A stretch of 64,000 bases of DNA from a virus. Each line of letters opens with the position of its first letter. Position 1 is the first letter of the stretch. Below are positions 1 through 64,000 of this stretch, piece after piece. The position numbers and the translations under genes are program-made. The stretch lies in the IMG/VR virus record IMGVR_UViG_3300027969_000050, positions 62,001-126,000 of that record; one strand, given 5' to 3'. The notes beneath the pieces were generated by a model. That model was not told the origin of the DNA and did not search any database. It was given only the letters and a program-made list of their open reading frames with translations.

Positions 1-19
1 TATTGGGTCATGGATTGAA

Positions 20-256
20 ATGGTTCGCCCTCGTACCGTCATGGACCGCAAGTGGTTCCAAGTCATGGATCGCGGCGGACCCTCCTTCCTAGTTGATTTC
101 TGGGCCAAGGACTGTTCTTGGATGCATGCCTTCGGACGCAGAACAATTACGATCAAAGCCGTCCCGAGGTCAGAACTCTACCGAGGCAAGCCTATGAAAG
201 GCTGGTCGTTTCGTAGAGGCTCAAAGTCAGCCAAGCTTGTTTGGAGGGCGAAATAA
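20..256 (+). CDS. Hypothetical protein, 78 aa
   Basis: Unrecognised small basic protein rich in Trp, Arg and Lys. The frame stays open to the left edge of the window, so the true start may lie upstream; ATG at 20 and ATG at 41 are both possible. Its stop overlaps the next start (TAATG), which supports translational coupling. No domain or membrane segment is visible. Confidence 0.5.
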   Translation: MVRPRTVMDRKWFQVMDRGGPSFLVDFWAKDCSWMHAFGRRTITIKAVPRSELYRGKPMKGWSFRRGSKSAKLVWRAK

Positions 257-609
257 TGGCCGCTCCCAAAAGCCCCCTAAGCGAAACCGTTGAGTTTGGT
301 CAAACCCTGCGCCTGTGGGACTACGACTGCGCCGGGTATCAGATCGGATACATTGACGAGGACGGCTGCTGCTGGGAGTCCTGCCGGGAGCGAGACCTAG
401 CAACAACCGAAGGCCGCTTCAGGGACGGAATGATTTACTGGAACCGAGGGGAGGCTAGTTCGCCTCCTAATGCTCTAGAAATTGCCAAGCTTGAGTGCCG
501 GGACCCAGACAACATTGAGGACGCGGCTAAGGCCGCTGAGGGCCTTGTGGGGGACAAGCCTTGGGATATCGGACAGGCCTTGGGGCGTCCGGTTACAAGA
601 GCGGCTTAG
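256..609 (+). CDS. Hypothetical protein, 117 aa
   Basis: Unrecognised acidic protein. I place the start at ATG 256 because it overlaps the stop of the preceding gene (TAATG); an upstream TTG at 241 would also keep the frame open. A Cys cluster (GCCWESC, around residue 40) is visible but no standard zinc ribbon. It converges with the leftward gene ending at 606, and the two stops overlap by a few bases. Confidence 0.6.
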   Translation: MAAPKSPLSETVEFGQTLRLWDYDCAGYQIGYIDEDGCCWESCRERDLATTEGRFRDGMIYWNRGEASSPPNALEIAKLECRDPDNIEDAAKAAEGLVGDKPWDIGQALGRPVTRAA

Positions 610-1223
610 TCGTCGTAATCGTCGTACTGGCTTTCACCGTAGCCATCGTTGTAGCTATCGATGGCGCGCCTGTGTAGCTCCGTAATAACCTCGTCGTTAT
701 CGAAAACAGCCTTTGCGACCGCTGCGGTCAACTCCTCAGGAATCTGAGGGTAGATGTACTCAATCTCTTCATTTGTATCAGGAGAGGTGTAAATTGCCTT
801 CCCGATGGCAAAGTCCGCCTTGGCTTCGTTCAGGTCCACCTCAAAGAGTTCTTCGCTTCCTGCGCCGGACCCCTCTCCCCAATGATTCCAACTACTTTGA
901 ACATTTGGATCCAAGTCAATATCAATGTCCTCGGCGTAAATGCTTTGACCGGCTGAGTTCTCAACCACCACATATCGAATCGTCGAGCTTCCGGTCATGT
1001 TGACATCGGTAACGGCCCAATCATCGTTTAAGTACCCGGCGCCGATCTTCATGATGTCATTCCAGCTTGATTTCTTTTCATCAAAGATGTCTAGCTGATC
1101 ACCATGCTCATCATCGCACGAGTAGCACTGGCGCGTGTAAGGGTCGATGCTAGTCGGGCTGTCGCCGCAGCGTTCACACTTGGTTACGTTGATTCGTTCA
1201 GGCTTCTTGTCTGGATCTTCCAT
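606..1223 (-). CDS. Hypothetical protein with N-terminal zinc ribbon, 205 aa
   Basis: The N-terminus has a CxxC-x15-CxxC zinc-ribbon-like pattern (CERC and CYSC, residues 16-36). It is followed by the phrase SSWNDIMKIGAG (about residues 52-63), which recurs with small changes in the 612-aa protein at 6421-8259 (SSWNERMKFGGG). The C-terminus is very acidic (QYDDYDD). No enzymatic motif is visible. The shared SSWN-xx-M-K phrase suggests a common linker or targeting sequence in this phage. Confidence 0.7.
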   Translation of the reverse strand: MEDPDKKPERINVTKCERCGDSPTSIDPYTRQCYSCDDEHGDQLDIFDEKKSSWNDIMKIGAGYLNDDWAVTDVNMTGSSTIRYVVVENSAGQSIYAEDIDIDLDPNVQSSWNHWGEGSGAGSEELFEVDLNEAKADFAIGKAIYTSPDTNEEIEYIYPQIPEELTAAVAKAVFDNDEVITELHRRAIDSYNDGYGESQYDDYDD

Positions 1224-1255
1224 ACAAGGCTTAAACGACTGTAAGCGGCAATAAA

Positions 1256-1522
1256 CTAGGCTTTACTAGTCCACCACACGTCCCGAATGATCGAAATCAT
1301 TGGAAGGTTGATTTCGATACCCATTGGGCTGAAGTAAATTCCGAAGCGAATGTCCTTTGGGACAAAATAAAAGTTCCAATTCGCATGCTTAACCAGATCG
1401 GAATCTTTCATCATCCTCTTAAACTCTTTGTAGTCATTGATCTCGCGCTCGTTTTGCATCTCTTTAAAAATCTTAGCCATGTCCTCTCCAATATTTCTCT
1501 CACTGGGTAGTAGATCAAACAT
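1256..1522 (-). CDS. Hypothetical protein, 88 aa
   Basis: Unrecognised soluble protein with a Lys/Glu-rich helical first half and a hydrophobic beta-like second half. Its start overlaps the stop of the 59-aa gene upstream (TGA at 1515-1517 inside this gene's first codons), so the two are translationally coupled. Confidence 0.65.
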   Translation of the reverse strand: MFDLLPSERNIGEDMAKIFKEMQNEREINDYKEFKRMMKDSDLVKHANWNFYFVPKDIRFGIYFSPMGIEINLPMISIIRDVWWTSKA

Positions 1523-1694
1523 CTTTAACGCCTTCCTTGTGCTTTTGGATCATGTTAATCATCGAATCCAGAGCCTCTTCGTTGAACGGAACATGGAACA
1601 TGATCTCGGACTTTTCGTCGAGGAAGTTGAATTGCAACCCATCTTCGATCTCATCCGATCCCCACTTACAACTCTCAATAGAAATTCTAATCAT
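1515..1694 (-). CDS. Hypothetical protein, 59 aa
   Basis: Short acidic protein beginning MIRISIESCKWGSDE and ending HKEGVKDV. A clear Shine-Dalgarno (AGGAGA) lies six bases before ATG 1694. It overlaps the start of the next leftward gene by eight bases. No known family was recognised; the tight coupling and the ribosome binding site support a real gene. Confidence 0.65.
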   Translation of the reverse strand: MIRISIESCKWGSDEIEDGLQFNFLDEKSEIMFHVPFNEEALDSMINMIQKHKEGVKDV

Positions 1695-1702
1695 TTTCTC
1701 TC

Positions 1703-2521
1703 CTAAAGCGTCAAAGCGCCGAATTTGGACTGGTGAACGGCCTCTATTCTAGCAACCGTTTCGTCAAGCGGAACCTTGGTCAAGCTCGCCGTTTCTTCGA
1801 TGCCGTTTCCGTGCATCTTAATCCTTGCCTTTGGAGCTTTTAGTTCTTTCCGCCACCATGCAAGAATCGACCGCTCAACTTCAAGGGCGTCAGATCCACG
1901 AGGGAAATGCCAAGTCCCATAGATGTCCCAGCCCTGCTGGCGAAACTTATTTAGACGAGATTCGCGCTCGATATCGCCACTAACGCCGACCTTGATAGTG
2001 GTGTTTTTAATCGCAAGGTAGACCATCGCTGGCAGCTTGCCATTAAACCCAGTTGGCTTTCTACATTTGGCGCAAGCCAATCCTACTTTTCTGGGGTCCC
2101 GGATGTTTGCAGCACTCGCCTCCCACTCATGCTTACAAGTGAGGCAGCGAATAGGAACCTTGACAAATTGGTTGACGGGCGGTCCAAGCCATTCGGCTCC
2201 AACAGCAAAAGCCTCGGCGTCTCTCTGCTCCCGAGTAGCCGTTACCTTTTCGTCATGGCTTTTCCTTGCGCACTTGGGGCAGCCCCATTTGCGAGTCTTG
2301 TTTCCTTGGCTGGTATACCCGTTTTTGACAGATTTTGCACCTGACGAAACATTGTTTGGCAGCGCGGCCCATTCGTTTCCGCAACTAAGGCAGCGGATGG
2401 GAGTCTTATCTTTGCCTCTTCCGCAAGGCTCCAGCCATTCCGCCCCAATTGCTTTGGCCTGACGATCCCTAATCTTCTGGGATACCTTTTTGTATCCAAC
2501 CTTTTTGTATCTAGACGGCAT
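1703..2521 (-). CDS. GIY-YIG-like nuclease with two zinc ribbons, 272 aa
   Basis: Probable DNA endonuclease of homing or free-standing type. Two treble-clef zinc-ribbon repeats lie in the N-terminal half (IRCLSCGNEW..CPKC and IRCLTCKHEW..CAKC). They are followed by a GIY-YIG/T5orf172-like core: VYLAIKN..KVGVSG, an Arg in SRLNKF and a Glu in ALEVERSILAWWR. I chose ATG 2521 because GGAGGATCAAA precedes it; a longer frame to 2578 overlaps the upstream gene more. The C-terminal half is a paralogue of the neighbouring 170-aa protein. The family call is from motifs only; whether it is catalytically active is uncertain. Confidence 0.7.
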   Translation of the reverse strand: MPSRYKKVGYKKVSQKIRDRQAKAIGAEWLEPCGRGKDKTPIRCLSCGNEWAALPNNVSSGAKSVKNGYTSQGNKTRKWGCPKCARKSHDEKVTATREQRDAEAFAVGAEWLGPPVNQFVKVPIRCLTCKHEWEASAANIRDPRKVGLACAKCRKPTGFNGKLPAMVYLAIKNTTIKVGVSGDIERESRLNKFRQQGWDIYGTWHFPRGSDALEVERSILAWWRKELKAPKARIKMHGNGIEETASLTKVPLDETVARIEAVHQSKFGALTL

Positions 2522-3023
2522 TTTGATCCTCCTCTGGACTCCAAGGCTTGCCGCCAATCCAATCCATAACGTCATCAAGAGAAACGTCGCAGGACCTTAG
2601 GTCGTCAAGCAGAACAGTTTCCGTTTTGCCCTCGACCATATCGATGTCCTTGGCGACACGACGATTGATTCTAGGCACCCAAAGATCTCGCCTCCACCAC
2701 CGAATGACCTCCTGTTCGGCAGCAAGCGCTTCCGAGCCAAGATCAAAGTACCTCATGCCGTAGAGCTTCCAGCAATTTCGATTAAACTTAGCTAGTCGGG
2801 AGCTTTGGTTCTGATGGGAGTCTTTGGTCGTCTTTATCCAAAGCTGCCCGGTCACGCCAACCTTGACAACGGTTGGTCGAAGGTTCTCCCTTCTGACTGA
2901 GAGGTACGCAACAGCAGGGGCGTCTAGATTGAATCCCAGCCTTTGCGTTGGTTTATTTGGCTCCGGCATGAGCCTCTCGATTTTTGCGTTGAACTGGGCA
3001 GCAAACTCATCAAGACTCGTCAT
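2511..3023 (-). CDS. GIY-YIG-like protein, 170 aa
   Basis: Paralogue of the downstream 272-aa protein without the zinc ribbons. It has AVAYLSVRR..VVKVGVTG, then SSRLAKFNRNCWKLYG, then ALAAEQEVIRWWRRDL, matching the same GIY-YIG-like core with Arg and Glu retained. It overlaps the downstream gene by 11 bases and the upstream 53-aa gene by 14 bases. The side-by-side position suggests a local duplication with gain or loss of the zinc module. Confidence 0.65.
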   Translation of the reverse strand: MTSLDEFAAQFNAKIERLMPEPNKPTQRLGFNLDAPAVAYLSVRRENLRPTVVKVGVTGQLWIKTTKDSHQNQSSRLAKFNRNCWKLYGMRYFDLGSEALAAEQEVIRWWRRDLWVPRINRRVAKDIDMVEGKTETVLLDDLRSCDVSLDDVMDWIGGKPWSPEEDQNAV

Positions 3024-3171
3024 CGTCTTCTCCGCCTAGGTGAGCATGGAGATCAATGTGCATTTGGGTAAGCATTTCGGTCATGCCGTTCATCTGGACC
3101 TCTAGAGCGTCCATACGCTTCACTACGGAGTCCAGCTCCAGTTCTACTCCCAAAGGGTCGTCAAAGTGCAT
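3010..3171 (-). CDS. Hypothetical acidic protein, 53 aa
   Basis: Short protein (MHFDDPLGVELELDSV...GGEDDDES) with a Met-rich amphipathic helix in the middle that could form a coiled coil. ATG 3171 directly follows the stop codon of the upstream gene (TAAATG), and its stop lies inside the next gene. No family recognised. Confidence 0.6.
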   Translation of the reverse strand: MHFDDPLGVELELDSVVKRMDALEVQMNGMTEMLTQMHIDLHAHLGGEDDDES

Positions 3172-3306
3172 TTACGGCCTCCCTAGCGCTCTCATAGCCT
3201 TAGACCGCCAACCGCATGAGCAGATGGCCAGCTTGGCTGGTTTCTTGCTGAACCGATCACGGAAGTGATAGGCAGTAAGTCGATGTTTGATGCGCTGAGT
3301 AAGCAT
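3172..3306 (-). CDS. Hypothetical protein, 44 aa
   Basis: Small basic protein with a CSCGW motif preceded by LAI, resembling half of a zinc knuckle. I chose ATG 3306 because AAGGGG lies nine bases upstream; the frame is open to 3357. It is the first gene after the leftward promoter at 3463-3488. Function unknown. Confidence 0.55.
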   Translation of the reverse strand: MLTQRIKHRLTAYHFRDRFSKKPAKLAICSCGWRSKAMRALGRP

Positions 3307-3387
3307 GTTGAATCCCCTTGGGCTTTGCCCGCGAGTTTTTGCGGTAATTACGGTCAAGCCTGTCGTGTGCGGGATCTGTGCGGAAGG

Positions 3388-3418
3388 GCGCAGCCTGCTA
3401 TTGGAATAACGGCTGCGC
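3388..3418. terminator. Inverted repeat, possible terminator or leader hairpin
   Basis: A perfect 8-bp inverted repeat (GCGCAGCC / GGCTGCGC) with a 15-base loop. On the plus strand it is followed by TTTCCCC; no long T tract is present on either side. It lies in the leader between the promoter at 3463 and the 44-aa gene, so it may be a leader structure rather than a terminator. Confidence 0.3.
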
Positions 3419-3462
3419 TTTCCCCACTTAGCCCGGAATCGACGACTGAACCCATAGGGCTT

Positions 3463-3488
3463 AGTATAGCAGAGTTATTGAAGAAAGC
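3463..3488 (-). promoter_or_regulatory. Promoter, GCTTTC-N11-TGCTATACT
   Basis: Reading leftward, GCTTTC (3483-3488) is followed by 11 bases and an extended -10 TGC-TATACT (3463-3471). The same GCTTTC plus TGCTATAC arrangement occurs in both divergent promoters at 5094-5156. It overlaps the 3' end of the 64-aa membrane protein gene and would drive the leftward genes from 3306 downward. Confidence 0.55.
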
Positions 3489-3669
3489 GGGAGCGAGTGT
3501 AGTTGTCTCGTAGTTTCTTCATTGCTTGATAGTCTTGGTATTCGATTCTTAAGGAAATTATTATTGCTAAGACACTAATGATAATGAGAGCCATTCCTAA
3601 GAAATGATGGCCGAAGGTCTTAGTTAGTACTCCTAGGGCTAGGATGATTACTGATAGGGCTAGGCTCAT
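3475..3669 (-). CDS. Small membrane protein, 64 aa
   Basis: Two hydrophobic segments (about residues 1-16 and 23-39) followed by a basic soluble tail (DYQAMKKLRDNYTRSRF). Start at ATG 3669 overlaps the upstream stop (ATGA) and has AAGGA upstream; a longer frame reaches 3711. Its size and two segments would also fit a holin-like or inner-membrane accessory protein, but nothing else supports that. Confidence 0.6.
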   Translation of the reverse strand: MSLALSVIILALGVLTKTFGHHFLGMALIIISVLAIIISLRIEYQDYQAMKKLRDNYTRSRFLQ

Positions 3670-3944
3670 TGGTTGTTTTCCTTTTGGGCGAGATTGTCTT
3701 TTACTGGCCAACTGCTTATGGGGTCTATTTCTTCTCTTAGGTAAGTTTTGAGCGTTTCTTGGTTTGCACAGTTTAGGCAGATGTATGTTCTTCTATCTGC
3801 TTGGGAGATTGCTGGGTAGGGTGGATCGTTTCTTTGCCATTCGTTTCCAAAGTTGAGGGGCGTGTATTTGTTGTTCTCGCATCTTGGGCAGAGGGTGGCG
3901 CGAGAATTTCTTCCGAAGTCTCCTGAGTGCCAGCGGTCCGTCAT
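3666..3944 (-). CDS. Zinc-ribbon protein, 92 aa
   Basis: Two CxxC pairs (CPRC near residue 19 and CLNC near residue 55) about 35 residues apart make a likely structural zinc site. It starts with ATG overlapping the upstream stop (ATGA at 3941-3944). No catalytic motif visible; function unknown. Confidence 0.6.
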   Translation of the reverse strand: MTDRWHSGDFGRNSRATLCPRCENNKYTPLNFGNEWQRNDPPYPAISQADRRTYICLNCANQETLKTYLREEIDPISSWPVKDNLAQKENNQ

Positions 3945-4189
3945 TCTTCTGTGGTTCCGGGGGGCGACCACTTCACGATGTTGAGGAAGTCTTGGTACTT
4001 TTTGTCATCGGAGGAGGTTTCCTCAATGAACTGGTTGTGCTTCATCAGGTTTATTTCACGGCGAGTTTCTCCGTGGGACTGGCGTTCGTGTTGCCAGTAG
4101 TCGTAGAAGTTTGCGGCGTTTTGATTAACGGCCTCGAGATTCGCTTCTAGCTCTTTGATGCGGGCTTCAAGATCTTTTCTTTTAAACAC
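3941..4189 (-). CDS. Coiled-coil protein, 82 aa
   Basis: The first 30 residues form a heptad-like Lys/Glu/Leu helix (ARIKELEANLEAVNQ). The start is GTG 4189 with GGAGGG eight bases upstream. It overlaps the next gene by ATGA. No family recognised. Confidence 0.6.
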   Translation of the reverse strand: MFKRKDLEARIKELEANLEAVNQNAANFYDYWQHERQSHGETRREINLMKHNQFIEETSSDDKKYQDFLNIVKWSPPGTTEE

Positions 4190-4214
4190 TGAACTTGCCC
4201 TCCGGTTGTGTGTG

Positions 4215-4397
4215 CTACAGAGAAGAAATACTATCGCCCCAAGAGACCGCTGTCAAGTGGCGATCTTTACGGCGAGCTTTGTCCTTCTGGCTCTGCTTAA
4301 CGACGTAATGGATTTCTTGGGAGATCCACTGCATCTCGACTAACATCTTTGAGACCTGAGTCCGGAGGACTGGATCTTTGATGTTAGGAGGGGCCAT
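4215..4397 (-). CDS. Hypothetical protein, 60 aa
   Basis: Small Lys-rich protein (MAPPNIKDPVLRTQVSKM...). ATG 4397 overlaps the stop of the 208-aa gene (TAATG), indicating coupled translation. No recognised domain. Confidence 0.55.
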   Translation of the reverse strand: MAPPNIKDPVLRTQVSKMLVEMQWISQEIHYVVKQSQKDKARRKDRHLTAVSWGDSISSL

Positions 4398-5023
4398 TAG
4401 AAGTCGGAAGGACGGTATTCGGGAGAGAGATCTTTGCCGGGACCATGACGACCCATTGCCGTTCCGTCGGGGTCGTAAGGATCTTCAAGATCTTCAAGAG
4501 CGTCAGATTCCATTCCTCGCTTGTCTTCCATCATTTGAATCTTCATCTTGACTTCTTCGATCTGTTCCATGAGACCAGCCAACTCTTCCTCAGCAGCTAA
4601 TAGAGGGTCGGGCTGCGGTTCCTCTGGACGATTCTCAATCTCAAACGCTCCTGAACGAGGATCATCATTGGTTAGCTGACTATGAACGCTGCCTTGCCTC
4701 GATGAGTAATTGCGGTTCTCCCAATCAAAGGCTAGGCTCTCGTCGTTGGTCAAATTCGTCTCAGAGGACAGCTCGCTAAGACAGTCATCGCAAAGCTTCT
4801 GATTTCCATAACCGGCCTCAGCAAGATAATGAAAGTTTTTCGTGTTGTCGCCTGTCAGAACGTCTTCGCAATGCTCACAACGTTCTGGCTTCCATCCCTC
4901 GGGAGCCATAACAGGGAACTTAGTCGAAGGCTGATCGCCAGCTTCGTAATCCTCAAGTTCATATTCGCTAGGGAACCAAGGATTGCCGCTAGTGATTTGA
5001 CTATGAATTGAGTTCTTTTCCAT
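4397..5023 (-). CDS. Zinc-finger and coiled-coil protein, 208 aa
   Basis: First gene of the leftward unit from the divergent promoter at 5094. CxxC (CEHC, near residue 49) and CDDC (near residue 78) form a zinc-binding module. Residues 140-170 are a Glu/Leu-rich coiled coil. The N-terminal phrase IHSQITSGNP is echoed near residue 112 as VHSQLTNDDP, an internal repeat. Function unknown. Confidence 0.65.
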   Translation of the reverse strand: MEKNSIHSQITSGNPWFPSEYELEDYEAGDQPSTKFPVMAPEGWKPERCEHCEDVLTGDNTKNFHYLAEAGYGNQKLCDDCLSELSSETNLTNDESLAFDWENRNYSSRQGSVHSQLTNDDPRSGAFEIENRPEEPQPDPLLAAEEELAGLMEQIEEVKMKIQMMEDKRGMESDALEDLEDPYDPDGTAMGRHGPGKDLSPEYRPSDF

Positions 5024-5093
5024 GGTTATCTTAGGCTCGTCTTAAGGCTTCCTTAGTCTTTATAGGTCTGTTTATAGTGTTTAATAGTATTGG

Positions 5094-5118
5094 GGTATAG
5101 CAGACTTGTTTTGAAAGC
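5094..5118 (-). promoter_or_regulatory. Leftward half of divergent promoter
   Basis: GCTTTC (5113-5118, minus strand), 10 bases, then TGC-TATACC (5094-5102). It mirrors the rightward promoter at 5130-5156, giving a back-to-back arrangement upstream of the leftward 208-aa gene. Confidence 0.55.
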
Positions 5119-5129
5119 GGTAGCTCCTA

Positions 5130-5156
5130 GCTTTCTGTCTGGCGACCTGCTATACT
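5130..5156 (+). promoter_or_regulatory. Rightward half of divergent promoter
   Basis: GCTTTC (5130-5135), 12 bases, then extended -10 TGC-TATACT (5148-5156). The transcript would start near 5163 and the first gene begins at 5185. A partly diverged GTCTGGC element lies seven bases before the -10, recalling the GTCCGAC promoters further right. Confidence 0.6.
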
Positions 5157-5184
5157 TGTTGAACACCAACCGAAGGACTCAATC

Positions 5185-5748
5185 ATGGACAGCGAAGAAT
5201 TCAATCCCATTGACTTTGAAGACCGCCCCGGATACCGGGCGTTCATCATTGGCGACCTCAAGCTCGTGTTCAAAGAGGACGAAGATCCTCTTGGGCCAAA
5301 AGAGATCCATCTGCTCGTTCGCGGCGAGCCAGTAGCCTCGGCGGTTTTCAATCCAACCAACACGGCAATTGCTTTTGATATTTCCGACGGCGCGGCGGAT
5401 CACGAACGGGCAATGCAACTGTTTACCGAACTCGTGAACTCCTTCCAAGACAAGCAAGTTGTGGCGGCGGAGTTTAGGGTCGAACTAGACACTTGGGAAC
5501 ACGCAGACCCCCGTATGCCTTTCGGACCCACCACCTACTCTCAGGACGCGCCTGAGGACCCTTACGCGGCCTATGTGAAGGAAGACCCGGAGCGGGTCGA
5601 GGATCTCATCAACAGGATGATTTGCAACATCAATGACGACGAGGCGCCGTTTGATATCTTTCAAGAAAATCGATGGGTAAAGGATCACGGCGAGCAGTGC
5701 AAGGTGGACTGTCCAATGACCGAAGAGGAATACTGGGAAGGCGAATAA
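5185..5748 (+). CDS. Hypothetical acidic protein, 187 aa
   Basis: First gene of the rightward unit from the 5130-5156 promoter. The protein is strongly acidic with a beta-rich first half (GDLKLVFKEDED, EIHLLVRGEPVA) and ends CPMTEEEYWEGE. No recognised motif. Its stop overlaps the next start (TAATG), so at least three genes are co-translated. Confidence 0.65.
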   Translation: MDSEEFNPIDFEDRPGYRAFIIGDLKLVFKEDEDPLGPKEIHLLVRGEPVASAVFNPTNTAIAFDISDGAADHERAMQLFTELVNSFQDKQVVAAEFRVELDTWEHADPRMPFGPTTYSQDAPEDPYAAYVKEDPERVEDLINRMICNINDDEAPFDIFQENRWVKDHGEQCKVDCPMTEEEYWEGE

Positions 5749-5945
5749 TGACGAATAACTACTACATCATTCGTTTTTGTTTGGACAGAGAGGACCCTGA
5801 CCACCTGCGAATTATTCGCACCGGCTTGACAAGAGCCGAAGCGATGGAGCATTGCGGGCGGGAAGACACACACGAGAAAAACCCGGACGGAACTACTAAG
5901 TGGTTCGACGGCTTTGATTACGAGAAAAGCAAGGTGAAATTGTGA
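5748..5945 (+). CDS. Hypothetical protein, 65 aa
   Basis: Starts at ATG 5748 (MTNNYYIIRFCLD), overlapping the previous stop; the longer open frame from 5673 lies inside the previous gene and is not used. Contains YEKSKVKL at the C-terminus. It overlaps the next gene by GTGA. Unknown function. Confidence 0.6.
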   Translation: MTNNYYIIRFCLDREDPDHLRIIRTGLTRAEAMEHCGREDTHEKNPDGTTKWFDGFDYEKSKVKL

Positions 5946-6307
5946 ACTTTCAAGACGCCCATAGGATTTTCAAGACGGCAAGAAACAAAGCCTCCGGCAA
6001 GCCGCTTGGTAACAACACACGCCTTCACCAGCGAAAGAACTGGGACGGCGACGCTTACTACTACGCGGTCACGCTTCACGGCACTGACGTAGTTGAGATC
6101 TACCGAGACGGCAAAAGGGTTCTCAACAGCGGAGGCTGGCAGACGATCACGACGAAGGACCGGATCAACACCTACGGTGCCGGTCGAGTGATTCAGAAAG
6201 ACTTCGTTTGGTACTGGCACCCGGAAAGCGAATGGGACGATCTCAAACTCGTCCGCTTCGAAGACGGGATGACGGTGACTCCGCTAAGGGCGCTCACCCA
6301 TGCCTAG
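5942..6307 (+). CDS. Conserved phage protein of the NNT..LNSGGW type, 121 aa
   Basis: Start GTG 5942 overlaps the previous stop. Visible hallmarks are GNNTRL, TLHGTDVVEIY, LNSGGWQTITTKDRIN and VWYWHPE. From memory this pattern belongs to a widespread uncharacterised phage protein family; the role is not known. It is the third gene of the short unit and overlaps the 48-aa gene by eight bases. Confidence 0.65.
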   Translation: MNFQDAHRIFKTARNKASGKPLGNNTRLHQRKNWDGDAYYYAVTLHGTDVVEIYRDGKRVLNSGGWQTITTKDRINTYGAGRVIQKDFVWYWHPESEWDDLKLVRFEDGMTVTPLRALTHA

Positions 6308-6446
6308 ATGCCCTGACTGCATGGCAACCAAAACGCACATCATCTACTGCGACGGCTGCTGGCTTAAGCTCGTCCGACGCTCCAAGGACGTCGGCTACAA
6401 GCTGCCCCTAAAGGAAGAGCCTAAGAGGGATCCTCGACGGGACTAG
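6300..6446 (+). CDS. Zinc-knuckle protein, 48 aa
   Basis: Small basic protein beginning MPRCPDCMA with a second pair CDGC at residues 17-20, i.e. a CxxC-x9-CxxC zinc knuckle, then a Lys/Arg tail. It overlaps the preceding gene by eight bases and converges on the leftward 612-aa gene with a 26-base tail overlap. Confidence 0.5.
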   Translation: MPRCPDCMATKTHIIYCDGCWLKLVRRSKDVGYKLPLKEEPKRDPRRD

Positions 6447-8259
6447 CCTCATCAGGCTCAAAGGTCCTTTGATTGAACAGCCCCTCGTTCTCAACGTGAG
6501 AACTTGAATCGCCTCCGCACAAAGGACAGTTCCATTGGCGATACTCCGCAGGGGGACAATTGCGACTACGACCGTGATGCATTTTCTCGTTCCAGCCGGA
6601 GGTCTTCTCATCACTGCCGCCATTAATTTTGTGGTACATCGAGTTGGCCCAAGAGCGACCAGCATCGCCACCCCAGAGAAGCCAAGCGGTCTTCCACGGA
6701 GAGTTGCCCTTCCCTCCATCATCGGGACGAGTCTTGTCATGCCGCTCAAAGAAAGAATGCATCCTCTGAATGTGATCGGAAGTAAGAGGCTTGCCATCAG
6801 CAATCGAATGAGCGCGAGTCACAGTTGCCGACTCAAGTCCGTCTCCAGCCTCCCCTTGATTGACTAGCTCAATACCACGCCGAGCATTAGATCGCGCTCC
6901 TGATGGGGCAACATAGGAAGCTCCAAATTTAAATTCATTGGCTGGCCGATAGCCTTTGCCCGACAAAAATTTTTCAATCGCCGTTGCCTCAACGGCAACA
7001 TCGCCTTGATCGCTTTCGATGTTGTGCTTGCGAAAGAACTCCAAAGGCGAATCATTGAGATCATAGCGAGAAGGCCGAAAGGACTCGGGATGTTCATCCG
7101 GGTTCATGCCAGTCATCTGCTTGATCGAATCCGCCATTTCTAAATGATAACCCTTTTCACGTCCGATGAAAATGGTCTTTGATTTGCCATCATCAAAAAT
7201 CCAGATTGGCCAATCGCCCTCCTCCGGAAAGACTTCGCTGTGATCTCCATGCACATCCTCAACGCCTGTCAGATCGACAACTTGAACGCTCAATGGCGGA
7301 ACCTCATCTTTTGCCCCTCGCTGCATACGATCATTCCAGTCCCGAGGCCAAAGGTCCTCATCATTTAGCTCGTCTTCATTCCAAGCCGATCCCGGCTCCT
7401 CAGGAAGGAGTGTGCGATCTGCAATCGGTATGGTCCCGAGGCTCCTTGGCTCGGTTCCCCTTGGCCGGTCATCAAGCGGATAAGCCCCAGCAATTTCGGT
7501 CTCTCGTTCAACAGCGTTGTTTACGTCTGGCACGGTTTGGCTTGGACCCTTGGGTTTCCTTGTTTCAACTCCATTTTGACCAAGAAGCCTTTGAATCGTG
7601 GGATAGCTGACATTAAACTCGCGTCCAATGGCCCTAAGAGACGCCCCACCTTCGTACATCTCTTTCACCTTGGCTATGGCCTCTGGAGTTTGAAGAGCGG
7701 CTGCCTCCGGAGGAATTTGAGGCCTGAGTTCATTTCCCTCATCGGTAAGAACTCTTCTAACGGTCTCCCCGGCAACTCCAAGCTCGCGTCCAATCTCCTT
7801 TACGGATTTTCCGCCCTCGTACATCTCTTGAACTTCCCTAAGCATTCCTCGAATCTTGTCAGCGTGACCTTTGGTGGGCGGTTGAATGCCACCACCAAAT
7901 TTCATACGCTCGTTCCAGCTCGATTGACGACCCGGCATATAAAACCCTTGTTCGACGCCCCAGCCATCATCGTCAAGTTGAAGCCAATCGAACCGCATAA
8001 AAAATTCTCGGTTCTCGATCTCATTGACAAATAACGTCTTGCCAGTCTGATCGGAGTACGCCTTTAGAGCAAGCATGAATTCGGAACCCAATCCGGATCC
8101 CTTTTCTAAGGCGTGAAGATTGTCAAGATGAACGCTATCCGAATCCTCACGAAGCGCGAACTCGATGTTGCCACTGCGCGTCTCCAATTGAAGCCCCGAA
8201 AATTCGCTGTTAGAAACAACGCCTCCCAATTGCTGGGCTATGAAATCTTGAACCTGCAT
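6421..8259 (-). CDS. Modular protein: GNAT-like, two HTH repeats, G-x4-YH module, 612 aa
   Basis: Start ATG 8259; the frame is open to 8382. Residues about 25-110 resemble a GNAT acetyltransferase (GSGLGSEFMLALKAYSD). Residues 138-175 and 193-231 are two helix-turn-helix repeats (EMYEGG..IGRELGV..TVRRVL and EMYEGG..IGREFNV..TIQRLL). Residues 325-445 hold one copy of the module repeated in the 2157-aa protein (IFIGREKGYHLEM), ending at FKFGAS (443-448). Residues 452-548 carry a phage C-terminal domain with WLLWGGDAGRSWAN. SSWN/SAWN/RDWN/SGWN phrases recur at 113, 291, 307 and 554. It may be a virion or DNA-associated adaptor; no function is proven. Confidence 0.7.
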   Translation of the reverse strand: MQVQDFIAQQLGGVVSNSEFSGLQLETRSGNIEFALREDSDSVHLDNLHALEKGSGLGSEFMLALKAYSDQTGKTLFVNEIENREFFMRFDWLQLDDDGWGVEQGFYMPGRQSSWNERMKFGGGIQPPTKGHADKIRGMLREVQEMYEGGKSVKEIGRELGVAGETVRRVLTDEGNELRPQIPPEAAALQTPEAIAKVKEMYEGGASLRAIGREFNVSYPTIQRLLGQNGVETRKPKGPSQTVPDVNNAVERETEIAGAYPLDDRPRGTEPRSLGTIPIADRTLLPEEPGSAWNEDELNDEDLWPRDWNDRMQRGAKDEVPPLSVQVVDLTGVEDVHGDHSEVFPEEGDWPIWIFDDGKSKTIFIGREKGYHLEMADSIKQMTGMNPDEHPESFRPSRYDLNDSPLEFFRKHNIESDQGDVAVEATAIEKFLSGKGYRPANEFKFGASYVAPSGARSNARRGIELVNQGEAGDGLESATVTRAHSIADGKPLTSDHIQRMHSFFERHDKTRPDDGGKGNSPWKTAWLLWGGDAGRSWANSMYHKINGGSDEKTSGWNEKMHHGRSRNCPPAEYRQWNCPLCGGDSSSHVENEGLFNQRTFEPDEASPVEDPS

Positions 8260-8333
8260 ATTATTTAACCCCCAGCAAGGGGACCCAACTAAGCAAAAGA
8301 CGGGACTCCTAAAGGGGACCCAAAGGGACCCGC

Positions 8334-8645
8334 TTACATCAAGCCGAGAGTACGACCCGCCGAGAGCCAACCGTGTTCGCACACGCCATCAGCTTCAACG
8401 TAACATCCTTCAGGACAATCCGTCAAGCCCATCGTGTCTTCCAACTCATGAGGAGCATATCCGTATTCAATATCTGATTGAAGTTCCGCCGCCGCATTTG
8501 GAGAAGGTTTCTCGCCTTGGCCGGTGGTGGGCTTAGAACCGGGAGGGCTAGGAATGTGATCGGGATGAACCCAACCGGGCTGCTCACCCTGTTGAGCGAT
8601 CTTCATTTCAGCCAGCATATCTTTAGATGTCGTAAGTTTCTTCAT
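8334..8645 (-). CDS. Hypothetical protein with CPEGC..CEHGW tail, 103 aa
   Basis: Lys-rich start (MKKLTTSKDMLAEMK), Pro-rich middle, then CPEGCYVEADGVCEHGW near the C-terminus, a Cys/His cluster that could bind zinc. This tail type occurs in other phage proteins from memory. Starts at 8651 or 8645 are both possible; no strong Shine-Dalgarno. Unknown function. Confidence 0.6.
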   Translation of the reverse strand: MKKLTTSKDMLAEMKIAQQGEQPGWVHPDHIPSPPGSKPTTGQGEKPSPNAAAELQSDIEYGYAPHELEDTMGLTDCPEGCYVEADGVCEHGWLSAGRTLGLM

Positions 8646-8974
8646 AAACATTACCGTGAGGAGCAACACATATATAATGGCAAACGGGTTAGCAAAATAT
8701 TCAATTTAGATCAGCGCGTTAGAGAATGGGGTATCACCGATCATACAGGGGGTACCCTAGAATCACTATCCTCGGACTTCACGGGGGGTCGCCCTATGAC
8801 AGGTTCCCTCTCTGGGGCTATTGCTGGAGACTGTGGGGGCTATGGGTGGGCGAGATAGGTGAGCATCAGGGGAGAGATAGACAGGGCGTTAGGCGCTGTT
8901 TATGGGCGTCATAGGTTTGCTTGTGCTGTTTGATACAAGCCCTCTCTCAATCATAATACGTCAGACATAGTTCC
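8646..8974. other. Gene-poor divergent intergenic region
   Basis: Separates the leftward 103-aa gene from the rightward cassette. It holds G-rich stretches with repeated GGGGCTAT/GGGGGCTATGGG words around 8815-8850. Short open frames here have poor composition and no ribosome binding site, so I call none. Promoters of the rightward cassette follow at 8975 and 9056. Confidence 0.4.
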
Positions 8975-8995
8975 GTCCGATGAGTGTGATAGGGA
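8975..8995 (+). promoter_or_regulatory. GTCCGA-N8 promoter, diverged copy
   Basis: GTCCGAT (8975-8981), exactly eight bases, then TAGGGA (8990-8995), preceded by TTCC as in the other copies. It lies 81 bases upstream of a second copy and may be a tandem or weakened promoter for the 103-aa gene at 9109. Confidence 0.45.
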
Positions 8996-9055
8996 AATAA
9001 CCCAATGATTACGCATACTTCGCACTAGGGGAAACAGAACACTTACCTTCCTTCC

Positions 9056-9076
9056 GTCCGAACAGTTTGGTAGAGT
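9056..9076 (+). promoter_or_regulatory. GTCCGA-N8 promoter
   Basis: GTCCGAA (9056-9062), eight bases, TAGAGT (9071-9076), preceded by TTCC. The predicted transcript start is about 25 bases before ATG 9109. Confidence 0.6.
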
Positions 9077-9108
9077 GGTCACAGTCAATCTCAAACAGGA
9101 GAACCCCA

Positions 9109-9420
9109 ATGATGAAGATCAATCGCCGCAACGTAAGACTCGCAGACACACTCTCACCCAAGAGAGGCAAGACAGAGGACTACGATCCCCTAGTCATCAT
9201 CGAGCTATGGCGAGCAGACGGCAAGGCCAGAGTCAAAGACGCCTCCCTCGTCAGCAAAGATGAAGGCTGGGCAAAGAACCACGTCGCAGACCGAGACGGC
9301 AGCCACATCGTCACCCTAGACGAGCTTAACCGCAACTACCGGATCACCTGCGAAGCAGGACGCCCCTGCTGGATCGAATACCTCCACATCAAGTACGGCG
9401 GCACCTACTCAGAGCAGTAG
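9109..9420 (+). CDS. Hypothetical protein, 103 aa
   Basis: Begins ATGATG with AGGAGA six bases upstream; an in-frame TTG at 9067 lies inside the promoter and is not used. Charged soluble protein ending WIEYLHIKYGGTYSEQ. It has strongly C-ending codons, like the rest of this cassette. No recognised family. Confidence 0.6.
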   Translation: MMKINRRNVRLADTLSPKRGKTEDYDPLVIIELWRADGKARVKDASLVSKDEGWAKNHVADRDGSHIVTLDELNRNYRITCEAGRPCWIEYLHIKYGGTYSEQ

Positions 9421-9516
9421 GGAGCCGACCAGCCCCTACACACGCGCACGAGAGAGGTTGTTTCGTTGAGGGGCAGAGGGGATTCGACCCAACAGTTATG
9501 GGGATCTGTCCCTTCT

Positions 9517-9537
9517 GTCCGACGCTGTTGCTAAGAT
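9517..9537 (+). promoter_or_regulatory. GTCCGAC-N8 promoter
   Basis: GTCCGAC (9517-9523), GCTGTTGC spacer, TAAGAT (9532-9537), followed by the shared leader word GGATACATCAACC. The start of the next gene is at 9566. Confidence 0.65.
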
Positions 9538-9565
9538 GGATACATCAACCCATTAGGAGATCATT

Positions 9566-9772
9566 ATGACCATCACCAACTTCGCACTCATAGCACTCAA
9601 CGACGCAGAGATCGAGATCATTCTCGACGCTCTCGTCCCCAAGAGCGAGCAGGAGGACGTCGCGGCTGCTCAGGCCGCTGCCGATCTGCGGCTGGCTCTG
9701 TTCGTTCGTCAGCAGGATCGTCGTCGTAAGTCACGGCTGGCAGCAGAGGCAGCGCTAGAGGGGAGCCGATAA
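9566..9772 (+). CDS. Hypothetical Ala-rich helical protein, 68 aa
   Basis: Short leader with AGGAGATC before ATG. The protein is helical with Ala/Glu/Arg-rich heptads (QEDVAAAQAAADLRLAL) and a basic QQDRRRKSR segment; it may be a DNA- or protein-binding helix. Its stop overlaps the next ATG (TAATG). Confidence 0.55.
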   Translation: MTITNFALIALNDAEIEIILDALVPKSEQEDVAAAQAAADLRLALFVRQQDRRRKSRLAAEAALEGSR

Positions 9773-10023
9773 TGCTCTCTCGATCAGACGCAGCGAAGCT
9801 GTCAAGCGCCCTGACCAAGGCTCACCTGTCCAAGGACTCAGATGCCTCTGACGCAATCCGTACTGCCTTCGAAGCAGGAGTGACCTCAGCTATCTTTGAG
9901 ATCTCAATGCTCGTGAACGAGTTGAGTGGCGGGCGAGTGGACGGCGTAGCCTTTCATCAGACCGCTCTGCTCACCGAGAGTCACTTCGCAGACCTCGAAG
10001 CTCAGATCATCAGGAGCCTCTAG
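9772..10023 (+). CDS. Hypothetical protein, 83 aa
   Basis: Coupled to the preceding gene by TAATG. Helical, mildly acidic, without recognisable motifs. It is the last gene before the next promoter at 10141. Confidence 0.55.
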   Translation: MLSRSDAAKLSSALTKAHLSKDSDASDAIRTAFEAGVTSAIFEISMLVNELSGGRVDGVAFHQTALLTESHFADLEAQIIRSL

Positions 10024-10140
10024 GAGAGAAGGGGAGCGACACAGCGGGCGAATGACACGGAGACCGCTGCCTGTCGCTGCCTCTCTCAGACCTAGCTCCC
10101 ATCGCAAAAAACGCGGGGCAGCGTCACCGTGACCGGCTCC

Positions 10141-10161
10141 GTCCGACGGGTTTGATAGAAT
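10141..10161 (+). promoter_or_regulatory. GTCCGAC-N8 promoter
   Basis: GTCCGAC (10141-10147), GGGTTTGA, TAGAAT (10156-10161), then GGATACATTCCACC, a variant of the shared leader. Confidence 0.65.
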
Positions 10162-10192
10162 GGATACATTCCACCACTCAGGGAGACACCGA

Positions 10193-10456
10193 ATGACCAT
10201 CATCGAGACCCAGACAGACCACACTTGGAAGCAGACCAAAGAGGGCTACGGCATACGCCACACTCTCGTCGGCACCTCGTACTCAATCCTTGCCAGCGGC
10301 GAGGTGATCGTTGATAGTTACGGCGCTCACGGACGGGCGCGGCTTAGTGGCAAGAGGTCATACACAATCTACGACGGGGAGCGCAGTTTCCGCTACTGCG
10401 ACCTGCTCAAAGACGCCAAGCAGGTCTGCGAACGTCGCTCAGAAGGGAGCCGATAA
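10193..10456 (+). CDS. Hypothetical protein, 87 aa
   Basis: ATG 10193 with GGGAG ten bases upstream; the longer frame from 10160 lies inside the promoter. Beta-rich (TSYSILASGEVIVDSYGAHG) with a Cys near the C-terminus. Stop overlaps the next start (TAATG). No family recognised. Confidence 0.6.
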   Translation: MTIIETQTDHTWKQTKEGYGIRHTLVGTSYSILASGEVIVDSYGAHGRARLSGKRSYTIYDGERSFRYCDLLKDAKQVCERRSEGSR

Positions 10457-11232
10457 TGACCATCACTCTCGCCGTACAGACCGACACCGCACTCGCAGCC
10501 CTCTGGACTCAGATCTACGCTCTGCGGGGCGAGGTCGCTCAGGCCGTAGCATCGCTTGGCGATCAGACCAAGACCGAGGGCGACTACCTCTACAAGCGCG
10601 GCTACAAAGTCTTTCAGGGCGACGCTCGTGGCTGGACTCAGATCTTGACTCACGCGGCATCGCTGGCCTACTGCCCTGTCGGCGCAACCAACGTCTTTCG
10701 CACCGGCGCTGAGAGTCGAGACAAGTACGGTAAGATGGGCGAGGGCGAGAAGGATCGTCTGCTGAACACTCTCTCCAAGTACGAGACCCTTCGGGACAAG
10801 ATGGCCGAGATCGAAGTCGAGACCGACCCGCTCCAAGCAATCTACGAGCAGCATCGCTGGAGCCGGTTCTTTCTCGTGACAAGTTCTCAGGGTCACGTTC
10901 ACTCGTCAATGAGTTGCTCGACCTGCTTCCCTACGACTGAGTACGGCTGGCTCCCGAACCTCTCAGGACTGACCGAGGCCGACGCTGTGGCGCAAGAGGG
11001 TTCGATCCTCTGCTCCGTCTGCTTCCCTTCCGCTCCGACCGAGTGGACGACGGGGATCTCCAAGGCTCAGGCCGAGAAGGAAGCGGCGAAGTGTTCCGGC
11101 TCCGGCAGCCGAGTGGACGCCAGCGGCGAGTCGCTCAACCCCTACCGCAATAACTATGGCTCCTGCCCTGACTGTAAGGCGCAGCCCGCCATCACCAGCA
11201 CCGGCAAACTCCGCGCTCACAAGCCCGCCTGA
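10456..11232 (+). CDS. Conserved phage zinc-binding protein, 258 aa
   Basis: The C-terminal half carries HVHSSMSCSTCFPTTEYGWLP, then ILCSVCFPSAPTEWTTG and finally GSCPDC: three Cys pairs with a His pair, suggesting structural zinc. I recall similar proteins in many actinobacterial phages, all uncharacterised. The N-terminal half is helical. It is co-transcribed with the 87-aa gene from the 10141 promoter. Confidence 0.65.
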   Translation: MTITLAVQTDTALAALWTQIYALRGEVAQAVASLGDQTKTEGDYLYKRGYKVFQGDARGWTQILTHAASLAYCPVGATNVFRTGAESRDKYGKMGEGEKDRLLNTLSKYETLRDKMAEIEVETDPLQAIYEQHRWSRFFLVTSSQGHVHSSMSCSTCFPTTEYGWLPNLSGLTEADAVAQEGSILCSVCFPSAPTEWTTGISKAQAEKEAAKCSGSGSRVDASGESLNPYRNNYGSCPDCKAQPAITSTGKLRAHKPA

Positions 11233-11240
11233 GCGGTTCC

Positions 11241-11261
11241 GTCCGACGACTTTGGTAGAAT
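11241..11261 (+). promoter_or_regulatory. GTCCGAC-N8 promoter
   Basis: TTCC-GTCCGAC (11241-11247), GACTTTGG, TAGAAT (11256-11261), then AGATACATCAACC. It drives the MoxR-type ATPase gene at 11302. Confidence 0.7.
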
Positions 11262-11301
11262 AGATACATCAACCAACCACACCACAGGAGATACGATCAT
11301 T

Positions 11302-12426
11302 ATGGCTTCATCACCGATTCCCAAGGCAGACCAATGGCTCGATCAGAGCATCAAGAACCACGCCGCAGGTAAGCGTGGGATCAACGCTCTGCTCGTCGGC
11401 CTACACGGCACCGGCAAGACGACGTATGTAATGGAGAGGGCAGCAGCCAAGGGTCTGAAAGTCGCCCTGTTCACCTGCTCGATCCTCGACCCGTACACCG
11501 ACTTCGTTGGCGTCCCGTTCCAAGTGATTACCAACGAGGGAACGCCGAGCGAATCGCGCTACCTAGAGAAGGTGCGCCCCAAGGCAGTGGACGAGTGCGA
11601 TCTCATATTCTTCGACGAGATCAACCGCGCCGCTCCGGTCGTCCTGAACGCAATGCTGGAGATCATTCAGTTCGGCACGATCAACGGCGAGAAGCTCCCG
11701 AAGCTGATCGGCTGCTGGGCAGCGATGAACCCGCCTGACGCGGGCTACGACGTGAACCCTCTCGACCCTGCTCTCGTGGATCGCTTCGACACTTTCTACG
11801 AGGTCAAGGCCAAGCCGTCCGTGAAGTTTATGAGCGCGTCAATGCGCCCAGAGATCGCTAAGGCTCTCGTCAAGTGGTGGGAGGGTATGGATCGCTCCAA
11901 GCGAGACAACACCGACTACATCAGCCCTCGCCGTCTGGAAAAGATCGGCATCTACTACGACACCTTCGGCACGTTTGAGGAAGCCCTACCGGCCTCTATG
12001 ACGGTCGAGCGGTCGAAGCTGGCTGACCTGCTCCGTGACGCTGAGAACCAAGGCAAGGGCGTCGCCGCAGCAGCCTCGCAAGGCGGCATCGGTGGGGCGG
12101 CCAACGCCACCCTGACCTACAACCGCGATTGGATCCGCGAGTACCCGTCGGCCACTGTTGCCGTCCTCTCGTCGGCACCGGACGATCTGACCACTCACAA
12201 CGCGGTCGTGGCTTGCTTCGACAAGACCAGCGGGGCGAACCTCGTCAAGGACGACGGCGAGGTACTCAACGCCATCAAGCCGTCGGTGCTGGAGGCCTTC
12301 GTCGCCGGACTGACGCCAGCCAAGGCCAAGACTCTGGCCGAGAACGTCGCTGTGCTGCCGCAGGCAGACCGTGACCGGCTCGCCAGCCTCGTCTCTGTGG
12401 TGGAGGCAGATGCCCAGAAGCGCTAG
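11302..12426 (+). CDS. MoxR-type AAA+ ATPase, 374 aa
   Basis: Walker A is GLHGTGKT (residues 33-40), Walker B LIFFDEIN (101-108), and a sensor region has AAMNPPDAGYDVNPLDPALVDRFD. This is the layout of MoxR/RavA-like AAA+ chaperone ATPases, which usually pair with a VWA-domain protein; one is the next gene. The C-terminal 120 residues are Ala-rich and helical. Likely role is ATP-driven remodelling of a target protein or complex with the VWA partner; the target is unknown. Confidence 0.8.
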   Translation: MASSPIPKADQWLDQSIKNHAAGKRGINALLVGLHGTGKTTYVMERAAAKGLKVALFTCSILDPYTDFVGVPFQVITNEGTPSESRYLEKVRPKAVDECDLIFFDEINRAAPVVLNAMLEIIQFGTINGEKLPKLIGCWAAMNPPDAGYDVNPLDPALVDRFDTFYEVKAKPSVKFMSASMRPEIAKALVKWWEGMDRSKRDNTDYISPRRLEKIGIYYDTFGTFEEALPASMTVERSKLADLLRDAENQGKGVAAAASQGGIGGAANATLTYNRDWIREYPSATVAVLSSAPDDLTTHNAVVACFDKTSGANLVKDDGEVLNAIKPSVLEAFVAGLTPAKAKTLAENVAVLPQADRDRLASLVSVVEADAQKR

Positions 12427-12440
12427 GGCAGCGGACAGGG

Positions 12441-12460
12441 CGGGGGGCTTCGGCTCCCCG
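12441..12460 (+). terminator. GC-rich hairpin with UUCG loop
   Basis: GGGGGC-TTCG-GCTCCCC forms a short stable stem closed by a UUCG tetraloop just after the ATPase stop codon. There is no T tract, so termination is likely partial, or the hairpin protects the 3' end. The promoter of the next gene starts 12 bases later. Confidence 0.45.
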
Positions 12461-12471
12461 TCCGGCGTTCC

Positions 12472-12492
12472 GTCCGACACCTCTGGTAGAAT
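12472..12492 (+). promoter_or_regulatory. GTCCGAC-N8 promoter
   Basis: TTCC-GTCCGAC (12472-12478), ACCTCTGG, TAGAAT (12487-12492), then GGATACATCAACC. It drives the VWA gene. Confidence 0.7.
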
Positions 12493-12525
12493 GGATACAT
12501 CAACCGCAAGACTTTGGAGATTCTT

Positions 12526-13872
12526 ATGACCACCACCATCACACCTGACCAGCACTACCGCGAAGCGATCAAGTGGATTGACACCGAGGCCTACGCCTAC
12601 TTCGTCACTTCGATCCTGAACCTTGGCAAGCCCAACTGGAACAGCGCGATCCCCACAGCCTGCGTAGGCGTCCCTCAGGACGGCCAGCAGGGTCACGGCA
12701 GCACCAGCGGCTTTGAGTACCACTTTAACCCTCAGTTCGCTCTCAAGCTCCCAGCGTCCCAGCTTGCCTTCGTCGCAGCCCACGAGACGCTCCACATCGT
12801 CCTGAACCACCTCGCCCTGTCGGACAAGTACCCCGACCACTCGCTCTTTAACATCGCCGCCGACTGTGTTATCAACGACTACCTCGCCCAGCAGGGCTTC
12901 GACGTGCCTGAGTGGGTTATGACCGGCGAGAAGCAGGTCGGTTGGAACGCAGCGGATAGCACCGTCAGCGCCGTGTACGCGGCTCTCCAGCACCGTGAGC
13001 GCACCGAAGGCGGCTCTCCAGAAGCGGGAGAGGCCGGAGACACCTCAGGCGGCAGCGCAGGAGACGGCAGCCTCGTGGACACCCACGAGTGGATCCACGA
13101 CGCTACGGCGGAGCAGAAGGCCGCCGCCGAGAAGGCGTCCGGCGATCAGAAGGACGCTGGCAACCTGCCGCAGGAGGTCGAGGATCAGAAGGGCGACGCT
13201 CAAACCGGCAACGGTCACGGCATCAGCGGAGGGGGCGAGGGGCGCGAGTTCTTTAAGGACGGCTCCGTGACGCTCCGCTGGGAGGCTCTGATCCGCCGCA
13301 TCAACCCAGACGCCTACAAGCGTCACGCTCCGGCTCCAAGTTGGCTGCGCCAGCCGCCACGCCTGATCGGGAGCAACTGCCGCCTGCCTGAGTACCCAGA
13401 CGTGAACCGAGACCAGTCCGGCTTCGCAGAGCAGCCCGCTCTCGTCCTCGCTCTGGACACCAGCGGCTCGATCCAAGACGAGGACGCCCGCCGCTTTATC
13501 AACCTCGCTCGCTCGATCCCCCAGAGCAAGGTCAAGCTGTTCCCCATCACGTTCACAACCAAGACGATGGATCTCGATCTCGACAACCCGTACTACGAGG
13601 GAGGCGGCACCGACTTCGGTTGTATCGAGGCCTACATTCAGGCCAGCGTCGTGAGCCAGCTAGGCCACTACCCCAAGGCCGTCGTCGTCATTACAGACGG
13701 GCAGGCTGGCTGGCATCGTGGCCAGCACGTCGAGCCGTCAAACCGCAAGTCGTGGACGTGGCTCTGGACTCACAAGGGTACCTTTAACCGCTACGCCCAC
13801 AACTCCGGCTACGCCGAGGGCGAGACCTGTAACTTCGGAACCGCTGAGGCTCTCAGCGACTACACCAACTAG
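12526..13872 (+). CDS. HExxH metallopeptidase-like and VWA-domain protein, 448 aa
   Basis: ATG 12526 with GGAGA upstream; an in-frame TTG at 12514 is unlikely. Residues 86-90 are HETLH in an AAHETLHIVLNH helix, a zinc-peptidase-like motif as in the DUF2201 N-terminal domain. Residues from about 305 form a VWA domain with MIDAS motif DTSGS, a Thr in GGGTDF and VVVITDGQ. A Gly/Glu/Ala-rich linker (residues 165-240) joins them. It is the expected partner of the MoxR-type ATPase upstream; together they form a MoxR-VWA pair of unknown target. Confidence 0.8.
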   Translation: MTTTITPDQHYREAIKWIDTEAYAYFVTSILNLGKPNWNSAIPTACVGVPQDGQQGHGSTSGFEYHFNPQFALKLPASQLAFVAAHETLHIVLNHLALSDKYPDHSLFNIAADCVINDYLAQQGFDVPEWVMTGEKQVGWNAADSTVSAVYAALQHRERTEGGSPEAGEAGDTSGGSAGDGSLVDTHEWIHDATAEQKAAAEKASGDQKDAGNLPQEVEDQKGDAQTGNGHGISGGGEGREFFKDGSVTLRWEALIRRINPDAYKRHAPAPSWLRQPPRLIGSNCRLPEYPDVNRDQSGFAEQPALVLALDTSGSIQDEDARRFINLARSIPQSKVKLFPITFTTKTMDLDLDNPYYEGGGTDFGCIEAYIQASVVSQLGHYPKAVVVITDGQAGWHRGQHVEPSNRKSWTWLWTHKGTFNRYAHNSGYAEGETCNFGTAEALSDYTN

Positions 13873-13884
13873 GAGGGCTGGACA

Positions 13885-14715
13885 ATGGCTAACGAGATCT
13901 GGACAGACGTATCAGCAGTACCTACGAGCAGTGGCAACATCGTGACCGGAGGCAGCTACCACAACGCCGAGTGGCACCTAGAGGGAACGGATCTGAATCT
14001 GATCCAAGAGTCACCTCACCCTCAGACGGGAGAGGCTAGGGGCTTTACCCTCAGCACGATGGGCTGCTACCGCTCGTCAAAGCTGGAGGCCACCAGCGTC
14101 TCCGATGCGATGCTGGAGGTCGAAGCGATCTGCCAAACCGGCTGGCTTCGCCCTAGCCACCTTCACAGCCTGACGAGCCTCCGAGGCTGGGACAAGGAAG
14201 CTAACCAGTGGATCGAAGTTGAGGACGCGATGCTTCCAGTCAAGATCGGCAAGAAATGGCACTTTGTTATCTCGTCGGACGAGATCGGAGTGGGCGTCGG
14301 TCGGCCTGAGGTCGTGAACGTCTCGCAAGTTGTTCTGGGACGCCAGCGAGAAAAAAATTATTCTGGCTGCGGTCGCCACTGCGAGGACAGGCTGACTGAC
14401 CTAAAGCGGATCACGGACGCGCTGCCTGATTACAGCTACGAGGACAGGATTGGCGAAATGGTGGCAGCCGTCCAAACCGGAGGCTCAAAGACCACGCGCC
14501 ATCGCAACCACCCCGCCGCTGTCTGCTCAGTCTGCGCCGACGCTGCTGGCCTGCTGGCGCTGAGGAAGGCCTGCGAGTGTGACGATCACAAGTGGCAGGA
14601 CAAGTACGGCTACCCCAACAACGTCTGCGAGTCCTGCGACGGCCTGACGCCTTGGAGGGCATACACCGAAGCCAGCCCGCACCATCAGCCAAGGCCAGAG
14701 CGCGTCAAGGTCTGA
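13885..14715 (+). CDS. Zinc-ribbon protein with KKWHFV domain, 276 aa
   Basis: GGAGGG precedes ATG 13885, twelve bases after the VWA gene, so it shares that transcript. The region PVKIGKKWHFV..CGRHC..LTDLKRI..VCSVCADAAGLL is paralogous to domains in the 205-aa (16941) and 106-aa (17719) proteins. Further Cys pairs occur near the C-terminus (CECDD, CESC). A run of A/T-ending codons around 14345-14358 stands out against the C/G-ending background. Function unknown. Confidence 0.65.
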   Translation: MANEIWTDVSAVPTSSGNIVTGGSYHNAEWHLEGTDLNLIQESPHPQTGEARGFTLSTMGCYRSSKLEATSVSDAMLEVEAICQTGWLRPSHLHSLTSLRGWDKEANQWIEVEDAMLPVKIGKKWHFVISSDEIGVGVGRPEVVNVSQVVLGRQREKNYSGCGRHCEDRLTDLKRITDALPDYSYEDRIGEMVAAVQTGGSKTTRHRNHPAAVCSVCADAAGLLALRKACECDDHKWQDKYGYPNNVCESCDGLTPWRAYTEASPHHQPRPERVKV

Positions 14716-14719
14716 GTCC

Positions 14720-14740
14720 GTCCGACAGTGTTGCTATAAT
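14720..14740 (+). promoter_or_regulatory. GTCCGAC-N8 promoter with consensus -10
   Basis: GTCCGAC (14720-14726), AGTGTTGC, TATAAT (14735-14740). It has the best -10 of the set and drives the Ku-like gene. Confidence 0.7.
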
Positions 14741-14774
14741 ACCCATTACAACCCAACCACAGGAGTCAATCATT

Positions 14775-15563
14775 ATGGCCGTCAAGACCACCAACATCAT
14801 TCTCGCAGGAACCACCGTTATCCCCGTGAAGCTGGACAAGGCTACGGAGAGCGGAACCGACGTCAAGCTCAACCGCTGCTCGCCAGAAGGCAACGCGGTC
14901 AAGCAGACCTACCGCGATGAAGTCACAGGGCAGGTCTATGAGACCTCTGAGCTTCCCAAGGATCGTCTGTACGACGGCCACCTGATCGGCGGCGATGATC
15001 TCGCTGAGATTGACGCCGAGTGTAAGATCGAGGATCTGGAGGCGTCCATCGTCCCGATTAGCTCGATCCCTTGGCACTACGCCAAAGGCACCTACTACAT
15101 CTACCCTGATCCAAAGGCCAGCGCCGCCGTCAAAGGCATCTTTCACGCCTTTATGGAGGCAGCCCAGAAGGAAAAGCGGGCGCTGCTCTGTAAGTGGACT
15201 CCCCGCAGCCGTCAGTCGGCTCTGGCGATCACCTTTGACGGCGAGAAGGCCGTAGCGGTCGAGATCGCTTTCGCCGGTGACGTTCGCAAGCCGAGCGACA
15301 ACGCTGTGGAGTTCGCAGCCGAGAAGCCAGTCAAGGCCGTCGTGGACAAGGTGCGCGAAGTGCTAGTCGCCCTGACCGACGAGAACGCCTACGACGGTCT
15401 CAAAGACGAGGCCGTAGAGAAGCGTCGCTCGCTCGTGGAGAAGGTCGCCAGCGGCGAGAAGGTCGTCAGCACCAAGCCAGCCCGCAAGGCGGCAGACACG
15501 GCGACAGCGGTGGACTCCGTGATCGCAGATCTCGACGCGGCTCTGGCAGCCAAGGTGAAGTAG
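14775..15563 (+). CDS. ku: Ku-like DNA end-binding protein, 262 aa
   Basis: Start ATG 14775 with AGGAG upstream; an upstream open frame from 14592 lies inside the previous gene. The sequence follows the bacterial Ku core: an opening strand ending TVIPVKLDKA, DVKLNRC, a YDGHLIGGDDL segment, IPWHYAKGTYYIYPD, and FHAFMEAAQKEKRALLCKW. Length fits bacterial and phage Ku (about 250-300 aa). Ku bridges double-strand ends and recruits a ligase for non-homologous end joining. Mycobacteriophages Omega and Corndog carry Ku, thought to help genome circularisation. No LigD-type ligase is in this window. The Ala/Lys-rich tail resembles the basic tails of bacterial Ku. Confidence 0.7.
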   Translation: MAVKTTNIILAGTTVIPVKLDKATESGTDVKLNRCSPEGNAVKQTYRDEVTGQVYETSELPKDRLYDGHLIGGDDLAEIDAECKIEDLEASIVPISSIPWHYAKGTYYIYPDPKASAAVKGIFHAFMEAAQKEKRALLCKWTPRSRQSALAITFDGEKAVAVEIAFAGDVRKPSDNAVEFAAEKPVKAVVDKVREVLVALTDENAYDGLKDEAVEKRRSLVEKVASGEKVVSTKPARKAADTATAVDSVIADLDAALAAKVK

Positions 15564-15600
15564 CGCAGCGCCTGATCCCTCAGACCGAGCAGCAAACCAG

Positions 15601-15627
15601 CGCCCCCGAAAGGGGGCGTTTGTCGTT
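15601..15627 (+). terminator. Rho-independent terminator after the Ku-like gene
   Basis: CGCCCCC-GAAA-GGGGGCG stem-loop followed by TTTGTCGTT. It is 38 bases after the Ku stop and ends the rightward unit. Confidence 0.8.
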
Positions 15628-16097
15628 GTGCGACGATCCGCAAGTCGCCTAGCCAGAAGATCTGACTGCGCCGTTAGGACGAATAAAAAATAATTCTCGA
15701 GCCTTGCCAAACCGCTCTGGCCCGAAAACTCAGCAAAGGCGGGCTTAAAAATTAGCCGGTCTTCTTCAGCGGCAGGAAAAAATAATTTCCAACCTGACGG
15801 ATTCGCAACTTTGCGTTAGGGGTCAGTCGTTGTCCCTGAGCCAAGGGAAGTCGAAGCGGTCGTGGAGCATCAAACCGAGACCGACGACAGTGAGACCGAC
15901 GCCAACCAAGCCGTGATGAACCCTCGCGCCGAGAACCCAAACCCGCTGGGCTTGCCGATCCCAGACAATCACTGCGACCTCTTGCGTCTAGCCCACAAGA
16001 AATAAAAATAATTTGTGTGCCGGTTCCCAGTTGTCCCAGTCGTCCCTGTCGTGCCGGTCACTCCAGTTGTTCCCGTCCCAGTCATCGAAATAAAAAA
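15628..16097. other. Gene-poor region with AT-tract repeats and a (PVV)-like tandem repeat
   Basis: No convincing gene. AT-rich words of the type AATAAAAAATAATT recur at 15682, 15775, 16000 and 16088, with two more at 16348 and 16586. Between 16025 and 16080 a degenerate 9-bp repeat (CCNGTNGTN) would read Pro-Val-Val in one plus frame. A 47-codon plus frame (GTG 15862 to 16005, ending LLRLAHKK) has plausible composition but no ribosome binding site. The region may be decayed coding sequence. Confidence 0.35.
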
Positions 16098-16331
16098 TTA
16101 CGCTGCTATCGGCGCCGGACGAGGAGGAACATCAACCGAGAAACCTTTGTCTAGTTCCAACTGACGGATCCCACGCCTGTCAGCTTCCCCTACAAAGGCC
16201 GTCCAAGCCGCTTTACGAGCGCCAATCGTGAACAAGATGACAGTCCAGCCGTCCTCTTGGCTGATCCTGTGTATCTGAGTGTGTCGGTACCCACAACTAG
16301 CGAGAAAGTCTGCGGCGTCGAAGTCGGTCAT
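16098..16331 (-). CDS. Possible hypothetical protein, 77 aa
   Basis: The leftward frame MTDFDAADFLASCGYRH... has protein-like composition (mixed helix and strand, WTVILFTIG core), and no plus-strand gene competes. The ribosome binding site is weak and the gene is isolated in a gene-poor gap divergent from the promoter at 16377. It may be real or fortuitous. Confidence 0.4.
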   Translation of the reverse strand: MTDFDAADFLASCGYRHTQIHRISQEDGWTVILFTIGARKAAWTAFVGEADRRGIRQLELDKGFSVDVPPRPAPIAA

Positions 16332-16376
16332 CGTACTGCTTACGGGTAAGAAAAAATAAATAAGAGAGTCCCACCC

Positions 16377-16405
16377 TTGACATCGACCTCCAAACCGCGC
16401 ATAAT
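16377..16405 (+). promoter_or_regulatory. Canonical sigma70-type promoter
   Basis: Perfect TTGACA (16377-16382), 17-base spacer, CATAAT (16400-16405). It drives the 50-aa gene at 16445 and differs from the GTCCGAC type used by its neighbours. Confidence 0.7.
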
Positions 16406-16444
16406 AATCGAGGCTATCCTGCCCGCCACATTAGGAGATCAGTA

Positions 16445-16597
16445 ATGAACCTCGTAGATAGTGTTCACGGTCGAGTGGATCCCTGCCGACTACCTGAGCT
16501 AGATGCTGCCGCTGCTAAGGAAGGGCGGCCAACCACACCGATCTATCAGGCGATGCTTCGCTGGAAAGAACAGCAGCAAGCCGCTAAGAAAAAATAA
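16445..16597 (+). CDS. Hypothetical protein, 50 aa
   Basis: TTAGGAGATCAGTA precedes ATG 16445. The protein has one Cys, an Ala-rich segment and a basic coiled tail (LRWKEQQQAAKKK). The stop lies in an AAGAAAAAATAATAAT tract. Consensus promoter and Shine-Dalgarno support a real, strongly expressed small gene of unknown role. Confidence 0.6.
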   Translation: MNLVDSVHGRVDPCRLPELDAAAAKEGRPTTPIYQAMLRWKEQQQAAKKK

Positions 16598-16655
16598 TAA
16601 TCATACACTCATCGTCATCCCGACCTGAGTGGGAAATAACTTTGCCCGTCGTTCC

Positions 16656-16676
16656 GTCCGACCTCTTTGCTATACT
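16656..16676 (+). promoter_or_regulatory. GTCCGAC-N8 promoter with extended -10
   Basis: TTCC-GTCCGAC (16656-16662), CTCTTTGC, TATACT (16671-16676); the TGC before the -10 makes it an extended -10. It heads the long operon 16708-19312. Confidence 0.7.
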
Positions 16677-16707
16677 GTGACTCACAGCAACTATCAGGAG
16701 GATTACG

Positions 16708-16941
16708 ATGTACCTAGTGACGATGAAGGACGGAAGCACAGAGCAGATCAAGTTCTTTGACGGCGGCGGCTGCTTCATTGGCGGCGGCGGCTACAACGTT
16801 GCCTGCTACGACGAGCAGGGCAACTTCTGTGAGATTCCACAGGCCGAGATCCTTTCGGTCGTGGACGAGAGCGGCGAGGTCTATACCGACTTCGGCAACA
16901 ACCTCTTTGACGGACACCCTTACCCAAAGGCGGTGGCGTAA
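16708..16941 (+). CDS. Hypothetical Gly-rich protein, 77 aa
   Basis: AGGAGG upstream of ATG 16708. FFDGGGCFIGGGGYNVACYD is a Gly-rich centre with two Cys. First gene of the overlapping operon; stop overlaps the next start (TAATG). Function unknown. Confidence 0.6.
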   Translation: MYLVTMKDGSTEQIKFFDGGGCFIGGGGYNVACYDEQGNFCEIPQAEILSVVDESGEVYTDFGNNLFDGHPYPKAVA

Positions 16942-17558
16942 TGAGCCATCTATGGAGCAAGGTCGAGATCGACAACGAACACGAGCAGAATTATTACAAA
17001 AACCGGTGGAAGTTGGAAGGCAGCCCTTTCACGATTGACCAGCGAAAGGACGTTGGTACTTGGCGGGCTGTTGCCGGTTCGCGCTCACAGCTTTACGGCA
17101 GTAGCGCCCGTTACTTTGGCGTCGCGTCGCTTGACAGCACGACACTCAAAGCCGCTCAAAAAGAGGTCGAGATCGTAGTTGAGCAGAGCTTCTTTCGCGC
17201 TCACAGCGGTCTCTGGAACCGAGGCCTTCTGACGACGGCTCAGTGGGATCCAGCGGCGCAGGAATACAGCGAGATCGAAAACTTCTTGCGGCCTGTTAAG
17301 GTCGGTCGCGGAAGCAAGAAATGGCATCTAGTGGCACGAGACGGCTACGAGGACGACAGCGGCTTTCAGCGCTTCACTCTCTGCGGCTACGAGTGCGAGA
17401 GCGAAGTCAAGCAGCAGGACGAGCTTGCGGCTGCCCTAAAGGACACTGGATACAGCCTCGATCAAGACCTAGCCCGACACGAGCTAGGAAACATCTGCTC
17501 TAAGTGCGCCGACGCCAATGGGCTTATCGTTATCAAGCAAGAGGAAGTGGTCGTATGA
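16941..17558 (+). CDS. Zinc-ribbon protein with KKWHLV domain, 205 aa
   Basis: The C-terminal half reads LRPVKVGRGSKKWHLV..LCGYECES..QQDELAAALKDTGYSL..ICSKCADANGL, shared with the 106-aa protein at 17719 and more distantly with the 276-aa protein at 13885. Conserved CxxxC and CxxC pairs suggest a zinc site. The N-terminal half is basic and soluble. Its start overlaps the stop before it and its stop overlaps the next gene. Confidence 0.65.
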   Translation: MSHLWSKVEIDNEHEQNYYKNRWKLEGSPFTIDQRKDVGTWRAVAGSRSQLYGSSARYFGVASLDSTTLKAAQKEVEIVVEQSFFRAHSGLWNRGLLTTAQWDPAAQEYSEIENFLRPVKVGRGSKKWHLVARDGYEDDSGFQRFTLCGYECESEVKQQDELAAALKDTGYSLDQDLARHELGNICSKCADANGLIVIKQEEVVV

Positions 17559-17719
17559 CCTGTCCAGAGTGCGAACACGACGAAGTAATCGAGAGCGAGG
17601 TCGAGAGCGACCTGTGCGAGTGCCTGATCTGTGGCCTTGAGTTCGCCCTCAAACCGGCGTCGCCGGACAATGACAACGGCTGGGTAACGGCTGCCCCTAC
17701 TGTCTGGGTAGGCTCGTAA
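17555..17719 (+). CDS. Zinc-ribbon protein, 54 aa
   Basis: Starts ATG 17555 overlapping the previous stop (ATGA). MTCPEC..CECLICGLEF is a classic CxxC-x15-CxxC ribbon of the transcription-factor or rubredoxin-like type. Tail is Pro/Trp-rich. Possibly a small regulatory or adaptor protein. Confidence 0.6.
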   Translation: MTCPECEHDEVIESEVESDLCECLICGLEFALKPASPDNDNGWVTAAPTVWVGS

Positions 17720-18039
17720 TGACCTTCATCTTTGGAAAGTCAGAGCGTGGCTTTGGATGCGACACTCCGGTTAGGCTGAGGCCTGTCAAACCGGACGGCA
17801 GCCGGAAGTGGCATCTAGTTGTGGAGGACGAGGACGGCACAGCGGCCAGCGGCGCGGCCAGACGATCCATCTGCGGCGTGAATTGTAACCAAAACGGGGA
17901 GATCCAACGTCAGGAGGAATTGGCCGATTCGCTTAGGCACACCGGCTACCTGCTCAGCGAGGATCTCAGCAGGATCCCGCCAAAACAGATCTGTGCGAGT
18001 TGTGTTGGCAGAGAAGGCGTAAAAGTGGAGGCCGAATGA
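17719..18039 (+). CDS. KWHLV-domain zinc protein, 106 aa
   Basis: Stand-alone copy of the domain in the 205-aa protein: VRLRPVKPDGSRKWHLV..ICGVNC..RQEELADSLRHTGYLL..ICASCVG. It is probably a duplicate that kept only the C-terminal domain. Overlaps both neighbours. Confidence 0.6.
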   Translation: MTFIFGKSERGFGCDTPVRLRPVKPDGSRKWHLVVEDEDGTAASGAARRSICGVNCNQNGEIQRQEELADSLRHTGYLLSEDLSRIPPKQICASCVGREGVKVEAE

Positions 18040-18242
18040 CCAAGCGAAAACTACGAGCCGAAAACCGACGCTACAGAGACGCCCTAGAGGGCATACAGAC
18101 GATTGCCGACCTTGCCCTTCACGGAGACGAGGACGGCGGTCAGACGCTCTCTATTGACCTCACAGAGGGTATGGAGGGCATCGAAGCAATCAGCGACCAC
18201 GCCTTACGCGGCGACAACCCAAGAGAGAAAGCAGACCAATGA
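18036..18242 (+). CDS. Hypothetical protein, 68 aa
   Basis: ATG 18036 overlaps the previous stop. Contains an internal duplication: GIQTIADLALHGDE and GIEAISDHALRGDN. Basic N-terminus, acidic repeats. Function unknown. Confidence 0.55.
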   Translation: MTKRKLRAENRRYRDALEGIQTIADLALHGDEDGGQTLSIDLTEGMEGIEAISDHALRGDNPREKADQ

Positions 18243-18592
18243 TCTACCGAACAAGGCGATCAGCCTTTATGGTGCCAACCCTTCTGAGGCTTGCTCAGGA
18301 GTACGACAAGCAAGACTGTAAGCTGGTAGGGCGCAACCCTGACCCGCTGGAGCCTCAGTACCTAATCGAGTTTGCCGACGGCCATCAAGGCGCGGCTCAC
18401 GAATTGGAGTTGTTCACAGACATTAACGATGTCGGATACTCCGAGTTTGATTACCTGTCCTCGCTCGCGCCTTCTGAGGCAAAAGAGACGACGGGCAAAA
18501 AGATCAAGACAACCAAAACAAAGGTCAAAGCCATCAAACCGACCAAAGAAAAAACTGTGGCCGAGACACTGACGGAAAGGACAGCACGATGA
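18239..18592 (+). CDS. Hypothetical protein with Lys/Thr-rich tail, 117 aa
   Basis: Coupled by ATGA to its neighbours. The first 75 residues are a mixed fold; the last 40 are a Lys/Thr-rich low-complexity tail (KKIKTTKTKVKAIKPTKEK) typical of flexible nucleic-acid-binding extensions. No family recognised. Confidence 0.6.
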   Translation: MIYRTRRSAFMVPTLLRLAQEYDKQDCKLVGRNPDPLEPQYLIEFADGHQGAAHELELFTDINDVGYSEFDYLSSLAPSEAKETTGKKIKTTKTKVKAIKPTKEKTVAETLTERTAR

Positions 18593-18849
18593 TTGACGGA
18601 GCTTACGCAATGGGAAGGCGTCACGCTTTAGAGCGCGGGCCAAAAACGCAGGCAGGCATTGAGTCAATCCAAGGACTCAACGAGATCGAATACCTCGACT
18701 ACCTTCGGGGAGTCAAGTCTGGCCTCAACGAGATCGTTAGCAACGCCGCCGGAATCGGTGAGCAAAAAATAATTGCTACCAAGATCCACGACCTCCCTTA
18801 CCCAAACGAGATCATTCATACCGAGTTCATAGGTGAGGACAATGATTAA
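18589..18849 (+). CDS. Hypothetical protein, 86 aa
   Basis: Helical protein; the pair SIQGLNEIEYLDYL and GVKSGLNEIVSNA looks like a short duplication. At 18765-18775 an AAAAAATAATT tract includes a rare ATA codon, unlike its neighbours. Stop overlaps the start of the next gene. Confidence 0.55.
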   Translation: MIDGAYAMGRRHALERGPKTQAGIESIQGLNEIEYLDYLRGVKSGLNEIVSNAAGIGEQKIIATKIHDLPYPNEIIHTEFIGEDND

Positions 18850-19312
18850 GACAGGCGTCGTCCACGAAGGTCTAGAGATCTACCTGTCCAACCACGCCAA
18901 CGAGAGAGTCGTGGAGCGCGTCTATGGCGGCACCACCCGCAATGTGATCGCGCTGACCTGCGCCTTGATCGAAGGCTCAACCATCAGCGTCGCCCAGCCG
19001 GACTTTCTCGACTCAGAGAGTCACAGCAGAGACGGCACCCCAAGCTGTTGGCTAGTTCACGACAAGGCTGGAGTTCAGTTTGCGATGCCCCTTCACTATT
19101 TGGAGGTGAGAGGGAGGCAGTCGTTATGCGCCACAACCTGTCTCATTCCGTCCTACAAATCACGCAGACCTAAGGAAGCCAAGGCAAGCAAAAAGACAAA
19201 GCTGCGAAAGCACAAGATCGGTGGGCGTGGCAATGCCCCGATTTCATCACCAAACCGCATAGCCGGACGTAGCGCCGCAGCAAAGACGACGATAACGTGG
19301 CGGCAAGACTAG
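18842..19312 (+). CDS. Hypothetical protein, 156 aa
   Basis: Start ATG 18842 lies inside the end of the previous gene. Residues 10-30 (LEIYLSNHANERVVERVYGG) resemble the opening helix of small RelE-like or DUF4258-type folds (S-x-HAxxR), but the remaining signature is not clear. The C-terminal 60 residues are Lys/Arg-rich. End of the operon. Confidence 0.55.
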   Translation: MIKTGVVHEGLEIYLSNHANERVVERVYGGTTRNVIALTCALIEGSTISVAQPDFLDSESHSRDGTPSCWLVHDKAGVQFAMPLHYLEVRGRQSLCATTCLIPSYKSRRPKEAKASKKTKLRKHKIGGRGNAPISSPNRIAGRSAAAKTTITWRQD

Positions 19313-19381
19313 CTGAGAGGCCGTTAGGGACGTTCTAAGCGCCTCTCAGGAGGTACAAACGGACAAGGAAGGTGGGAAGGT

Positions 19382-19618
19382 ATGACCTATGAGGAAAGAG
19401 ACACGTCGGTACGGATTGTTACCGAGACCGGCGCATCTTGGGAGGATGTGCCATCGGTTGAAACGTTGGCTAGGCTAATCGTTCTCGCCACTTATGCGAA
19501 ACCAGATCAAGGGGTTTGGAGGGCGATTGACCTATGGGATTTGTCGCGGCGAGTTGCGGCGCTACTACCTGACGCTGACGTTACGGCGGCTGTGGCTTTA
19601 GCAAAGATAGAATGGTAA
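19382..19618 (+). CDS. Hypothetical protein, 78 aa
   Basis: AAGGTGGGAAGG precedes ATG 19382. Small helical protein (VETLARLIVLATYAKPDQ, WDLSRRVAALLPDADV). Last rightward gene before the terminator at 19630. Confidence 0.55.
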   Translation: MTYEERDTSVRIVTETGASWEDVPSVETLARLIVLATYAKPDQGVWRAIDLWDLSRRVAALLPDADVTAAVALAKIEW

Positions 19619-19629
19619 GTTAAGTCCCA

Positions 19630-19675
19630 CAAACGGAAGGCTAAACCGACCGCTCAGGCGGTCGTTTCCGTTTGT
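19630..19675 (+). terminator. Strong composite hairpin terminator
   Basis: Inner stem CGACCGC-TCAG-GCGGTCG is flanked by a 10-bp outer stem (ACAAACGGAA / TTCCGTTTGT), followed by a T/C-rich tail. It closes the rightward cassette before the convergent leftward block. Confidence 0.7.
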
Positions 19676-19774
19676 CTCTCCAAACCGCGATTTCATCACG
19701 CACCAAACCGCGAACAAAGAGCGCTGGAAGCAACGCCCAGAAAACGATCTCCGTTATCTCGTGGCCGCGAAACT

Positions 19775-22700
19775 TCACAAACCGCTTTCTTTCCAGTCGA
19801 ACACGCCTGACGTTCTTCCCAAAGCCAAATTGAGAAGTTTGTCTCGTTCGTTGATCGAAGGATCGCCAATCACCTGACCCATAAGGCTCTCAAGAATTTG
19901 TCCGATCTCTGGGCCTCGAGGAACGCCAGCCTCAATTAAATCTTGGCCGTTGATTGCCAACTGAGAAAGATCAGTCGGCTGCTGCTGCTGGCGCACTTGA
20001 TCCACAAGGCCGCGCTGAACCTCGTACTCGTTGTCATCAAACGCATCTTGCCCTTCGCCCTTCGCCGCTTGATCAGCCCAGCGCAGGTTCAGCAGATCAT
20101 CTGCGTGCGGCTCGACCCGATTTAAAAATTTTCTTGCGCCCTTCTCCGAGTCAAACGGGGCAAACATATGGTGCTTTACGAGGTCCGAAACCCGATCAGT
20201 CCTGTCCTTCGGGTACCTCAAACGGGTCATTGCGTCCCTAGTCATTTCCTCACCGACGAGTTCGTGTTGCTGACCTATTGTGCTTCCGTCAGGCAGGCGC
20301 TTCTGGTAGTAATGGTTTGTTCCTCGCTCTGGATTCACCCAAGCGGATGCGGGCTTGCCAATATCGTGGAGCAAACCGGCCAAACGGGCATCTGGGTCAT
20401 CAGTTTTCTGACTGATTCGGTCAAGCACGTCAAGCATATGCTCGCCAAGTTCTAAAGCGTGGTGCGGATTGTTCTGGTCGTAGCCGAACGTTGCATCGAC
20501 CTCAGGCAAAATATATTTAAGTACGCCGCTGTCGTGGGCCAAACGGATGGCGCCGACTGGGTCGTCCGAAGAAAAAATTTTATCCAGCTCTGCTTGCACT
20601 CTTTCGGCTGGGAGATGTTGGAGGCTTGCTGCCGCCTCAGCCATTTGGGCAATCGTTCCCTCGTCAGGGTGAAGGCCATGCCGACCCTTAGCCACAAGCG
20701 CCCTAGCAACCCTGAGCGGATCCTCGCTTAGCGACTGGTCGTGGATTGTTCTTAGTCGCCCACCTGCGATGTCCTCAGCGCCATTGTGCGGATCAATAAG
20801 TTCGCCCGTTCCTAGATTGACGGCCATCGCATTCGCTGTGAAGTCACGCCTCAAAAGATCTTCTTCAGGCGAAAGGGTGTGGTCGGCATCAACAGAAAAA
20901 TCCGTGTGCTTGTCGCCAGTTGACTGTTCGTGGCGAGGCAGCGCGATCTCGACCTCCTCACCGCCCTGCTTGTAACGAAAGACGCCAAAATCTTTTCCTG
21001 TGTAATCAATGTCTCCACCCAGTGGAGCTAAAACCGAATCAATATTTTCTTTTGGAATACCAGAGACCATGAGGTCAATGTCCTTCGGGGTCTTGCCCAT
21101 GATCGTGTCCCGGACCGCGCCTCCAACTGCGTAAACCTGCCCACCAGCAGCCATAAGCGCTTCAACAACGGGCTGAATAACAGGATTGCTTGCGACAATT
21201 TGCCTTACCGACTGTCCCACATTGTCCTCAGCGGCTCCGAAGTGAAACTCGTCTCCGCCCTGACCTCGCGCCCTTCCACGGAGGCCTCCGCCCGGTTGTA
21301 GGTCCGGCTGACCCAAGGCGCGATTGATCATTTCCACCTGATCGGGGGTTGGGTTTCCATAAAAACTGATCTTCTGATCCTCTCTTGGCGGACCCGAGGC
21401 GTGACTATTCGGGGGCCAAGTTACTCGACCACTGAGAAAGGTTCCTTCCTGAAGGGCTTTCATCCAGAAAGTGATTGCGCTGGCGCCATCCCCATTCAAA
21501 AATTTATTTCTGAATTCGGAATCCTGCGAGAGCATCTCGTAGTGATAGCCACCGGGCGGTCCAAAATAAACGGCGTTGTCCTCCGGGAGATAGAACCAAG
21601 GGGCGTCTAGTTCAGGACTCTTGTGAACTTCGTTGGGCTGGAACTTGATGTAAACGACTTTTGGAGGATTCAGTTCGTCAAATGCCCCGAAACGAAAATC
21701 TTCTTCTTGCTCATCCAGAACCTCATCCGCAGGAAAAATATTTCTTAGGGCGTCGTTGACTCCCGGAGCCGGTTCCGTCAGACCTTGATTGTCGGAGTTT
21801 GGAAACGAATCTTCCCAACTAAAATTACCTGAATTTTGCCAATACTCGCCTCTGCAAGGATCGCCCGCCGCAATCAAATTTTCTCCAACGTTCTCAGAGA
21901 GTCCCATAGGACGACCCACCCTTGGAATATCAAACTCGTTTATAAGGTCCTCGTGATACTGACCGCGAAGGCCAACGTAAAGCGCATTGGCGGAAGGCCA
22001 ATAGATAAACGGAATTCGGTTTTCGTGGTAGTCCATTCCTTTCCTATTGTGTTCTTCATTCTGAGATATGAAAACCGTGACGCCTTGCCTAGTTCTATAG
22101 GTGCCAGCGGCTCCGAAACGGAAGCCCTCATCTTCTTGAGCCGGATCAGAAAAAATATTTATTAGCGCGTCGTTGAGTCCTGCTTCTGGTTCGGTGCCTT
22201 CATCGTTGAACCACTGAAGGGAGTCGTAGCTTGGTGGAATAAAACTTCCGTCACCCGGAACGCGGCGCCAATACTCGCCGTGTGTGTCAGGCCCAAAACC
22301 GCCGCGTAAATCGAAATCGGCTTCCGTCCAAGCCCCCCGAATGTCGAATTCTTCTACAAGGTCGTCGTGATACTGGCCAAAGACGCCAACATAGAGCGCG
22401 TTATTGACAGGGCAATAAATAAATGGCGCCCTGTCCTTGTTGAAAACCCTATGTTCATCTGGATCTTGTGATATCAAAACATCGGTGCCAAACTCAGTGG
22501 CCGCCCCGAAATGAAAGTCTTCAGGGCTTTCGCTTTGCCTCAAATCATCTAGATCAGCAAGCGGATAGTCGGGCAAACCAAGCGCTTCGCAGATGGCTGG
22601 AGCCAATGCCGCCGCCTCTGGGTTATTGGGATCAACAAAGTCGGGCATCAGGCGGTCAAACCTCGTCCAAAAAGAAAATCTTGGCGCGTCCTCGAGTCCG

Positions 22701-25700
22701 GCCTCCCTAAGAGCTTTTTCAATGATCACATGATGGATGTCGGGAACCGAGCCAATCCAAATTTGTCCCTGCTCAGGCAAAACAATTAGGGAGTAGCCTC
22801 CAAGCTCATCTCCTTCCCTAGGAATAATTATTCCTTTGTTCGCACGGCCCGTGCCGACAACTCGACCATCATCATCAAGCCAAACGGGAGTTAATTCTGT
22901 CGAGGATCCAAAGTGGAATTCTGAGGCTCCTCCGCCAACAAGGCCATTCAAAGCAGTAATCATTTCCGCTTGGACGCTTTCGGGGACTCGGCTGCCATAA
23001 AACACCAAGTCATTTGGCGGCGAGAACCTTCCAAAGAAATCATAAGACCCGTACTGATTGACGACGCCTCTAGGAAGCTTATTTGTCATTTCGTTATGAA
23101 AGCCGTCTTCCCTTCCAATAGCAATGCTCCATCCATCGTGCCGCGTCGCGTCAGGGTTCATCTCGAGATAGCGCCGTTCTTCTTCGGCTGGGACGCCGAA
23201 CCGCTCTTCGATGTTTATGTCTAGGGTTCCTTCGTCCCAAGCAACAACAGGGTAAAGCTTGTCCATACCTGCACTCGGATAAGGGGTACTCTCCAAATAT
23301 TCTCCGTGGCTTGGATAATCGGGATCCGCCTTGGCGCCCCTGAGGTCAAGCAGCTCGACATGGCTTAAGATGGCTCGAGATTTTTTCTTTGCGCCCTCAT
23401 CATCTCCTTGGCCTTCTTCGCTAAGATTTTTTAATTCTGAGATGTCGGTTGGCTCTTCAGGAATGATCATTGGTCCGCCCATTGATTTGGGGCAAGGACC
23501 GGGCTTGTGATTGAAGCCGCATTCCTCACAGGCACCAAATTTTAAATCCTCTTCGTCAAGCTCAACACGCACTTGTTCGCTCTTACGACGGAACTTATCA
23601 AGCACCTTTTGGATGCGCGAAGTTGACTTTTTTCCTCCAGAGAGAAAATCGGAGTTCCGGATACCACTTTCATTTTCATTTTCGAACGAATTCACCCAGT
23701 TTCTAAGGATATTTGCGAAGATCGGGGCGTCAAGTTCATCATCTTTGGCAAATGCGTTTGCCTGACTATCGGCAGGTTGGGCAGGTTGCGTATCAGAGAA
23801 GGAAAAGTCAGGATCCCCAAGGAAATGATCAACAATTCCCTCGCCTCCTTGCGGATCAAACGCCTCCCAGCCTGTTCCAAAGGGCTTGTTGTCTGCTCCG
23901 AACTTAAAATCTTCTTGCTCCCACTGCTGGCTAATGTCAAGATTGTCGATAAAGGCCTTGATATTAGAGGGGATCGGCTGTTCATCATAAGGCGGGCGCA
24001 TCCAATCAACCGGACCAAATTGACTTTTCCTTCCTTCCCACGCAGCTCCGTCGATTGCGCCCAAAGTCAAATGCGAGTCCCAAGTGGTTCCAACTTGAAC
24101 CGTGTTGCTTTTTGGCCAATAAATAATCGGACAGTCGCCTCGAGGATCGGGCGCACCGCCGCCGGTTGATTCAAAGACGACCTTTGGCTCCTCTGAAGCG
24201 CCAAATTTAAAATCTTTGGGCGTTCCAAAGAACTCATCAAGCTTTGCTTCGCAAGCAGCCTTCTCTGATTCGGATAAATTTTCCAGACCAGACCCCCACA
24301 GTTCGCCATCGTATCGGCACTGAGCAACAAAAGTAAGATCTTTGTTTACATCCACCGCTCTGTTAGGAATGTCTGAGTGGTAGGCCCCTTCAGCTCCGAT
24401 ATACATATTGATTAGGCTTGCTGGCGCCCATTCGGAACTTTGGTCCAACAAGGCATAAATATAAACTGGGTGGGACACGCCACCACCCTCATCATCATGT
24501 TCAGATCCGTAGTCGGATTCCTTGATTAGATCGATGACATTGATCTCTGGTTGCTCTGCCGCTCCAAACTTAAACCCGGGAGTGGTACCCAAAAATTCAT
24601 CCAGACTATTTTGAATGTCTTCACGAAGCATGGGATCACCATCAGCAATAAAATCGCGTCCATGAGGATAACGCAGAAGAGGCAAAGTTGAGATATCCAC
24701 CCCATCAATCTCTGCTCGTTTTGCGACCTCACGGAATTTCGGATCCCCCATAATTTCTTCGTGATAGCCATTTGGCCTACCGACGAAAACTTCGTATTTT
24801 ATATCGCCCTCCCAAGGATGTCCTACCGGAACAATTATTATTGGCCAATCGGTTCCACCGGTATCGATTCTTTCGTTGTGGTCTCCGTGAAGGTCACGGA
24901 CTCCAGTCAGGTCAACCACCTCAACAAAATTAGGAAGCGAGCCGCCTTCGTCTTCTAAGACCGAACCGAACTTAAACCCGGGATCCGTACCCAAAAACTC
25001 GTCCAGATCCTTTTGGATGTTTTCCGGGACGTATTGGCGTCCAGACGGGTAGCGACTGTAGCCGACCTCTTCGTACCACTTCCGTGAAAAGACATCAGAA
25101 CCGGACATGCGTTTTTCGAACTCGGGATCCTCTTCTATTTCAGTATGGAAGCCGTTTTCTCTGCCAACAAAGACGGTCCAGCGATTTCCTACTGGAACAA
25201 TAATTATTGGCCAGTCAAAGGATCTAGGTTGCTTGCTTGGTTCGTCCCCGACTTCAGAAATAAAAGCGTCGTGGCCACCGAAGCGATCATCCATTTCGGT
25301 TAGGTCGATGATCTCGACATCCTCATTAGAACCGAATTTAAAATCGTCTTGAACTCCGAGGGCCGACTTTACCGCTGAATCAAATTCGACTGTCCATCCA
25401 TCGGGGTACCCCCGGCCAGCGGAGCCATACTCATGCTCGCTGCCCAAAAGCATCCACTGGGTAATTGCATCGTTTACACGAAATAAAGCAACTTGATCAC
25501 CGTAAAAACGATCAACATACCTTGCTCCTCCGGGAGAGGCGATGCCACGCGCAGTAAGTACCGTCATCACATCTTCATGGAAATCATCATAACTTCCAAT
25601 AAAAGCCCTTGTCTCCGTCGGGCCTAAGATTGCTATTCCGGGTCGATCTCCGGTTCCATGCGAACCGTTAAGATTTGCGTCGTTGGCGTCTGAGGTATCA

Positions 25701-26248
25701 AGGATTTCTACTGAGACTGGGACGGTCTCGATCTGTGAGCGCAACCTGCCATCAGAACCAAATTTAAAATCTTCTTGTGCGGGACCCATTACTGGCGCCA
25801 CTCGCTGTAATTCTGACTTGACTGCTGATTCAAATTCGGGAGGTGGACGTGGAATTTCCACAGTGTCCGTCCAATCACTGGAATTGTTCCCGTACCAATC
25901 CTCAATAGTTCCATCAGGATAAACCCGGAAACAAACAACCGGGCCAAGATCGGAAGAGAAAGCGCGAAAGTCTCCCGGCTGTTGGGTCAGAATTCCCTGA
26001 GCTTCCAATATGGCAATTAAGTCATAATGAAATGCTTGATATTCGCCAATGAAAACCTTTATCTCCGTCGGGGCAAAGATCGCTACTCCGGGGCGGTCTC
26101 CGGTGTCGTGCGTTTGCCACGAGTCATAATGCCTTGACTCTGAGGTGTCGAGAACCTCAACTGAAATTGGAAGCGAGTAATTCAGAACCCGCGTCACACC
26201 GTCAATGTTGGTCCAGCCGTCATTGTCAAATTCGGTTAGGTCGTCCAC
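19775..26248 (-). CDS. Giant modular protein with C-terminal CCA-adding enzyme, 2157 aa
   Basis: Start GTG 26248, just after an in-frame stop. Residues 1-1672 contain twelve F-x-F-G-[AS] motifs (first residue at 161, 303, 425, 559, 680, 781, 902, 1111, 1245, 1376, 1518, 1668; the one at 902 is LKFG). Eleven of the twelve segments share [IVF]-G-x4-[FYIS]-H (e.g. VFVGRENGFHTEI). Residues about 1680-2157 are a full class II tRNA nucleotidyltransferase with HD domain: GGAVRD (1709-1714), DID (1723-1725), RRDFTANAMA (1800-1809), a DPLRVARAL helix (1843-1851), HDIGKP (1961-1966) and a KHHM motif. It is the last gene of the structural block. I infer a virion-associated or processed polyprotein; cleavage is not shown. 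Confidence 0.75.
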   Translation of the reverse strand: MDDLTEFDNDGWTNIDGVTRVLNYSLPISVEVLDTSESRHYDSWQTHDTGDRPGVAIFAPTEIKVFIGEYQAFHYDLIAILEAQGILTQQPGDFRAFSSDLGPVVCFRVYPDGTIEDWYGNNSSDWTDTVEIPRPPPEFESAVKSELQRVAPVMGPAQEDFKFGSDGRLRSQIETVPVSVEILDTSDANDANLNGSHGTGDRPGIAILGPTETRAFIGSYDDFHEDVMTVLTARGIASPGGARYVDRFYGDQVALFRVNDAITQWMLLGSEHEYGSAGRGYPDGWTVEFDSAVKSALGVQDDFKFGSNEDVEIIDLTEMDDRFGGHDAFISEVGDEPSKQPRSFDWPIIIVPVGNRWTVFVGRENGFHTEIEEDPEFEKRMSGSDVFSRKWYEEVGYSRYPSGRQYVPENIQKDLDEFLGTDPGFKFGSVLEDEGGSLPNFVEVVDLTGVRDLHGDHNERIDTGGTDWPIIIVPVGHPWEGDIKYEVFVGRPNGYHEEIMGDPKFREVAKRAEIDGVDISTLPLLRYPHGRDFIADGDPMLREDIQNSLDEFLGTTPGFKFGAAEQPEINVIDLIKESDYGSEHDDEGGGVSHPVYIYALLDQSSEWAPASLINMYIGAEGAYHSDIPNRAVDVNKDLTFVAQCRYDGELWGSGLENLSESEKAACEAKLDEFFGTPKDFKFGASEEPKVVFESTGGGAPDPRGDCPIIYWPKSNTVQVGTTWDSHLTLGAIDGAAWEGRKSQFGPVDWMRPPYDEQPIPSNIKAFIDNLDISQQWEQEDFKFGADNKPFGTGWEAFDPQGGEGIVDHFLGDPDFSFSDTQPAQPADSQANAFAKDDELDAPIFANILRNWVNSFENENESGIRNSDFLSGGKKSTSRIQKVLDKFRRKSEQVRVELDEEDLKFGACEECGFNHKPGPCPKSMGGPMIIPEEPTDISELKNLSEEGQGDDEGAKKKSRAILSHVELLDLRGAKADPDYPSHGEYLESTPYPSAGMDKLYPVVAWDEGTLDINIEERFGVPAEEERRYLEMNPDATRHDGWSIAIGREDGFHNEMTNKLPRGVVNQYGSYDFFGRFSPPNDLVFYGSRVPESVQAEMITALNGLVGGGASEFHFGSSTELTPVWLDDDGRVVGTGRANKGIIIPREGDELGGYSLIVLPEQGQIWIGSVPDIHHVIIEKALREAGLEDAPRFSFWTRFDRLMPDFVDPNNPEAAALAPAICEALGLPDYPLADLDDLRQSESPEDFHFGAATEFGTDVLISQDPDEHRVFNKDRAPFIYCPVNNALYVGVFGQYHDDLVEEFDIRGAWTEADFDLRGGFGPDTHGEYWRRVPGDGSFIPPSYDSLQWFNDEGTEPEAGLNDALINIFSDPAQEDEGFRFGAAGTYRTRQGVTVFISQNEEHNRKGMDYHENRIPFIYWPSANALYVGLRGQYHEDLINEFDIPRVGRPMGLSENVGENLIAAGDPCRGEYWQNSGNFSWEDSFPNSDNQGLTEPAPGVNDALRNIFPADEVLDEQEEDFRFGAFDELNPPKVVYIKFQPNEVHKSPELDAPWFYLPEDNAVYFGPPGGYHYEMLSQDSEFRNKFLNGDGASAITFWMKALQEGTFLSGRVTWPPNSHASGPPREDQKISFYGNPTPDQVEMINRALGQPDLQPGGGLRGRARGQGGDEFHFGAAEDNVGQSVRQIVASNPVIQPVVEALMAAGGQVYAVGGAVRDTIMGKTPKDIDLMVSGIPKENIDSVLAPLGGDIDYTGKDFGVFRYKQGGEEVEIALPRHEQSTGDKHTDFSVDADHTLSPEEDLLRRDFTANAMAVNLGTGELIDPHNGAEDIAGGRLRTIHDQSLSEDPLRVARALVAKGRHGLHPDEGTIAQMAEAAASLQHLPAERVQAELDKIFSSDDPVGAIRLAHDSGVLKYILPEVDATFGYDQNNPHHALELGEHMLDVLDRISQKTDDPDARLAGLLHDIGKPASAWVNPERGTNHYYQKRLPDGSTIGQQHELVGEEMTRDAMTRLRYPKDRTDRVSDLVKHHMFAPFDSEKGARKFLNRVEPHADDLLNLRWADQAAKGEGQDAFDDNEYEVQRGLVDQVRQQQQPTDLSQLAINGQDLIEAGVPRGPEIGQILESLMGQVIGDPSINERDKLLNLALGRTSGVFDWKESGL
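21235..26248 (-). repeat. Twelve tandem protein modules ending in F-x-F-G-[AS]
   Basis: Coding repeat array inside the 2157-aa gene. Unit lengths are about 101-209 codons. The pairs 1/2, 3/4 and 10/11 are most alike (DRPGVAIFAPTE / DRPGIAILGPTE; DWPIIIVPVG in both; PFIYCPVNNALYVG / PFIYWPSANALYVG), which suggests successive pairwise duplications. Unit 7 lacks the G-x4-[FY]-H signature; unit 8 opens with a CEEC..CPK zinc knuckle. Confidence 0.7.
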
Positions 26249-26291
26249 ATCAATTAAGGCTGCGCTTTAGGCTAAAACCAACCAACTTGGG

Positions 26292-26444
26292 TTAATCAGC
26301 CTCGACCCATTCCTGTTCAGATAGCTTCACAAACAGGTAATCAGCACCATCTGAGGTCTCTACTTCAAACGGCGCGTAGCGAGCATCGCACTCGCAAACT
26401 AAGACAACTGTGTTACCGGACTCTCCAGCAATGTATATCTCCAT
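26292..26444 (-). CDS. Hypothetical acidic protein, 50 aa
   Basis: Short open frame MEIYIAGESGNTVVLVCECDARYAPF... ending KLSEQEWVEAD, with a CEC motif and alternating strands. No clear Shine-Dalgarno; it lies 12 bases after the stop of the 76-aa gene, so it could be translated by reinitiation. Confidence 0.45.
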   Translation of the reverse strand: MEIYIAGESGNTVVLVCECDARYAPFEVETSDGADYLFVKLSEQEWVEAD

Positions 26445-26456
26445 TTACGGAAGATA

Positions 26457-26687
26457 TCAGGGCAAAAGAGCGCTGTCAATACCGTGAGTCGAAAAGTCTG
26501 TATCAACGTATCCACGAGCGCGGGCTTCTGTGACGGCAAGAAACTCTTCGTACACAGCGTCTCCAGTGTGATTGAACATCGCTCGGTCGTAAGCGTCGCC
26601 CTTGCTCTGGAACTCACGAATGACCTGTAGCAACTTGATGTTGCCCATTGCTTTGTAGTTGCGTGGCCTTTTGCTTAGGTATGTCAT
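26457..26687 (-). CDS. Hypothetical protein, 76 aa, near-leaderless
   Basis: MTYLSKRPRNYKAMGNIKLL... The -10 element TATAAT at 26697-26702 puts the transcript start only a few bases from ATG 26687, with no ribosome binding site, so translation is probably leaderless; ATG 26696 is an alternative in the same frame. No known family. Confidence 0.55.
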   Translation of the reverse strand: MTYLSKRPRNYKAMGNIKLLQVIREFQSKGDAYDRAMFNHTGDAVYEEFLAVTEARARGYVDTDFSTHGIDSALLP

Positions 26688-26696
26688 AATAGACAT

Positions 26697-26705
26697 ATTA
26701 TAGCA
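26697..26705 (-). promoter_or_regulatory. Extended -10 promoter TGC-TATAAT
   Basis: TGC followed by perfect TATAAT on the minus strand, with no good -35. It would start a transcript at about 26690 for the 76-aa, 50-aa and 2157-aa genes. Confidence 0.55.
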
Positions 26706-26722
26706 CAAACAAAAGTTGGATA

Positions 26723-28174
26723 CTAGCGCGGCCCCATAAACGGATCGCTGATGTCTGGTCTAGGGGCAAGCTGACTGGACGGCAAAATGCACTCTACGAA
26801 GTGAGGCTGAAGCTCGCCTGACTGATGAAGCGGGAAGTGAACAGTCACCCAGTCTAGGGTGGGGTCGTAAGAAAAAACTTTTCCAACCGAGTTAGGGCCA
26901 ACCAGAACCATCTCGCCGGTACCGTTCCCCGGCGCCCCACCAACAGCAGCGCCATACTCGCCATTCCAATTCTGAGCATCTCGTGGCGGAAGGAGCTGAA
27001 CGACATCCTCCTGATTAAATATTTTTTCTCCCGCCGCAGTCCGAACATGCGTGTAGGTTTTTCCAAGAACCCTTGACAAGGCACCCGGCATATGAATATT
27101 TCGCCCGCCAGTTTGGTCATCGGCCTTGGGTTGAGAGAACGGAAGCTCTAGTTGTTCTCCGGGCTGTCCGGGCTGATCTGGGATAACGTCAAACTGGTCG
27201 CTAGGGTTAGCCATAGGATTAGTGCTTTGTCCCTGACCGCGACTTGGAGACGGCTTGGGAACCTGAGCAGGCTGGCCCGTAAGCTGCTCTGGAGCGCCAT
27301 TAGGCTTGCCAGAGGGGGCGGAAGGGGCAGACGGGGCGGAAGGTCCTGCGGGACCCATAGAAGGTCCAGTGGGCGAGGTAGGAGCCGAGGGGGCGCCCGG
27401 AGCAGCGCCACCCGACCCTCCGCCATCGATCTCTTCCTTATCAACGCCCTTCGGAACACCACCGCCTGTTCCGACCTCATTTGTTGGGCCGCCTCCACCG
27501 GGAGCCTGACCGACGCCCTTATCGAACAACTGACCCTGCTGTACAGGCTGGGTTTTCTTCATTCCACGAGGCATCTGACCGTGGATATTGGGGTCGTAAT
27601 CGTCAATTGGCGTAGCCATTGCCTGCCACATAGTTGCGATAACGTGAGAGCAAGAGCGGCCTTCTAGATACTTCCACTTACGGGTACGTTGAAATGCGTA
27701 CTGATCCCAAGGACACTCGCAAGTCCACTGAGTAATCGCCATTGAGTTTGGGTCGTCACGACTGATCGTACACTCGTACTCGCCGTGATCGCCAGTGACA
27801 TTTGAGACGACGACATTCCAGCCATTCCGGAGGATCGTCACCTGACCATTATTTTTTAGACGGACGGCTTTGGCTTTGACGTCATCCCAAGTTGCCGTTC
27901 TAGAATTATCGAAAAGGGTGAAATGCGCCCTGCGATAACCAAATGGCTTTAGATCCTCGTAAACGATCTGCTCAGCAAGATGGCGATCATCATGGGATCC
28001 GCCCTCAGACATAATTACTGCCTGCCCTGCCGGACCTTCCCACCAGCTAACCCTAGTTGAGCCAAGGGTTTGGAACTTAGGCGGCAGGTCTTTTGGCTGA
28101 GAACCTATTGCTAGGCCGACATAATCTTCGAACCAAGTCTTTTCTTCTTGGGCGGTAAGGACGCTCCAAGACAT
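26723..28174 (-). CDS. SWIM zinc-finger protein with low-complexity linker, 483 aa
   Basis: Residues about 125-190 carry a SWIM finger: CECPWDQYAF..SCSHVIATMW, i.e. CxC then CxH. SWIM fingers bind DNA or protein. Residues 220-345 are Gly/Pro/Ala/Ser-rich (repeated PSAP, PGG). Residues 350-483 form a second folded part ending HFVECILPSSQLAPRP. It sits in the structural block three bases from the fibre-like gene, which suggests a virion or assembly role. Function unproven. Confidence 0.65.
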   Translation of the reverse strand: MSWSVLTAQEEKTWFEDYVGLAIGSQPKDLPPKFQTLGSTRVSWWEGPAGQAVIMSEGGSHDDRHLAEQIVYEDLKPFGYRRAHFTLFDNSRTATWDDVKAKAVRLKNNGQVTILRNGWNVVVSNVTGDHGEYECTISRDDPNSMAITQWTCECPWDQYAFQRTRKWKYLEGRSCSHVIATMWQAMATPIDDYDPNIHGQMPRGMKKTQPVQQGQLFDKGVGQAPGGGGPTNEVGTGGGVPKGVDKEEIDGGGSGGAAPGAPSAPTSPTGPSMGPAGPSAPSAPSAPSGKPNGAPEQLTGQPAQVPKPSPSRGQGQSTNPMANPSDQFDVIPDQPGQPGEQLELPFSQPKADDQTGGRNIHMPGALSRVLGKTYTHVRTAAGEKIFNQEDVVQLLPPRDAQNWNGEYGAAVGGAPGNGTGEMVLVGPNSVGKVFSYDPTLDWVTVHFPLHQSGELQPHFVECILPSSQLAPRPDISDPFMGPR

Positions 28175-28176
28175 GA

Positions 28177-29733
28177 TTATGAAATAATGCCGTACTTCTT
28201 GAGGTCTTGAATGAGTGAGTTGAGCGTGACCCTAAGCGCATCAACATTGTCGTTTGTAGCTGTCATGGTGGATGAAAGACTACCATTTTTAATTCCGAAG
28301 CCGGAAGCTGCGTTTGTATACGATCCAACGTAACTTGGTAGGGTGGTAAGCGTAAGCCCACCTAAACCATTGTTACCGACGCTTTTAACTCCGGTTGCGG
28401 CAGCAAACACGACACCGTAAGATAATGAAACGGTGGCGTTAGCGCTGGCGGCTCCGGTAGCGCTCTGGCTCATTGTGATCGTGTAAGGGTTGCTTCCGCT
28501 AACAGCGGTAATAACCGCCGTATTCTGCTCGACAAGAGTGCTTCCGCCAGAGACGACAGAGACGCCCTGACCGACGATTGGCGCGGTGGCCGTCGTCAAT
28601 CCAGTTACCTGATCGAAGGCTGGGCTGGTAATAGACCCGCCAGTGATTGTTTGCGAAGAGGCTAGGGCGGAATACGTTACTTCGTATGACTGATCTTGGC
28701 ATTGTGCTTCGCCTGAAGCAAATCCCGAGTTTGATCCGGGATCAATCTCTGGTCCGCCGACAGTAAATGTGGTTGAGGTAACGGAAGAGATCGTAAACTC
28801 TCCGTTATAAGAAAGATTTACGGCACCCGAGATAATGACGCGAGAGCCAACAGTTAGAGAATGAGCTGCCGAGGCCGTAAAGGTGTAATCATAGGTGTTC
28901 GGAGAGACACTACTGTTTAGCGTCCTTGTGGCAGAAGTAATTGAAAGCGTTTGATCCGGGCGGACGGTAATAATTCCGCTGGTAGGGAATCCTGAAAGGC
29001 TCGACTGAGCCGCCAGAACTCGAGTCCCAGACCCGGCGATGTAAGGGAAAGCTGTAAAGCTTGACGAGTATCCGTTCGTCTCCGTGTTGCCGGACACCGT
29101 AAGCTCGGTGCCGCCGCTGTCATTTGCCGTTGCCGTGATCACAACGTTCTCACCAAACTTAATTGAGTCGTTTCCGAGAGTGACTCCGGCACGAGTGAAG
29201 GTTCCGCTATCAACGTTACCCGCCACAGCTTCGAAATACTGGGTGGCGTCTAAGTTTAGACCAGAAATTTTAATTACATATTGGCCCTCGTCAAGCCATC
29301 CTTCAATCCGTCCATAGGCATCAGTCTTAAGCGACGTGATTGGCGTAATGTTCGTCGGGTTGGAGTACAAATAAATTAGCGACTGAGAAAGAGGAACCTT
29401 GACTGCTGTTCCGCCAGAGATAACCGGAATGTCTGGTCCGCTAGTGCCTCCTACCAAAGAAAACGAGCTGGTCGTTGGGATGGCGGTAATGGCCGCTCCG
29501 GTTACGTTGTAGGCTGGAATCGATGATCCCGTGACGGTGATGAGATTTCCAACAGCCAAATTGTGCGGATAATCCGTCACATATGTGTAGGTTACGCTTG
29601 ATGCGCTTGCCGATGACAGGCCGTAAACGTTGCCTCCAGCGTCATAATCTGCGCGCTTAAAGACGGAGACGTCGGCACCCTCGACAGGGCGACCTTTCTT
29701 ATTCAGAACGACAAATGGAATTTCAACGCGCAT
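28177..29733 (-). CDS. Fibre- or baseplate-like beta-rich protein, 518 aa
   Basis: Thr/Ser/Gly/Val-rich with repeated beta motifs: HNLAVGNLITVTGSS..FSLVGG and HSLTVGSRVIISGAV..FTVGG, and an N-terminal carboxypeptidase-like Ig start (NKKGRPVEGADVSVFK). This is typical of phage tail or baseplate decoration proteins that bind surfaces. The C-terminal ~35 residues are helical and may trimerise. It overlaps the upstream nucleotidyltransferase gene by 11 bases. Confidence 0.65.
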   Translation of the reverse strand: MRVEIPFVVLNKKGRPVEGADVSVFKRADYDAGGNVYGLSSASASSVTYTYVTDYPHNLAVGNLITVTGSSIPAYNVTGAAITAIPTTSSFSLVGGTSGPDIPVISGGTAVKVPLSQSLIYLYSNPTNITPITSLKTDAYGRIEGWLDEGQYVIKISGLNLDATQYFEAVAGNVDSGTFTRAGVTLGNDSIKFGENVVITATANDSGGTELTVSGNTETNGYSSSFTAFPYIAGSGTRVLAAQSSLSGFPTSGIITVRPDQTLSITSATRTLNSSVSPNTYDYTFTASAAHSLTVGSRVIISGAVNLSYNGEFTISSVTSTTFTVGGPEIDPGSNSGFASGEAQCQDQSYEVTYSALASSQTITGGSITSPAFDQVTGLTTATAPIVGQGVSVVSGGSTLVEQNTAVITAVSGSNPYTITMSQSATGAASANATVSLSYGVVFAAATGVKSVGNNGLGGLTLTTLPSYVGSYTNAASGFGIKNGSLSSTMTATNDNVDALRVTLNSLIQDLKKYGIIS

Positions 29734-30484
29734 CAGTCTTTACGTCCTTGATTAGCCCTGAATAGTTGGTCTTGGCGATGTATTCGCCAGTAGACTCGCT
29801 GATCTGATCTAGCAGGCCTCGATTGGCCAGCATCTTGTAGACAAGATTGGACGGAGCGAAGTCGCCCTTGCCTGCTCTCTGGTCAATCCGACGGCGCTTA
29901 TGGATCTGGTGCCAAAAGGTCTTGGCCTTGTAAGGCTCGTAACGCAGTAGGCGCTCCATTTTGTCAGCCTGCTCTAGCGCGTAGGTGTAAGCGGAGTTAT
30001 AAATTACCTCTGGATCCCTAGCCATTTCGCGGTCAGGAGGATTAACCCACTCGTCATTGAGAATCTCGTAGCCCGAACGCAGCCCCTTCTTATAGAGATC
30101 GGTTGGCAAAACGCCCTCTGGCACAATAAATACCTGAAGGGGATGAGTGGTCATCGGAAGAATGCTTCCGTCCAACTGCTCAACTGCGATGCCAATCATC
30201 TCGGCCCTTGACCACTCAGGAAAAATTTCTGAGTTGACGAACAAGGAGATGTCAAAATCGCTGTCTTCCGAGTACTGGTAGGTCGTGAGGCTGCCAGTGA
30301 CGTAAAGGCTGCCCCAGTTCTGGACATCGTAGCCATGCTCGTTAAACCTGTCAAAGACAAGCTTCTCAACCCACGTTTTATGCTCAAATTTCAGCGTTGG
30401 CTTGACGGATACCGACCCGTCCCAGACCGTAGGGTCTAGCGTTTCATTGATCGGATCGAGAATATTAGACTTCTTAGGCTTCAT
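29723..30484 (-). CDS. Nucleotidyltransferase-fold protein, 253 aa
   Basis: Residues 63-82 read TGSLTTYQYSEDSDFDISLF: the GS and DxD (D76, D78) motifs of the polymerase-beta-like nucleotidyltransferase fold. The following region is helical with a basic KTFWHQIHKRRRIDQR segment. The substrate is unknown; AMP, GMP or nucleotide transfer to RNA or protein are all possible. It sits between the pseudo-nucleotidyltransferase protein and the fibre gene. Confidence 0.65.
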   Translation of the reverse strand: MKPKKSNILDPINETLDPTVWDGSVSVKPTLKFEHKTWVEKLVFDRFNEHGYDVQNWGSLYVTGSLTTYQYSEDSDFDISLFVNSEIFPEWSRAEMIGIAVEQLDGSILPMTTHPLQVFIVPEGVLPTDLYKKGLRSGYEILNDEWVNPPDREMARDPEVIYNSAYTYALEQADKMERLLRYEPYKAKTFWHQIHKRRRIDQRAGKGDFAPSNLVYKMLANRGLLDQISESTGEYIAKTNYSGLIKDVKTDAR

Positions 30485-32447
30485 AGCGTCCGTCCCTCAG
30501 ATCAACGCGATCCTCCACGATCTCCTTGGCGTCCTCGACAATAAAAATTTTAAGCACGGATGACCTCGAGTCCCTCCTCCAAGTAAAAGCCCCTTGATCA
30601 AGGCCAATCAGGTTTAGCTCACCGAGTCCCTCGAGCGTCCGGCGGACTAATTTTTTATTTTTTGAGACAACCTTGAACATGTCTGGAGTTGGAACTTCTC
30701 CTTGCTTTGCCACCTTGAGGGCGTTGCCAACAGCAAAAACCTCGCATCCAGCGGTCAATAAGGCCGAAGTTACGGCCTCTACGTCAGAATTGCTCAAAGA
30801 CCCAATGAAAACAAGGCTGCCTGTGTTTGCAAGCTTCGTCGTTCCGCCATTAATATTTTGCAGCTCCACTGAGTTGACCTTCAGCTCAGGATGCTGGTAA
30901 TACCAGAGGCGAATCAGGTGACGCACTGTGTAGGGGATCGTCGTCGTAGATTTAATTAGGAGCTTTTTAGAGTCGTAAACGCCTTGAACCGTGTTCTCAT
31001 AGCCAGAATCTACCGAGAGATCAGCAACCTGCATGCCCGGATCCCCAACAACAATCGAGTCATCCTCAACGTCGTAAATAAAAGGAATGGGCAGGGCGAC
31101 TGGGTCTACCGCCGACATAAAAGTGATTTCGCCCACTCCTTGAGGCTGTCTCGGGGTGAAATGCGGATTAAAAGTAGCGTCTGGATCAGTGTTAGGGAAG
31201 TGATCGTTCATGACTAGCGTGTCGGATTCGGCCTCGCGGTGCTTAATGAACTCGTGCCACGATGGAAGGAGCTGCTCGCATTCAGGACATTGATAGAGGC
31301 CATTAATTCTTTTTGGGTCCGAAAGTCCAATGGACCCATTTTGCTGTCCGGCGATTGCGCTTTCCTCTGCTGCGGTGTCGTTGAAGAACTGGCCGTCATC
31401 ATTGGCCGGATTTGGGTTTGAAAAGTTGTGTTCTTCCAAATCCTCGATGCGCTTTACAACGTTGTCATTGCCAGCCAGAACAAACTTCAAATTGTTGTCA
31501 TCGGCGTATTCGTTCAGTGCGGACAGAAGCTTAACCCCAAAAATTTTATTTGGGAGCTGGATGTCATCTCCTTCAACCTTGAGAGTCCCAACCGTCATTT
31601 GCCCCGAAAGACGGGTCGCAATCTTGGACCAGTCCTGCTTATGCGAGATTAGGCACTCGTCTCCTTGCTGAACAAAATAAAGATAAGAAGTCTTTGAGGC
31701 CACTTCATGGCCCTCCATGTTGGAAAGGCCGCTCCAAGAAAGACCAACGGAGTTGCAGTACTGCTTCAGGACATCCGAGAGCGCATTGAGGCCAATATTT
31801 GTTTCGACCTCCCATGATGCATTGTCATCCGGGTCAATTTTTAGCGTCCCAACTGCAATTGGCCCCGAAGTTTCGGGGTTTACTAGGCTTTCGAGCGGTT
31901 TGTCATCGACGATGAGCTGCCCATCCGCATAAGAAAAATTTAATTTCTTCGGTTCACGCATGTCGTGGTCCATGTACGACCGATCAATGTGATCTCGATT
32001 GTCCTGAGCCTGAGGTTCCTCAGCAGGAAGGGCGTCACCGGCATAATCCATTGAGACGCGAGCAAAGTGATTGAGGTTCTTGAAAATATTTTCTGCTCGA
32101 TCAGCGAAACGCTCACTCCTCTCGGTGGCCTTTGGACGAACAACATCTAGTCCTCGGTAAAGGGGGTGCGACATGGACTTGTAGATGATGTACTTGTACC
32201 GGTCGCAGGTCAGGTCAATTACATATTTTTTGTCGGACGAGACCCAGACGTAGTGGCCATTGTCCTCGCCAATAAAGCCGCCAAGACGGCGCGTAAGCCA
32301 GAATGAGGTGACGTAGCACTGGCCTTTAGAGGCGTCCTGATCTCCACTGAACTCGGGGTGGCGGGTGTCGTCGTTCCACGCTTTTTCTGCGGCAGACTTA
32401 AGGGCGTGTAACTCGCCCTGAGAAATTGACTTAGGATCGAAGGTCAA
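30474..32447 (-). CDS. YunG-like domain, zinc finger and degenerate nucleotidyltransferase, 657 aa
   Basis: I prefer TTG 32447, which overlaps the upstream stop and has GGAG eight bases before it; TTG 32477 is also open. Residues 41-92 resemble the YunG papain-like fold: GQCYVTSFWL (Cys44), GHYVWV (His65), VIDLTCD (Asp78). The middle has two GT-L-K repeats (VGTLKIDPDDN and VGTLKVEGDDI) and a C2H2-like CPECEQLLPSWHEFIKH. Then comes IPFIYDVEDDSIVVGDPGM, a decayed copy of the 2157-aa module lacking His. Residues 543-657 match the N-terminus of the CCA-adding enzyme, but GGAVRD has become GNALKV and DID is lost. Confidence 0.6.
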   Translation of the reverse strand: MTFDPKSISQGELHALKSAAEKAWNDDTRHPEFSGDQDASKGQCYVTSFWLTRRLGGFIGEDNGHYVWVSSDKKYVIDLTCDRYKYIIYKSMSHPLYRGLDVVRPKATERSERFADRAENIFKNLNHFARVSMDYAGDALPAEEPQAQDNRDHIDRSYMDHDMREPKKLNFSYADGQLIVDDKPLESLVNPETSGPIAVGTLKIDPDDNASWEVETNIGLNALSDVLKQYCNSVGLSWSGLSNMEGHEVASKTSYLYFVQQGDECLISHKQDWSKIATRLSGQMTVGTLKVEGDDIQLPNKIFGVKLLSALNEYADDNNLKFVLAGNDNVVKRIEDLEEHNFSNPNPANDDGQFFNDTAAEESAIAGQQNGSIGLSDPKRINGLYQCPECEQLLPSWHEFIKHREAESDTLVMNDHFPNTDPDATFNPHFTPRQPQGVGEITFMSAVDPVALPIPFIYDVEDDSIVVGDPGMQVADLSVDSGYENTVQGVYDSKKLLIKSTTTIPYTVRHLIRLWYYQHPELKVNSVELQNINGGTTKLANTGSLVFIGSLSNSDVEAVTSALLTAGCEVFAVGNALKVAKQGEVPTPDMFKVVSKNKKLVRRTLEGLGELNLIGLDQGAFTWRRDSRSSVLKIFIVEDAKEIVEDRVDLRDGRYEA

Positions 32448-33508
32448 AACGGCATCTCCGAATTGGGATCTTCCCAAATTTCATCTGCCGATCCGAACTG
32501 TGGATCGTCGCTGAAGAACAGCTCGTCCTTTGTGGGGGCGCGAAAATCAAACATTTGGCTTGGTTTTACAATGGGGTAGCTGTTCTCATGCGGATTCATA
32601 AATGGGTTTTCAAAGGGAATCTGCTTCAGAAGCGCGTACTGCTCAGGGTCCGACTTAGGTTGAGCGCGAAACTTGCCAAATCCGTAGTAAGTCGTGTTGG
32701 CCCTTGACCCGCCGCTGCCCTGCCAGCCGGAAAGAGGAGTCTCCTTGACATAGATATCAACCATGCTATTGTTGAAGTCGAAGACGGGCAAAACGGCCAG
32801 CAATGCGTCAATGTCGTTGTTCCCTTGCGTGTAGGCTTCAGCTTCAGCCGTCCTACGAGCCGCTACGTTCTCATGCTCTGCTGGCACCTCAGGGACGTTC
32901 ATGCGAGGCTGTATTCCAAGCTGCTGGGAAAGCTCAGGCTCATGGGTTGCGTAATTAGCCGCGTAGTCATGCTTCTTGGCTCGGTCAGCGTTGTTCACGA
33001 TGAACTCTGGATTAGCATTATCGACGTTTGCAGACTTGACCTCGATCCCGTAAACGGTTCCATTGGCGTCACGAGACAATCCGTCTAGGCGACCGTGTTC
33101 CGCAGCTCCACCCGAAGACAGTGATTCGACACCCGGCTGCCACCAAATAATTTCTCCGTACTTGGCCTGCCACTCAGGACTCTTGGAAACGACTTCGTTA
33201 ATAGCCGCCTCGCCCATTTTCCCAAATTGACTGAGCGACATCCCTGCGCGGGCGACATGCTCATTGTCTTGTTCTTTATCAATTCGTTCAAGAAGATCCT
33301 GATTTTGACCGCAATGTGGGCAGTCATACTCGCTGTACTGGCGCTCTGTAAGCCAATCGATGCCCTGAGGCGAAGCGTAGAAATGACACCTAGGAGCCTC
33401 GCACTTTCTCCAGCCGTTTGCTACGGCCTCCTGAGCCTCGGCGGAGGTCTCCATAACCTCGCCAAGATGCAGGCCGTCCTCTTCGATTGGGTAGCTGGAA
33501 GTTCGCAT
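32444..33508 (-). CDS. PD-(D/E)XK nuclease-like protein, 354 aa
   Basis: An N-terminal Cys group (CEAPRC, CPHC; residues 36-66) suggests zinc. The core GRLDGLSRDANGTVYGIEVKS (139-159) has Asp142 and Glu156-x-Lys158, matching a PD-(D/E)XK site, with a preceding helix containing Glu100. The C-terminal half is unassigned and ends FSDDPQFGSADEIW. It may be a nuclease packaged or used in DNA processing. Overlaps the next gene by four bases (TTGA). Confidence 0.6.
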   Translation of the reverse strand: MRTSSYPIEEDGLHLGEVMETSAEAQEAVANGWRKCEAPRCHFYASPQGIDWLTERQYSEYDCPHCGQNQDLLERIDKEQDNEHVARAGMSLSQFGKMGEAAINEVVSKSPEWQAKYGEIIWWQPGVESLSSGGAAEHGRLDGLSRDANGTVYGIEVKSANVDNANPEFIVNNADRAKKHDYAANYATHEPELSQQLGIQPRMNVPEVPAEHENVAARRTAEAEAYTQGNNDIDALLAVLPVFDFNNSMVDIYVKETPLSGWQGSGGSRANTTYYGFGKFRAQPKSDPEQYALLKQIPFENPFMNPHENSYPIVKPSQMFDFRAPTKDELFFSDDPQFGSADEIWEDPNSEMPF

Positions 33509-33516
33509 ACTACTAA

Positions 33517-33741
33517 TTAAGCGTCGGGACTGGCTTCATTACCGTCAATTCGGTCCATATGACCTCGCATAGCGGCCTCATAAGCACCTCCGTCGCAATA
33601 AACACAAAGACGGGCCGGAACGCCTTTCATTGCAAAGATCCGATGTTGAGTCGTTTCCACTGGCGTACTAAGAACCCGGCGAGGGGACTCACCTTTCGCT
33701 TTGCGATTTTTTAAACAGACCTTGCATATCGATTGAGCCAT
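33517..33741 (-). CDS. Zinc-binding protein, 74 aa
   Basis: Start ATG 33741 with GAGGTG upstream; an open frame continues to 33894 but overlaps the upstream gene. CKVC (6-9) and CVYC form two Cys pairs separated by about 35 residues. Basic in between. Unknown function. Confidence 0.55.
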   Translation of the reverse strand: MAQSICKVCLKNRKAKGESPRRVLSTPVETTQHRIFAMKGVPARLCVYCDGGAYEAAMRGHMDRIDGNEASPDA

Positions 33742-33742
33742 C

Positions 33743-33964
33743 TCACCTCTTATCGGCTTGCTTGCAGCCAAATCCACAGGTGAGACCCTTCCGAAAACGG
33801 CGAGCCTTGCGATGGCAAATGCAGCAGACAACATGATCGCCGCTACTGCACTTAGCAAACCTAGAGTTCGATGCCGTCGATACAAAACCACCACATTCGC
33901 AATCGAACCCAGAGGGTCCGTCGCCCTTAATTTCTACGCTGATTAAATGCCCTTGCCCATCCAC
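33743..33964 (-). CDS. Cys-rich protein, 73 aa
   Basis: Starts at GTG 33964 with AGGAG seven bases upstream. Ten Cys residues: CECGG, CSSGDHVVCCICHRK, TCGFGC; probably two zinc sites of a treble-clef or RING-like type. No enzymatic motif. Confidence 0.55.
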   Translation of the reverse strand: MDGQGHLISVEIKGDGPSGFDCECGGFVSTASNSRFAKCSSGDHVVCCICHRKARRFRKGLTCGFGCKQADKR

Positions 33965-34279
33965 TCACTTGCTCCTCTTCCTTAAAAGCTTTTTAAGCTT
34001 CTCCAAAGATGACTCCCGATGGGCATCGGCAGCAATATTTACGATCTCCGACTCAATGATCATTGCAATATCATCATCGGCACAGGTACAGAAAATGCGT
34101 GGAACGTAAGCCATCTTGCCGTCAATGTTCTCAATGGTCACGGTGATCATGAAGAACCCGCTGCTATCTGCCGCCATGTCTGCCGCCAGCATCACGTTAT
34201 CGATAAAATCTTCCATCTCATCGATAGGCTCCGGTTCAATGTTATTCAATGAGTCGTCCAGAAGATTAAAGAGATCCAT
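33965..34279 (-). CDS. Hypothetical acidic protein, 104 aa
   Basis: Strongly acidic N-terminal helix (NNIEPEPIDEMEDFID), a beta-rich middle (FFMITVTIENIDG) and a basic C-terminal helix. No family recognised. Its start lies 14 bases inside the membrane-protein gene upstream. Confidence 0.6.
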   Translation of the reverse strand: MDLFNLLDDSLNNIEPEPIDEMEDFIDNVMLAADMAADSSGFFMITVTIENIDGKMAYVPRIFCTCADDDIAMIIESEIVNIAADAHRESSLEKLKKLLRKRSK

Positions 34280-34520
34280 TTTTCGTCCTTATGAGAAGAT
34301 CCAGCTTACTTGAGAAAAGGCCTGCGACCTGACTAACCATTCGAAATGTTACATAGACGGAAAGAAACACGATGATGCCAAGCCAAGCACTAAAGGCAAA
34401 CCCAACAGAGATGCCAAGAATCGCAATTAGCAGTACTTCTATCTCGGTGATTGCAGCGCGAACAAGGCCGACAATGACGCTTGCCAAAAAAGTTGGGAAC
34501 TGCTTAATATCCTCAATCAT
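34266..34520 (-). CDS. Small membrane protein, 84 aa
   Basis: Two adjacent transmembrane segments (about residues 25-42 and 44-62), with a basic C-terminus. Could be a second holin-like protein or an inner-membrane accessory; not adjacent to the endolysin. Confidence 0.55.
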   Translation of the reverse strand: MIEDIKQFPTFLASVIVGLVRAAITEIEVLLIAILGISVGFAFSAWLGIIVFLSVYVTFRMVSQVAGLFSSKLDLLIRTKNGSL

Positions 34521-34711
34521 TTTAATAGCGCGTAAACGTCGTCTCGAACATCAGCAACGGCAGAAGTGATCTCGTCATACCGACCAAAGCGATGCTCTAG
34601 CTTTGAATAGATGTCCGACAGGTCTTGGTAAATTCGATCAAGATCCCGCTGCGAGATGGCGGATTCTTTCTTGTTCTCGTTGTGAAATGGGGAATTACTT
34701 GGAAACGGCAT
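34517..34711 (-). CDS. Hypothetical coiled-coil protein, 64 aa
   Basis: ATG 34711 is preceded by GAGGAG; an open frame starts at 34726. A long helix with heptads (LDRIYQDLSDIYSKLEHRF). Overlaps neighbours at both ends. Confidence 0.55.
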   Translation of the reverse strand: MPFPSNSPFHNENKKESAISQRDLDRIYQDLSDIYSKLEHRFGRYDEITSAVADVRDDVYALLK

Positions 34712-34934
34712 CTGTATTCTCCTCAATAATTTCCTCTTCGACTACTTCAGCAGCCTCTTCAAGAATCTTGTTTGCCCTATCAACCGCGCCTTGAAGGTGC
34801 TTCGTTAGAGGCGAAACCTTTCCGCGCACGTCCATTTGGCGATAGGAATCTGTCATGTCCTCACTAACTGATTTAAAATGAGCCGTATTCAGGGCGTCTC
34901 TGAGGAACTCAAGTTCGGTTTGTTCAATTTCCAT
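34695..34934 (-). CDS. Hypothetical acidic helical protein, 79 aa
   Basis: Glu-rich C-terminal helix (EEAAEVVEEEIIEENTDA). Starts inside the end of the nucleotidase gene. This length and composition are typical of small phage proteins of unknown role. Confidence 0.55.
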   Translation of the reverse strand: MEIEQTELEFLRDALNTAHFKSVSEDMTDSYRQMDVRGKVSPLTKHLQGAVDRANKILEEAAEVVEEEIIEENTDAVSK

Positions 34935-35517
34935 TTAGCACTCCCTCCCTGTTTAGGTAGAAATTAATTCCGGCCCATGTCGGGGCCAAGAAGATGTTGT
35001 CAATGTCAGTCAACGCTCGGTTGTATTCGTAAAGCAGTCCGAAACCCTTACGGCGGTCCGCGTAAACGTCTGCCTTTTCGTACACAAAGTCGCACAGCGT
35101 CTTTGGGCGGTCATCGATCAGATAAGCGCAGTCATCTAAATAAGGAAGCTTGTTGTCAAGCATGCAAACAACCTCGCCCTCAGGAAGTCCGGATTCCTTA
35201 ATCCATTCAGCCGTTGCGTAAACAAGATCCGGATCCCGGGACGAAACATATTTTATTTCGCCATTGAACCGGGTTAAAGTCTCAACCGCGCCATCAAAGC
35301 ACTGCCTAGACTTGATCATGTCTACCGAATGAACCTTTTCTATAGCTTTTTCAAAGGCCTCGTCCCCACAGGAATCAAGTGGAGAACGCCATTCGAACCA
35401 ACCATGGTAGGCGCCACGAAAATAATCTTTATTTCCGCTCTCCAAAGCCAAGTCAAGGTAGGCCTGCCGAAAAGGAGTTTCAAAGTCATAGAGCGTGGAG
35501 TCAACGTCCACAGCCAT
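34924..35517 (-). CDS. HAD-type 5'(3')-deoxyribonucleotidase-like protein, 197 aa
   Basis: HAD motif I is VDVDSTLYDF, motif II SSRDP (Ser-Ser-Arg), and motif IV LIDDRPKT with adjacent Asp residues. This matches the 5'(3')-deoxyribonucleotidase (NT5C) group that dephosphorylates dNMPs. Start ATG 35517 follows GAGGAC; an upstream ATG at 35529 overlaps the dNMP kinase more. Next to a dNMP kinase gene, it probably tunes nucleotide pools during replication. Confidence 0.65.
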   Translation of the reverse strand: MAVDVDSTLYDFETPFRQAYLDLALESGNKDYFRGAYHGWFEWRSPLDSCGDEAFEKAIEKVHSVDMIKSRQCFDGAVETLTRFNGEIKYVSSRDPDLVYATAEWIKESGLPEGEVVCMLDNKLPYLDDCAYLIDDRPKTLCDFVYEKADVYADRRKGFGLLYEYNRALTDIDNIFLAPTWAGINFYLNREGVLNGN

Positions 35518-35518
35518 T

Positions 35519-36202
35519 TTAGTCCTCATCGAAGACCTTTTTTAATTCTTCGTATGTCCGCTCTGCATTGGCGGACACAGCATTTACTTCTTCCTCGTCA
35601 CGCTGTTTTTCCATCAAGGAGGCAATGATTGTCTTTGCAACCAAATCCTTGAGTTCGTCGAGGCTCCCTGAATTAGGGATCAAGTAGTCGATTAAGTCCT
35701 CATTCACACCAATTTCGCTGGCGTGTGAGCTTTCTTCAATCACGTCACCGGGACGCTCAATAAGCCACACGAACCCACCATACTCCCTGATTCGCGTAGC
35801 CTCGTTGTCATAACGGACGTCGGTTACGACATAGATCTCGGGCGAATGAAGGAACGGTCCGAAGTCAAGGGCATCGAGAGGAGGAAGAAGCGTATCGACC
35901 CAAAAATTCTCTCCGAAAAGCTCCCGATGGGCCTCGGTCCCATACCTTTGGAAAAGCTCCCTGCCAGAAATCTCAGCAAAGGGCTTTCCATCAATCTCAA
36001 CCTTGACCGATCCCTTTGACTTGATGTCCTCGGCAATAACACGCCAATCCTCGTAGTCACCAAAGACCTTCAGGGCGGAGTGCTTAAGGGCCTCTGCGAA
36101 GGAAAGCTTGACCACTGGCCTCACATCATTGAACAGTGAATAAAGGGTCTCATAAACGGTGTCCTTGCCAGAACCCGCCCTTCCTGTCAGCCCAATAAGC
36201 AT
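35519..36202 (-). CDS. Deoxynucleoside monophosphate kinase, 227 aa
   Basis: P-loop GRAGSGKDT (7-15), then ISGRELFQRYGTEAHRELFGENFWVD, the typical signature of phage dNMP kinases (T4 gp1-like), and VTDVRYDNEA. It would phosphorylate dNMPs to dNDPs for DNA synthesis. It lies between the 83-aa protein and the nucleotidase, inside the structural block. C-terminal 25 residues are an extra acidic helix. Confidence 0.75.
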   Translation of the reverse strand: MLIGLTGRAGSGKDTVYETLYSLFNDVRPVVKLSFAEALKHSALKVFGDYEDWRVIAEDIKSKGSVKVEIDGKPFAEISGRELFQRYGTEAHRELFGENFWVDTLLPPLDALDFGPFLHSPEIYVVTDVRYDNEATRIREYGGFVWLIERPGDVIEESSHASEIGVNEDLIDYLIPNSGSLDELKDLVAKTIIASLMEKQRDEEEVNAVSANAERTYEELKKVFDED

Positions 36203-36453
36203 TAGGAGTTAAGTTCGTCGCGCTGGGCAATCAAAGATGTTAGCTCTGCGTCAGCGAGCTTTTCTACCTCCGCACGAAGCTCAATGCACTTGTCGAGCTG
36301 AAACTTCTCAACGTCGCTCTCAGACCAATCGCTAGGAACCTCGTACTTGCGGTTCATAGAAAAGTAGAAGTCCTGCGAGTACTCGAACTTGACGATCTGA
36401 ATTTTGCCGCCTACTGAAACTGAGGCCGATGCCTCAATGCACTTAGCTTCCAT
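36202..36453 (-). CDS. Conserved small phage protein, 83 aa
   Basis: ASVSVGGKIQIVKFEYSQDFYFSMNRKYEVPSDW is a beta-rich start followed by a charged helix. From memory, similar small proteins with VGGK-QIVKFE and YEVP-DW occur in many phages; role unknown. Stop abuts the dNMP kinase start. Confidence 0.6.
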   Translation of the reverse strand: MEAKCIEASASVSVGGKIQIVKFEYSQDFYFSMNRKYEVPSDWSESDVEKFQLDKCIELRAEVEKLADAELTSLIAQRDELNS

Positions 36454-36472
36454 GACTTGCCTTTCGATTTAT

Positions 36473-36676
36473 TTACGAACGGGTGAGACTGACAAACAGC
36501 CCTTCTCGAACAGCGATTTCTGATACTGCGTCAACAATCTCATTTGAGAGGCTATCCGGAATAGGACGGCCCTCGGAGTTGTAAGCAACAACGCACACGG
36601 CCTGCGAGCGCTGCTTGTAGTTCTGGTCCTTACGGTTCTTGCGCTTCGCCTTACCCTTATCTTTAGGACTACTCAT
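36473..36676 (-). CDS. Hypothetical basic protein, 67 aa
   Basis: ATG 36676 with AAAGG just upstream; it overlaps the stop of the phosphoesterase gene. The first 25 residues are very Lys/Arg-rich (KDKGKAKRKNRKD), suggesting nucleic-acid binding. The rest is a small mixed fold. Confidence 0.55.
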   Translation of the reverse strand: MSSPKDKGKAKRKNRKDQNYKQRSQAVCVVAYNSEGRPIPDSLSNEIVDAVSEIAVREGLFVSLTRS

Positions 36677-37877
36677 ACCTTTGGCCTCTCCAATAGAGTT
36701 TGTTGTCAACGAATGTGGCTAGGTCGATGCTGAACGTGCCATCTTCAAAAACGTTGGCCGTGGCGAATCCTTGCTGCCAATCTGCGTTCACGGCGTAACC
36801 TAGACCGCCCTCAATCTGACACATGCAGCCTGTCTCAACCGCAGTCAGAGTGGTGGGCTTACCATTAATATCATAATTTGTTTTGTGGACACGACTTTGC
36901 CTATGCGTGTGTCCCACGACAATCGAATACCCAAGGTGATCCAGAGTCGCCAAAGCCGACGCTCCAGAGCCTTTTCGGGCAATCCAACCATGTCGGGCAG
37001 CCAAGTGTTCAGAGACGTTGATCTGAGCGTGCTTGTAGGACCCGTGAGGCTCTACATAATCAATTCCAAGCTCATCTAGCCTTAAGAGATAATCTACGCT
37101 GAAAATCGATTTATTGTCGTCTGCGCGAGTCAGGTTATATAGATCAGGAACGCGATCAATAATGCTTCGACGCAGCCGCTCATCGTGATTGCCAGAAAGC
37201 TTAGTCCAATGCGTCTTTTCTGACGACTGAACATAGTCCCTTAGCAAGCCATAAGCCGAGTCAATGCATTCTTGCGTGGTAGCAGCCCAGTCAGGTTCCG
37301 CTGGATGGCGGGACACGTTTGGAAGGTCCATTGTGTCTCCAATGAGAATTCCCTCTTCCGGCTTTTCCTCAGCTAAGAAAGAACAGAATGCATTGTGAAG
37401 GTCCTTGTCGTGGAAAGGAGCCTGAGGGTCTCCAACAAACACAACAAGCTTTCCGTTCTTATTGCTTTTTTGTGTCTTGGGCCTCTTGTAGTCGCCATCG
37501 ATACGAGCGGGTGAGATGCTCGGGGCTTTGCGGTTAAAGGTTGCCCTTAGCTGACGGTTCTCACCATTTTCTCCCCACTCATTGACACGAAGGTTTGTGA
37601 CCTCCCAATCCTCAGGGTCAAGATTACGATCCTCTAAAAGACCCTCAAGGTCTCCAAGATCATAGTCGGCAATTTCCATGACCTGTTCATTGGTGTCAAT
37701 GACGATCTTGTTTGAGTTCCAGCGCTTTAGCGCTCGACGGATTGAATGGCGCGATGTATCCAAGCCCTTCTTACCAAGCTTGTCAGCAATTTCAGTATGG
37801 GTTAGACCTTCTGAGTCCCATGCTTCAATTGTTTCGCGGTGTTTGTCTAGTTCGGAATAGTGAGATTTATTCATCAT
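36669..37877 (-). CDS. Calcineurin-like metallophosphoesterase with N-terminal HTH, 402 aa
   Basis: Residues 1-55 form a helix-turn-helix (TEIADKLGKKG..SIRRALKRW). Residues from about 140 give the metallophosphoesterase motifs: VFVGDPQAPFHD, IGDTMD, SGNHDER, and VVGHTHRQS with a terminal GCMC. It should be a metal-dependent phosphodiesterase or phosphatase of unknown substrate; the HTH suggests action on DNA. It directly follows the portal gene, overlapping its end by 11 bases. Confidence 0.7.
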   Translation of the reverse strand: MMNKSHYSELDKHRETIEAWDSEGLTHTEIADKLGKKGLDTSRHSIRRALKRWNSNKIVIDTNEQVMEIADYDLGDLEGLLEDRNLDPEDWEVTNLRVNEWGENGENRQLRATFNRKAPSISPARIDGDYKRPKTQKSNKNGKLVVFVGDPQAPFHDKDLHNAFCSFLAEEKPEEGILIGDTMDLPNVSRHPAEPDWAATTQECIDSAYGLLRDYVQSSEKTHWTKLSGNHDERLRRSIIDRVPDLYNLTRADDNKSIFSVDYLLRLDELGIDYVEPHGSYKHAQINVSEHLAARHGWIARKGSGASALATLDHLGYSIVVGHTHRQSRVHKTNYDINGKPTTLTAVETGCMCQIEGGLGYAVNADWQQGFATANVFEDGTFSIDLATFVDNKLYWRGQRYE

Positions 37878-40101
37878 CAATCAGGGTATATTTCTTAGCT
37901 TTCTTAGCTCTAGGTAATTTCTCAACAGTATCTTTGTCTCTTTTTTCTACTTCTCGGACAGTATGAGGTGTTTCCTCTTCGCTGTCAACTGTATCTTTAT
38001 TATCTTTGCTTGATTGCTTTTCTCCTGATTGATTTTTTGACATAGACGGCATGCCCGGACGACGTTCAAACGAAGCTGGAGGGGCCTGACCGTTTCCTAC
38101 GCCACCGGGCATTCCTCCCGGTCCCGGAGCAATAGCTGGTGGGCCTCCACCGGGTACGCCTCCGCCAATTCCATTTGGTCCCATGCCACCCGGCTCCTGC
38201 GGCATGACCATTTTCTCGCCAGCATTTCCTCCACCGGGACCTCCGGGAGGGCCACCGCCTCCGGGAGGAGGGCCACCGGGAGGACCACCGGCAGGGCCGC
38301 CGGGAGGACCACCGGGAGGAGGGCCACCGGGCAACATACTTCCCTGCGGGCCAAGCTCCTTGTCCAGAACCGTTTCGACTTCTGCCTTGAGGTCTGGCGG
38401 AATAGGAAGGTTGGCTGCGTGAAGCGCTTTGTAAGTCTTCATCTTTGCGTCCTGCTGCGCGATAGTCTTCTGGACAAGCTCGTCGTTGTATTCGCCAAGC
38501 ATGTCGTCGAACTGGAAGTGAACGCCAAACATGAGCTTCTCGTCTGGTACCGGAACGCCCATTGCGCGTAGCGTCTGCAAGAACTGACGCTCAGTGGCCT
38601 CATCACGAAGGTCAAGGGTTCGGAATTGAAGGTCAGGAATAAGAAGCTTGTGCTTCTCTACGATGCGCTTGGTGCCGTCCTCGTCATACTCGACAACCTC
38701 TTCCATGATTGGCACGCGGGTAGATCCACGCTTTTCATAGTCATAGTGTCCCTGAGCCTCTGCGACAACGGCAGCGCGATCTTTGTAATGCTTAATCAGA
38801 TAGCCTTGATAGGTGCGGAGGATCTGGTTAAGGAACTCTGCTTGGAGAGCGGAAGAGGCATACGGCGTAGCAGAAGAGCCAGCCGAGAGAAGGCTTGGGT
38901 TGACGCCAAAGATCTGCATGATGCGGCGCTCGATGCGGTCAAAGTCGTCTCCGAGGCGAGGCATCTGCTCACGACCAAAGACGCTCTCAACCTCGATACC
39001 GAAGTGGTGAACAAGAAGGCGGAAGTCCGAAGAAAGAGCCATGTCCATGTCGTCACGGAAAACTTCAAGCTCGTCTGGGCTAGGAATCCAAGGACCCTGA
39101 CCGTCCTGAAGGTCCATAATTCCAAGCTTTGCAAGGATAAGCGGCGAGTAGAGGCGCTCAGCAATTGCGTCCTGAGATGCCAATAATTTTTCTTCGTGAA
39201 TTAGGGTCCTGAGTCCCCGGAGAAGAATTGGCGTTCCATGATCGTCCCAGTTAGTCGTCTTATTGGCGACTTGCTTCAGCAGAACGTTGGAAATCGGGAT
39301 GTGATCGCCCTTACGAAGGTAAGGAATTAATTCCGGGAAGTTCATTTCAAGCTGCTTGTACTCCTTTGCAGGAGATTTTGTCTGAGCAAGCTTCTTCAGG
39401 TACTCGGGCGGAACAATTTTTAGCTGCGTGCTGCCAAGAAGAGGAAAATTCTCAATAACCACGTCTTCTGGGTTAATTAGTTCCTCGCGCTCCCAAATAC
39501 CAAGATCCTCATCAAACGAGCCAAGAGGGAAGGCCTCGCCAACAGTCCAGAATTCACGGCCAAGACCAACCAAAAACTCTGGGTAGTCGAGCTGGCCGAT
39601 AAAGAGGTCCTCGTAAAAATCTTTTAGCTTGGGGTCCTTGCACTCAACGTCCATGCCAACGAGCGGGAAACGAGTGAAAATGTCAATCAGGATTGGTACT
39701 AGGTAGTGGGTCGAGTAATAAAGTCGAAGCCACTTGTGAAGCTTATGGCGATGACCCTCGTCGGCCATGTTCCAAGGCAGACCAGAAAGATCCCAATATT
39801 CAATAGGGTCATAGAAACGAGGAATAGCCGCGAAGGTATCTCCGCCGCCCATGCTGCCCGTCTTGCGACCGCTAAGACGACGCTGATCGCCCATAGCCCG
39901 CATCAGGCGATTGTTTGCCTCGATCTCTGAGGCTTGTTTAGTTGTAGAGCCAAGCATATCTGCATGGCGAGCGTCCTTAGTCATAGACGCCATCTCTGAA
40001 TAAGTAGAGGCTTCGAGGCGAGCGCGAGTCGCGTTCTTAGGAACGGCAACTCCAAGTTTCTTTAAATGCTGAACCTGCGCATCTAATTTAGAGGTATCCA
40101 T
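37867..40101 (-). CDS. Portal protein, 744 aa
   Basis: Start ATG 40101 with AAGGA upstream. Hallmarks are the FYDPIEYWDLSGLPWN entry, a helical wing region, and FGVNPSLLSAGSSATPYASSALQAEFLNQILRTYQ, a typical portal stem/clip segment. It forms the dodecameric DNA channel of the head. Residues about 590-690 are an extreme Pro/Gly-rich tail (repeats of GGPPGG). It lies downstream of TerL in the same leftward block, the usual head module, although with two large structural genes between. Confidence 0.85.
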   Translation of the reverse strand: MDTSKLDAQVQHLKKLGVAVPKNATRARLEASTYSEMASMTKDARHADMLGSTTKQASEIEANNRLMRAMGDQRRLSGRKTGSMGGGDTFAAIPRFYDPIEYWDLSGLPWNMADEGHRHKLHKWLRLYYSTHYLVPILIDIFTRFPLVGMDVECKDPKLKDFYEDLFIGQLDYPEFLVGLGREFWTVGEAFPLGSFDEDLGIWEREELINPEDVVIENFPLLGSTQLKIVPPEYLKKLAQTKSPAKEYKQLEMNFPELIPYLRKGDHIPISNVLLKQVANKTTNWDDHGTPILLRGLRTLIHEEKLLASQDAIAERLYSPLILAKLGIMDLQDGQGPWIPSPDELEVFRDDMDMALSSDFRLLVHHFGIEVESVFGREQMPRLGDDFDRIERRIMQIFGVNPSLLSAGSSATPYASSALQAEFLNQILRTYQGYLIKHYKDRAAVVAEAQGHYDYEKRGSTRVPIMEEVVEYDEDGTKRIVEKHKLLIPDLQFRTLDLRDEATERQFLQTLRAMGVPVPDEKLMFGVHFQFDDMLGEYNDELVQKTIAQQDAKMKTYKALHAANLPIPPDLKAEVETVLDKELGPQGSMLPGGPPPGGPPGGPAGGPPGGPPPGGGGPPGGPGGGNAGEKMVMPQEPGGMGPNGIGGGVPGGGPPAIAPGPGGMPGGVGNGQAPPASFERRPGMPSMSKNQSGEKQSSKDNKDTVDSEEETPHTVREVEKRDKDTVEKLPRAKKAKKYTLIDDE

Positions 40102-40168
40102 GACTATCCTTTACGGCCCAGAAGTTGCATTACATAACGCTATCGCATAAGCGTTACAAATACAACTG

Positions 40169-40279
40169 TTACTTTTTACAGGGACACTCTGCACACCGAA
40201 AAGATACAACCCAGCGCCAGAGATTAATACGTTTAAAGTTACCGCAACAGGTTGAGCAGGAACAGCCCTTACAGCTCAT
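40169..40279 (-). CDS. Cys-rich microprotein, 36 aa
   Basis: MSCKGCSCSTCCGNFKRIN...CAECPCKK: eight Cys in 36 residues, with an aromatic patch (LWRWVVSF) between two Cys clusters. ATG overlaps the end of the 673-aa gene, immediately before the portal gene. The size and Cys spacing suggest zinc binding. No assigned function. Confidence 0.45.
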   Translation of the reverse strand: MSCKGCSCSTCCGNFKRINLWRWVVSFRCAECPCKK

Positions 40280-42290
40280 TTAGCCACGAGCGAGAGTCTT
40301 CTTCCGAAGCCTTCTTGCTGTTAGGAAGCTTTCCTAGAACCTCGTCGTCAATCTGATCACTTGCCTCAGCAAGCTCCTTATTGACTTTTTCGCTGTCGGT
40401 AAGCTCTTCTTTTTTCTTGCTGTCCTTCTCGAGGTTTTCCATGGCGTTCAGCTCAGTGGCGCGCTCTTTGGCCGCCTCTTCAGTGGCAAAGGGACCGGCT
40501 GCCTTCTCGTCGCCATCTTCAATGACGAAGAACTTGCCGTCTTCTTCCTTTACTGAGTGAGCGGCGGCAGTAACGCTTCCGCCCTTGTTAAGCATTCTCG
40601 GGTCGCCTATCGAGTTCTGAATTTCTTCCGGGGTCATCTTGTTACCGTCGGGTCCGGTTGGCCTTGCTCCGCCGAACGGATCTCCCTGCATAACAGCGTC
40701 AGATGGCTGCTCGCCAAGAGGCTGAAGGACATGCTCGTTAAAAGCCGCCCCTGCGCCTTCGGCTGCATTTGCAACGCCTTTGGCGACACCCATAGCGGCG
40801 TCTACAGGGGTAGGAGGGGCCGGAAGCCCTGCGGCTTCAAGTCCCTTGTTTAGCATCGCGCCTGCGGGATTAGTAACCATATTGGTTGCGTCCTTAGCAG
40901 CGTCACCAATATCTCCAAGGAGATCGGCGGTATGCATGTTCAGCGCGTCCGTTGAGGACATGGTATGCGGAGTTACAGGATCGGCCTGACCCTTGTCAGG
41001 AAAAGTCTTAGTGTTCTCGGTCCCATCAACATTTTTATCAGTGTTGAAACCAGCGTTGTCGTCAGCGGTAGGAAGCTTCTCCTCCGTAGTAACAGCCTTA
41101 GTCTGCTCAAGAACAGCGTCCTTAGTTGCCTGACCAAGCGAATCAGTCTTCGAGTAGTCTGGGCGTTCAGGCGCGTCCTGATGAACAGTCTTGTAAGGAC
41201 CAGCGTCAGTGTCAATTGGCTCAAGGCCATTCCACTGCTTCTTGTCAATCTTAGGGGAAGGACCTTCTGGCTGCTCAACGTTCTCATTCTTTACCCAAGA
41301 GTCGCCGTCAGTTACTGCCGTGATCTCCCAAGATGCGTTGTGCGATGCAAGAACAGGTTCAGGAGACTCTGCCTCAACTGAATCCATGTCTACTTCCCAG
41401 TCGCCAACAGCGCTAGGGGCATTGTCAAGCTCAGCAAGAGTGGCCTGATCATTTGCTGGTTCATCAAAAGTTTCTTCTGCCTGAGGGGCATCAAGCTCAT
41501 GCGACTGCTCGCCCTGCTCGGCAAGTTCGCGCTGCTCTTTACGCTCAAGGCGGTCGGTTTCCTTCTGATCCCAATAAGACTGAGCAACCATTGGCGGCTT
41601 AAAGTTACATTTATCTTCATAGCCACCGCCGCAATGCGAGTCGCCGCCTACGAGAGGGGCGAAAGCTGCGTACTGAGGCTCACCAACCTGAAGCGAAGCG
41701 TTTACAAGTTCCTTGTGATAAGGACACATTTTTGGGCGACGGGCCTCTTTGACAGAACCTTCTTGCTTGCGCTTATGTCGCTTCTCAATGGCGTCGTAAT
41801 ACTCATCGGGAATTTCATCCATGCCACGATCAAGTTCGTTCTCAGTAAATGGTTCCTTGCGCTTATGAGGCCCTAAAGCTGGTTCCATACCGGGAGGTCC
41901 CATTCCAAGCGCGTGAGCGTCCTGTGCGCCTCGGCAACGAGGACACTCGTCAACGTCGTCCTCCTGAATCATATTACAGTTACTGCATTCCTCTCCTTCA
42001 GAGAGGTTCCTGCCGCCGTTAGCTAATTTTTTTTTAAGGAAAGATTCGCGAATGCTGGCGATGATTGGCTCGTGATCCTCAACGCCCTGCTCATCACAGG
42101 CATCGCGGATAGCATTGTCGAACTCTTCGCCAACAAGGTCAAGGCGCTCAGTAACAGTCTCAGCGTCAGTATCAGTAAGGAACTCACCAAAGCGATCAGC
42201 AACGCGCTTATTAGCAACTGCAATAGCCTTACGACGGGCAATACGGCCCATTTCGTCGTCTGCTGCTAGATGTTCAAAAAGTCCGCTCAT
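40269..42290 (-). CDS. Large structural-region protein, 673 aa
   Basis: Start ATG 42290; an open frame reaches 42440. The N-terminal 110 residues are helical. Then comes a zinc ribbon CSNCNMIQEDDVDECPRC. The middle is acidic and disordered (many Asp/Glu/Pro), and the C-terminus has AAGPFATEEAAKERATEL and a Lys/Glu helix. Its position between TerL and portal suggests a head-assembly, scaffold or minor head role; this is an inference from location. Confidence 0.6.
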   Translation of the reverse strand: MSGLFEHLAADDEMGRIARRKAIAVANKRVADRFGEFLTDTDAETVTERLDLVGEEFDNAIRDACDEQGVEDHEPIIASIRESFLKKKLANGGRNLSEGEECSNCNMIQEDDVDECPRCRGAQDAHALGMGPPGMEPALGPHKRKEPFTENELDRGMDEIPDEYYDAIEKRHKRKQEGSVKEARRPKMCPYHKELVNASLQVGEPQYAAFAPLVGGDSHCGGGYEDKCNFKPPMVAQSYWDQKETDRLERKEQRELAEQGEQSHELDAPQAEETFDEPANDQATLAELDNAPSAVGDWEVDMDSVEAESPEPVLASHNASWEITAVTDGDSWVKNENVEQPEGPSPKIDKKQWNGLEPIDTDAGPYKTVHQDAPERPDYSKTDSLGQATKDAVLEQTKAVTTEEKLPTADDNAGFNTDKNVDGTENTKTFPDKGQADPVTPHTMSSTDALNMHTADLLGDIGDAAKDATNMVTNPAGAMLNKGLEAAGLPAPPTPVDAAMGVAKGVANAAEGAGAAFNEHVLQPLGEQPSDAVMQGDPFGGARPTGPDGNKMTPEEIQNSIGDPRMLNKGGSVTAAAHSVKEEDGKFFVIEDGDEKAAGPFATEEAAKERATELNAMENLEKDSKKKEELTDSEKVNKELAEASDQIDDEVLGKLPNSKKASEEDSRSWLNEL

Positions 42291-42301
42291 AGTGATTATG
42301 C

Positions 42302-42481
42302 CTAAAGAGATCCGATTCGAATAAACTTCGCTTCCGACTCGCCCTTCATCTTGGAAAGCCCCATAACTTCTTTGCAATTTGTGCAAATAACTACTTTGGG
42401 GGGCCATTCCCAGCCCTGCATCATAAGTTCGCTCCCGCACTCATGCTTAATCTGCATGGTGAAGGTGAACTCTGGCTGCAT
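42302..42481 (-). CDS. Zinc-binding protein, 59 aa
   Basis: MQPEFTFTMQIKHECGSELMM..VICTNCKEVMGL: one Cys plus CxxC with a nearby His make a likely zinc site. ATG overlaps the stop of the 439-aa gene (TAATG). Function unknown. Confidence 0.6.
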   Translation of the reverse strand: MQPEFTFTMQIKHECGSELMMQGWEWPPKVVICTNCKEVMGLSKMKGESEAKFIRIGSL

Positions 42482-43800
42482 TAGCCGAAAAGAATGTCGT
42501 CTGGAAGATTCGAATGATCTGTTTCTGCGGCAGCCTCCTTCTTGGCTTTGGTCTTGCGATTCAAAATTTCTTTACGACGCAGGGTCTCAACTCGGTCAAT
42601 CCAAGCAGTCTCAAAAGAGTCGCGGGCGTCGGGGTTAGCGCCAGCGGTCTTTGAACGAATGTGGCTAGAAGCCATTTCACGAGTTACGCCCGAGTCGGCT
42701 AGAGCCGGGGTCTCAAGCTCAGCTACAAAAGCCTCTGGGCCTTCGCTCATCAACTTGTCGTAGTCAGTGTGGTTAGCTTCGCTGACCATGTTTGAGAACG
42801 TGTCGTCAAGCCAAGTACCGTCGTTTCCGCCCAGCGAAGCCTGCTCGGCAACGTGCATGGTCGGTGGGCGGTAAGCCTCAGTGGTTTCATCGTTAATGTG
42901 ATCAAGAGCGGCAACGACCTCGTTAAGCTCAGTGCCAGCCTCAACAGAAATGTTGTCAAGCTCGGCCTCGTCAGCAAACGAGGCGCCGTCATTAGCAATT
43001 TTGACCTGAGCTTCGCGACGAATGCTCTTAAGCTCACCAACACGAGCGATAAGCGAGTCACGATCACCATCAGTAGAAGCATTTAGACGCTCACGAAGCG
43101 AAGCAGTAACAGAAAGAGCCTCTTCCTTCTCGCTCGCGTAGCGCATTTCGTCAGATACGGGGAACTGGACGATGCGCCCGTTCTCAAAACGTACCGTTAC
43201 GGTGTCGCCCCAAATGTCCTTGGTCTTACCAAGAATGCGACCCTTTAGGCCGTTAGGGGTAATGACGTGAGTTGCGTTTTTGCTCTGCGAGTCTTTGCAT
43301 TCTGAACAAACGCCATCTCCCTTAGCAACGTCTTTACCACAGTCATCGCAACAATCTAATTTCATTGCGCTTTTCTTGCTTCGATGATCATCGCATTTTT
43401 TGCAGGAACCCTTAGAGCATGGCTTGGTTCCGGGAACGCGGTCGTAACCGTCCCAGCAATCGCAATCTTTAGCGGACATGAGCTGCTGGGGAACTTGACC
43501 CTGAGCAATCGGGGTGTTGGGAGCCATTACGGTTCCGGGAGGGGCGACCTGATTAGGAATGCCACCGGGGGTTCCGGGAGGATTCACAATCGGGGTGGCC
43601 GGTGGGGTAGCTGGGGCCTGCTGCTGCTGCTGATCAACAGGCATTGGCGGTTGAGGTGCAGGCGCCTGAGGGGCGGGTGCCGCCTCGCGGACGAGAGTCT
43701 CTAGTTCTTCTACTGAATCAGCAGAAGCAACTACTTTGCCCTCCTTCATGGCGTGGGCCTTACCATCATTATCAAACACAAAGGTTAAATCAGAATTCAT
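42481..43800 (-). CDS. Structural-region protein with zinc ribbons and coiled coil, 439 aa
   Basis: Residues 35-105 are Pro/Gln/Ala-rich. Residues 110-180 hold Cys clusters (CDCWDGYD, CSKGSCKKC, CCDDCGKD, CSEC). A small beta domain follows (GRILGKTKDIWGDTVTVRFENG). The C-terminal half is helical with LRERLNAS and DRDSLIARVGELK. The protein ends LPDDILFG. Location after TerL suggests a head or scaffold role; no family recognised. Confidence 0.6.
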   Translation of the reverse strand: MNSDLTFVFDNDGKAHAMKEGKVVASADSVEELETLVREAAPAPQAPAPQPPMPVDQQQQQAPATPPATPIVNPPGTPGGIPNQVAPPGTVMAPNTPIAQGQVPQQLMSAKDCDCWDGYDRVPGTKPCSKGSCKKCDDHRSKKSAMKLDCCDDCGKDVAKGDGVCSECKDSQSKNATHVITPNGLKGRILGKTKDIWGDTVTVRFENGRIVQFPVSDEMRYASEKEEALSVTASLRERLNASTDGDRDSLIARVGELKSIRREAQVKIANDGASFADEAELDNISVEAGTELNEVVAALDHINDETTEAYRPPTMHVAEQASLGGNDGTWLDDTFSNMVSEANHTDYDKLMSEGPEAFVAELETPALADSGVTREMASSHIRSKTAGANPDARDSFETAWIDRVETLRRKEILNRKTKAKKEAAAETDHSNLPDDILFG

Positions 43801-43844
43801 GGTCAACCATTACTATCTTGGTAGCGGATTATATGTAGCAATCT

Positions 43845-45893
43845 TTATCGACTGAAACGTCTGTACTTAGCAGGAGCGCCACGAGAGCGATTCGTATTTT
43901 TCTGTCTGTTGTAGCGAGAACCGGACCCAGCAGACCTTTGTTCGCCCATTCTTGCTGAATAAACTGAGTTGCCATCGTTGTCTCGAAGATCTGCATGCTG
44001 CCCGCCACCGATTTGATATCCACCTTCGGAACCCATACGAATTCCTTCGCCACCGAGGTCCGAACGAATGTCCCTAGCGATAGTGTTGCCAATTAAAGCT
44101 TCAGTGACTTCCATAACACAATCGGCCATATCCTTAGTTTGGACTGGTCCAACATCCTGCTTGGCAACCCTTGGAGTTCTAATCGATTTAAGTTCCTGAA
44201 GGAACTTAAGCTCTTCAGCACAGTACTGGGCGTTCTCAGTGTCATAAGGAGCGTGAACCAGCCCCTGATAAAGAGCCGTCCTGAAAACCTCTGCTCGATC
44301 CCAGTTGGCCTGTGCCGTAGCTGTCTTTTGATAAACGCGGGTGTCTCCGCCCCAACGCACTTGTCTTAGCTCCCTTCGCAACCAAGCGATAGGAAAGTCA
44401 GAGTTGAATTGGTCCATAGTCAGTTCATACGGCTGGAAGAATTGAATGAACTCCATGATCTCAGCAAGAATTGGCTCCCAGTCAATGACCTGACCCGGGA
44501 AGTCCTTGGGGTTCCAGCGCTTAATTACGTCGAACACCACATGCTCGCGTATTCTTCCGTCCTGCTCAATTTTTTCTGTGTGCGCCAAAGCGAAGCCGAA
44601 TCCAGCAGTTGTAGACGAAGGGTCCAGATGGGCTTTGTAACGATACTCGTAATAACCGGTGTTTAGGTTTGTTTTTAGCGGCTCGTGTCCAGTTCCATCC
44701 GGAAGAGGGCGACCCAAGAACATTTCTTCAACCTTTTCAGGCCGAAGATACGAGTCGATAACTTCGGAGAACTTGCCCCTGCGCTCCACTTTATATTTTT
44801 CTGGCTCCTGACGCTCCTCTTCTCGGGCAATCAAGATTCCCTGACGATCCTCCTCGACGAAGAAGGGCTTCTCCTCGTCAACTATTTTCATGTCCGGGTC
44901 CCAGTCAGGACTGACGGTAATACATTTCTTTGGACCCTTGTACTCGGGAGCGTCCCACCAGCCTTCAAACAAGGCCCAAGACGGGAACTGGATCCCCATC
45001 ATGAAAGGTGCGGATGGCTTATCGTTATCTACGGCCTGTGACTCCTCCCAGCGCTCATAAAACTTTCCAACCTTCGAATAAGGAGAGGAGTTGCAGAAAA
45101 TCATTGCGTCCTTGCCAAACTGGGCAAGCGACGGAATGGCGGCCTCGTAAACCTCGCTGGCTGACTGATAAGAGCCGCCCTCCTGAAGGTGGGCCATCTC
45201 GTCAAAACAAATTGCCATCGTGGCAGAACCACGAATAGTTGATGCGTTAGCCGGAAGGGCTGCGCCACGAAGTTTAGAAATGTCCCTCTGGACACGCCTT
45301 CCTTGCCGCTTGAAAGACTCGAGCTTCCTCAAGTCGGACTCCGTGGCGACAGAAAACTCAAGCTCTTGCAGCTTGCTGATGTACGGCTGCATGGCGATAC
45401 ACGAGTTAACCGTTGATGAAAAATCGGCGTACTGGTACTTCTTGGCTTGATCCTGAGATGAGGCGACGCAGGAGAAATAAATTTCTTTTTCTTTATCGAT
45501 TCCGTAATGGGCGCCCGGATCCTGAAGCGCCATAACGTCGAACATGCTCTTAGCAAGGGCGACGCCTGTAACGAAGCCCTTAGACGAACGGCGTCCTCCT
45601 ACCAGCACAACCTCGCGGAAATGGGAGTATTCTTCTGCCCTTAGGTATTCAATTCGCTCCCTGATCAAAGGCGAAATCTTAATCTCGCTTTGATTCCTTC
45701 CGCCATCAATCCAGCTATCGAGGATTGCCTCCTCGGCATCAGTTCGATCCTCTAAAAAAATTAATTTAAGAAGAAGCTTCTGCCTTGGGTAAAGCCGCTT
45801 TCCACAATACTTAGCCGATTCAGCGAACTCCTCAATCGTTACCTTCTTTTGGTTGAGGTTTGCGTCAAGCTGGTCAAGGATGTTGAAAGCCAT
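43845..45893 (-). CDS. terL: Terminase large subunit, 682 aa
   Basis: The ATPase domain has a Walker-A-like VVLVGGRRSSKGFV (96-109) and Walker B MAICFDEMAH (about 227-236). The nuclease part contains YELTMDQFNSD and a late Asp (VQTKDMADCVME), in line with an RNase H-like terminase nuclease. It pumps DNA into the prohead and cuts it. The C-terminal 50 residues are Gly/Arg-rich. Start overlaps the 140-aa gene (TAATG). Confidence 0.85.
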   Translation of the reverse strand: MAFNILDQLDANLNQKKVTIEEFAESAKYCGKRLYPRQKLLLKLIFLEDRTDAEEAILDSWIDGGRNQSEIKISPLIRERIEYLRAEEYSHFREVVLVGGRRSSKGFVTGVALAKSMFDVMALQDPGAHYGIDKEKEIYFSCVASSQDQAKKYQYADFSSTVNSCIAMQPYISKLQELEFSVATESDLRKLESFKRQGRRVQRDISKLRGAALPANASTIRGSATMAICFDEMAHLQEGGSYQSASEVYEAAIPSLAQFGKDAMIFCNSSPYSKVGKFYERWEESQAVDNDKPSAPFMMGIQFPSWALFEGWWDAPEYKGPKKCITVSPDWDPDMKIVDEEKPFFVEEDRQGILIAREEERQEPEKYKVERRGKFSEVIDSYLRPEKVEEMFLGRPLPDGTGHEPLKTNLNTGYYEYRYKAHLDPSSTTAGFGFALAHTEKIEQDGRIREHVVFDVIKRWNPKDFPGQVIDWEPILAEIMEFIQFFQPYELTMDQFNSDFPIAWLRRELRQVRWGGDTRVYQKTATAQANWDRAEVFRTALYQGLVHAPYDTENAQYCAEELKFLQELKSIRTPRVAKQDVGPVQTKDMADCVMEVTEALIGNTIARDIRSDLGGEGIRMGSEGGYQIGGGQHADLRDNDGNSVYSARMGEQRSAGSGSRYNRQKNTNRSRGAPAKYRRFSR

Positions 45894-46315
45894 TACTTCT
45901 TTTTCTTAGAAGCTGTGACCTTACGAGTATTTACCTTTTCCTTCTCACCAAGATAGTCTTCGCCGCGAGCGGTTGCCTTGCGTACCTCATACTGCTTCTG
46001 CTCATGGTCGAACCCGTACTTGTGGATGCTGTCCGTTTTGACCTTGCCAATGATCTCAACCGTTGGAGGGTCGCCATCGTAGAAGGGAGCGATATCCACC
46101 TCTGCAACAATGTTGATGCCCATAAGCTTGGTTAGGATCTCGTCACGCATTTCACTGAGGTTGTCAGCGGTAGCCGGTCGGGCGGCGTAACGATTCTGTA
46201 TGGACTGGACAATTGAGAAGACTTCTTTGACCTCTGAGTCGAGCAGGTCGGCGGCCCAATAGGCCATCTGCTTCTCGGACTTAATTCGGTCGTCTGCTTG
46301 AGGATTAACTGACAT
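45893..46315 (-). CDS. Protein upstream of TerL, possible terminase small subunit, 140 aa
   Basis: AAGGAACGTA precedes ATG 46315. Helical N-terminus, beta-rich centre and a Lys-rich tail (KVTASKKKK). Position directly before TerL and the basic tail would fit a terminase small subunit or terminase-associated factor, but no HTH is obvious. Role by context only. Confidence 0.5.
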   Translation of the reverse strand: MSVNPQADDRIKSEKQMAYWAADLLDSEVKEVFSIVQSIQNRYAARPATADNLSEMRDEILTKLMGINIVAEVDIAPFYDGDPPTVEIIGKVKTDSIHKYGFDHEQKQYEVRKATARGEDYLGEKEKVNTRKVTASKKKK

Positions 46316-46365
46316 TACGTTCCTTTCTTGAAACTTGACTGGTAAGGATTAATGGTCGGAGAACG

Positions 46366-46387
46366 ACGAAAGCCCGCTTTCGCGGGC
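46366..46387 (-). terminator. Rho-independent terminator of the three-repeat gene
   Basis: Leftward GCCCGC-GAAA-GCGGGC stem-loop followed by TTTCGTCGTT. It resembles the terminator at 15601 in loop and tail. It lies after the 216-aa gene and before the terminase unit. Confidence 0.75.
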
Positions 46388-46411
46388 CTCCGAAGATTCT
46401 ATACTTTACTA

Positions 46412-47062
46412 TTAGTTATGGAACTCGTTAGCGATCCATTGACCGATTGACGAGTGGCGGTTTAACAGTCGAAGCGTTTGGCGATCAGATAGATCAATCC
46501 AACTGTAGCTCGCGGTGTCAAGCTCAACGATTGCGTTGGCCGAGTTCTTAACACGAACACCGGCAGAGCGATTCAACGCCCTGATGCCGACCGTTGTGGC
46601 GTTAACCGACTGGACGTACTGTCCAATTGAGCGGTGGTCGCCTAGCCTAGTACGATTATAAAGACCGTCATTCGGATCGTCGTTTCCGCTAACTGTTGCT
46701 CCGAGGTTGATATTTACGCAGTCGCTCGGATCGGTCCTGAGAAGAAGACCGAGATCATAGAGGCCATACACACTATTGCTATTACGAAAACCCTTGACGC
46801 GAACACGAGCGCTAATGCTCAAGGCGCGAACGGAAATGGTTGGCGAAACCGCCGTAAGATCGCGCTCGGCGGGCGTTCCGTTATCGCTTTCAATAGTGAG
46901 GTGCTGGCCAATTGAAGAGTGACTGTTGAGCTGCTTACGGTTATAAGCGTCATCAAGGTCAATCCAACGGCTCGTGGTTGTCGAAAGATTCTTGTATGTA
47001 CCGTCGTAGGTCTTTACGCGAATCTTAGCGGAGCGGTTTAGTGCGATAATTTCTGTTTTCAT
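46412..47062 (-). CDS. Three-repeat beta protein, possible decoration protein, 216 aa
   Basis: AAGGAAACG precedes ATG 47062. Three repeats of about 70 residues share IIALNRSAKIRVK..RWIDLDD..LNSHSSIGQ (repeats at about 1-70, 75-140 and 145-216; second copy VRALSISARVRVK..LGDHRSIGQ). The gene has its own consensus promoter and terminator, which predicts high, independent expression, as for an abundant virion component such as a head-decoration or tail protein. No known family recognised. Confidence 0.65.
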   Translation of the reverse strand: MKTEIIALNRSAKIRVKTYDGTYKNLSTTTSRWIDLDDAYNRKQLNSHSSIGQHLTIESDNGTPAERDLTAVSPTISVRALSISARVRVKGFRNSNSVYGLYDLGLLLRTDPSDCVNINLGATVSGNDDPNDGLYNRTRLGDHRSIGQYVQSVNATTVGIRALNRSAGVRVKNSANAIVELDTASYSWIDLSDRQTLRLLNRHSSIGQWIANEFHN

Positions 47063-47123
47063 TCGTTTCCTTTCAAGAGGTTTTAGCTAACCTATGCCCG
47101 CCGCAGGGTAACATAGGTATGAA

Positions 47124-47152
47124 TGTATAAGTTAAACGATGGCTTTTGTCAA
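47124..47152 (-). promoter_or_regulatory. Canonical sigma70-type promoter
   Basis: TTGACA (47147-47152), 17-base spacer, TATACA (47124-47129) on the minus strand. It drives the three-repeat gene; the 5' leader is about 55 bases. Confidence 0.75.
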
Positions 47153-47160
47153 AAAGATAG

Positions 47161-47538
47161 CTAGTTGTCTAGCGCGTTGTCTCGTATCTCAATGTGCTGA
47201 TCCGGATTGGGAGCAAGCTCAACTATAAGACTCTCGGGTATCTTAGTGAGAAAGCGCTCCCTATTAGCTGGGGTCATGTTTGCGTCAATGGTCGTAATCT
47301 CATGCTCTCTGCACCAATCTGGAACAATTGCTAATAGGCGCTGAAAAAGCCCCGAGCCATTCGAAAATAAGCTCATGGCCATGAACAGTCCCTCTGAGAC
47401 TCGAAACTGATAAAAAGAACCATCTTTTAGCGTTCCCTTGGCATCAAAGCACCATGCCCCCTCCACGCCTAAGTCCTCAACTTCAAATATGCCTTCGCCA
47501 AACAACCTGCAAAGTTCATTTACATCTTCAATTAACAT
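47161..47538 (-). CDS. Hypothetical protein, 125 aa
   Basis: Mixed fold with GAWCFDAKGTLKDGSFYQFR and a helical DWCREHEITTIDANMTPANRERFL. The order of strands and helices could fit a small GNAT-like or chaperone fold, but no key motif is visible. It follows the collar fibre gene, so it may be fibre-associated. Confidence 0.5.
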   Translation of the reverse strand: MLIEDVNELCRLFGEGIFEVEDLGVEGAWCFDAKGTLKDGSFYQFRVSEGLFMAMSLFSNGSGLFQRLLAIVPDWCREHEITTIDANMTPANRERFLTKIPESLIVELAPNPDQHIEIRDNALDN

Positions 47539-47548
47539 GCCTGCCCCC

Positions 47549-48640
47549 TTAAAGTTTGATCATGGACTGCGCCGGAAGTCTGTAATAGGTCTCATAGGCC
47601 GCATTGTTAGCGCCAAACGCTGTGGCATTTGGAGCGTAAGATAGCTTAGCAGTCGCCCACGGGAATCCGGATCCGTACTGCACAATAGTTGAGCCAGCCG
47701 GGGCGGAAGGAACCTTAAAGGTATCCGTGTTATTGCCGCCAAACGAATATCCAATGATTGAAAACAGGGCGGTGTATTGACTGGCGTAAGCATTATAAGA
47801 TGCTCCGTTGCAAAGCACCCAGCCATTTGGTTGGGTGGTCCTACCAAAAGAGCTTATTGTTCCAGTAGGTACAGTAATTGCATGCCAGTTGCTGCCATCG
47901 GAATAATAAAGAGAAAATGTGTCATAAGCCCAAAACTGTTTTCCCGCTCCTGCACTGGAAGCGGATGGTCGGTTTACATATGTATCACGAGTCGTTACAA
48001 TTTGGCTTGGAATTGCGCCCGCCGCAAGCTTGGCGGCGGTTACAGCACCGTCTTTAATCTTAGACTCTATTACTGCGTTGGTGGCAAGTTCAGTCTCGCC
48101 AACTTTTCCGGCCCCAATTGCAAGGCTGGAGAAGGTGCCTGTGATTGCTCCTGCCGCAGATGAGGTGGAGTCCAACAGCCTAGTTGTAGTATTAAGCGAC
48201 TCACCAGCAATGTTCTTAATTGAAATCTTGCTTGGGTTGATCGCGGCACTAACGGATATGTTGTCATCGCCAATGACATTCGAATTAATTGAAAGGAGGT
48301 CGTATGTGCCAGATACCTGTGAGCCAACACCCGCTCCAAAGTTAGTAGTAGACGCAAGGGCATTTCCCGCATTTGTCAATGCGCTTCGAAGCTCGCTGGT
48401 AAGCTTAGCTTGATTAACCGAGGCGTCCTTGAGCTTTGCCCCAGTTACCTGATCGTCAGCGATCTTAGCTGTCGTGATCGCGTTGTTCTGAATTCCATTC
48501 GTAGGAATCTGTGTTCCTCCGGTACCCCCGCCCGTATGGTTGTGGGCATCAACCTTTTCCCAGTTTGCCTTCAGTACTGCGTCGTTAAAGTAATCATTAG
48601 GACCCCAAGTAACAAGCCCCATGTTTGGAGTCTCAGCCAT
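47549..48640 (-). CDS. Tail fibre protein with collar domain, 363 aa
   Basis: N-terminus NMGLVTWGPNDYFND..NWEKVDAHNHTGG is a typical virion-attachment start. The middle has repeated fibre triplets (ITTAKIADDQVTGAKLKDAS). The C-terminal part is a phage tail collar domain: PTGTISSFGRTTQPNGWVLC and SFGGNNTDTFKVP. It probably contacts the host surface. It is a paralogue of the 407-aa fibre upstream. Confidence 0.8.
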   Translation of the reverse strand: MAETPNMGLVTWGPNDYFNDAVLKANWEKVDAHNHTGGGTGGTQIPTNGIQNNAITTAKIADDQVTGAKLKDASVNQAKLTSELRSALTNAGNALASTTNFGAGVGSQVSGTYDLLSINSNVIGDDNISVSAAINPSKISIKNIAGESLNTTTRLLDSTSSAAGAITGTFSSLAIGAGKVGETELATNAVIESKIKDGAVTAAKLAAGAIPSQIVTTRDTYVNRPSASSAGAGKQFWAYDTFSLYYSDGSNWHAITVPTGTISSFGRTTQPNGWVLCNGASYNAYASQYTALFSIIGYSFGGNNTDTFKVPSAPAGSTIVQYGSGFPWATAKLSYAPNATAFGANNAAYETYYRLPAQSMIKL

Positions 48641-49863
48641 TAGTTCCTAACCTTCATGATGTGCATAATAGAAATATAGCTTGGCCGGTTATCAAAAGTA
48701 CTAAGGCCAGATCCCGTTAGCCCGGTATTTCCCTCCGTTGCCGCAGGTCCAGTCGAGAAACTAGCGTCTCCGTCTAGCGTTGCCGCGCCCGCCCTACCAG
48801 AAACTGGATACTGTTGACCAGAAGGAATTGAATTATTGTTTATCGGCTCCATTGGTCCGCCCGTACTATCTTGCGCGTATCGATGCGCGGTTCCGGCTTT
48901 TGTCACAAAGTTACTATTGCTTTTTGGCCCCTTGCCAGCAGCGACAAGGAAAATATTGTCATTTTTATGCGTGTGCTGCAAGTCAGCAGTTTTAGCACCT
49001 GTTAAAAGGTGGCTGTGAGCGGGAACGCTATGCGTGTGAGCCAACGTATGGCTATGAGCGAGCGAAAGGGTATTCTCTCCGCCAATGTATCCAACCAAAT
49101 CAGGGTTGGTTGCAATCGAAGTCGATACTTGAGGGTCCGAAGTCGTCATTGAAATTTTTGCAAAGTTTGTAGCCGTGTACTCGTGTGGTGCGGCTAATGT
49201 ACTACCGGTGGTGAACGTAGTGTTGCTCGGAAAGATTGTTGGTGCGACAATGGAGTAGGTCCTATTAGGCTGGAGACCAGTAGAATTAGCCAACCGGAAA
49301 GTCTTGGACCCAACGGTCGAGGTCGTAATTTGGAACACGACCCCAATGCCAACTTGGTCTCCGGAGTCAGACGCGCACATTATAAACTTACTTTGAAGAT
49401 TGGGAACGGTAAAATCTTGGGTTCCCAGATCGTGATTACCAGCAGTTAGCGTGCGACCATCGCAAATGACCCAGCTAGGAGTCTTTCCAAAAAGATCGAC
49501 TAGTGTGGCCTCGGTCGGGGTTGGATGCCACCAAGGAACAATTGCGCCAATCGGCATTCTTGCGAATGGGTGCATTTTGCTATAAGTAACGGCCTCGTCA
49601 GCGATCTTTGCGGTCGTAACGGCCTTGTTTACAAGGGCGTCCGTTCCTACCGACTTTGACTGCGTTGAGATAACACCCGGAGCAATTTTATCGATGGTAA
49701 CTGCCCCGGTGGCAATAGAATCGGTCTGAATCAGCTTGCCCTTGCCGGGTGTATGGTCATGGTCCTCTACTTTAAGCCAGTTATCAGCTAGTTGCTGATA
49801 GTTGTACTTATCCGTAGAGGCATTCCAGATTGTAAGGCCCAAGGCCGAAGTAGTAAAAGCCAT
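48640..49863 (-). CDS. Tail fibre protein with collar domain and His-rich loop, 407 aa
   Basis: Same layout as the 363-aa fibre: NYQQLADNWLKVEDHDHTPG start, fibre triplets, then a collar domain with MPIGAIVPWW..WVICDGRTL..FTVPNLQSKF. Residues about 265-300 carry HSHTLAHTHSVPAHSHLL, the HxH clusters that bind iron in T4 gp37-like tips. Likely host-recognition fibre. Confidence 0.8.
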   Translation of the reverse strand: MAFTTSALGLTIWNASTDKYNYQQLADNWLKVEDHDHTPGKGKLIQTDSIATGAVTIDKIAPGVISTQSKSVGTDALVNKAVTTAKIADEAVTYSKMHPFARMPIGAIVPWWHPTPTEATLVDLFGKTPSWVICDGRTLTAGNHDLGTQDFTVPNLQSKFIMCASDSGDQVGIGVVFQITTSTVGSKTFRLANSTGLQPNRTYSIVAPTIFPSNTTFTTGSTLAAPHEYTATNFAKISMTTSDPQVSTSIATNPDLVGYIGGENTLSLAHSHTLAHTHSVPAHSHLLTGAKTADLQHTHKNDNIFLVAAGKGPKSNSNFVTKAGTAHRYAQDSTGGPMEPINNNSIPSGQQYPVSGRAGAATLDGDASFSTGPAATEGNTGLTGSGLSTFDNRPSYISIMHIMKVRN

Positions 49864-49903
49864 CGATACTTAACTGCTTGCTAACGGGCAAAACCCTCTA
49901 TTC

Positions 49904-50137
49904 CTAAAGCAGGATCTTCAGCGCCAAGTCTATTGGACATTCCTTGCTGAGCAAATAACTAGCCTTCCGCCAAGAAAGAGGCTGCTCGTAAGAGCGAACC
50001 CCGTTCTTGGTATTTACTTCTACCGTCATTTTTGCCTCAGATAGCGCTTTTGCATCCTTGGCAGAGAAACCCAGACGTTCAAATTCTGAGATCCTGTATC
50101 GAGCAATTTTGTCCTCGGTTGTTGCAGTTGTAGACAT
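49904..50137 (-). CDS. Hypothetical protein, 77 aa
   Basis: Small helical protein (FERLGFSAKDAKALSEAKM). It sits between the endolysin and the fibres with its start overlapping nothing. No membrane segment, so not a holin. Confidence 0.55.
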   Translation of the reverse strand: MSTTATTEDKIARYRISEFERLGFSAKDAKALSEAKMTVEVNTKNGVRSYEQPLSWRKASYLLSKECPIDLALKILL

Positions 50138-50163
50138 GTAAACCCCACGGGTTGTGATTTACT

Positions 50164-51573
50164 TTACTTAAAGTAAGAAACATCGCAATGACCAATCCCG
50201 TCACATGTGTGTGGCGTTGGTCCGGTTTGCCCATCCGTAAACTGAACCGCCCAGAGGTTCTTCTTGGCGATTTCCGGAACATTAGATTCCGGACTTGATG
50301 AATAATTTGCGTGCCAGTAACGAAGCGGCTTTTTGTTTTGATCCACTGGCCACTTTTCCAGAGTTCCATTAATGTACCAGCCGCCACTGTAGAGAACGCG
50401 AACTGTGTATCCAAGACGCGCTACCTCTTTGATGAAGGTCGCAACCCAAACATCTCCCTTTTTGTTCTCAAATTTCGGATCTTCCCAATCGAGGACGATT
50501 CGTTCGTCTGCCTTTAGCTTGCCCGCTTTTTTGATTGCATCAACAAGGTTCTTGGCTTCCGCCTCTGGCTTGTTACCGTTTCCGGGACGAGCAAAGTGAT
50601 AGACAAATCGAGTCAACCCAAGCTTACCGGCTTCTGCAAATCGCTTTACAAACTCATGGTCTTGGAAGGTAGCACCTTCGCTTGCCTTAAGAATAATGAG
50701 AGAATGACCCGCAGCCTTGTACTTAGCCAAATCAATTGGGGCATCGCCCTCATAGATATCAGCAAAGTACTTAGCGTTGGGATTGGCCTTTGGCTTTTTT
50801 GTTGCCTTTGGTTTTGCGGTCGGCTTCTTCTTAGGAGCGGGTTTTGGCTTCGGGGTAGGAGTTGGGGCAGGGGTTGGTTTAGGCGTCGGCTTAACCGGAG
50901 GCTTTGGCGTTGGCGCCTTTGCCTTTGGCTTTTTTACAGCCGGTTTACGAAGAGCCTTCCAAGTTCCGAGTCCTACAACTCCGTCAGCGGTTAGCTTCTT
51001 GGCCTTTTGGAACTTGATAACCTGAGACTTAGTTGCACGGCCAAAAGTATTGCTCTTTGTCGGGTACGGCCAGAAGCCGTGCCTCTTGAGAAGAGTTTTT
51101 AGCGTATGGACCTCGGGGCCTTTGCTGGCTCTAGTTAAGGTTGGATCAGCGTGCCATTTGACAACGGCTGGATAGTTACCAGCCCTCCATTTAAAGTGCC
51201 AAGGCTCTGAAGCGCCATCTGACCACTTTTTGGCCCAGCCAAATTGTTCGCCGTAGTTGGCAATTAAATTTTGTGTGGGCGTGTCAGCGTCAACAGCAAT
51301 TCCTAATCCATGATTTGATGTTCCGGGAACAGCGGCTAGGTTTCCTCCGCTTTTGTATTTTTCCCATGCCGCGTTTTGACTCCATGCCCCACGAGAAAGA
51401 TCTCCGGGTCGTCCCAAAGGCCTGTAAGAGTCATTGACCCCAACGTTCCGTCCGTGCTTCTCTTTACAGAAGCGAGCAAAGGCGTTCCAAGCCTCTGCGG
51501 CGTCGTCGCGTAGTTGCCCCCCGCCAGCGATGCTCGTCAGTTCATATGGTTTAAGTTTTCCGTTAGCGCTCAT
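50164..51573 (-). CDS. Endolysin: M15 peptidase, PG-binding and GH25 lysozyme, 469 aa
   Basis: Residues 1-135 are a VanY-like M15 peptidase with zinc ligands in SNHGLGIAVD (His88, Asp95) and EPWHFKW (His126). Residues about 140-205 are a peptidoglycan-binding domain (VHTLKTLLKRHGFW..GRATKSQVIKFQ..GVVGLGTWKAL). A Pro/Lys/Thr linker (205-262) follows. Residues 266-469 are a GH25 muramidase (FADIYEGD, IILKASEGATFQD, IVLDWED). It cleaves both peptide stems and glycan. Two catalytic domains on either side of a binding domain fit an endolysin of a Gram-positive or actinobacterial host. Confidence 0.85.
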   Translation of the reverse strand: MSANGKLKPYELTSIAGGGQLRDDAAEAWNAFARFCKEKHGRNVGVNDSYRPLGRPGDLSRGAWSQNAAWEKYKSGGNLAAVPGTSNHGLGIAVDADTPTQNLIANYGEQFGWAKKWSDGASEPWHFKWRAGNYPAVVKWHADPTLTRASKGPEVHTLKTLLKRHGFWPYPTKSNTFGRATKSQVIKFQKAKKLTADGVVGLGTWKALRKPAVKKPKAKAPTPKPPVKPTPKPTPAPTPTPKPKPAPKKKPTAKPKATKKPKANPNAKYFADIYEGDAPIDLAKYKAAGHSLIILKASEGATFQDHEFVKRFAEAGKLGLTRFVYHFARPGNGNKPEAEAKNLVDAIKKAGKLKADERIVLDWEDPKFENKKGDVWVATFIKEVARLGYTVRVLYSGGWYINGTLEKWPVDQNKKPLRYWHANYSSSPESNVPEIAKKNLWAVQFTDGQTGPTPHTCDGIGHCDVSYFK

Positions 51574-51637
51574 TCATTCTCCAATATCGTTATTGTCTAT
51601 TAACAGGTCGGTTTTCTATTTAAAAAATTAAGCTTAG

Positions 51638-52246
51638 TTAAAGCTTTTCTGGGTGTCTAGCGACATAGCCAGACGTTGGTTTTAGTGGTAGTTGCCACCT
51701 TGATGGAGAAGCTCCTGATGTATCAAAAGTCACTCCGGCAACCCGCATCCAAACATGTCCTGAGTTTGGGTATACGGTGATCCACTTACCTTTACCAGAT
51801 ACGCCCCAAGACATGAGCGCACCAGAGGCTAAAGGGGAAGAAATCAACCTTCCTCCATGTAGCGCATAAGAAACTGATCCCGAGCAGTCATAACCGCTTG
51901 AAGCAAACGATCCGTGACCTCCACCCCACAAGTATGGAAGGGTGGCAATTTTATTTCCCGCCCAAATGGTCTTCTTGACCTCATTGGGGGCAGTTTCAGG
52001 AGCATATGCAGTGCCAGATAGGACGACTGCCGTGCTGCCCTCAACGGTTGGCTTGCTGCCCTTAGAAAGGACAATCGGCGCTCGCCAAACGTAATAGGGT
52101 TTTTGTGAACCAGTTTTGTACTGAACCACCTTGATAGCACCTTGAATGCCATCTGGAGATGGGTAATATTGAACAGCCGATGCCGTCCCTGTAAAGAGAA
52201 GGCTGGTAAATAGGGCGGTTACGGCAACCGCCTTGGGGATAAACAT
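51638..52246 (-). CDS. Secreted NlpC/P60-like protein, 202 aa
   Basis: Start ATG 52246 with AAGGAAG upstream. Signal peptide: KAVAVTALFTSLLFTGTASA (cleavage about residue 24). The C-terminal domain has LPYLWGGGHGSF..GYDCSGSVSYALHGG (catalytic-type Cys) and SGHVWMRVAGVTFDTSG (His), as in NlpC/P60 and CHAP-like cysteine peptidases. Similar secreted proteins occur in actinobacteria, so it may be host-derived. It could act on host peptidoglycan from outside, or on the envelope at lysis. Confidence 0.7.
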   Translation of the reverse strand: MFIPKAVAVTALFTSLLFTGTASAVQYYPSPDGIQGAIKVVQYKTGSQKPYYVWRAPIVLSKGSKPTVEGSTAVVLSGTAYAPETAPNEVKKTIWAGNKIATLPYLWGGGHGSFASSGYDCSGSVSYALHGGRLISSPLASGALMSWGVSGKGKWITVYPNSGHVWMRVAGVTFDTSGASPSRWQLPLKPTSGYVARHPEKL

Positions 52247-52448
52247 AAATCTTCCTTGGACCACACCCGTTTGTCCTACATTGACTTCGCAAGCCGACTT
52301 CTAGCTGACAACTCAATACTTTCAGCTTATGGCTGGGTGAGACCTAGTGGAATCATCTCCTTCCGTCGAGGTTAACTGATCGTCGCTTACTTGATACTAC
52401 TGACGAATCATTTCTTCTACCTATTAACCGCCGCTTGGAGATCAAAAA

Positions 52449-52520
52449 TGGGGGCGGAAGGACTCGAACCTTCAACCTTCGGCTTAAAAGGCCGCTGCTC
52501 TACCATTGAGCTACGCCCCC
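52449..52520 (-). tRNA. tRNA-Lys (anticodon TTT)
   Basis: Full cloverleaf: acceptor GGGGGCG/CGCCCCC, D arm GCTC..GAGC, anticodon loop CTTTTAA, T arm GAAGG-TTCGAGT-CCTTC, discriminator A. The anticodon stem has one G-A mismatch at its outer pair. No CCA is encoded after position 52449. Confidence 0.85.
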
Positions 52521-52888
52521 CTTGGAACCGTGACTGCGACCATCGTCTATTCCGGGCAAGCCCTAGTGACTGGTCCACATCGACCTATGCGACGAATATC
52601 ACACTTGGCACTCCCGTCACAGACGGGTTGATCGATGCTTGGCTCCCACAGGACTTACGGCACGGCCCGCCTTGCGATAACCTTTAATAAGACGGTACAG
52701 AACTGCATTCCAACAGTTCCCCGAATGGCCTAAAAGTGTTATCTAACTAGACCTGTTTGCCGGATAACCGTCCGGTCGGCTCTATAGACCTGATCTCATG
52801 CAGACTCCTTGCTTTGCTGTGAATTGGACTTAACTCTTTACTCGCTAAAGTTACGCGAACAACCCATTGACGTAACTTTAACTGCTAG
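52521..52888. other. Spacer between tRNA genes without a recognised gene
   Basis: No coding frame with a ribosome binding site and no further cloverleaf. A small perfect hairpin CCCGTC-ACA-GACGGG lies at 52613-52627. The spacer may carry decayed tRNA or processing sequences. Confidence 0.4.
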
Positions 52889-53316
52889 TACGGGGAGTGG
52901 GACTCGAACCCACACTGAAAGGATTTTAAGTCCTCGTCCTCTGCCAATTGGGATATCCCCGCCTCGACTTCTCTGTGGCAATTAGCGCATAGAAGAACAC
53001 AATTCTCTATTTCTTCCAAACCCTTTTCAAGGGTAAGAAGCGAAATGCCCCTCTTGCTTGTTTTCAGATCTGGGTTCAAATGATGAAACTCAAGAGCGCC
53101 AATATACGAATCATATCCGCACGCAACGCACTTTCCCCCAGCCGACTCAACCAATGCCTTTTTTCTTTCTCTTGCATAGTCTGAGGTTGTTTTGATATAA
53201 GGTTTTTTCTCTTTTCGGTATTTGGCTATCTTTGCTGCGTTTCTACATTTAGTAGAACAGAACTTTCTTTTGGGGCTAATGACTTCGTTTGAGCAATTAT
53301 GCTTATGGCATGTCAT
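52885..53316 (-). CDS. HNH endonuclease whose C-terminus is read from a tRNA gene, 143 aa
   Basis: The N-terminus has CHKHNC..FCSTKC (zinc). The HNH core is KCVACGYDS..GALEFHHLNPD..NCVLLCANCHREVEAG, complete with CxxC pairs and His-His. The last ~23 residues (ISQLAEDEDLKSFQ...) are the in-frame reading of the tRNA at 52889-52962, and the stop lies just beyond it. This is probably a free-standing homing endonuclease inserted next to the tRNA. Confidence 0.75.
   Translation of the reverse strand: MTCHKHNCSNEVISPKRKFCSTKCRNAAKIAKYRKEKKPYIKTTSDYARERKKALVESAGGKCVACGYDSYIGALEFHHLNPDLKTSKRGISLLTLEKGLEEIENCVLLCANCHREVEAGISQLAEDEDLKSFQCGFESHSPY
52889..52962 (-). tRNA. tRNA with UAA anticodon (Leu), short variable loop
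   Basis: 74 nt: acceptor GCGGGGA/TCCCCGT (G1-U72 wobble), anticodon stem GAGGA/TCCTT with loop CTTAAAA, anticodon TAA, variable loop of only 5 nt (TCAGT), T arm GTGGG-TTCGAGT-CCCAC, discriminator A. The D stem has a C-A mismatch. Leu tRNAs normally have a long variable arm, absent here. No CCA encoded. It overlaps the HNH gene. Confidence 0.7.
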
Positions 53317-53321
53317 ACTGA

Positions 53322-53335
53322 TTACCGAACGGTAA
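53322..53335. promoter_or_regulatory. Inverted repeat before the HNH start
   Basis: TTACCG-AA-CGGTAA, a 6-bp dyad 6 bases upstream of the HNH start codon. It could be an operator or a small hairpin limiting translation. Confidence 0.3.
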
Positions 53336-53397
53336 ACACAACTTTAACGTGTATACCGATTCCACCACCCGAGCGGGTGAGCCTACAGTATAACAAA

Positions 53398-53470
53398 CTC
53401 CCCGACTAGGACTCGAACCTAGGACCTAACGATTAACAGTCGTTCGCTCTGCCAACTGAGCTATCGGGGA
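53398..53470 (-). tRNA. tRNA-Asn (anticodon GTT)
   Basis: 73 nt with canonical arms: acceptor TCCCCGA/TCGGGGA, D arm GCTC..GAGC, anticodon loop CTGTTAA, T arm CTAGG-TTCGAGT-CCTAG, discriminator G. No CCA encoded. First tRNA after the ribonucleotide reductase gene in the leftward direction. Confidence 0.9.
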
Positions 53471-53546
53471 CTATGTACCAAGGCTATCAGGAGAACTTCT
53501 TGATAGCAAGGAATTGACGGGCCGGATTAGCTCCGACCCGCCAGCC

Positions 53547-53831
53547 CTAAATCCCGCAGGCCCCGCCCTTACAACGCTCTTCGCTTTCCTCATAGACAAC
53601 GCCAACATTATCTTTGGCGACCTCATAAGGAACAGCGCTGAGTGGCTGGCCTCCACGCGCACCGTCCGGGTAGGCTGTGATACCACGAAGGCCCGGAAGA
53701 TACTTATAAAGCATGTGTGCAAAATCATCTACTTCTTGCGGATCAACAATCGGATAGGGCAGGTTGATAGTCGAAGAAATAGCGTGATCTACATACTGCT
53801 GCAACCATGCTTGGAACGCAACTCGCTTCTC
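53547..53831 (-). CDS. nrdJ: C-terminal part of ribonucleotide reductase, +1 frame
   Basis: Continuation of the reductase in the +1 frame: EKRVAFQAWLQQYVDHAISSTINLP is the conserved C-terminal region of class II reductases, and the tail ERCKGGACGI carries the redox-active Cys pair. As an independent frame it is open to 53876 but has no ribosome binding site. Joined after Asn at 53833, with one T skipped, it gives a 560-aa protein with the expected family order. Confidence 0.7.
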   Translation of the reverse strand, partial: EKRVAFQAWLQQYVDHAISSTINLPYPIVDPQEVDDFAHMLYKYLPGLRGITAYPDGARGGQPLSAVPYEVAKDNVGVVYEESEERCKGGACGI

Positions 53832-55230
53832 AATTATAAGCCATCGAGTAGGCGTCCTCAATGCTATCTGGATCAACTCCTTGATCGATTAGCCTTGCGG
53901 CTGTTGGGTCAACAACGTACTGATAACGAATGACATCGCCATCATGACGCGCTTCCTTGTAACGTCGTTTGAACGCCACACAGAAGATTGGCTCAATTCC
54001 TGTAGTCGTCTCTGCGATGATTCCAATAGTCCCGGTAGGGGCAATGGCTCGAGTTTTGACAGGTGCAGAGAGATCGTGCTTAGTGGCCCACTTAGTAGCA
54101 ACCTCAGTGGAAGTCGCATACACCTTAAGCCACTCTTCAAGCTCATCATTGGGTTCGTACTTGACTCCGCGCTTCAAAAGCCATTCATGAATTCCCATTA
54201 GGCCAAGACCAAGACGACGGTTCTTGCTACGAGTATCTGCGATCTCCTCGTGAGGAATATCCGAGTAAACGGTTCCGGCAACCAAGAACAGCGTTGCCAA
54301 ATCCATTACTTCTTCAAGCTCCTCAACGGACTCGATGCGTGACAGGTTCAAAGAACCCAAGTTGCAGATATCCGAATCGTCAGCCGAAGTAACCTCGGTA
54401 CAAGCGTTACGGAGCGTCTCACCAGCGTTATCGCCAATATCAACACTGAAACCCGGCTCGGCGGTTTTAACCATATTCTCTACGCCTAAACGGTAAATTC
54501 TATGAGCGCGTTCGTGCTTTTCATGTTTTGGATCCTCGTAAGCGGCAAAAAACTCATCATCAAGCAAAACACTCACGTTTGTGAATTCCATGCTTGCCGG
54601 GAAGTTGAAATCCTTTTCTTTCAAGGCTCGAACCTCTGGGGACCAATCCTTCATCAAAATAAAAGCTTCGCAATCTTCATGGCTCCAATTAAGTCCAGCC
54701 CAAATAGCTGAACGACGAGCGCCTCCCTGCATTACTCCACGACCAACCTCATTGACAACATTCATCAAAGGAATTGGTCCGGAGGCGATTCCTCCAGTAC
54801 GAGCAATCAAAGATCCAGAAGGGCGAATGTCAGAATAATCAACTCCAACACCTGCTCCTGTCTGGAGGCTCATCGTAACCTTCTTTAAAAGATCAGCCCA
54901 ACCTTCACGAGAATCTTCTGCTCGATAAAGAGCGCAATTCTGCGTCTGATGTAAACCACGACCAGAAGCATAAAGATAACGACCTCCGGGCATGAACTTA
55001 CGCTCAGAGATAAATTGAACTAGTTTCTGAAACTCAGAATCATCAGATGTATAGCCAAGAGAACCAAGAACGTGAGTTACCACGCGCTCTGCGGTTTGAG
55101 GCCAGTCTTCAATTCCGTACTCGTCTTTCCAAGCATACTTCTGTTCGTAGATTGTACGAGCAAAATCGCTAAGAGGATACTTGTCTTTTTCTGCCGATAA
55201 AACTACCGGCTCGCTACTTTTTAGTGACAT
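53830..55230 (-). CDS. nrdJ: Ribonucleotide reductase large subunit, class II-like, main part, 466 aa
   Basis: Start ATG 55230 with AGAAGG upstream; the frame is open to 55278. Visible are QTGAGVGVDYSDIRP, the NACTE catalytic Cys/Glu segment, SDICNLGSLNLSRI and IAPTGTIGIIAETTTGIEPIF. It reduces ribonucleotides to deoxyribonucleotides, probably with adenosylcobalamin (NrdJ type). The frame ends at TGA (53830-53832) inside the conserved SIEDAYSMAYN region, and the rest of the protein continues in the +1 frame. A -10-like TATAAG lies just upstream of the start. Confidence 0.8.
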   Translation of the reverse strand: MSLKSSEPVVLSAEKDKYPLSDFARTIYEQKYAWKDEYGIEDWPQTAERVVTHVLGSLGYTSDDSEFQKLVQFISERKFMPGGRYLYASGRGLHQTQNCALYRAEDSREGWADLLKKVTMSLQTGAGVGVDYSDIRPSGSLIARTGGIASGPIPLMNVVNEVGRGVMQGGARRSAIWAGLNWSHEDCEAFILMKDWSPEVRALKEKDFNFPASMEFTNVSVLLDDEFFAAYEDPKHEKHERAHRIYRLGVENMVKTAEPGFSVDIGDNAGETLRNACTEVTSADDSDICNLGSLNLSRIESVEELEEVMDLATLFLVAGTVYSDIPHEEIADTRSKNRRLGLGLMGIHEWLLKRGVKYEPNDELEEWLKVYATSTEVATKWATKHDLSAPVKTRAIAPTGTIGIIAETTTGIEPIFCVAFKRRYKEARHDGDVIRYQYVVDPTAARLIDQGVDPDSIEDAYSMAYN

Positions 55231-55437
55231 TTCTTGCCTTCTGGTCTTTGGTGTATCTCTTATAGAGGTGTCGGTCATCTTGTCTAAGTGGAAACCCTGC
55301 TTGATATTAGCGATGATTTTTCTGTATTTTCTTTATATCTTTTTGGGCTATCTTAAACAGATGCCAACTGCTTTTCCCAGCCGCCAACCAAGGTTACACC
55401 CCCTGTCAAGTGTCTTAATAAGAGGAAGGAGGTTTCT

Positions 55438-55611
55438 ATGTCTAAACAAGCAACATCAGCACTTTCAGGTTTGGTTGTGGCTATTTTTACGGCCCTAGTG
55501 GCGTTTGGAGTAATTGGTGGGGAGCAGGCTTCAGTAGTTCAGGGAGTCATCATTGCCGCAGTATCTTTTGCTGCGACGGTAGGTATCCGTTCAGCACGCG
55601 CACCCAAGTAG
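55438..55611 (+). CDS. Holin-like two-TM peptide, 57 aa
   Basis: AGGAAGGAGG precedes ATG 55438. Two transmembrane segments (SALSGLVVAIFTALVAFGVIG and VVQGVIIAAVSFAATVGI), then a short basic tail IRSARAPK. This is the size and layout of class II phage holins; actinophage holins often end with IRSK-like tails. It is not next to the endolysin, so the holin call rests on topology. A strong terminator follows. Confidence 0.6.
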   Translation: MSKQATSALSGLVVAIFTALVAFGVIGGEQASVVQGVIIAAVSFAATVGIRSARAPK

Positions 55612-55624
55612 TAGATTAGATATT

Positions 55625-55655
55625 GCATCCTCTGTTGACATCCGACAGGGGATGC
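55625..55655 (+). terminator. Rho-independent terminator
   Basis: 11-bp stem GCATCCTCTGT / ACAGGGGATGC (one G-U pair), 9-base loop, followed by TTTATCTTCTTTCT. It ends the holin-like gene as a single-gene unit. Confidence 0.8.
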
Positions 55656-55671
55656 TTTATCTTCTTTCTGA

Positions 55672-55980
55672 ATGGATCTTAAACCTTATCAGATCTGCCG
55701 TAGTAATGACGGCTGGGTACCGGTCAAGATCCACTCCAGCACGAACTCAGATTTGATGTATCGAGTGTACGTCAATCCTTGGGGTCAAGAGCATGAAAAT
55801 ATATGCGAGTGCAGGGGATACACATACACCGGGCATTGCAAACATCAACTGCTTGCGGCTGATAGCGTATGTGGGTGGAGTGAGCTGGATTGCGTTGATC
55901 AGCAAACTCCTGAGCAGATCAAAAATCGCCAATGTCCACGATGCGGTGGACCTACAAAGATCGAGGTCGAAATTGATTGA
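55672..55980 (+). CDS. SWIM zinc-finger protein, 102 aa
   Basis: CECRGYTYTGHCKH (CxC then CxH) is a SWIM finger. The C-terminus adds a CPRCGG half ribbon. SWIM proteins bind DNA or act as recombination cofactors. It is first in the rightward replication block and overlaps the next gene. A second SWIM protein is at 26723. Confidence 0.7.
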   Translation: MDLKPYQICRSNDGWVPVKIHSSTNSDLMYRVYVNPWGQEHENICECRGYTYTGHCKHQLLAADSVCGWSELDCVDQQTPEQIKNRQCPRCGGPTKIEVEID

Positions 55981-56389
55981 TGACGAGAACGAGCTTAATG
56001 AAGTAACTACCCTGCTTGGTAGTTCGTATAAAAAGATGAAGGAATCCGAGAAGGAAAAGAATCGGCTCAAAGAGGAATTCTTCCGCATGATCGACAACAG
56101 TGTCGGTGAGGGAGAGGCTTTTGAATACGTCAACAAAACTGATGGGCTGGTGTATTCCCGCCAGATCAGCAACGGCGCTCCGCTTCTAGACGACGAGCGG
56201 CTTCGAGAAGAAGACCCTGAGCTTTGGGATCAAATCACATACATCCCTGAGCCAGAGCGAACTCTTAAGCCTCTGGACGAACTAGATCCAGAACTACTTG
56301 CCAAGGTCGGCAGTTACCTGATCACTGGGCGAGTCACAACCAAGCTTGGCGCCCCAAGAAAGGCAAAGCCAGAAGAACTTGCCGGATGA
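55973..56389 (+). CDS. Hypothetical coiled-coil protein, 138 aa
   Basis: Start TTG 55973 with GAGG upstream, overlapping the SWIM stop; a longer frame from 55793 lies inside the SWIM gene. The first 45 residues are a charged coiled coil (KKMKESEKEKNRLKEEF). The rest is a mixed fold with LDELDPELLAKVGSYL. Found in a replication block; function unknown. Confidence 0.55.
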   Translation: MIDDENELNEVTTLLGSSYKKMKESEKEKNRLKEEFFRMIDNSVGEGEAFEYVNKTDGLVYSRQISNGAPLLDDERLREEDPELWDQITYIPEPERTLKPLDELDPELLAKVGSYLITGRVTTKLGAPRKAKPEELAG

Positions 56390-56646
56390 GCGATAAGTTC
56401 TACTTCACCGTCACGGACCTTGCTCGAATGATGAACAAGTCTCCGGTAACGGTTAGAAGCTGGGAGCGCAAAGGGTTGATCTCCCTGCCGCGAGATTCGG
56501 GCGGCGATAGAAAGATGTCTATCGAGGACGTCAAGAATACTGCGACCATTGCCAAGCAGTTAGGGCGCATACCAGAATCTAGACTAGAGCTGATAGTGTC
56601 TGCCCTAACGCTGCTCTCATATATAGAGAAGGAGAACAAGAAATGA
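56386..56646 (+). CDS. MerR-like HTH protein, 86 aa
   Basis: FTVTDLARMMNKSPVTVRSWERKGLI..RDSGGDRKMSIEDV is a winged helix-turn-helix of the MerR/excisionase type, with the expected R-W-E and wing. It probably binds DNA as a regulator of the replication block. Overlaps both neighbours by ATGA. Confidence 0.65.
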   Translation: MSDKFYFTVTDLARMMNKSPVTVRSWERKGLISLPRDSGGDRKMSIEDVKNTATIAKQLGRIPESRLELIVSALTLLSYIEKENKK

Positions 56647-57221
56647 AAATCGCACTAATCGGGGCGCCGGGATCCGGCAAAACCCAACTAGCCAAAGAAA
56701 TTGCAAAAGAGCTAGACCTCAAAATTGTTGATGGCTATGCGGAAGCGTGGAGCGAGCGAACCGGCCTTACAGTCGGCTTCACGGGAGGCTACACGCATTC
56801 GCTAGGCGTAGCCCTTGAACGAATCTTTAAAGAGCGCGAGCTAGAGGACGACTTTGTAACCTGCGGATCAACTCTAGATAGCTTGCTCTACATGGCTCTG
56901 ATGTCGCTCAGCAACCCTAACAATGTTGAGTTCATTCGTGCGAAGTCCTACATGGAAGTTCTCTCAATGCTTTTCTATGACTTCTGGGGATACGATCACG
57001 TTTTCTTTTGCAGGCTATACGCGGAAGAGCCAGATGGAACTACAGAGAAGAACGCCAAAGAGCTGCTTAGTGGTTTTGAACTAAGCGGGGCAATTAAGTA
57101 TGACTCTGAGGTCGAGGCCACACTGAAGTCATTCTTTAACGTGAAATACACGGAACTTCCAAAGGACGAGCGACTCAAGTTCGTAATGGAGACGATCAAT
57201 GATGCAAGTCAAGACAAGTAG
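56643..57221 (+). CDS. P-loop kinase-like NTPase, 192 aa
   Basis: Walker A is IGAPGSGKTQLA (6-17). A LYAEEPDGTTEKN region resembles the lid of nucleotide or NadR-like kinases. Length fits nucleotide kinases. Substrate unknown. It overlaps the loader gene by 23 bases. Confidence 0.6.
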   Translation: MKIALIGAPGSGKTQLAKEIAKELDLKIVDGYAEAWSERTGLTVGFTGGYTHSLGVALERIFKERELEDDFVTCGSTLDSLLYMALMSLSNPNNVEFIRAKSYMEVLSMLFYDFWGYDHVFFCRLYAEEPDGTTEKNAKELLSGFELSGAIKYDSEVEATLKSFFNVKYTELPKDERLKFVMETINDASQDK

Positions 57222-58023
57222 TCTGCGAAGGCTTTCAGACGTCGAATACGCCGAGGTCGAAGCCAAGGCAAGAATGTCCGGTGTTGGACTGAATAAATGC
57301 CCGACCTGCAAATCCACTGAAATTGAGATAGAGCCGGGAATCGCGGTATGGCCAGACGAATGTACCTATCGTTACAAAGGCCAAGTTTTCCAGTGCGATT
57401 GTAAAAATCAGATGGCGCTGCGTCGTCAATACCTTCTAGCGGGAATCCCAGACCAGTACATGCGACTCGATTGGGGCGACTTTGTCGGATCCCAAGAGAC
57501 TAGAGACGCGGTTAACTCATACATCTCTAACTGGGAGACGCTCAAAGACAACGGTCTTGGAATTGAGTTCGGGGGCAAGGGTCTTGGCATCGGGAAGACG
57601 TTCTGCGCCACTCACATCGGTAAGGAAATAATCAAGCAGGGCCAGAGGGTCCTCTTTATTCCCTTTGTTGAGATGATTAGCGCGTTTAATAAGCCGAACG
57701 CAGATGAGCTTGAGAACCGCCTAAGGGAGACCACGTTCCTTGTTTTGGACGAAATTATCCCTCCGGTATCGGAGAAGCAAGGCAATTTGTTCTCAACTCG
57801 TTATGAAGCAATTATCAGACACCGAACAAATTACAATCTGCCGACGATCATCACGACAAACCTGACCGAGGCTGACCTGTATGATAATTACTCGAGGACA
57901 TACTCTCTACTAGCAGCAAAACAGATTCGTATTGACATGGGCGGGAAAGATGCTAGGGTCAGCCGACTGGGAAATGAGAATTTCGAAATGGCGCTAAATG
58001 GAGAGGTCCGGCCACTAACTTGA
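57199..58023 (+). CDS. DnaC-like helicase loader, 274 aa
   Basis: N-terminal zinc finger CPTCKS..CDCKN. The AAA+ core has GGKGLGIGKTFCATHI (Walker A, about 129-144), FLVLDEII (Walker B) and TIITTNLTEADL (sensor I). This is the DnaC/IstB-type layout. It loads the DnaB-like helicase encoded directly after it; the stop overlaps the helicase start (TGATG). Confidence 0.75.
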   Translation: MMQVKTSSLRRLSDVEYAEVEAKARMSGVGLNKCPTCKSTEIEIEPGIAVWPDECTYRYKGQVFQCDCKNQMALRRQYLLAGIPDQYMRLDWGDFVGSQETRDAVNSYISNWETLKDNGLGIEFGGKGLGIGKTFCATHIGKEIIKQGQRVLFIPFVEMISAFNKPNADELENRLRETTFLVLDEIIPPVSEKQGNLFSTRYEAIIRHRTNYNLPTIITTNLTEADLYDNYSRTYSLLAAKQIRIDMGGKDARVSRLGNENFEMALNGEVRPLT

Positions 58024-59267
58024 TGACCGAGAAAACGTACAATCTTGATCTAGACGCAGAGTTCATCAACCACCTTGCGGTTCAAAAGTCCGTTGAGGAC
58101 ATTCAGGGCGAGCAGATTTCTAACAGGCTGCTGGTAGATAAAACCGCTCAAGATATATTCCTATGGCAGCTTGATCACATCAAGCAACACGGAGAGCCTG
58201 CTTCTGGCGCGGTCCTTCAAGACCAGTTCCCTAGGTGGAACTTTGAGGCTCCACAAAGCGCGGTAAAGGATCTGATTGACCGTCTTCGTGAACGCTTTGT
58301 AAGGAACGCCGGTCGAGAGTCCGTGAAGCGGATTGCTGATATGACGGTTGTTGAGCCTCTAGAAATGGCAAAGGCCATGATCGAGGAAGGAAGGAACCTA
58401 GCCGAGCTTACGACTCGACGAGGCGAAGTAATGGGAACCGGCGATTTCGGAAGGGCAATGTCGGCCTATGATCGCCGTGTACTTGAAGGCAAAGGCCCAA
58501 GCCTAGGATTTGACGAGCTGGACCAGCACTTCTTCGGAATGCGCGGCGTGACCTTCCTTATGGCGGCGCCAAAGACCTATAAGTCATGGTTCACGATCAA
58601 CGCCGTTGCCAAAAACATTGCTGGCGGGGGCAACCCCTACCTTTACTCGCTAGAACTTCCAGCGGAAGAGTCGGACATGCGCCTTCGCTGTATGGCAGCA
58701 AACGTTCCCTATTGGAAGTACCTGCACAGCAAGCTAGACAATGACGACCGCAAAAAGATTCGTCAGGCTTCTGAGATTATGGACGAAAACGGCTCCTACC
58801 GAGTAGAGAAGCCTCAAGTTGGAGAGCGCAGTGTTACCCGTATGGTTGAGCGAGCAATCAACTCCGGGGCAAGCTCAATTTTTATTGACCAGCTCCAATA
58901 CGTCGAATCATCGGGCGGAGACTCGCTTGGCGCATTGAACAACACTGGAGATTATTTCAACGTCGTCAACGAGCTGCGAAACTACTCCGACACAATTCCG
59001 ATCTTGGTTGTTCACCAGTTTAACCGTTCGGTTATGAGTTCTAAGGAAATGCCAGAAATGCAGCAGGGCAAAGGATCCTCCGCAATTGAAGAGGTCGCCA
59101 CGCTCGCCCTTGGCCTCTGGGCCAACAAAGAAATGCGGGCAAACAACATTGTCCAGTTAGGAACACTGGCCTCAAGAAATTATTCTTATAAAGCTTGGGA
59201 CATTGACGTTGAGCTGTCTCGCGGAACCTCGTTCACGATGATTGGCGAAACGCAAGACGAAGAATGA
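58023..59267 (+). CDS. DnaB-like replicative helicase, 414 aa
   Basis: Start ATG 58023 overlaps the loader stop. A helical N-terminal domain (1-120) is followed by a RecA core: AAPKTYKSWF (unusual Walker A with Tyr in place of Gly, about residue 181), SIFIDQLQYVES (Walker B), and ILVVHQFNRSVMSSKE (motif H3). It unwinds the replication fork. Operon order loader-helicase-primase supports the call. Confidence 0.75.
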   Translation: MTEKTYNLDLDAEFINHLAVQKSVEDIQGEQISNRLLVDKTAQDIFLWQLDHIKQHGEPASGAVLQDQFPRWNFEAPQSAVKDLIDRLRERFVRNAGRESVKRIADMTVVEPLEMAKAMIEEGRNLAELTTRRGEVMGTGDFGRAMSAYDRRVLEGKGPSLGFDELDQHFFGMRGVTFLMAAPKTYKSWFTINAVAKNIAGGGNPYLYSLELPAEESDMRLRCMAANVPYWKYLHSKLDNDDRKKIRQASEIMDENGSYRVEKPQVGERSVTRMVERAINSGASSIFIDQLQYVESSGGDSLGALNNTGDYFNVVNELRNYSDTIPILVVHQFNRSVMSSKEMPEMQQGKGSSAIEEVATLALGLWANKEMRANNIVQLGTLASRNYSYKAWDIDVELSRGTSFTMIGETQDEE

Positions 59268-60262
59268 AATACTCAGAATTTGTCCACGACATCGACGTTG
59301 AGGCAGTTGAAGAGGAACTTGGCTTAGAGGCTATTGACGTCAAAAAGTCAGAGTCCCGACACTACTGTCCGTTGCCCAATGGCAATCACAACAACGGCGA
59401 CACAAGTGGAAAGTTCTACATTAATCGCGATATGCGGGTTTATAACTGCTGGGTTTGCGGAGGCGGAAACCTAGTCAGTTTGGTCTGCGAGATGAAAGAT
59501 ATCTCGCCAGAAGATGCGATTGAGTGGCTTTGGGGTTTCACCCGCCCAAAAAATCAGTCCACGGAGCAATTCAAAGACGAGATCATGGACATTCTGTCCG
59601 AAGACGATCATCAGGAAGACGTTCTTCCTCATTACTCCGAAAGAGTTCTTGCCAAGTACAAAGACAACCACCATTCGTGGTTTGAAGAACGGCACATCTC
59701 AGATTCGGTCAAAGAGCGATATGGGGTCTGTTTTGCACCAGACGCAAAACGATACGGACCCGACCAAATAACCTATGAAGGACCATCAATAATTATTCCT
59801 CATTTTTGGCAGGGGCGGCTCGTTGGATGGCAGAACAGATGGTTGTCGTCCACTCGACCCAAATGGGTTCCTAAATACACCAACACGCCAGACCTGCCAA
59901 AGAAACACACGTTGTTTGGATGGGATCAGGTCAAGGACGAGCAGGAGGTTCCTCTTATTATTGTGGAGTCAGCCCCGACAGTGCTTTTCCTAGCCAGCCA
60001 AGGACTGCCAGCGGTCGCAACCTTTGGAGCAAGCGTTAGCGAAGAGCAGATTGCGTACTTGAGGCGATTCCAGAGCGGAATTATTATCGCTCCAGATAAT
60101 GACGCTGCTGGGGCGCATTGTGCGTATGAACTTAGCTCAAGGCTAGATAAATTTATTCCTGTGATGCAGCTTCCTCCAGTCACTGGCGGCGAGGGATCCG
60201 ATCTTGGAGACTTAGAACCAAGTCAGCTAAAAGACTTCTTTCAGCAGGTTTATCTCGTATAA
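59264..60262 (+). CDS. DnaG-like primase, 332 aa
   Basis: CHC2 zinc finger: Cys35, His42, Cys62, Cys65 (CPLPNGNH..CWVC). The Toprim-type core has LIIVESAP (Glu) and APDNDAAG (Asp-x-Asp). Primer synthesis at the fork is expected. Shorter than bacterial DnaG, without a clear helicase-binding domain. Coupled to the helicase by ATGA. Confidence 0.75.
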   Translation: MKYSEFVHDIDVEAVEEELGLEAIDVKKSESRHYCPLPNGNHNNGDTSGKFYINRDMRVYNCWVCGGGNLVSLVCEMKDISPEDAIEWLWGFTRPKNQSTEQFKDEIMDILSEDDHQEDVLPHYSERVLAKYKDNHHSWFEERHISDSVKERYGVCFAPDAKRYGPDQITYEGPSIIIPHFWQGRLVGWQNRWLSSTRPKWVPKYTNTPDLPKKHTLFGWDQVKDEQEVPLIIVESAPTVLFLASQGLPAVATFGASVSEEQIAYLRRFQSGIIIAPDNDAAGAHCAYELSSRLDKFIPVMQLPPVTGGEGSDLGDLEPSQLKDFFQQVYLV

Positions 60263-60278
60263 CCCGCACTTAATTGAT

Positions 60279-60437
60279 ATGGGATTCAAGAAATTCAACA
60301 GGTCCGAAAAGACTTCAGTCCTTCCTCAAGAAGAACTCAGTGAGATCGAAAAAACGCTCGCTCGCACCGGGAAGGCCTCAGTCGCAGACCTATCTGAAAA
60401 AGAACGAAAAGAATTATCTAAAAAGCTTGACAGATAG
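60279..60437 (+). CDS. Hypothetical charged protein, 52 aa
   Basis: MGFKKFNRSEKTSVLPQEELSEIEKTL... is an all-helical Lys/Glu protein. It begins 17 bases after the primase. No strong Shine-Dalgarno; role unknown. Confidence 0.5.
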   Translation: MGFKKFNRSEKTSVLPQEELSEIEKTLARTGKASVADLSEKERKELSKKLDR

Positions 60438-60443
60438 TTTTTC

Positions 60444-60465
60444 GTCCGGTAGTTTGTTGTAGAGC
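60444..60465 (+). promoter_or_regulatory. Possible weak promoter related to GTCCGAC type
   Basis: TTTTTC-GTCCGGT (60444-60450), nine bases, then TAGAGC. It is one base longer in spacing than the cassette promoters. It would drive the SSB-like gene with the hairpins in its leader. Confidence 0.35.
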
Positions 60466-60504
60466 CTCAAAGAGGCTAATTAAAGATACAGCCTCAAAGA
60501 GGCT
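60463..60504 (+). repeat. Two tandem identical hairpins in the leader of the SSB-like gene
   Basis: AGCCTC-AAA-GAGGCT occurs twice (60463-60477 and 60490-60504), twelve bases apart, each a perfect 6-bp stem with AAA loop. They end 18 bases before ATG 60523. A likely RNA element for translational self-control or mRNA stability. Confidence 0.65.
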
Positions 60505-60522
60505 ACAAGACAAGGAGAAAAG

Positions 60523-61488
60523 ATGCCCCAGTTCCAACGCGGTGTGACTGCTATTCAGCAGTCGATGAATACCGGAGGGTCAGGCTTTAAGCCATTCGCT
60601 CCGGACATTAGTTGGCGGGAAGACGGCGAGTCGAAGTTCATTCAGATTATCTCGCCAGCAGAAGATATTCCAATGGTCTCGCTTCACGACTGGATTCCTG
60701 TAGGGACCCACAAGAGCGGCAAGACCAAGTACGAGGCGTTCATGTCTCGCAAGGATGCTGGAATTGGCGAGAACTACGATGATCTTGAGGATCGTCTTGG
60801 GTCGAAGCCTCGTATCCGTGGAATCGGCGTAGCAGTTGAGCTAGAGCCAGTTCTGGAAACCGTTAAGAACCGTCAGCGGCCCGTTGGGTTTACCGTTAAG
60901 CTGGAGACCTACAACCGCAAGAACGCAGAGGGCGTAGAGGAAACCGTAACGGCTCCTCGTGTTGGTCTGATTACTCAGTCCTCGCATCTGTTCTGGGGCT
61001 GGGTTGCCAGCTTTGAAGAGAACAACGCTCCAATCGTCGAGACGCCTTTGCAGGTAACTCGTCGTGGTAAGTCAACGAACACTCGTTATGACTTTATTGC
61101 GTTCGAAGAGAAGCCAGTTGACTTCTCGGCGCTTCTCGACAACATCGATGGTATTTCATATCTAAATGGGATGCGCGATGAAGTCAAGACAAGCATCGCA
61201 TCGGCTGAAAGTGATCTTGACAGCGCGATCATTGTCGGACGTGCAATTCTCGAGCATCGTCTTGAGGAGCTTGGCGATTGGGACCGTTACAAGGAGCTTA
61301 TTACTCCAATTCAGGAGCTTAACCTCCGTTTCGGTGGCACTACGCCAACCAAGACAGCAGCGCCAGTGGCGGCTGTTACACCGCCGTCAGCAGAGGTAGA
61401 GGCTGCCTCGCAGCCGGACTCAGCAGCAAGCGCAACAAAGCTTGACGCTTTCCGCAAGCTTCAAGAGCGTTTGGATACTGACGAGTAA
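60523..61488 (+). CDS. Single-stranded DNA-binding protein-like, 321 aa
   Basis: Start ATG 60523 with AAGGAG upstream. The core is beta-rich with aromatic residues (SHLFWGWVASFEENN, VGFTVKLETYNRK), followed by helices. The C-terminal 40 residues are Ala/Pro-rich and end KLQERLDTDE, an acidic tail as in SSBs. Position after primase and before RNase H supports an SSB role in the replisome. Not an OB-fold match I can prove. Confidence 0.6.
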   Translation: MPQFQRGVTAIQQSMNTGGSGFKPFAPDISWREDGESKFIQIISPAEDIPMVSLHDWIPVGTHKSGKTKYEAFMSRKDAGIGENYDDLEDRLGSKPRIRGIGVAVELEPVLETVKNRQRPVGFTVKLETYNRKNAEGVEETVTAPRVGLITQSSHLFWGWVASFEENNAPIVETPLQVTRRGKSTNTRYDFIAFEEKPVDFSALLDNIDGISYLNGMRDEVKTSIASAESDLDSAIIVGRAILEHRLEELGDWDRYKELITPIQELNLRFGGTTPTKTAAPVAAVTPPSAEVEAASQPDSAASATKLDAFRKLQERLDTDE

Positions 61489-61758
61489 ATGAATTCGCTT
61501 ACGCCGGAATCCGTTGACTTCGCGTGTGATCGTATCGGAGCTTTTTCGATAATCAATGAGAGCCGACCACTAAATGACAAGGTTGAGTCAATTAGCGTCC
61601 TTTTAGAGGGACTAGGTATCACTGATGATGTGAAGGAACGCATCAACGAAAGACTGAACGATCTGATCACCGATGGAGCGCGGGTTCCGGCGCAGGGCGC
61701 AGTTATGTTTGGCATTCTTGTTGGTCTGTGGATGTCCGAATATGCCAACGATGCTTGA
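61489..61758 (+). CDS. Hypothetical protein, 89 aa
   Basis: Helical protein beginning immediately after the SSB stop. VKERINERLNDLITDG is amphipathic. Overlaps the RNase H start. No family recognised. Confidence 0.55.
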   Translation: MNSLTPESVDFACDRIGAFSIINESRPLNDKVESISVLLEGLGITDDVKERINERLNDLITDGARVPAQGAVMFGILVGLWMSEYANDA

Positions 61759-62653
61759 TCCCTCAGAGGGGGTCGCAATATTTTCTGATGGGAGCTGCAA
61801 CACCAAGGACCGGGTTGGCGGTTGGGCTTGGGTCGCTCTAGACGCCTTTGATGGTATTGAGTGTGGTTCTGGAAGGGTTGAAGACTGCACGAACAACCAG
61901 ATGGAGCTAAAAGCCGTAAGCGAAGGGTTGAAATATTTACATGACCGCTACGGCAGCAGCATTGTCATGATCAATTCTGATAGCAAGTATGTCATTGACA
62001 ACGCTGTCGATAAGTCCAGAAATCGCAAAGTAAATTTGGATTATTGGAAGACCTTAGATGAGGCCGAGGCTCTACACGAGCATCTGGCTTATGTTCATGT
62101 CAAAGGACATAGTGACAACTTATACAATGAATTTGCTGACCATTTGGCTAACATGGCTAGGAACGGATCACCAGCGAAAGCAGCCACAAACACTCCGGCG
62201 CAAGCGGCTACCGTTATGGAATGTCCGACCTGTAAAGGCAGTGGTCACGTTGACCCCAAAGAGCTAGTTAGAAAACTAAACAAAAAATCAGGTGCGGTTG
62301 GCGGATCTCATCCCAAAACTGCGAAAAACGCAGCGACGGCAAACATTCCTAGATTTGGTACACAGCGCTGGAAAATTCTGAACGCCCTTGCAAGCTCAGT
62401 TGACGGATTGACAGCGGCTCAGGTTGAAATTCAAATTAAGCAAGCTGGTGTTTGGAATCGAAACGTAGCGGCAACACGTCTTGGCGAATGTCGAGAGATG
62501 GGCTTGGTGACAGCTAAGTTAGACGCAAAGGGCGAGTATGTAACGCGCAGTACCGGTGGTGACAACCGAGGTGTCGTTCAATACATTACGGACGCTGGTA
62601 GGATGGCGTTGAAAAGTGCCGCTGCCGCCCCCTCCAATAAGGTTACAACATGA
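61742..62653 (+). CDS. RNase HI with zinc knuckle and C-terminal winged helix, 303 aa
   Basis: Start ATG 61742 (ATG 61751 is equally possible). Residues 12-140 are RNase HI: Asp16 (FSDGS), Glu55 (NNQMELKAV), Asp80 (INSDSKYVID), and a late Asp in YNEFADHLANMA. Residues about 160-175 hold CPTCKGSGH. Residues 205-290 form a winged helix (QRWKILNALASSVDGLTAAQVE). It removes RNA primers next to the primase and polymerase genes; the extra domain may bind DNA. Confidence 0.75.
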   Translation: MPTMLDPSEGVAIFSDGSCNTKDRVGGWAWVALDAFDGIECGSGRVEDCTNNQMELKAVSEGLKYLHDRYGSSIVMINSDSKYVIDNAVDKSRNRKVNLDYWKTLDEAEALHEHLAYVHVKGHSDNLYNEFADHLANMARNGSPAKAATNTPAQAATVMECPTCKGSGHVDPKELVRKLNKKSGAVGGSHPKTAKNAATANIPRFGTQRWKILNALASSVDGLTAAQVEIQIKQAGVWNRNVAATRLGECREMGLVTAKLDAKGEYVTRSTGGDNRGVVQYITDAGRMALKSAAAAPSNKVTT

Positions 62654-64000
62654 ACTTTGCCCCAATTCACAACCACACTGAGTATTCCGCACTTGATGGT
62701 CTTGCGTCTTGTAGAGAAATAGCCGAACGGTGTACACAAATTGGTTGCTCTTGCTGCGGTATCTCTGATCATGGAACCGTTGCCGGACACCTAGAGTTCG
62801 CAAAGGTGATGCAGGAATACAAGATCAAGCCGATCTTTGCCTGTGAGCTTTACCACGGAACCAAGACCACCTTCGCTCGCAATGAGCGAGATCAGGCACA
62901 TTTAGTTGCGGGTGCCTTGGACAACGAGGGTCTTCGCAATCTATGGCGCCTAGTCGATTCAGCGGCAACAAACTTTCGTTTTGTAAGCCGTGTCAACTGG
63001 GACCTGCTCAAGCAGTATTCCGATGGGCTTTTTGCCACTAGCGCTTGTATTCAGGGACTTGTGCAGCAGGGCATCAAGAACGGCGATCCGTATGACGCCT
63101 TGAATCGATACCTAGAGATCTACAGGGACAATTTCTATATCGAACTCCACACCTACCCGATGGAGGACCAGAAGGACTACAACTTTGCCCTAGTGCAAAT
63201 CGCCCAAGAGCGTGGGATCCCAATGATCTACGCGACTGACGCCCACTTCGCCTTTCCTGAGCAGTACGAGACTCATGACGCCTATGTGGCAATGCAGACC
63301 GGCCAGACCCTTAATACTCCAATTGATGAACGCAAGATGTGGCACCCCAAGAGCCTTTACATTCAAGACGAGGCTCAGATCAGAGAGTCGCTGTCCTACC
63401 TTCCCGATAGCGCTGTTGATGAAGCCTTGACTAATAGCGGTGAGCTGGCCGACAGGTGTAACGCCATGCCTCCTGAGATCAAGCGTCATCTTCCTGTTTT
63501 CATTCCAAGCGAAAGTCCTTGGCTCGAGTCCAAAAAGACGGCTTCGCAGGTGTTCCTAGATCTCGTGTCTCAGGGCGTTGTTGAGCGATACGGCGAAGAC
63601 GCAAGCGATGAGGTCTGGGGAAGGGCGCTTCAAGAGGCAGAGGTTTTCATCGACGCCGGTCTTGAGCATTATTTCCTTCAGGCTTGGGACTTCTGTCAGT
63701 TCTGCGACGCGGAGGGAATTAAGCGGGGTCCGGGACGAGGATCCGCCGCTGGCGCATTGGTTTCTTACGCGCTTCGGATTACTGACGTGGATCCGATCAG
63801 ATACGGGCTGATCTTTGAGCGCTTCTACAACGCTGGGCGAGAAAAAGGCTTTCCCGACATTGATAACGACTTTCCCGTCAAGGACCGTAAGCGAGTTCGT
63901 GAATACTTGTCGGATCGCTGGGGAGAAAAGGCCGTGCGCCCCATTGGGACGATTACGCGCATGAAGCCGAAGGGCGCCTGCGACCGCACTTACAAGGTCT
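62650..64000 (+). CDS. dnaE: DNA polymerase III alpha subunit, 5' part
   Basis: Starts ATG 62650 overlapping the RNase H stop (ATGA) and runs off the window with about 450 codons. PHP domain at the start: IHNHTEYSALDG and GISDHGTVAGH. The palm begins near GIKRGPGRGSAAGALVSYAL and DIDNDFPVKDRKRV. It is the replicative polymerase of the C family. Last part of the replisome block in view. Confidence 0.85.
   Translation, partial: MNFAPIHNHTEYSALDGLASCREIAERCTQIGCSCCGISDHGTVAGHLEFAKVMQEYKIKPIFACELYHGTKTTFARNERDQAHLVAGALDNEGLRNLWRLVDSAATNFRFVSRVNWDLLKQYSDGLFATSACIQGLVQQGIKNGDPYDALNRYLEIYRDNFYIELHTYPMEDQKDYNFALVQIAQERGIPMIYATDAHFAFPEQYETHDAYVAMQTGQTLNTPIDERKMWHPKSLYIQDEAQIRESLSYLPDSAVDEALTNSGELADRCNAMPPEIKRHLPVFIPSESPWLESKKTASQVFLDLVSQGVVERYGEDASDEVWGRALQEAEVFIDAGLEHYFLQAWDFCQFCDAEGIKRGPGRGSAAGALVSYALRITDVDPIRYGLIFERFYNAGREKGFPDIDNDFPVKDRKRVREYLSDRWGEKAVRPIGTITRMKPKGACDRTYKV

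Follow-up and report, generated by a model that had tools for sequence, protein, structure and literature searches.

The window analysed here comprises 64,000 nucleotides of a viral genome (IMG/VR record IMGVR_UViG_3300027969_000050, positions 62,001 to 126,000) and contains a leftward gene encoding a protein of 2157 amino acid residues, with a GTG start codon and a weak ribosome-binding site (Table 1). The phage is Bxz1-like (Ceeclamvirinae-related), with a homologous portal protein, protease, and major capsid protein (MCP); the portal is 41% identical over 77%, and phrog_2833, phrog_18299, and phrog_2522 were matched. Portal, protease, MCP, and terminase are all present in the genome, and the head maturation protease has 840 residues (G000:23609-26131) and the N-terminus MAFTKFAS. 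The array gene is located downstream of the portal gene, with the head polyvalent genes and apart from the tRNA genes, next to the genes of the SWIM and YunG proteins, and the relative L056 shares this order.

Table 1. Coordinates of the array gene, its segments, and other genes of the window
Feature	Coordinates	Strand	Basis
Gene of the 2157-aa putative polyprotein	19775..26248	(-)	ORF call, motif positions
Segment 1: module copy, residues 1-165, FKFGS end	25754..26248	(-)	motif + module HMM
Segment 2: module copy, residues 166-307, FKFGS end; 40% identical to segment 1	25328..25753	(-)	motif + module HMM
Segment 3: module copy, residues 308-429, FKFGS end	24962..25327	(-)	motif + module HMM
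Segment 4: module copy, residues 430-563, FKFGA end; 42% identical to segment 3	24560..24961	(-)	motif, module HMM, AlphaFold target
Segment 5: module copy, residues 564-684, FKFGA end	24197..24559	(-)	motif + module HMM
Segment 6: short module copy, residues 685-785, FKFGA end	23894..24196	(-)	motif + module HMM
Segment 7: acidic non-module, residues 786-906, LKFGA end retained	23531..23893	(-)	HMM comparison
Segment 8: Cys-rich N-terminal stretch + module copy, residues 907-1115, FHFGS end	22904..23530	(-)	motif + module HMM
Segment 9: module copy, residues 1116-1249, FHFGA end	22502..22903	(-)	motif + module HMM
Segment 10: module copy, residues 1250-1380, FRFGA end	22109..22501	(-)	motif + module HMM
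Segment 11: module copy, residues 1381-1522, FRFGA end; 42% identical to segment 10	21683..22108	(-)	motif + module HMM
Segment 12: module copy, residues 1523-1672, FHFGA end	21233..21682	(-)	motif + module HMM
Predicted CCA-adding enzyme, motifs intact	19775..21232	(-)	ORF translation, Pfam, phrog_2244, NCBIfam
653-aa polyvalent protein	6421..8382	(-)	profile/HMM searches, motif scan
SWIM zinc-finger protein, 69% identical to L056	26723..28174	(-)	comparison with L056
Second nucleotidyltransferase-like protein (GS..DFD)	29723..30484	(-)	translation, comparison with relatives
YunG/Zn-finger/module protein with degenerate CCA-enzyme head, TKLAN junction	30474..32477	(-)	Pfam, comparison with relatives
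Portal protein, 41% identical to Bxz1 group (context anchor)	37867..40101	(-)	PHROG + isolate comparison

Twelve copies of the motif [FL]-[KRH]-F-G-[AS] start at residues 161, 303, 425, 559, 680, 781, 902, 1111, 1245, 1376, 1518, and 1668, the copy at residue 902 being the LKFGA variant. Both the leftward gene and all twelve positions agree exactly with the initial annotation, which had been made from the sequence alone. Across 5000 shuffles of the protein, the motif occurred 0.015 times on average and once at most, and its reverse is absent from the protein. The codons vary from one motif copy to the next; therefore, the conservation is at the protein level. An assembly or duplication artefact was ruled out by the same codon variation and by the module identities of at most 42%. 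The MCP and the tail proteins of the phage lack the FxFG motif.

Except for segment 7, the twelve segments represent divergent copies of a single domain of ~120 residues with an invariant His. The many small modules proposed in the initial annotation thus stand as twelve segments, but eleven are copies of a single domain and segment 7 is unrelated to them, being matched solely by an HMM built with segment 7 included and missed by the HMM built without it. Profile and fold searches of Pfam, PHROGs, PDB, and BFVD gave no significant match to the module, which is an undescribed domain. Modules are also found in proteins that carry SWIM, ParB-like, and HTH domains and have no CCA enzyme. A second array was found neither among the viral contigs (queried with the polyprotein, the CCA enzyme, the SWIM protein, and the 653-aa protein) nor in the genome contigs (module query) or phage isolates. 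In the isolate collection, the module region was unmatched and only CCA enzymes were hit, at about 34% identity or less; LRRHood lacks the module, and L011, a portal relative (70%) whose record may be a fragment, has neither module nor CCA enzyme. In the AlphaFold model of a single module (segment 4), the fold has a pLDDT of 73-95 and the motif tail falls below 50, whereas a two-module model (pLDDT 46.5) was too poor for use. The motif is thus predicted to sit in a disordered linker or tail outside the module fold; acidic residues immediately precede it. The single-module model gives no support to FxFG as a component of the fold.

The full tRNA nucleotidyltransferase reported behind the array was recovered at residues 1704-2141 by Pfam (PolyA_pol, PF01743, 1e-23; PolyA_pol_RNAbd, PF12627; HD, PF01966; tRNA_NucTran2_2, PF13735) and by phrog_2244 (5e-75). 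The motifs GGAVRD..DID, RRDFTANA, EDPLR, and HDIGK are intact in the translation, and by these sequence features the region is a class II CCA-adding tRNA nucleotidyltransferase with predicted CCA addition. It shares its domains and catalytic motifs with phrog_2244 and the actinobacterial CCA tRNA nucleotidyltransferase TIGR02692, its best NCBIfam match, but it scores 200 bits against a curated cut-off of 439 bits and, unlike TIGR02692, is fused to a string of modules. The enzyme is 50-53% identical to those of three related phages, and in relatives too it ends a polyvalent protein of the head region. An encoded CCA is absent from all three tRNA genes of the phage, those for Lys, Leu, and Asn.

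Related motifs were observed in other genes of the phage. The 653-aa protein consists of an N-terminal domain ending in WNERMKFGG (MKFGG at the domain boundary, residue ~162), HTH repeats, one module copy ending in FKFGA (residue 484), a phrog_2859 domain, and WNEKMHHG. The initial annotation had correctly placed FKFGA in this protein but gave it 612 residues, the length counted from an internal ATG. MKIGA follows the Zn ribbon of ORF 606-1223. The YunG protein occupies the position where relatives have an intact CCA enzyme; the counterpart of the second nucleotidyltransferase-like protein is fused behind the CCA enzyme in L019 and L020; and the L056 version of the SWIM protein has a module copy ahead of an RKTAA junction.

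At the boundary ahead of the CCA enzyme, where the alignment carries an uncertainty of about two residues, FHFGA in the array protein corresponds to YKLAS, QKLAA, or TKLAG in L019, L020, L017, and L056, and to TKLAN in ORF 30474. Repeat units of L017 end in FRLSA, FRFSN, and FKLTA, and the CCA enzyme is followed by RRTAN in L020 and ARTAG in L056. In the phage's own head and polyvalent proteins, [KR][TVLI]A[small] occurs 20 times against 6.1 expected (P 7e-6), compared with 11 against 7.4 in the tail proteins and 8 against 6.1 in the enzymes; this test rests partly on proteins picked after inspection, a choice of which the proteases, E3, and Phrappuccino are independent. An unbiased scan of 13,200 patterns in five head maturation proteases of the Bxz1 group gave [KR].A as the most enriched. 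The four-residue form [KR]TA[small] occurs 16 times in these proteases and 18 times in other head proteins, against 0 reversed in both, and local composition was rejected by reversed patterns for this form only, the three-residue [KR].A being just 1.4-fold above its reverse. RFAK/RYAT occurs at the N-terminus of the MCP in LRRHood, E3, and Phrappuccino. The literature searched held no recognition motif for a Bxz1-group head maturation protease; we infer from these sequences that the group site is probably [KR]-[TVLIFY]-A-small. FxFG[AS] is a related variant of this pattern and not identical to it, differing systematically from the KTA/KLA core by G in place of A and by allowing H. FxFG is absent from the phage's own MCP and from its own protease, which has KFAS.

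FxFG[AS] may be the array gene's version of the processing site of the head protease, with putative cleavage at each copy. The head-specific enrichment and the KLA-type counterpart at the pre-CCA boundary support a head-protease site, and retention of the motif without a module domain (segment 7), outside the fold, and after other domains supports a processing site. That the protein is a head-cargo polyprotein, cut at the motif by the phage's own head maturation protease and ejected in pieces with the DNA, has in our view an even chance of being right. Counting against it are the systematic departure of FxFG from the KTA/KLA core, its absence from the phage's MCP and protease, and the occurrence of the array in a single genome. 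For packaging, cleavage, ejection, and module function, we infer the following course. The protein would be taken into the prohead as one string of eleven diversified module copies and a CCA-adding enzyme, and the motif in each flexible linker would serve the 840-aa protease as a local variant of [KR]-[TVLIFY]-A-[small]. Cutting during maturation would yield about twelve small proteins and a free CCA enzyme, which would be ejected together with the DNA; the enzyme could then complete or repair the 3' CCA ends of phage, and possibly host, tRNAs, and the modules may serve as early effectors. The fuller picture, in which a single translation product is cut at all twelve junctions and the host receives the resulting small effectors and CCA enzyme along with the DNA, by a logic like that of eukaryotic-virus polyproteins, is more tentative.

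It is rather unlikely that the motif is instead a docking or packaging tag, by which FxFG[AS] tails bind the capsid, scaffold, or portal interior and the long string is loaded and ejected uncut. A strictly conserved linear motif, exposed on the C-terminal side of each unit with acidic residues just ahead, would suit such a tag, repetition would give avidity, and the virion RNA polymerase of N4, despite its peptidase domain, is packaged in uncut form (PMC5512222); however, similar motifs occur within the protease tail and separate enzyme domains in relatives, where processing sites would be expected. Similarly improbable is an ordinary tandem-repeat protein, in which the motif simply closes each repeat at its C-terminus and has persisted through duplication, with neither cleavage nor packaging. 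The eleven homologous repeats fit this reading, as do the recent pairs 1/2, 3/4, and 10/11 (40-42% identical), but most other pairs have diverged much further (identities to segment 4 are mostly 20-35%) and the motif is still kept in 12 of 12, including after segment 7, and it recurs behind non-module domains and lies outside the fold. A cytoplasmic tRNA-maturation protein, whose modules would keep tRNA or phage RNA in place for the fused enzyme late in infection without virion delivery, is very improbable: the intact CCA enzyme, the tRNAs lacking CCA, and the module or module-like unit ahead of the enzyme in L056, L019, and L020 favor it, but modules occur in proteins without the enzyme, the gene lies away from the tRNAs, and there are only three tRNAs for eleven modules.

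If the head-cargo polyprotein reading is true, a tailed phage delivers many small proteins from one gene by polyprotein logic and carries an RNA-repair enzyme in its virion. [KR]-[TVLIFY]-A-small with its FxFG variant is a candidate recognition motif of the head maturation protease for the whole Bxz1/E3/Phrappuccino group, testable in laboratory phages on Mycobacterium smegmatis, and the module, as a mark of effector-type proteins, could be used for finding more of them.

In phages and conjugative elements, the polyvalent proteins described by Iyer et al. (2017, PMC5512222) are defined by their combination of disparate domains, and packaging and injection are predicted for them. They are likewise large, multidomain, and encoded beside portal/terminase genes, as is the array protein, and the ParB-like, HTH, nucleotidyltransferase, and zinc-finger partner domains in this phage are of the kinds described there. 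Unlike them, the array protein combines one enzyme with eleven copies of one undescribed domain and one conserved linker motif; "CCA" and "tandem" have 0 matches each in that text, and term searches of it revealed no comparable case. The initial annotation knew of no phage protein like this one: we likewise found no comparable array, but nucleotidyltransferase domains in polyvalent virion proteins are an established theme, and the array protein therefore has a precedent. The Bxz1-group isolates (Bixzunavirus LRRHood, Rhodococcus phage E3, and Phrappuccino) share the portal, the long-tailed protease, and the major head protein, and their head regions also contain a LysM or SWIM-type polyvalent protein and [KR]-[TS]-A sites, but they have no match to the module region. 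In the case of Salmonella phage SPN3US, ejection proteins are cut by the prohead protease at an A-X-E motif, head proteins carry protease motifs, some in multiple copies, the C-terminal propeptide of the protease is cleaved, and the cargo is ejected with the DNA (PMC10052503). The SPN3US proteins mostly lose N-terminal propeptides by cuts after Glu, whereas the array protein would have up to twelve internal basic-hydrophobic-small sites that release separate proteins.

The leftward gene of 2157 amino acids in the initial annotation was confirmed, with a GTG start, as were its twelve F/L-[KRH]-F-G-[AS] junctions, at residues 161, 303, 425, 559, 680, 781, 902, 1111, 1245, 1376, 1518, and 1668, and its terminal CCA-adding enzyme, a complete tRNA nucleotidyltransferase (residues 1704-2141). 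Shuffled sequence contains the motif at most once (mean 0.015); the motif codons vary from copy to copy, and position -1 is Asp, Glu, or Gly at all twelve junctions, with Asp or Glu at nine. The twelve segments exist but are not many different modules, as all-against-all comparison and a profile identify 11 of them as copies of one ~120-aa domain (the module). The acidic segment 7 is unrelated to it: a profile that included segment 7 matched it and a profile without it missed it. The module core, D-x-P-[IF]-I-Y-x-P...V-[FY]-[IV]-G-x-x-G-x-Y-H-x-D-[LI], contains a His that is invariant among 18 aligned copies. Single copies occur in another protein of the window and in a ParB-like protein outside it, which ends in AKFGR; of the related phages, L009 carries three copies and L056 two clear ones. 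The module has no Pfam or PHROG match. Its AlphaFold2 model adopts an α/β fold (mean pLDDT 77.5), and FKFGA with its following residues (130-146) has pLDDT below 50, as a disordered tail outside the fold; Foldseek against PDB and BFVD gave no match at E<0.001. The model of two joined modules had low confidence (pLDDT 46.5) and was disregarded. No second array was found in the viral contigs, genome contigs, or phage isolates searched; what sets this protein apart is a single new domain repeated in tandem, with a motif conserved at the junctions.

Coordinates of the features discussed (L033, another stretch of the same genome; G000, the whole record)
Feature	Position	Strand
Polyprotein	window 19775-26248	-
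Single-module protein, second boundary motif	window 6421-8382	-
Zinc-ribbon protein, second boundary motif	window 606-1223	-
YunG/zinc-finger protein	window 30474-32477	-
Second nucleotidyltransferase-like protein	window 29723-30484	-
HNH endonuclease-like ORF (143 aa)	window 52885-53400	-
Polyvalent-type protein (937 aa)	L033 1426-4239 (G000:41426-44239)	-
Third carrier of second boundary motif	L033 18364-19995	-
ParB-like protein	G000:52005-53507	

In the related phages L017, L019, L020, and L056, it is the YunG/zinc-finger protein that carries a CCA enzyme, placed after modules or units resembling them, and the enzymes of L017, L019, and L020 are 50-53% identical to the enzyme studied here. 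The same place in this phage's YunG/zinc-finger protein, at the C-terminus, is occupied by a degenerate CCA head only (33% to L056, E 3e-16), with VFAVGNALKV where VGGxxRD is expected; therefore, the intact enzyme appears to have been transferred to the polyprotein or reacquired there. This phage also encodes a second nucleotidyltransferase-like protein (TGSLTTYQYSEDSDFDIS) that matches nothing in Pfam or NCBIfam; its equivalent in L019 and L020 is fused behind the CCA enzyme. The boundary in front of the CCA enzyme, whose positions agree to within about two residues, reads FHFGA in this phage, YKLAS in L019/L020, QKLAA in L017, TKLAG in L056, and TKLAN in the degenerate copy; behind the enzyme stand RRTAN in L020 and ARTAG in L056. 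The L017 repeat units close with FRLSA, FRFSN, and FKLTA, which are intermediate in form. SRTAT (this phage) and RKTAA (L056) precede the SWIM domain. Variants of the junction motif also follow unrelated domains in this phage, namely WNERMKFGG in the single-module protein and WNDIMKIGA behind the zinc ribbon. Three proteins of this phage carry a second boundary motif of the form W-N-[DEG]-x-M-[KH] (SSWNDIMKIGAG, SSWNERMKFGGG, TSGWNEKMHHG, and TSGWNGLMHS).

In the phage's own head and polyvalent proteins, [KR]-[TVLI]-A-[AGSDN] occurs 20 times vs 6.1 expected (P 7e-6); tail proteins (11/7.4) and replication proteins (8/6.1) show no such enrichment. The protease proteins contain 7 vs 0.7 (own), 10 vs 0.8 (L011, the portal relative), and 8 vs 1.6 (LRRHood gp91); with a slightly wider pattern, E3 gp77 has 7 vs 1.3 and gp76 has 4 vs 0.7. 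Among 13,200 class patterns scanned over five protease proteins, [KR].A ranked first and [KR][ST]A second. Against reversed-pattern controls, the proteases gave 16 vs 0 for [KR]TA[small] (small residue) and 33 vs 4 for [KR][TVLI]A[small], and the other head proteins gave 18 vs 0 and 35 vs 4; for LRRHood proteins outside the head, the latter pattern gave 16 vs 11. Aromatic forms open the proteases of this phage (MAFTKFAS) and L011 (MGFTRYAT) and lie near the N-terminus of the major head protein in E3 and LRRHood (GRFAK) and Phrappuccino (GRYAT). Across the Bxz1/E3/Phrappuccino group (head regions L005, L072, L073, L041, and L032), the motif [KR]-[TS/VLI]-A-small is directional and specific to head proteins; it is a candidate for the site that the group's head maturation protease recognizes. 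FKFG[AS] fits the basic-hydrophobic-small-small pattern, with F and G. The 937-aa polyvalent-type protein (phrog_3170, unknown function) has an FRTAN site and a stretch resembling a helix-hairpin-helix DNA glycosylase.

The IMG/VR record containing the window has 140,266 bases. Its portal is 41% identical to those of Bxz1-group mycobacteriophages, and the rest of the genome encodes a head maturation protease (matching phrog_18299 at 5e-17) and a major head protein (matching phrog_2522 at 2e-93). Upstream of the polyprotein, on its strand, are the genes for the portal, the YunG/zinc-finger protein, the nucleotidyltransferase-like protein, and a SWIM protein that is 69% identical to that of L056. 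The best-supported reading, given about an even chance, is that the polyprotein is prohead cargo: it would be packaged into the prohead, where the head maturation protease would cleave it at its junctions, and the freed modules and CCA enzyme would then be ejected. The three tRNA genes, the only Rfam matches in the window, encode no CCA and thus offer the enzyme an obvious substrate; that it is a cytoplasmic tRNA enzyme with RNA-holding repeats is improbable. The HNH endonuclease-like ORF overlaps a tRNA-Leu and follows the apparent 5' half of another; this may be a tRNA gene that was invaded or duplicated. The recurring junctions could instead be docking tags left uncut, which we regard as unlikely, and it is equally doubtful that the array is a plain repeat protein. 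For the proposed processing of a cargo polyprotein, two precedents may be named: SPN3US gp245, a protease that acts at A-X-E sites in head and ejection proteins and also cleaves off its own C-terminal propeptide (PMC10052503), and the polyvalent proteins, for which packaging and, in some cases, processing are predicted (PMC5512222). The initial annotation knew of no described phage protein like this one; its parts are of known kinds, namely polyvalent/ejection proteins and CCA enzymes.
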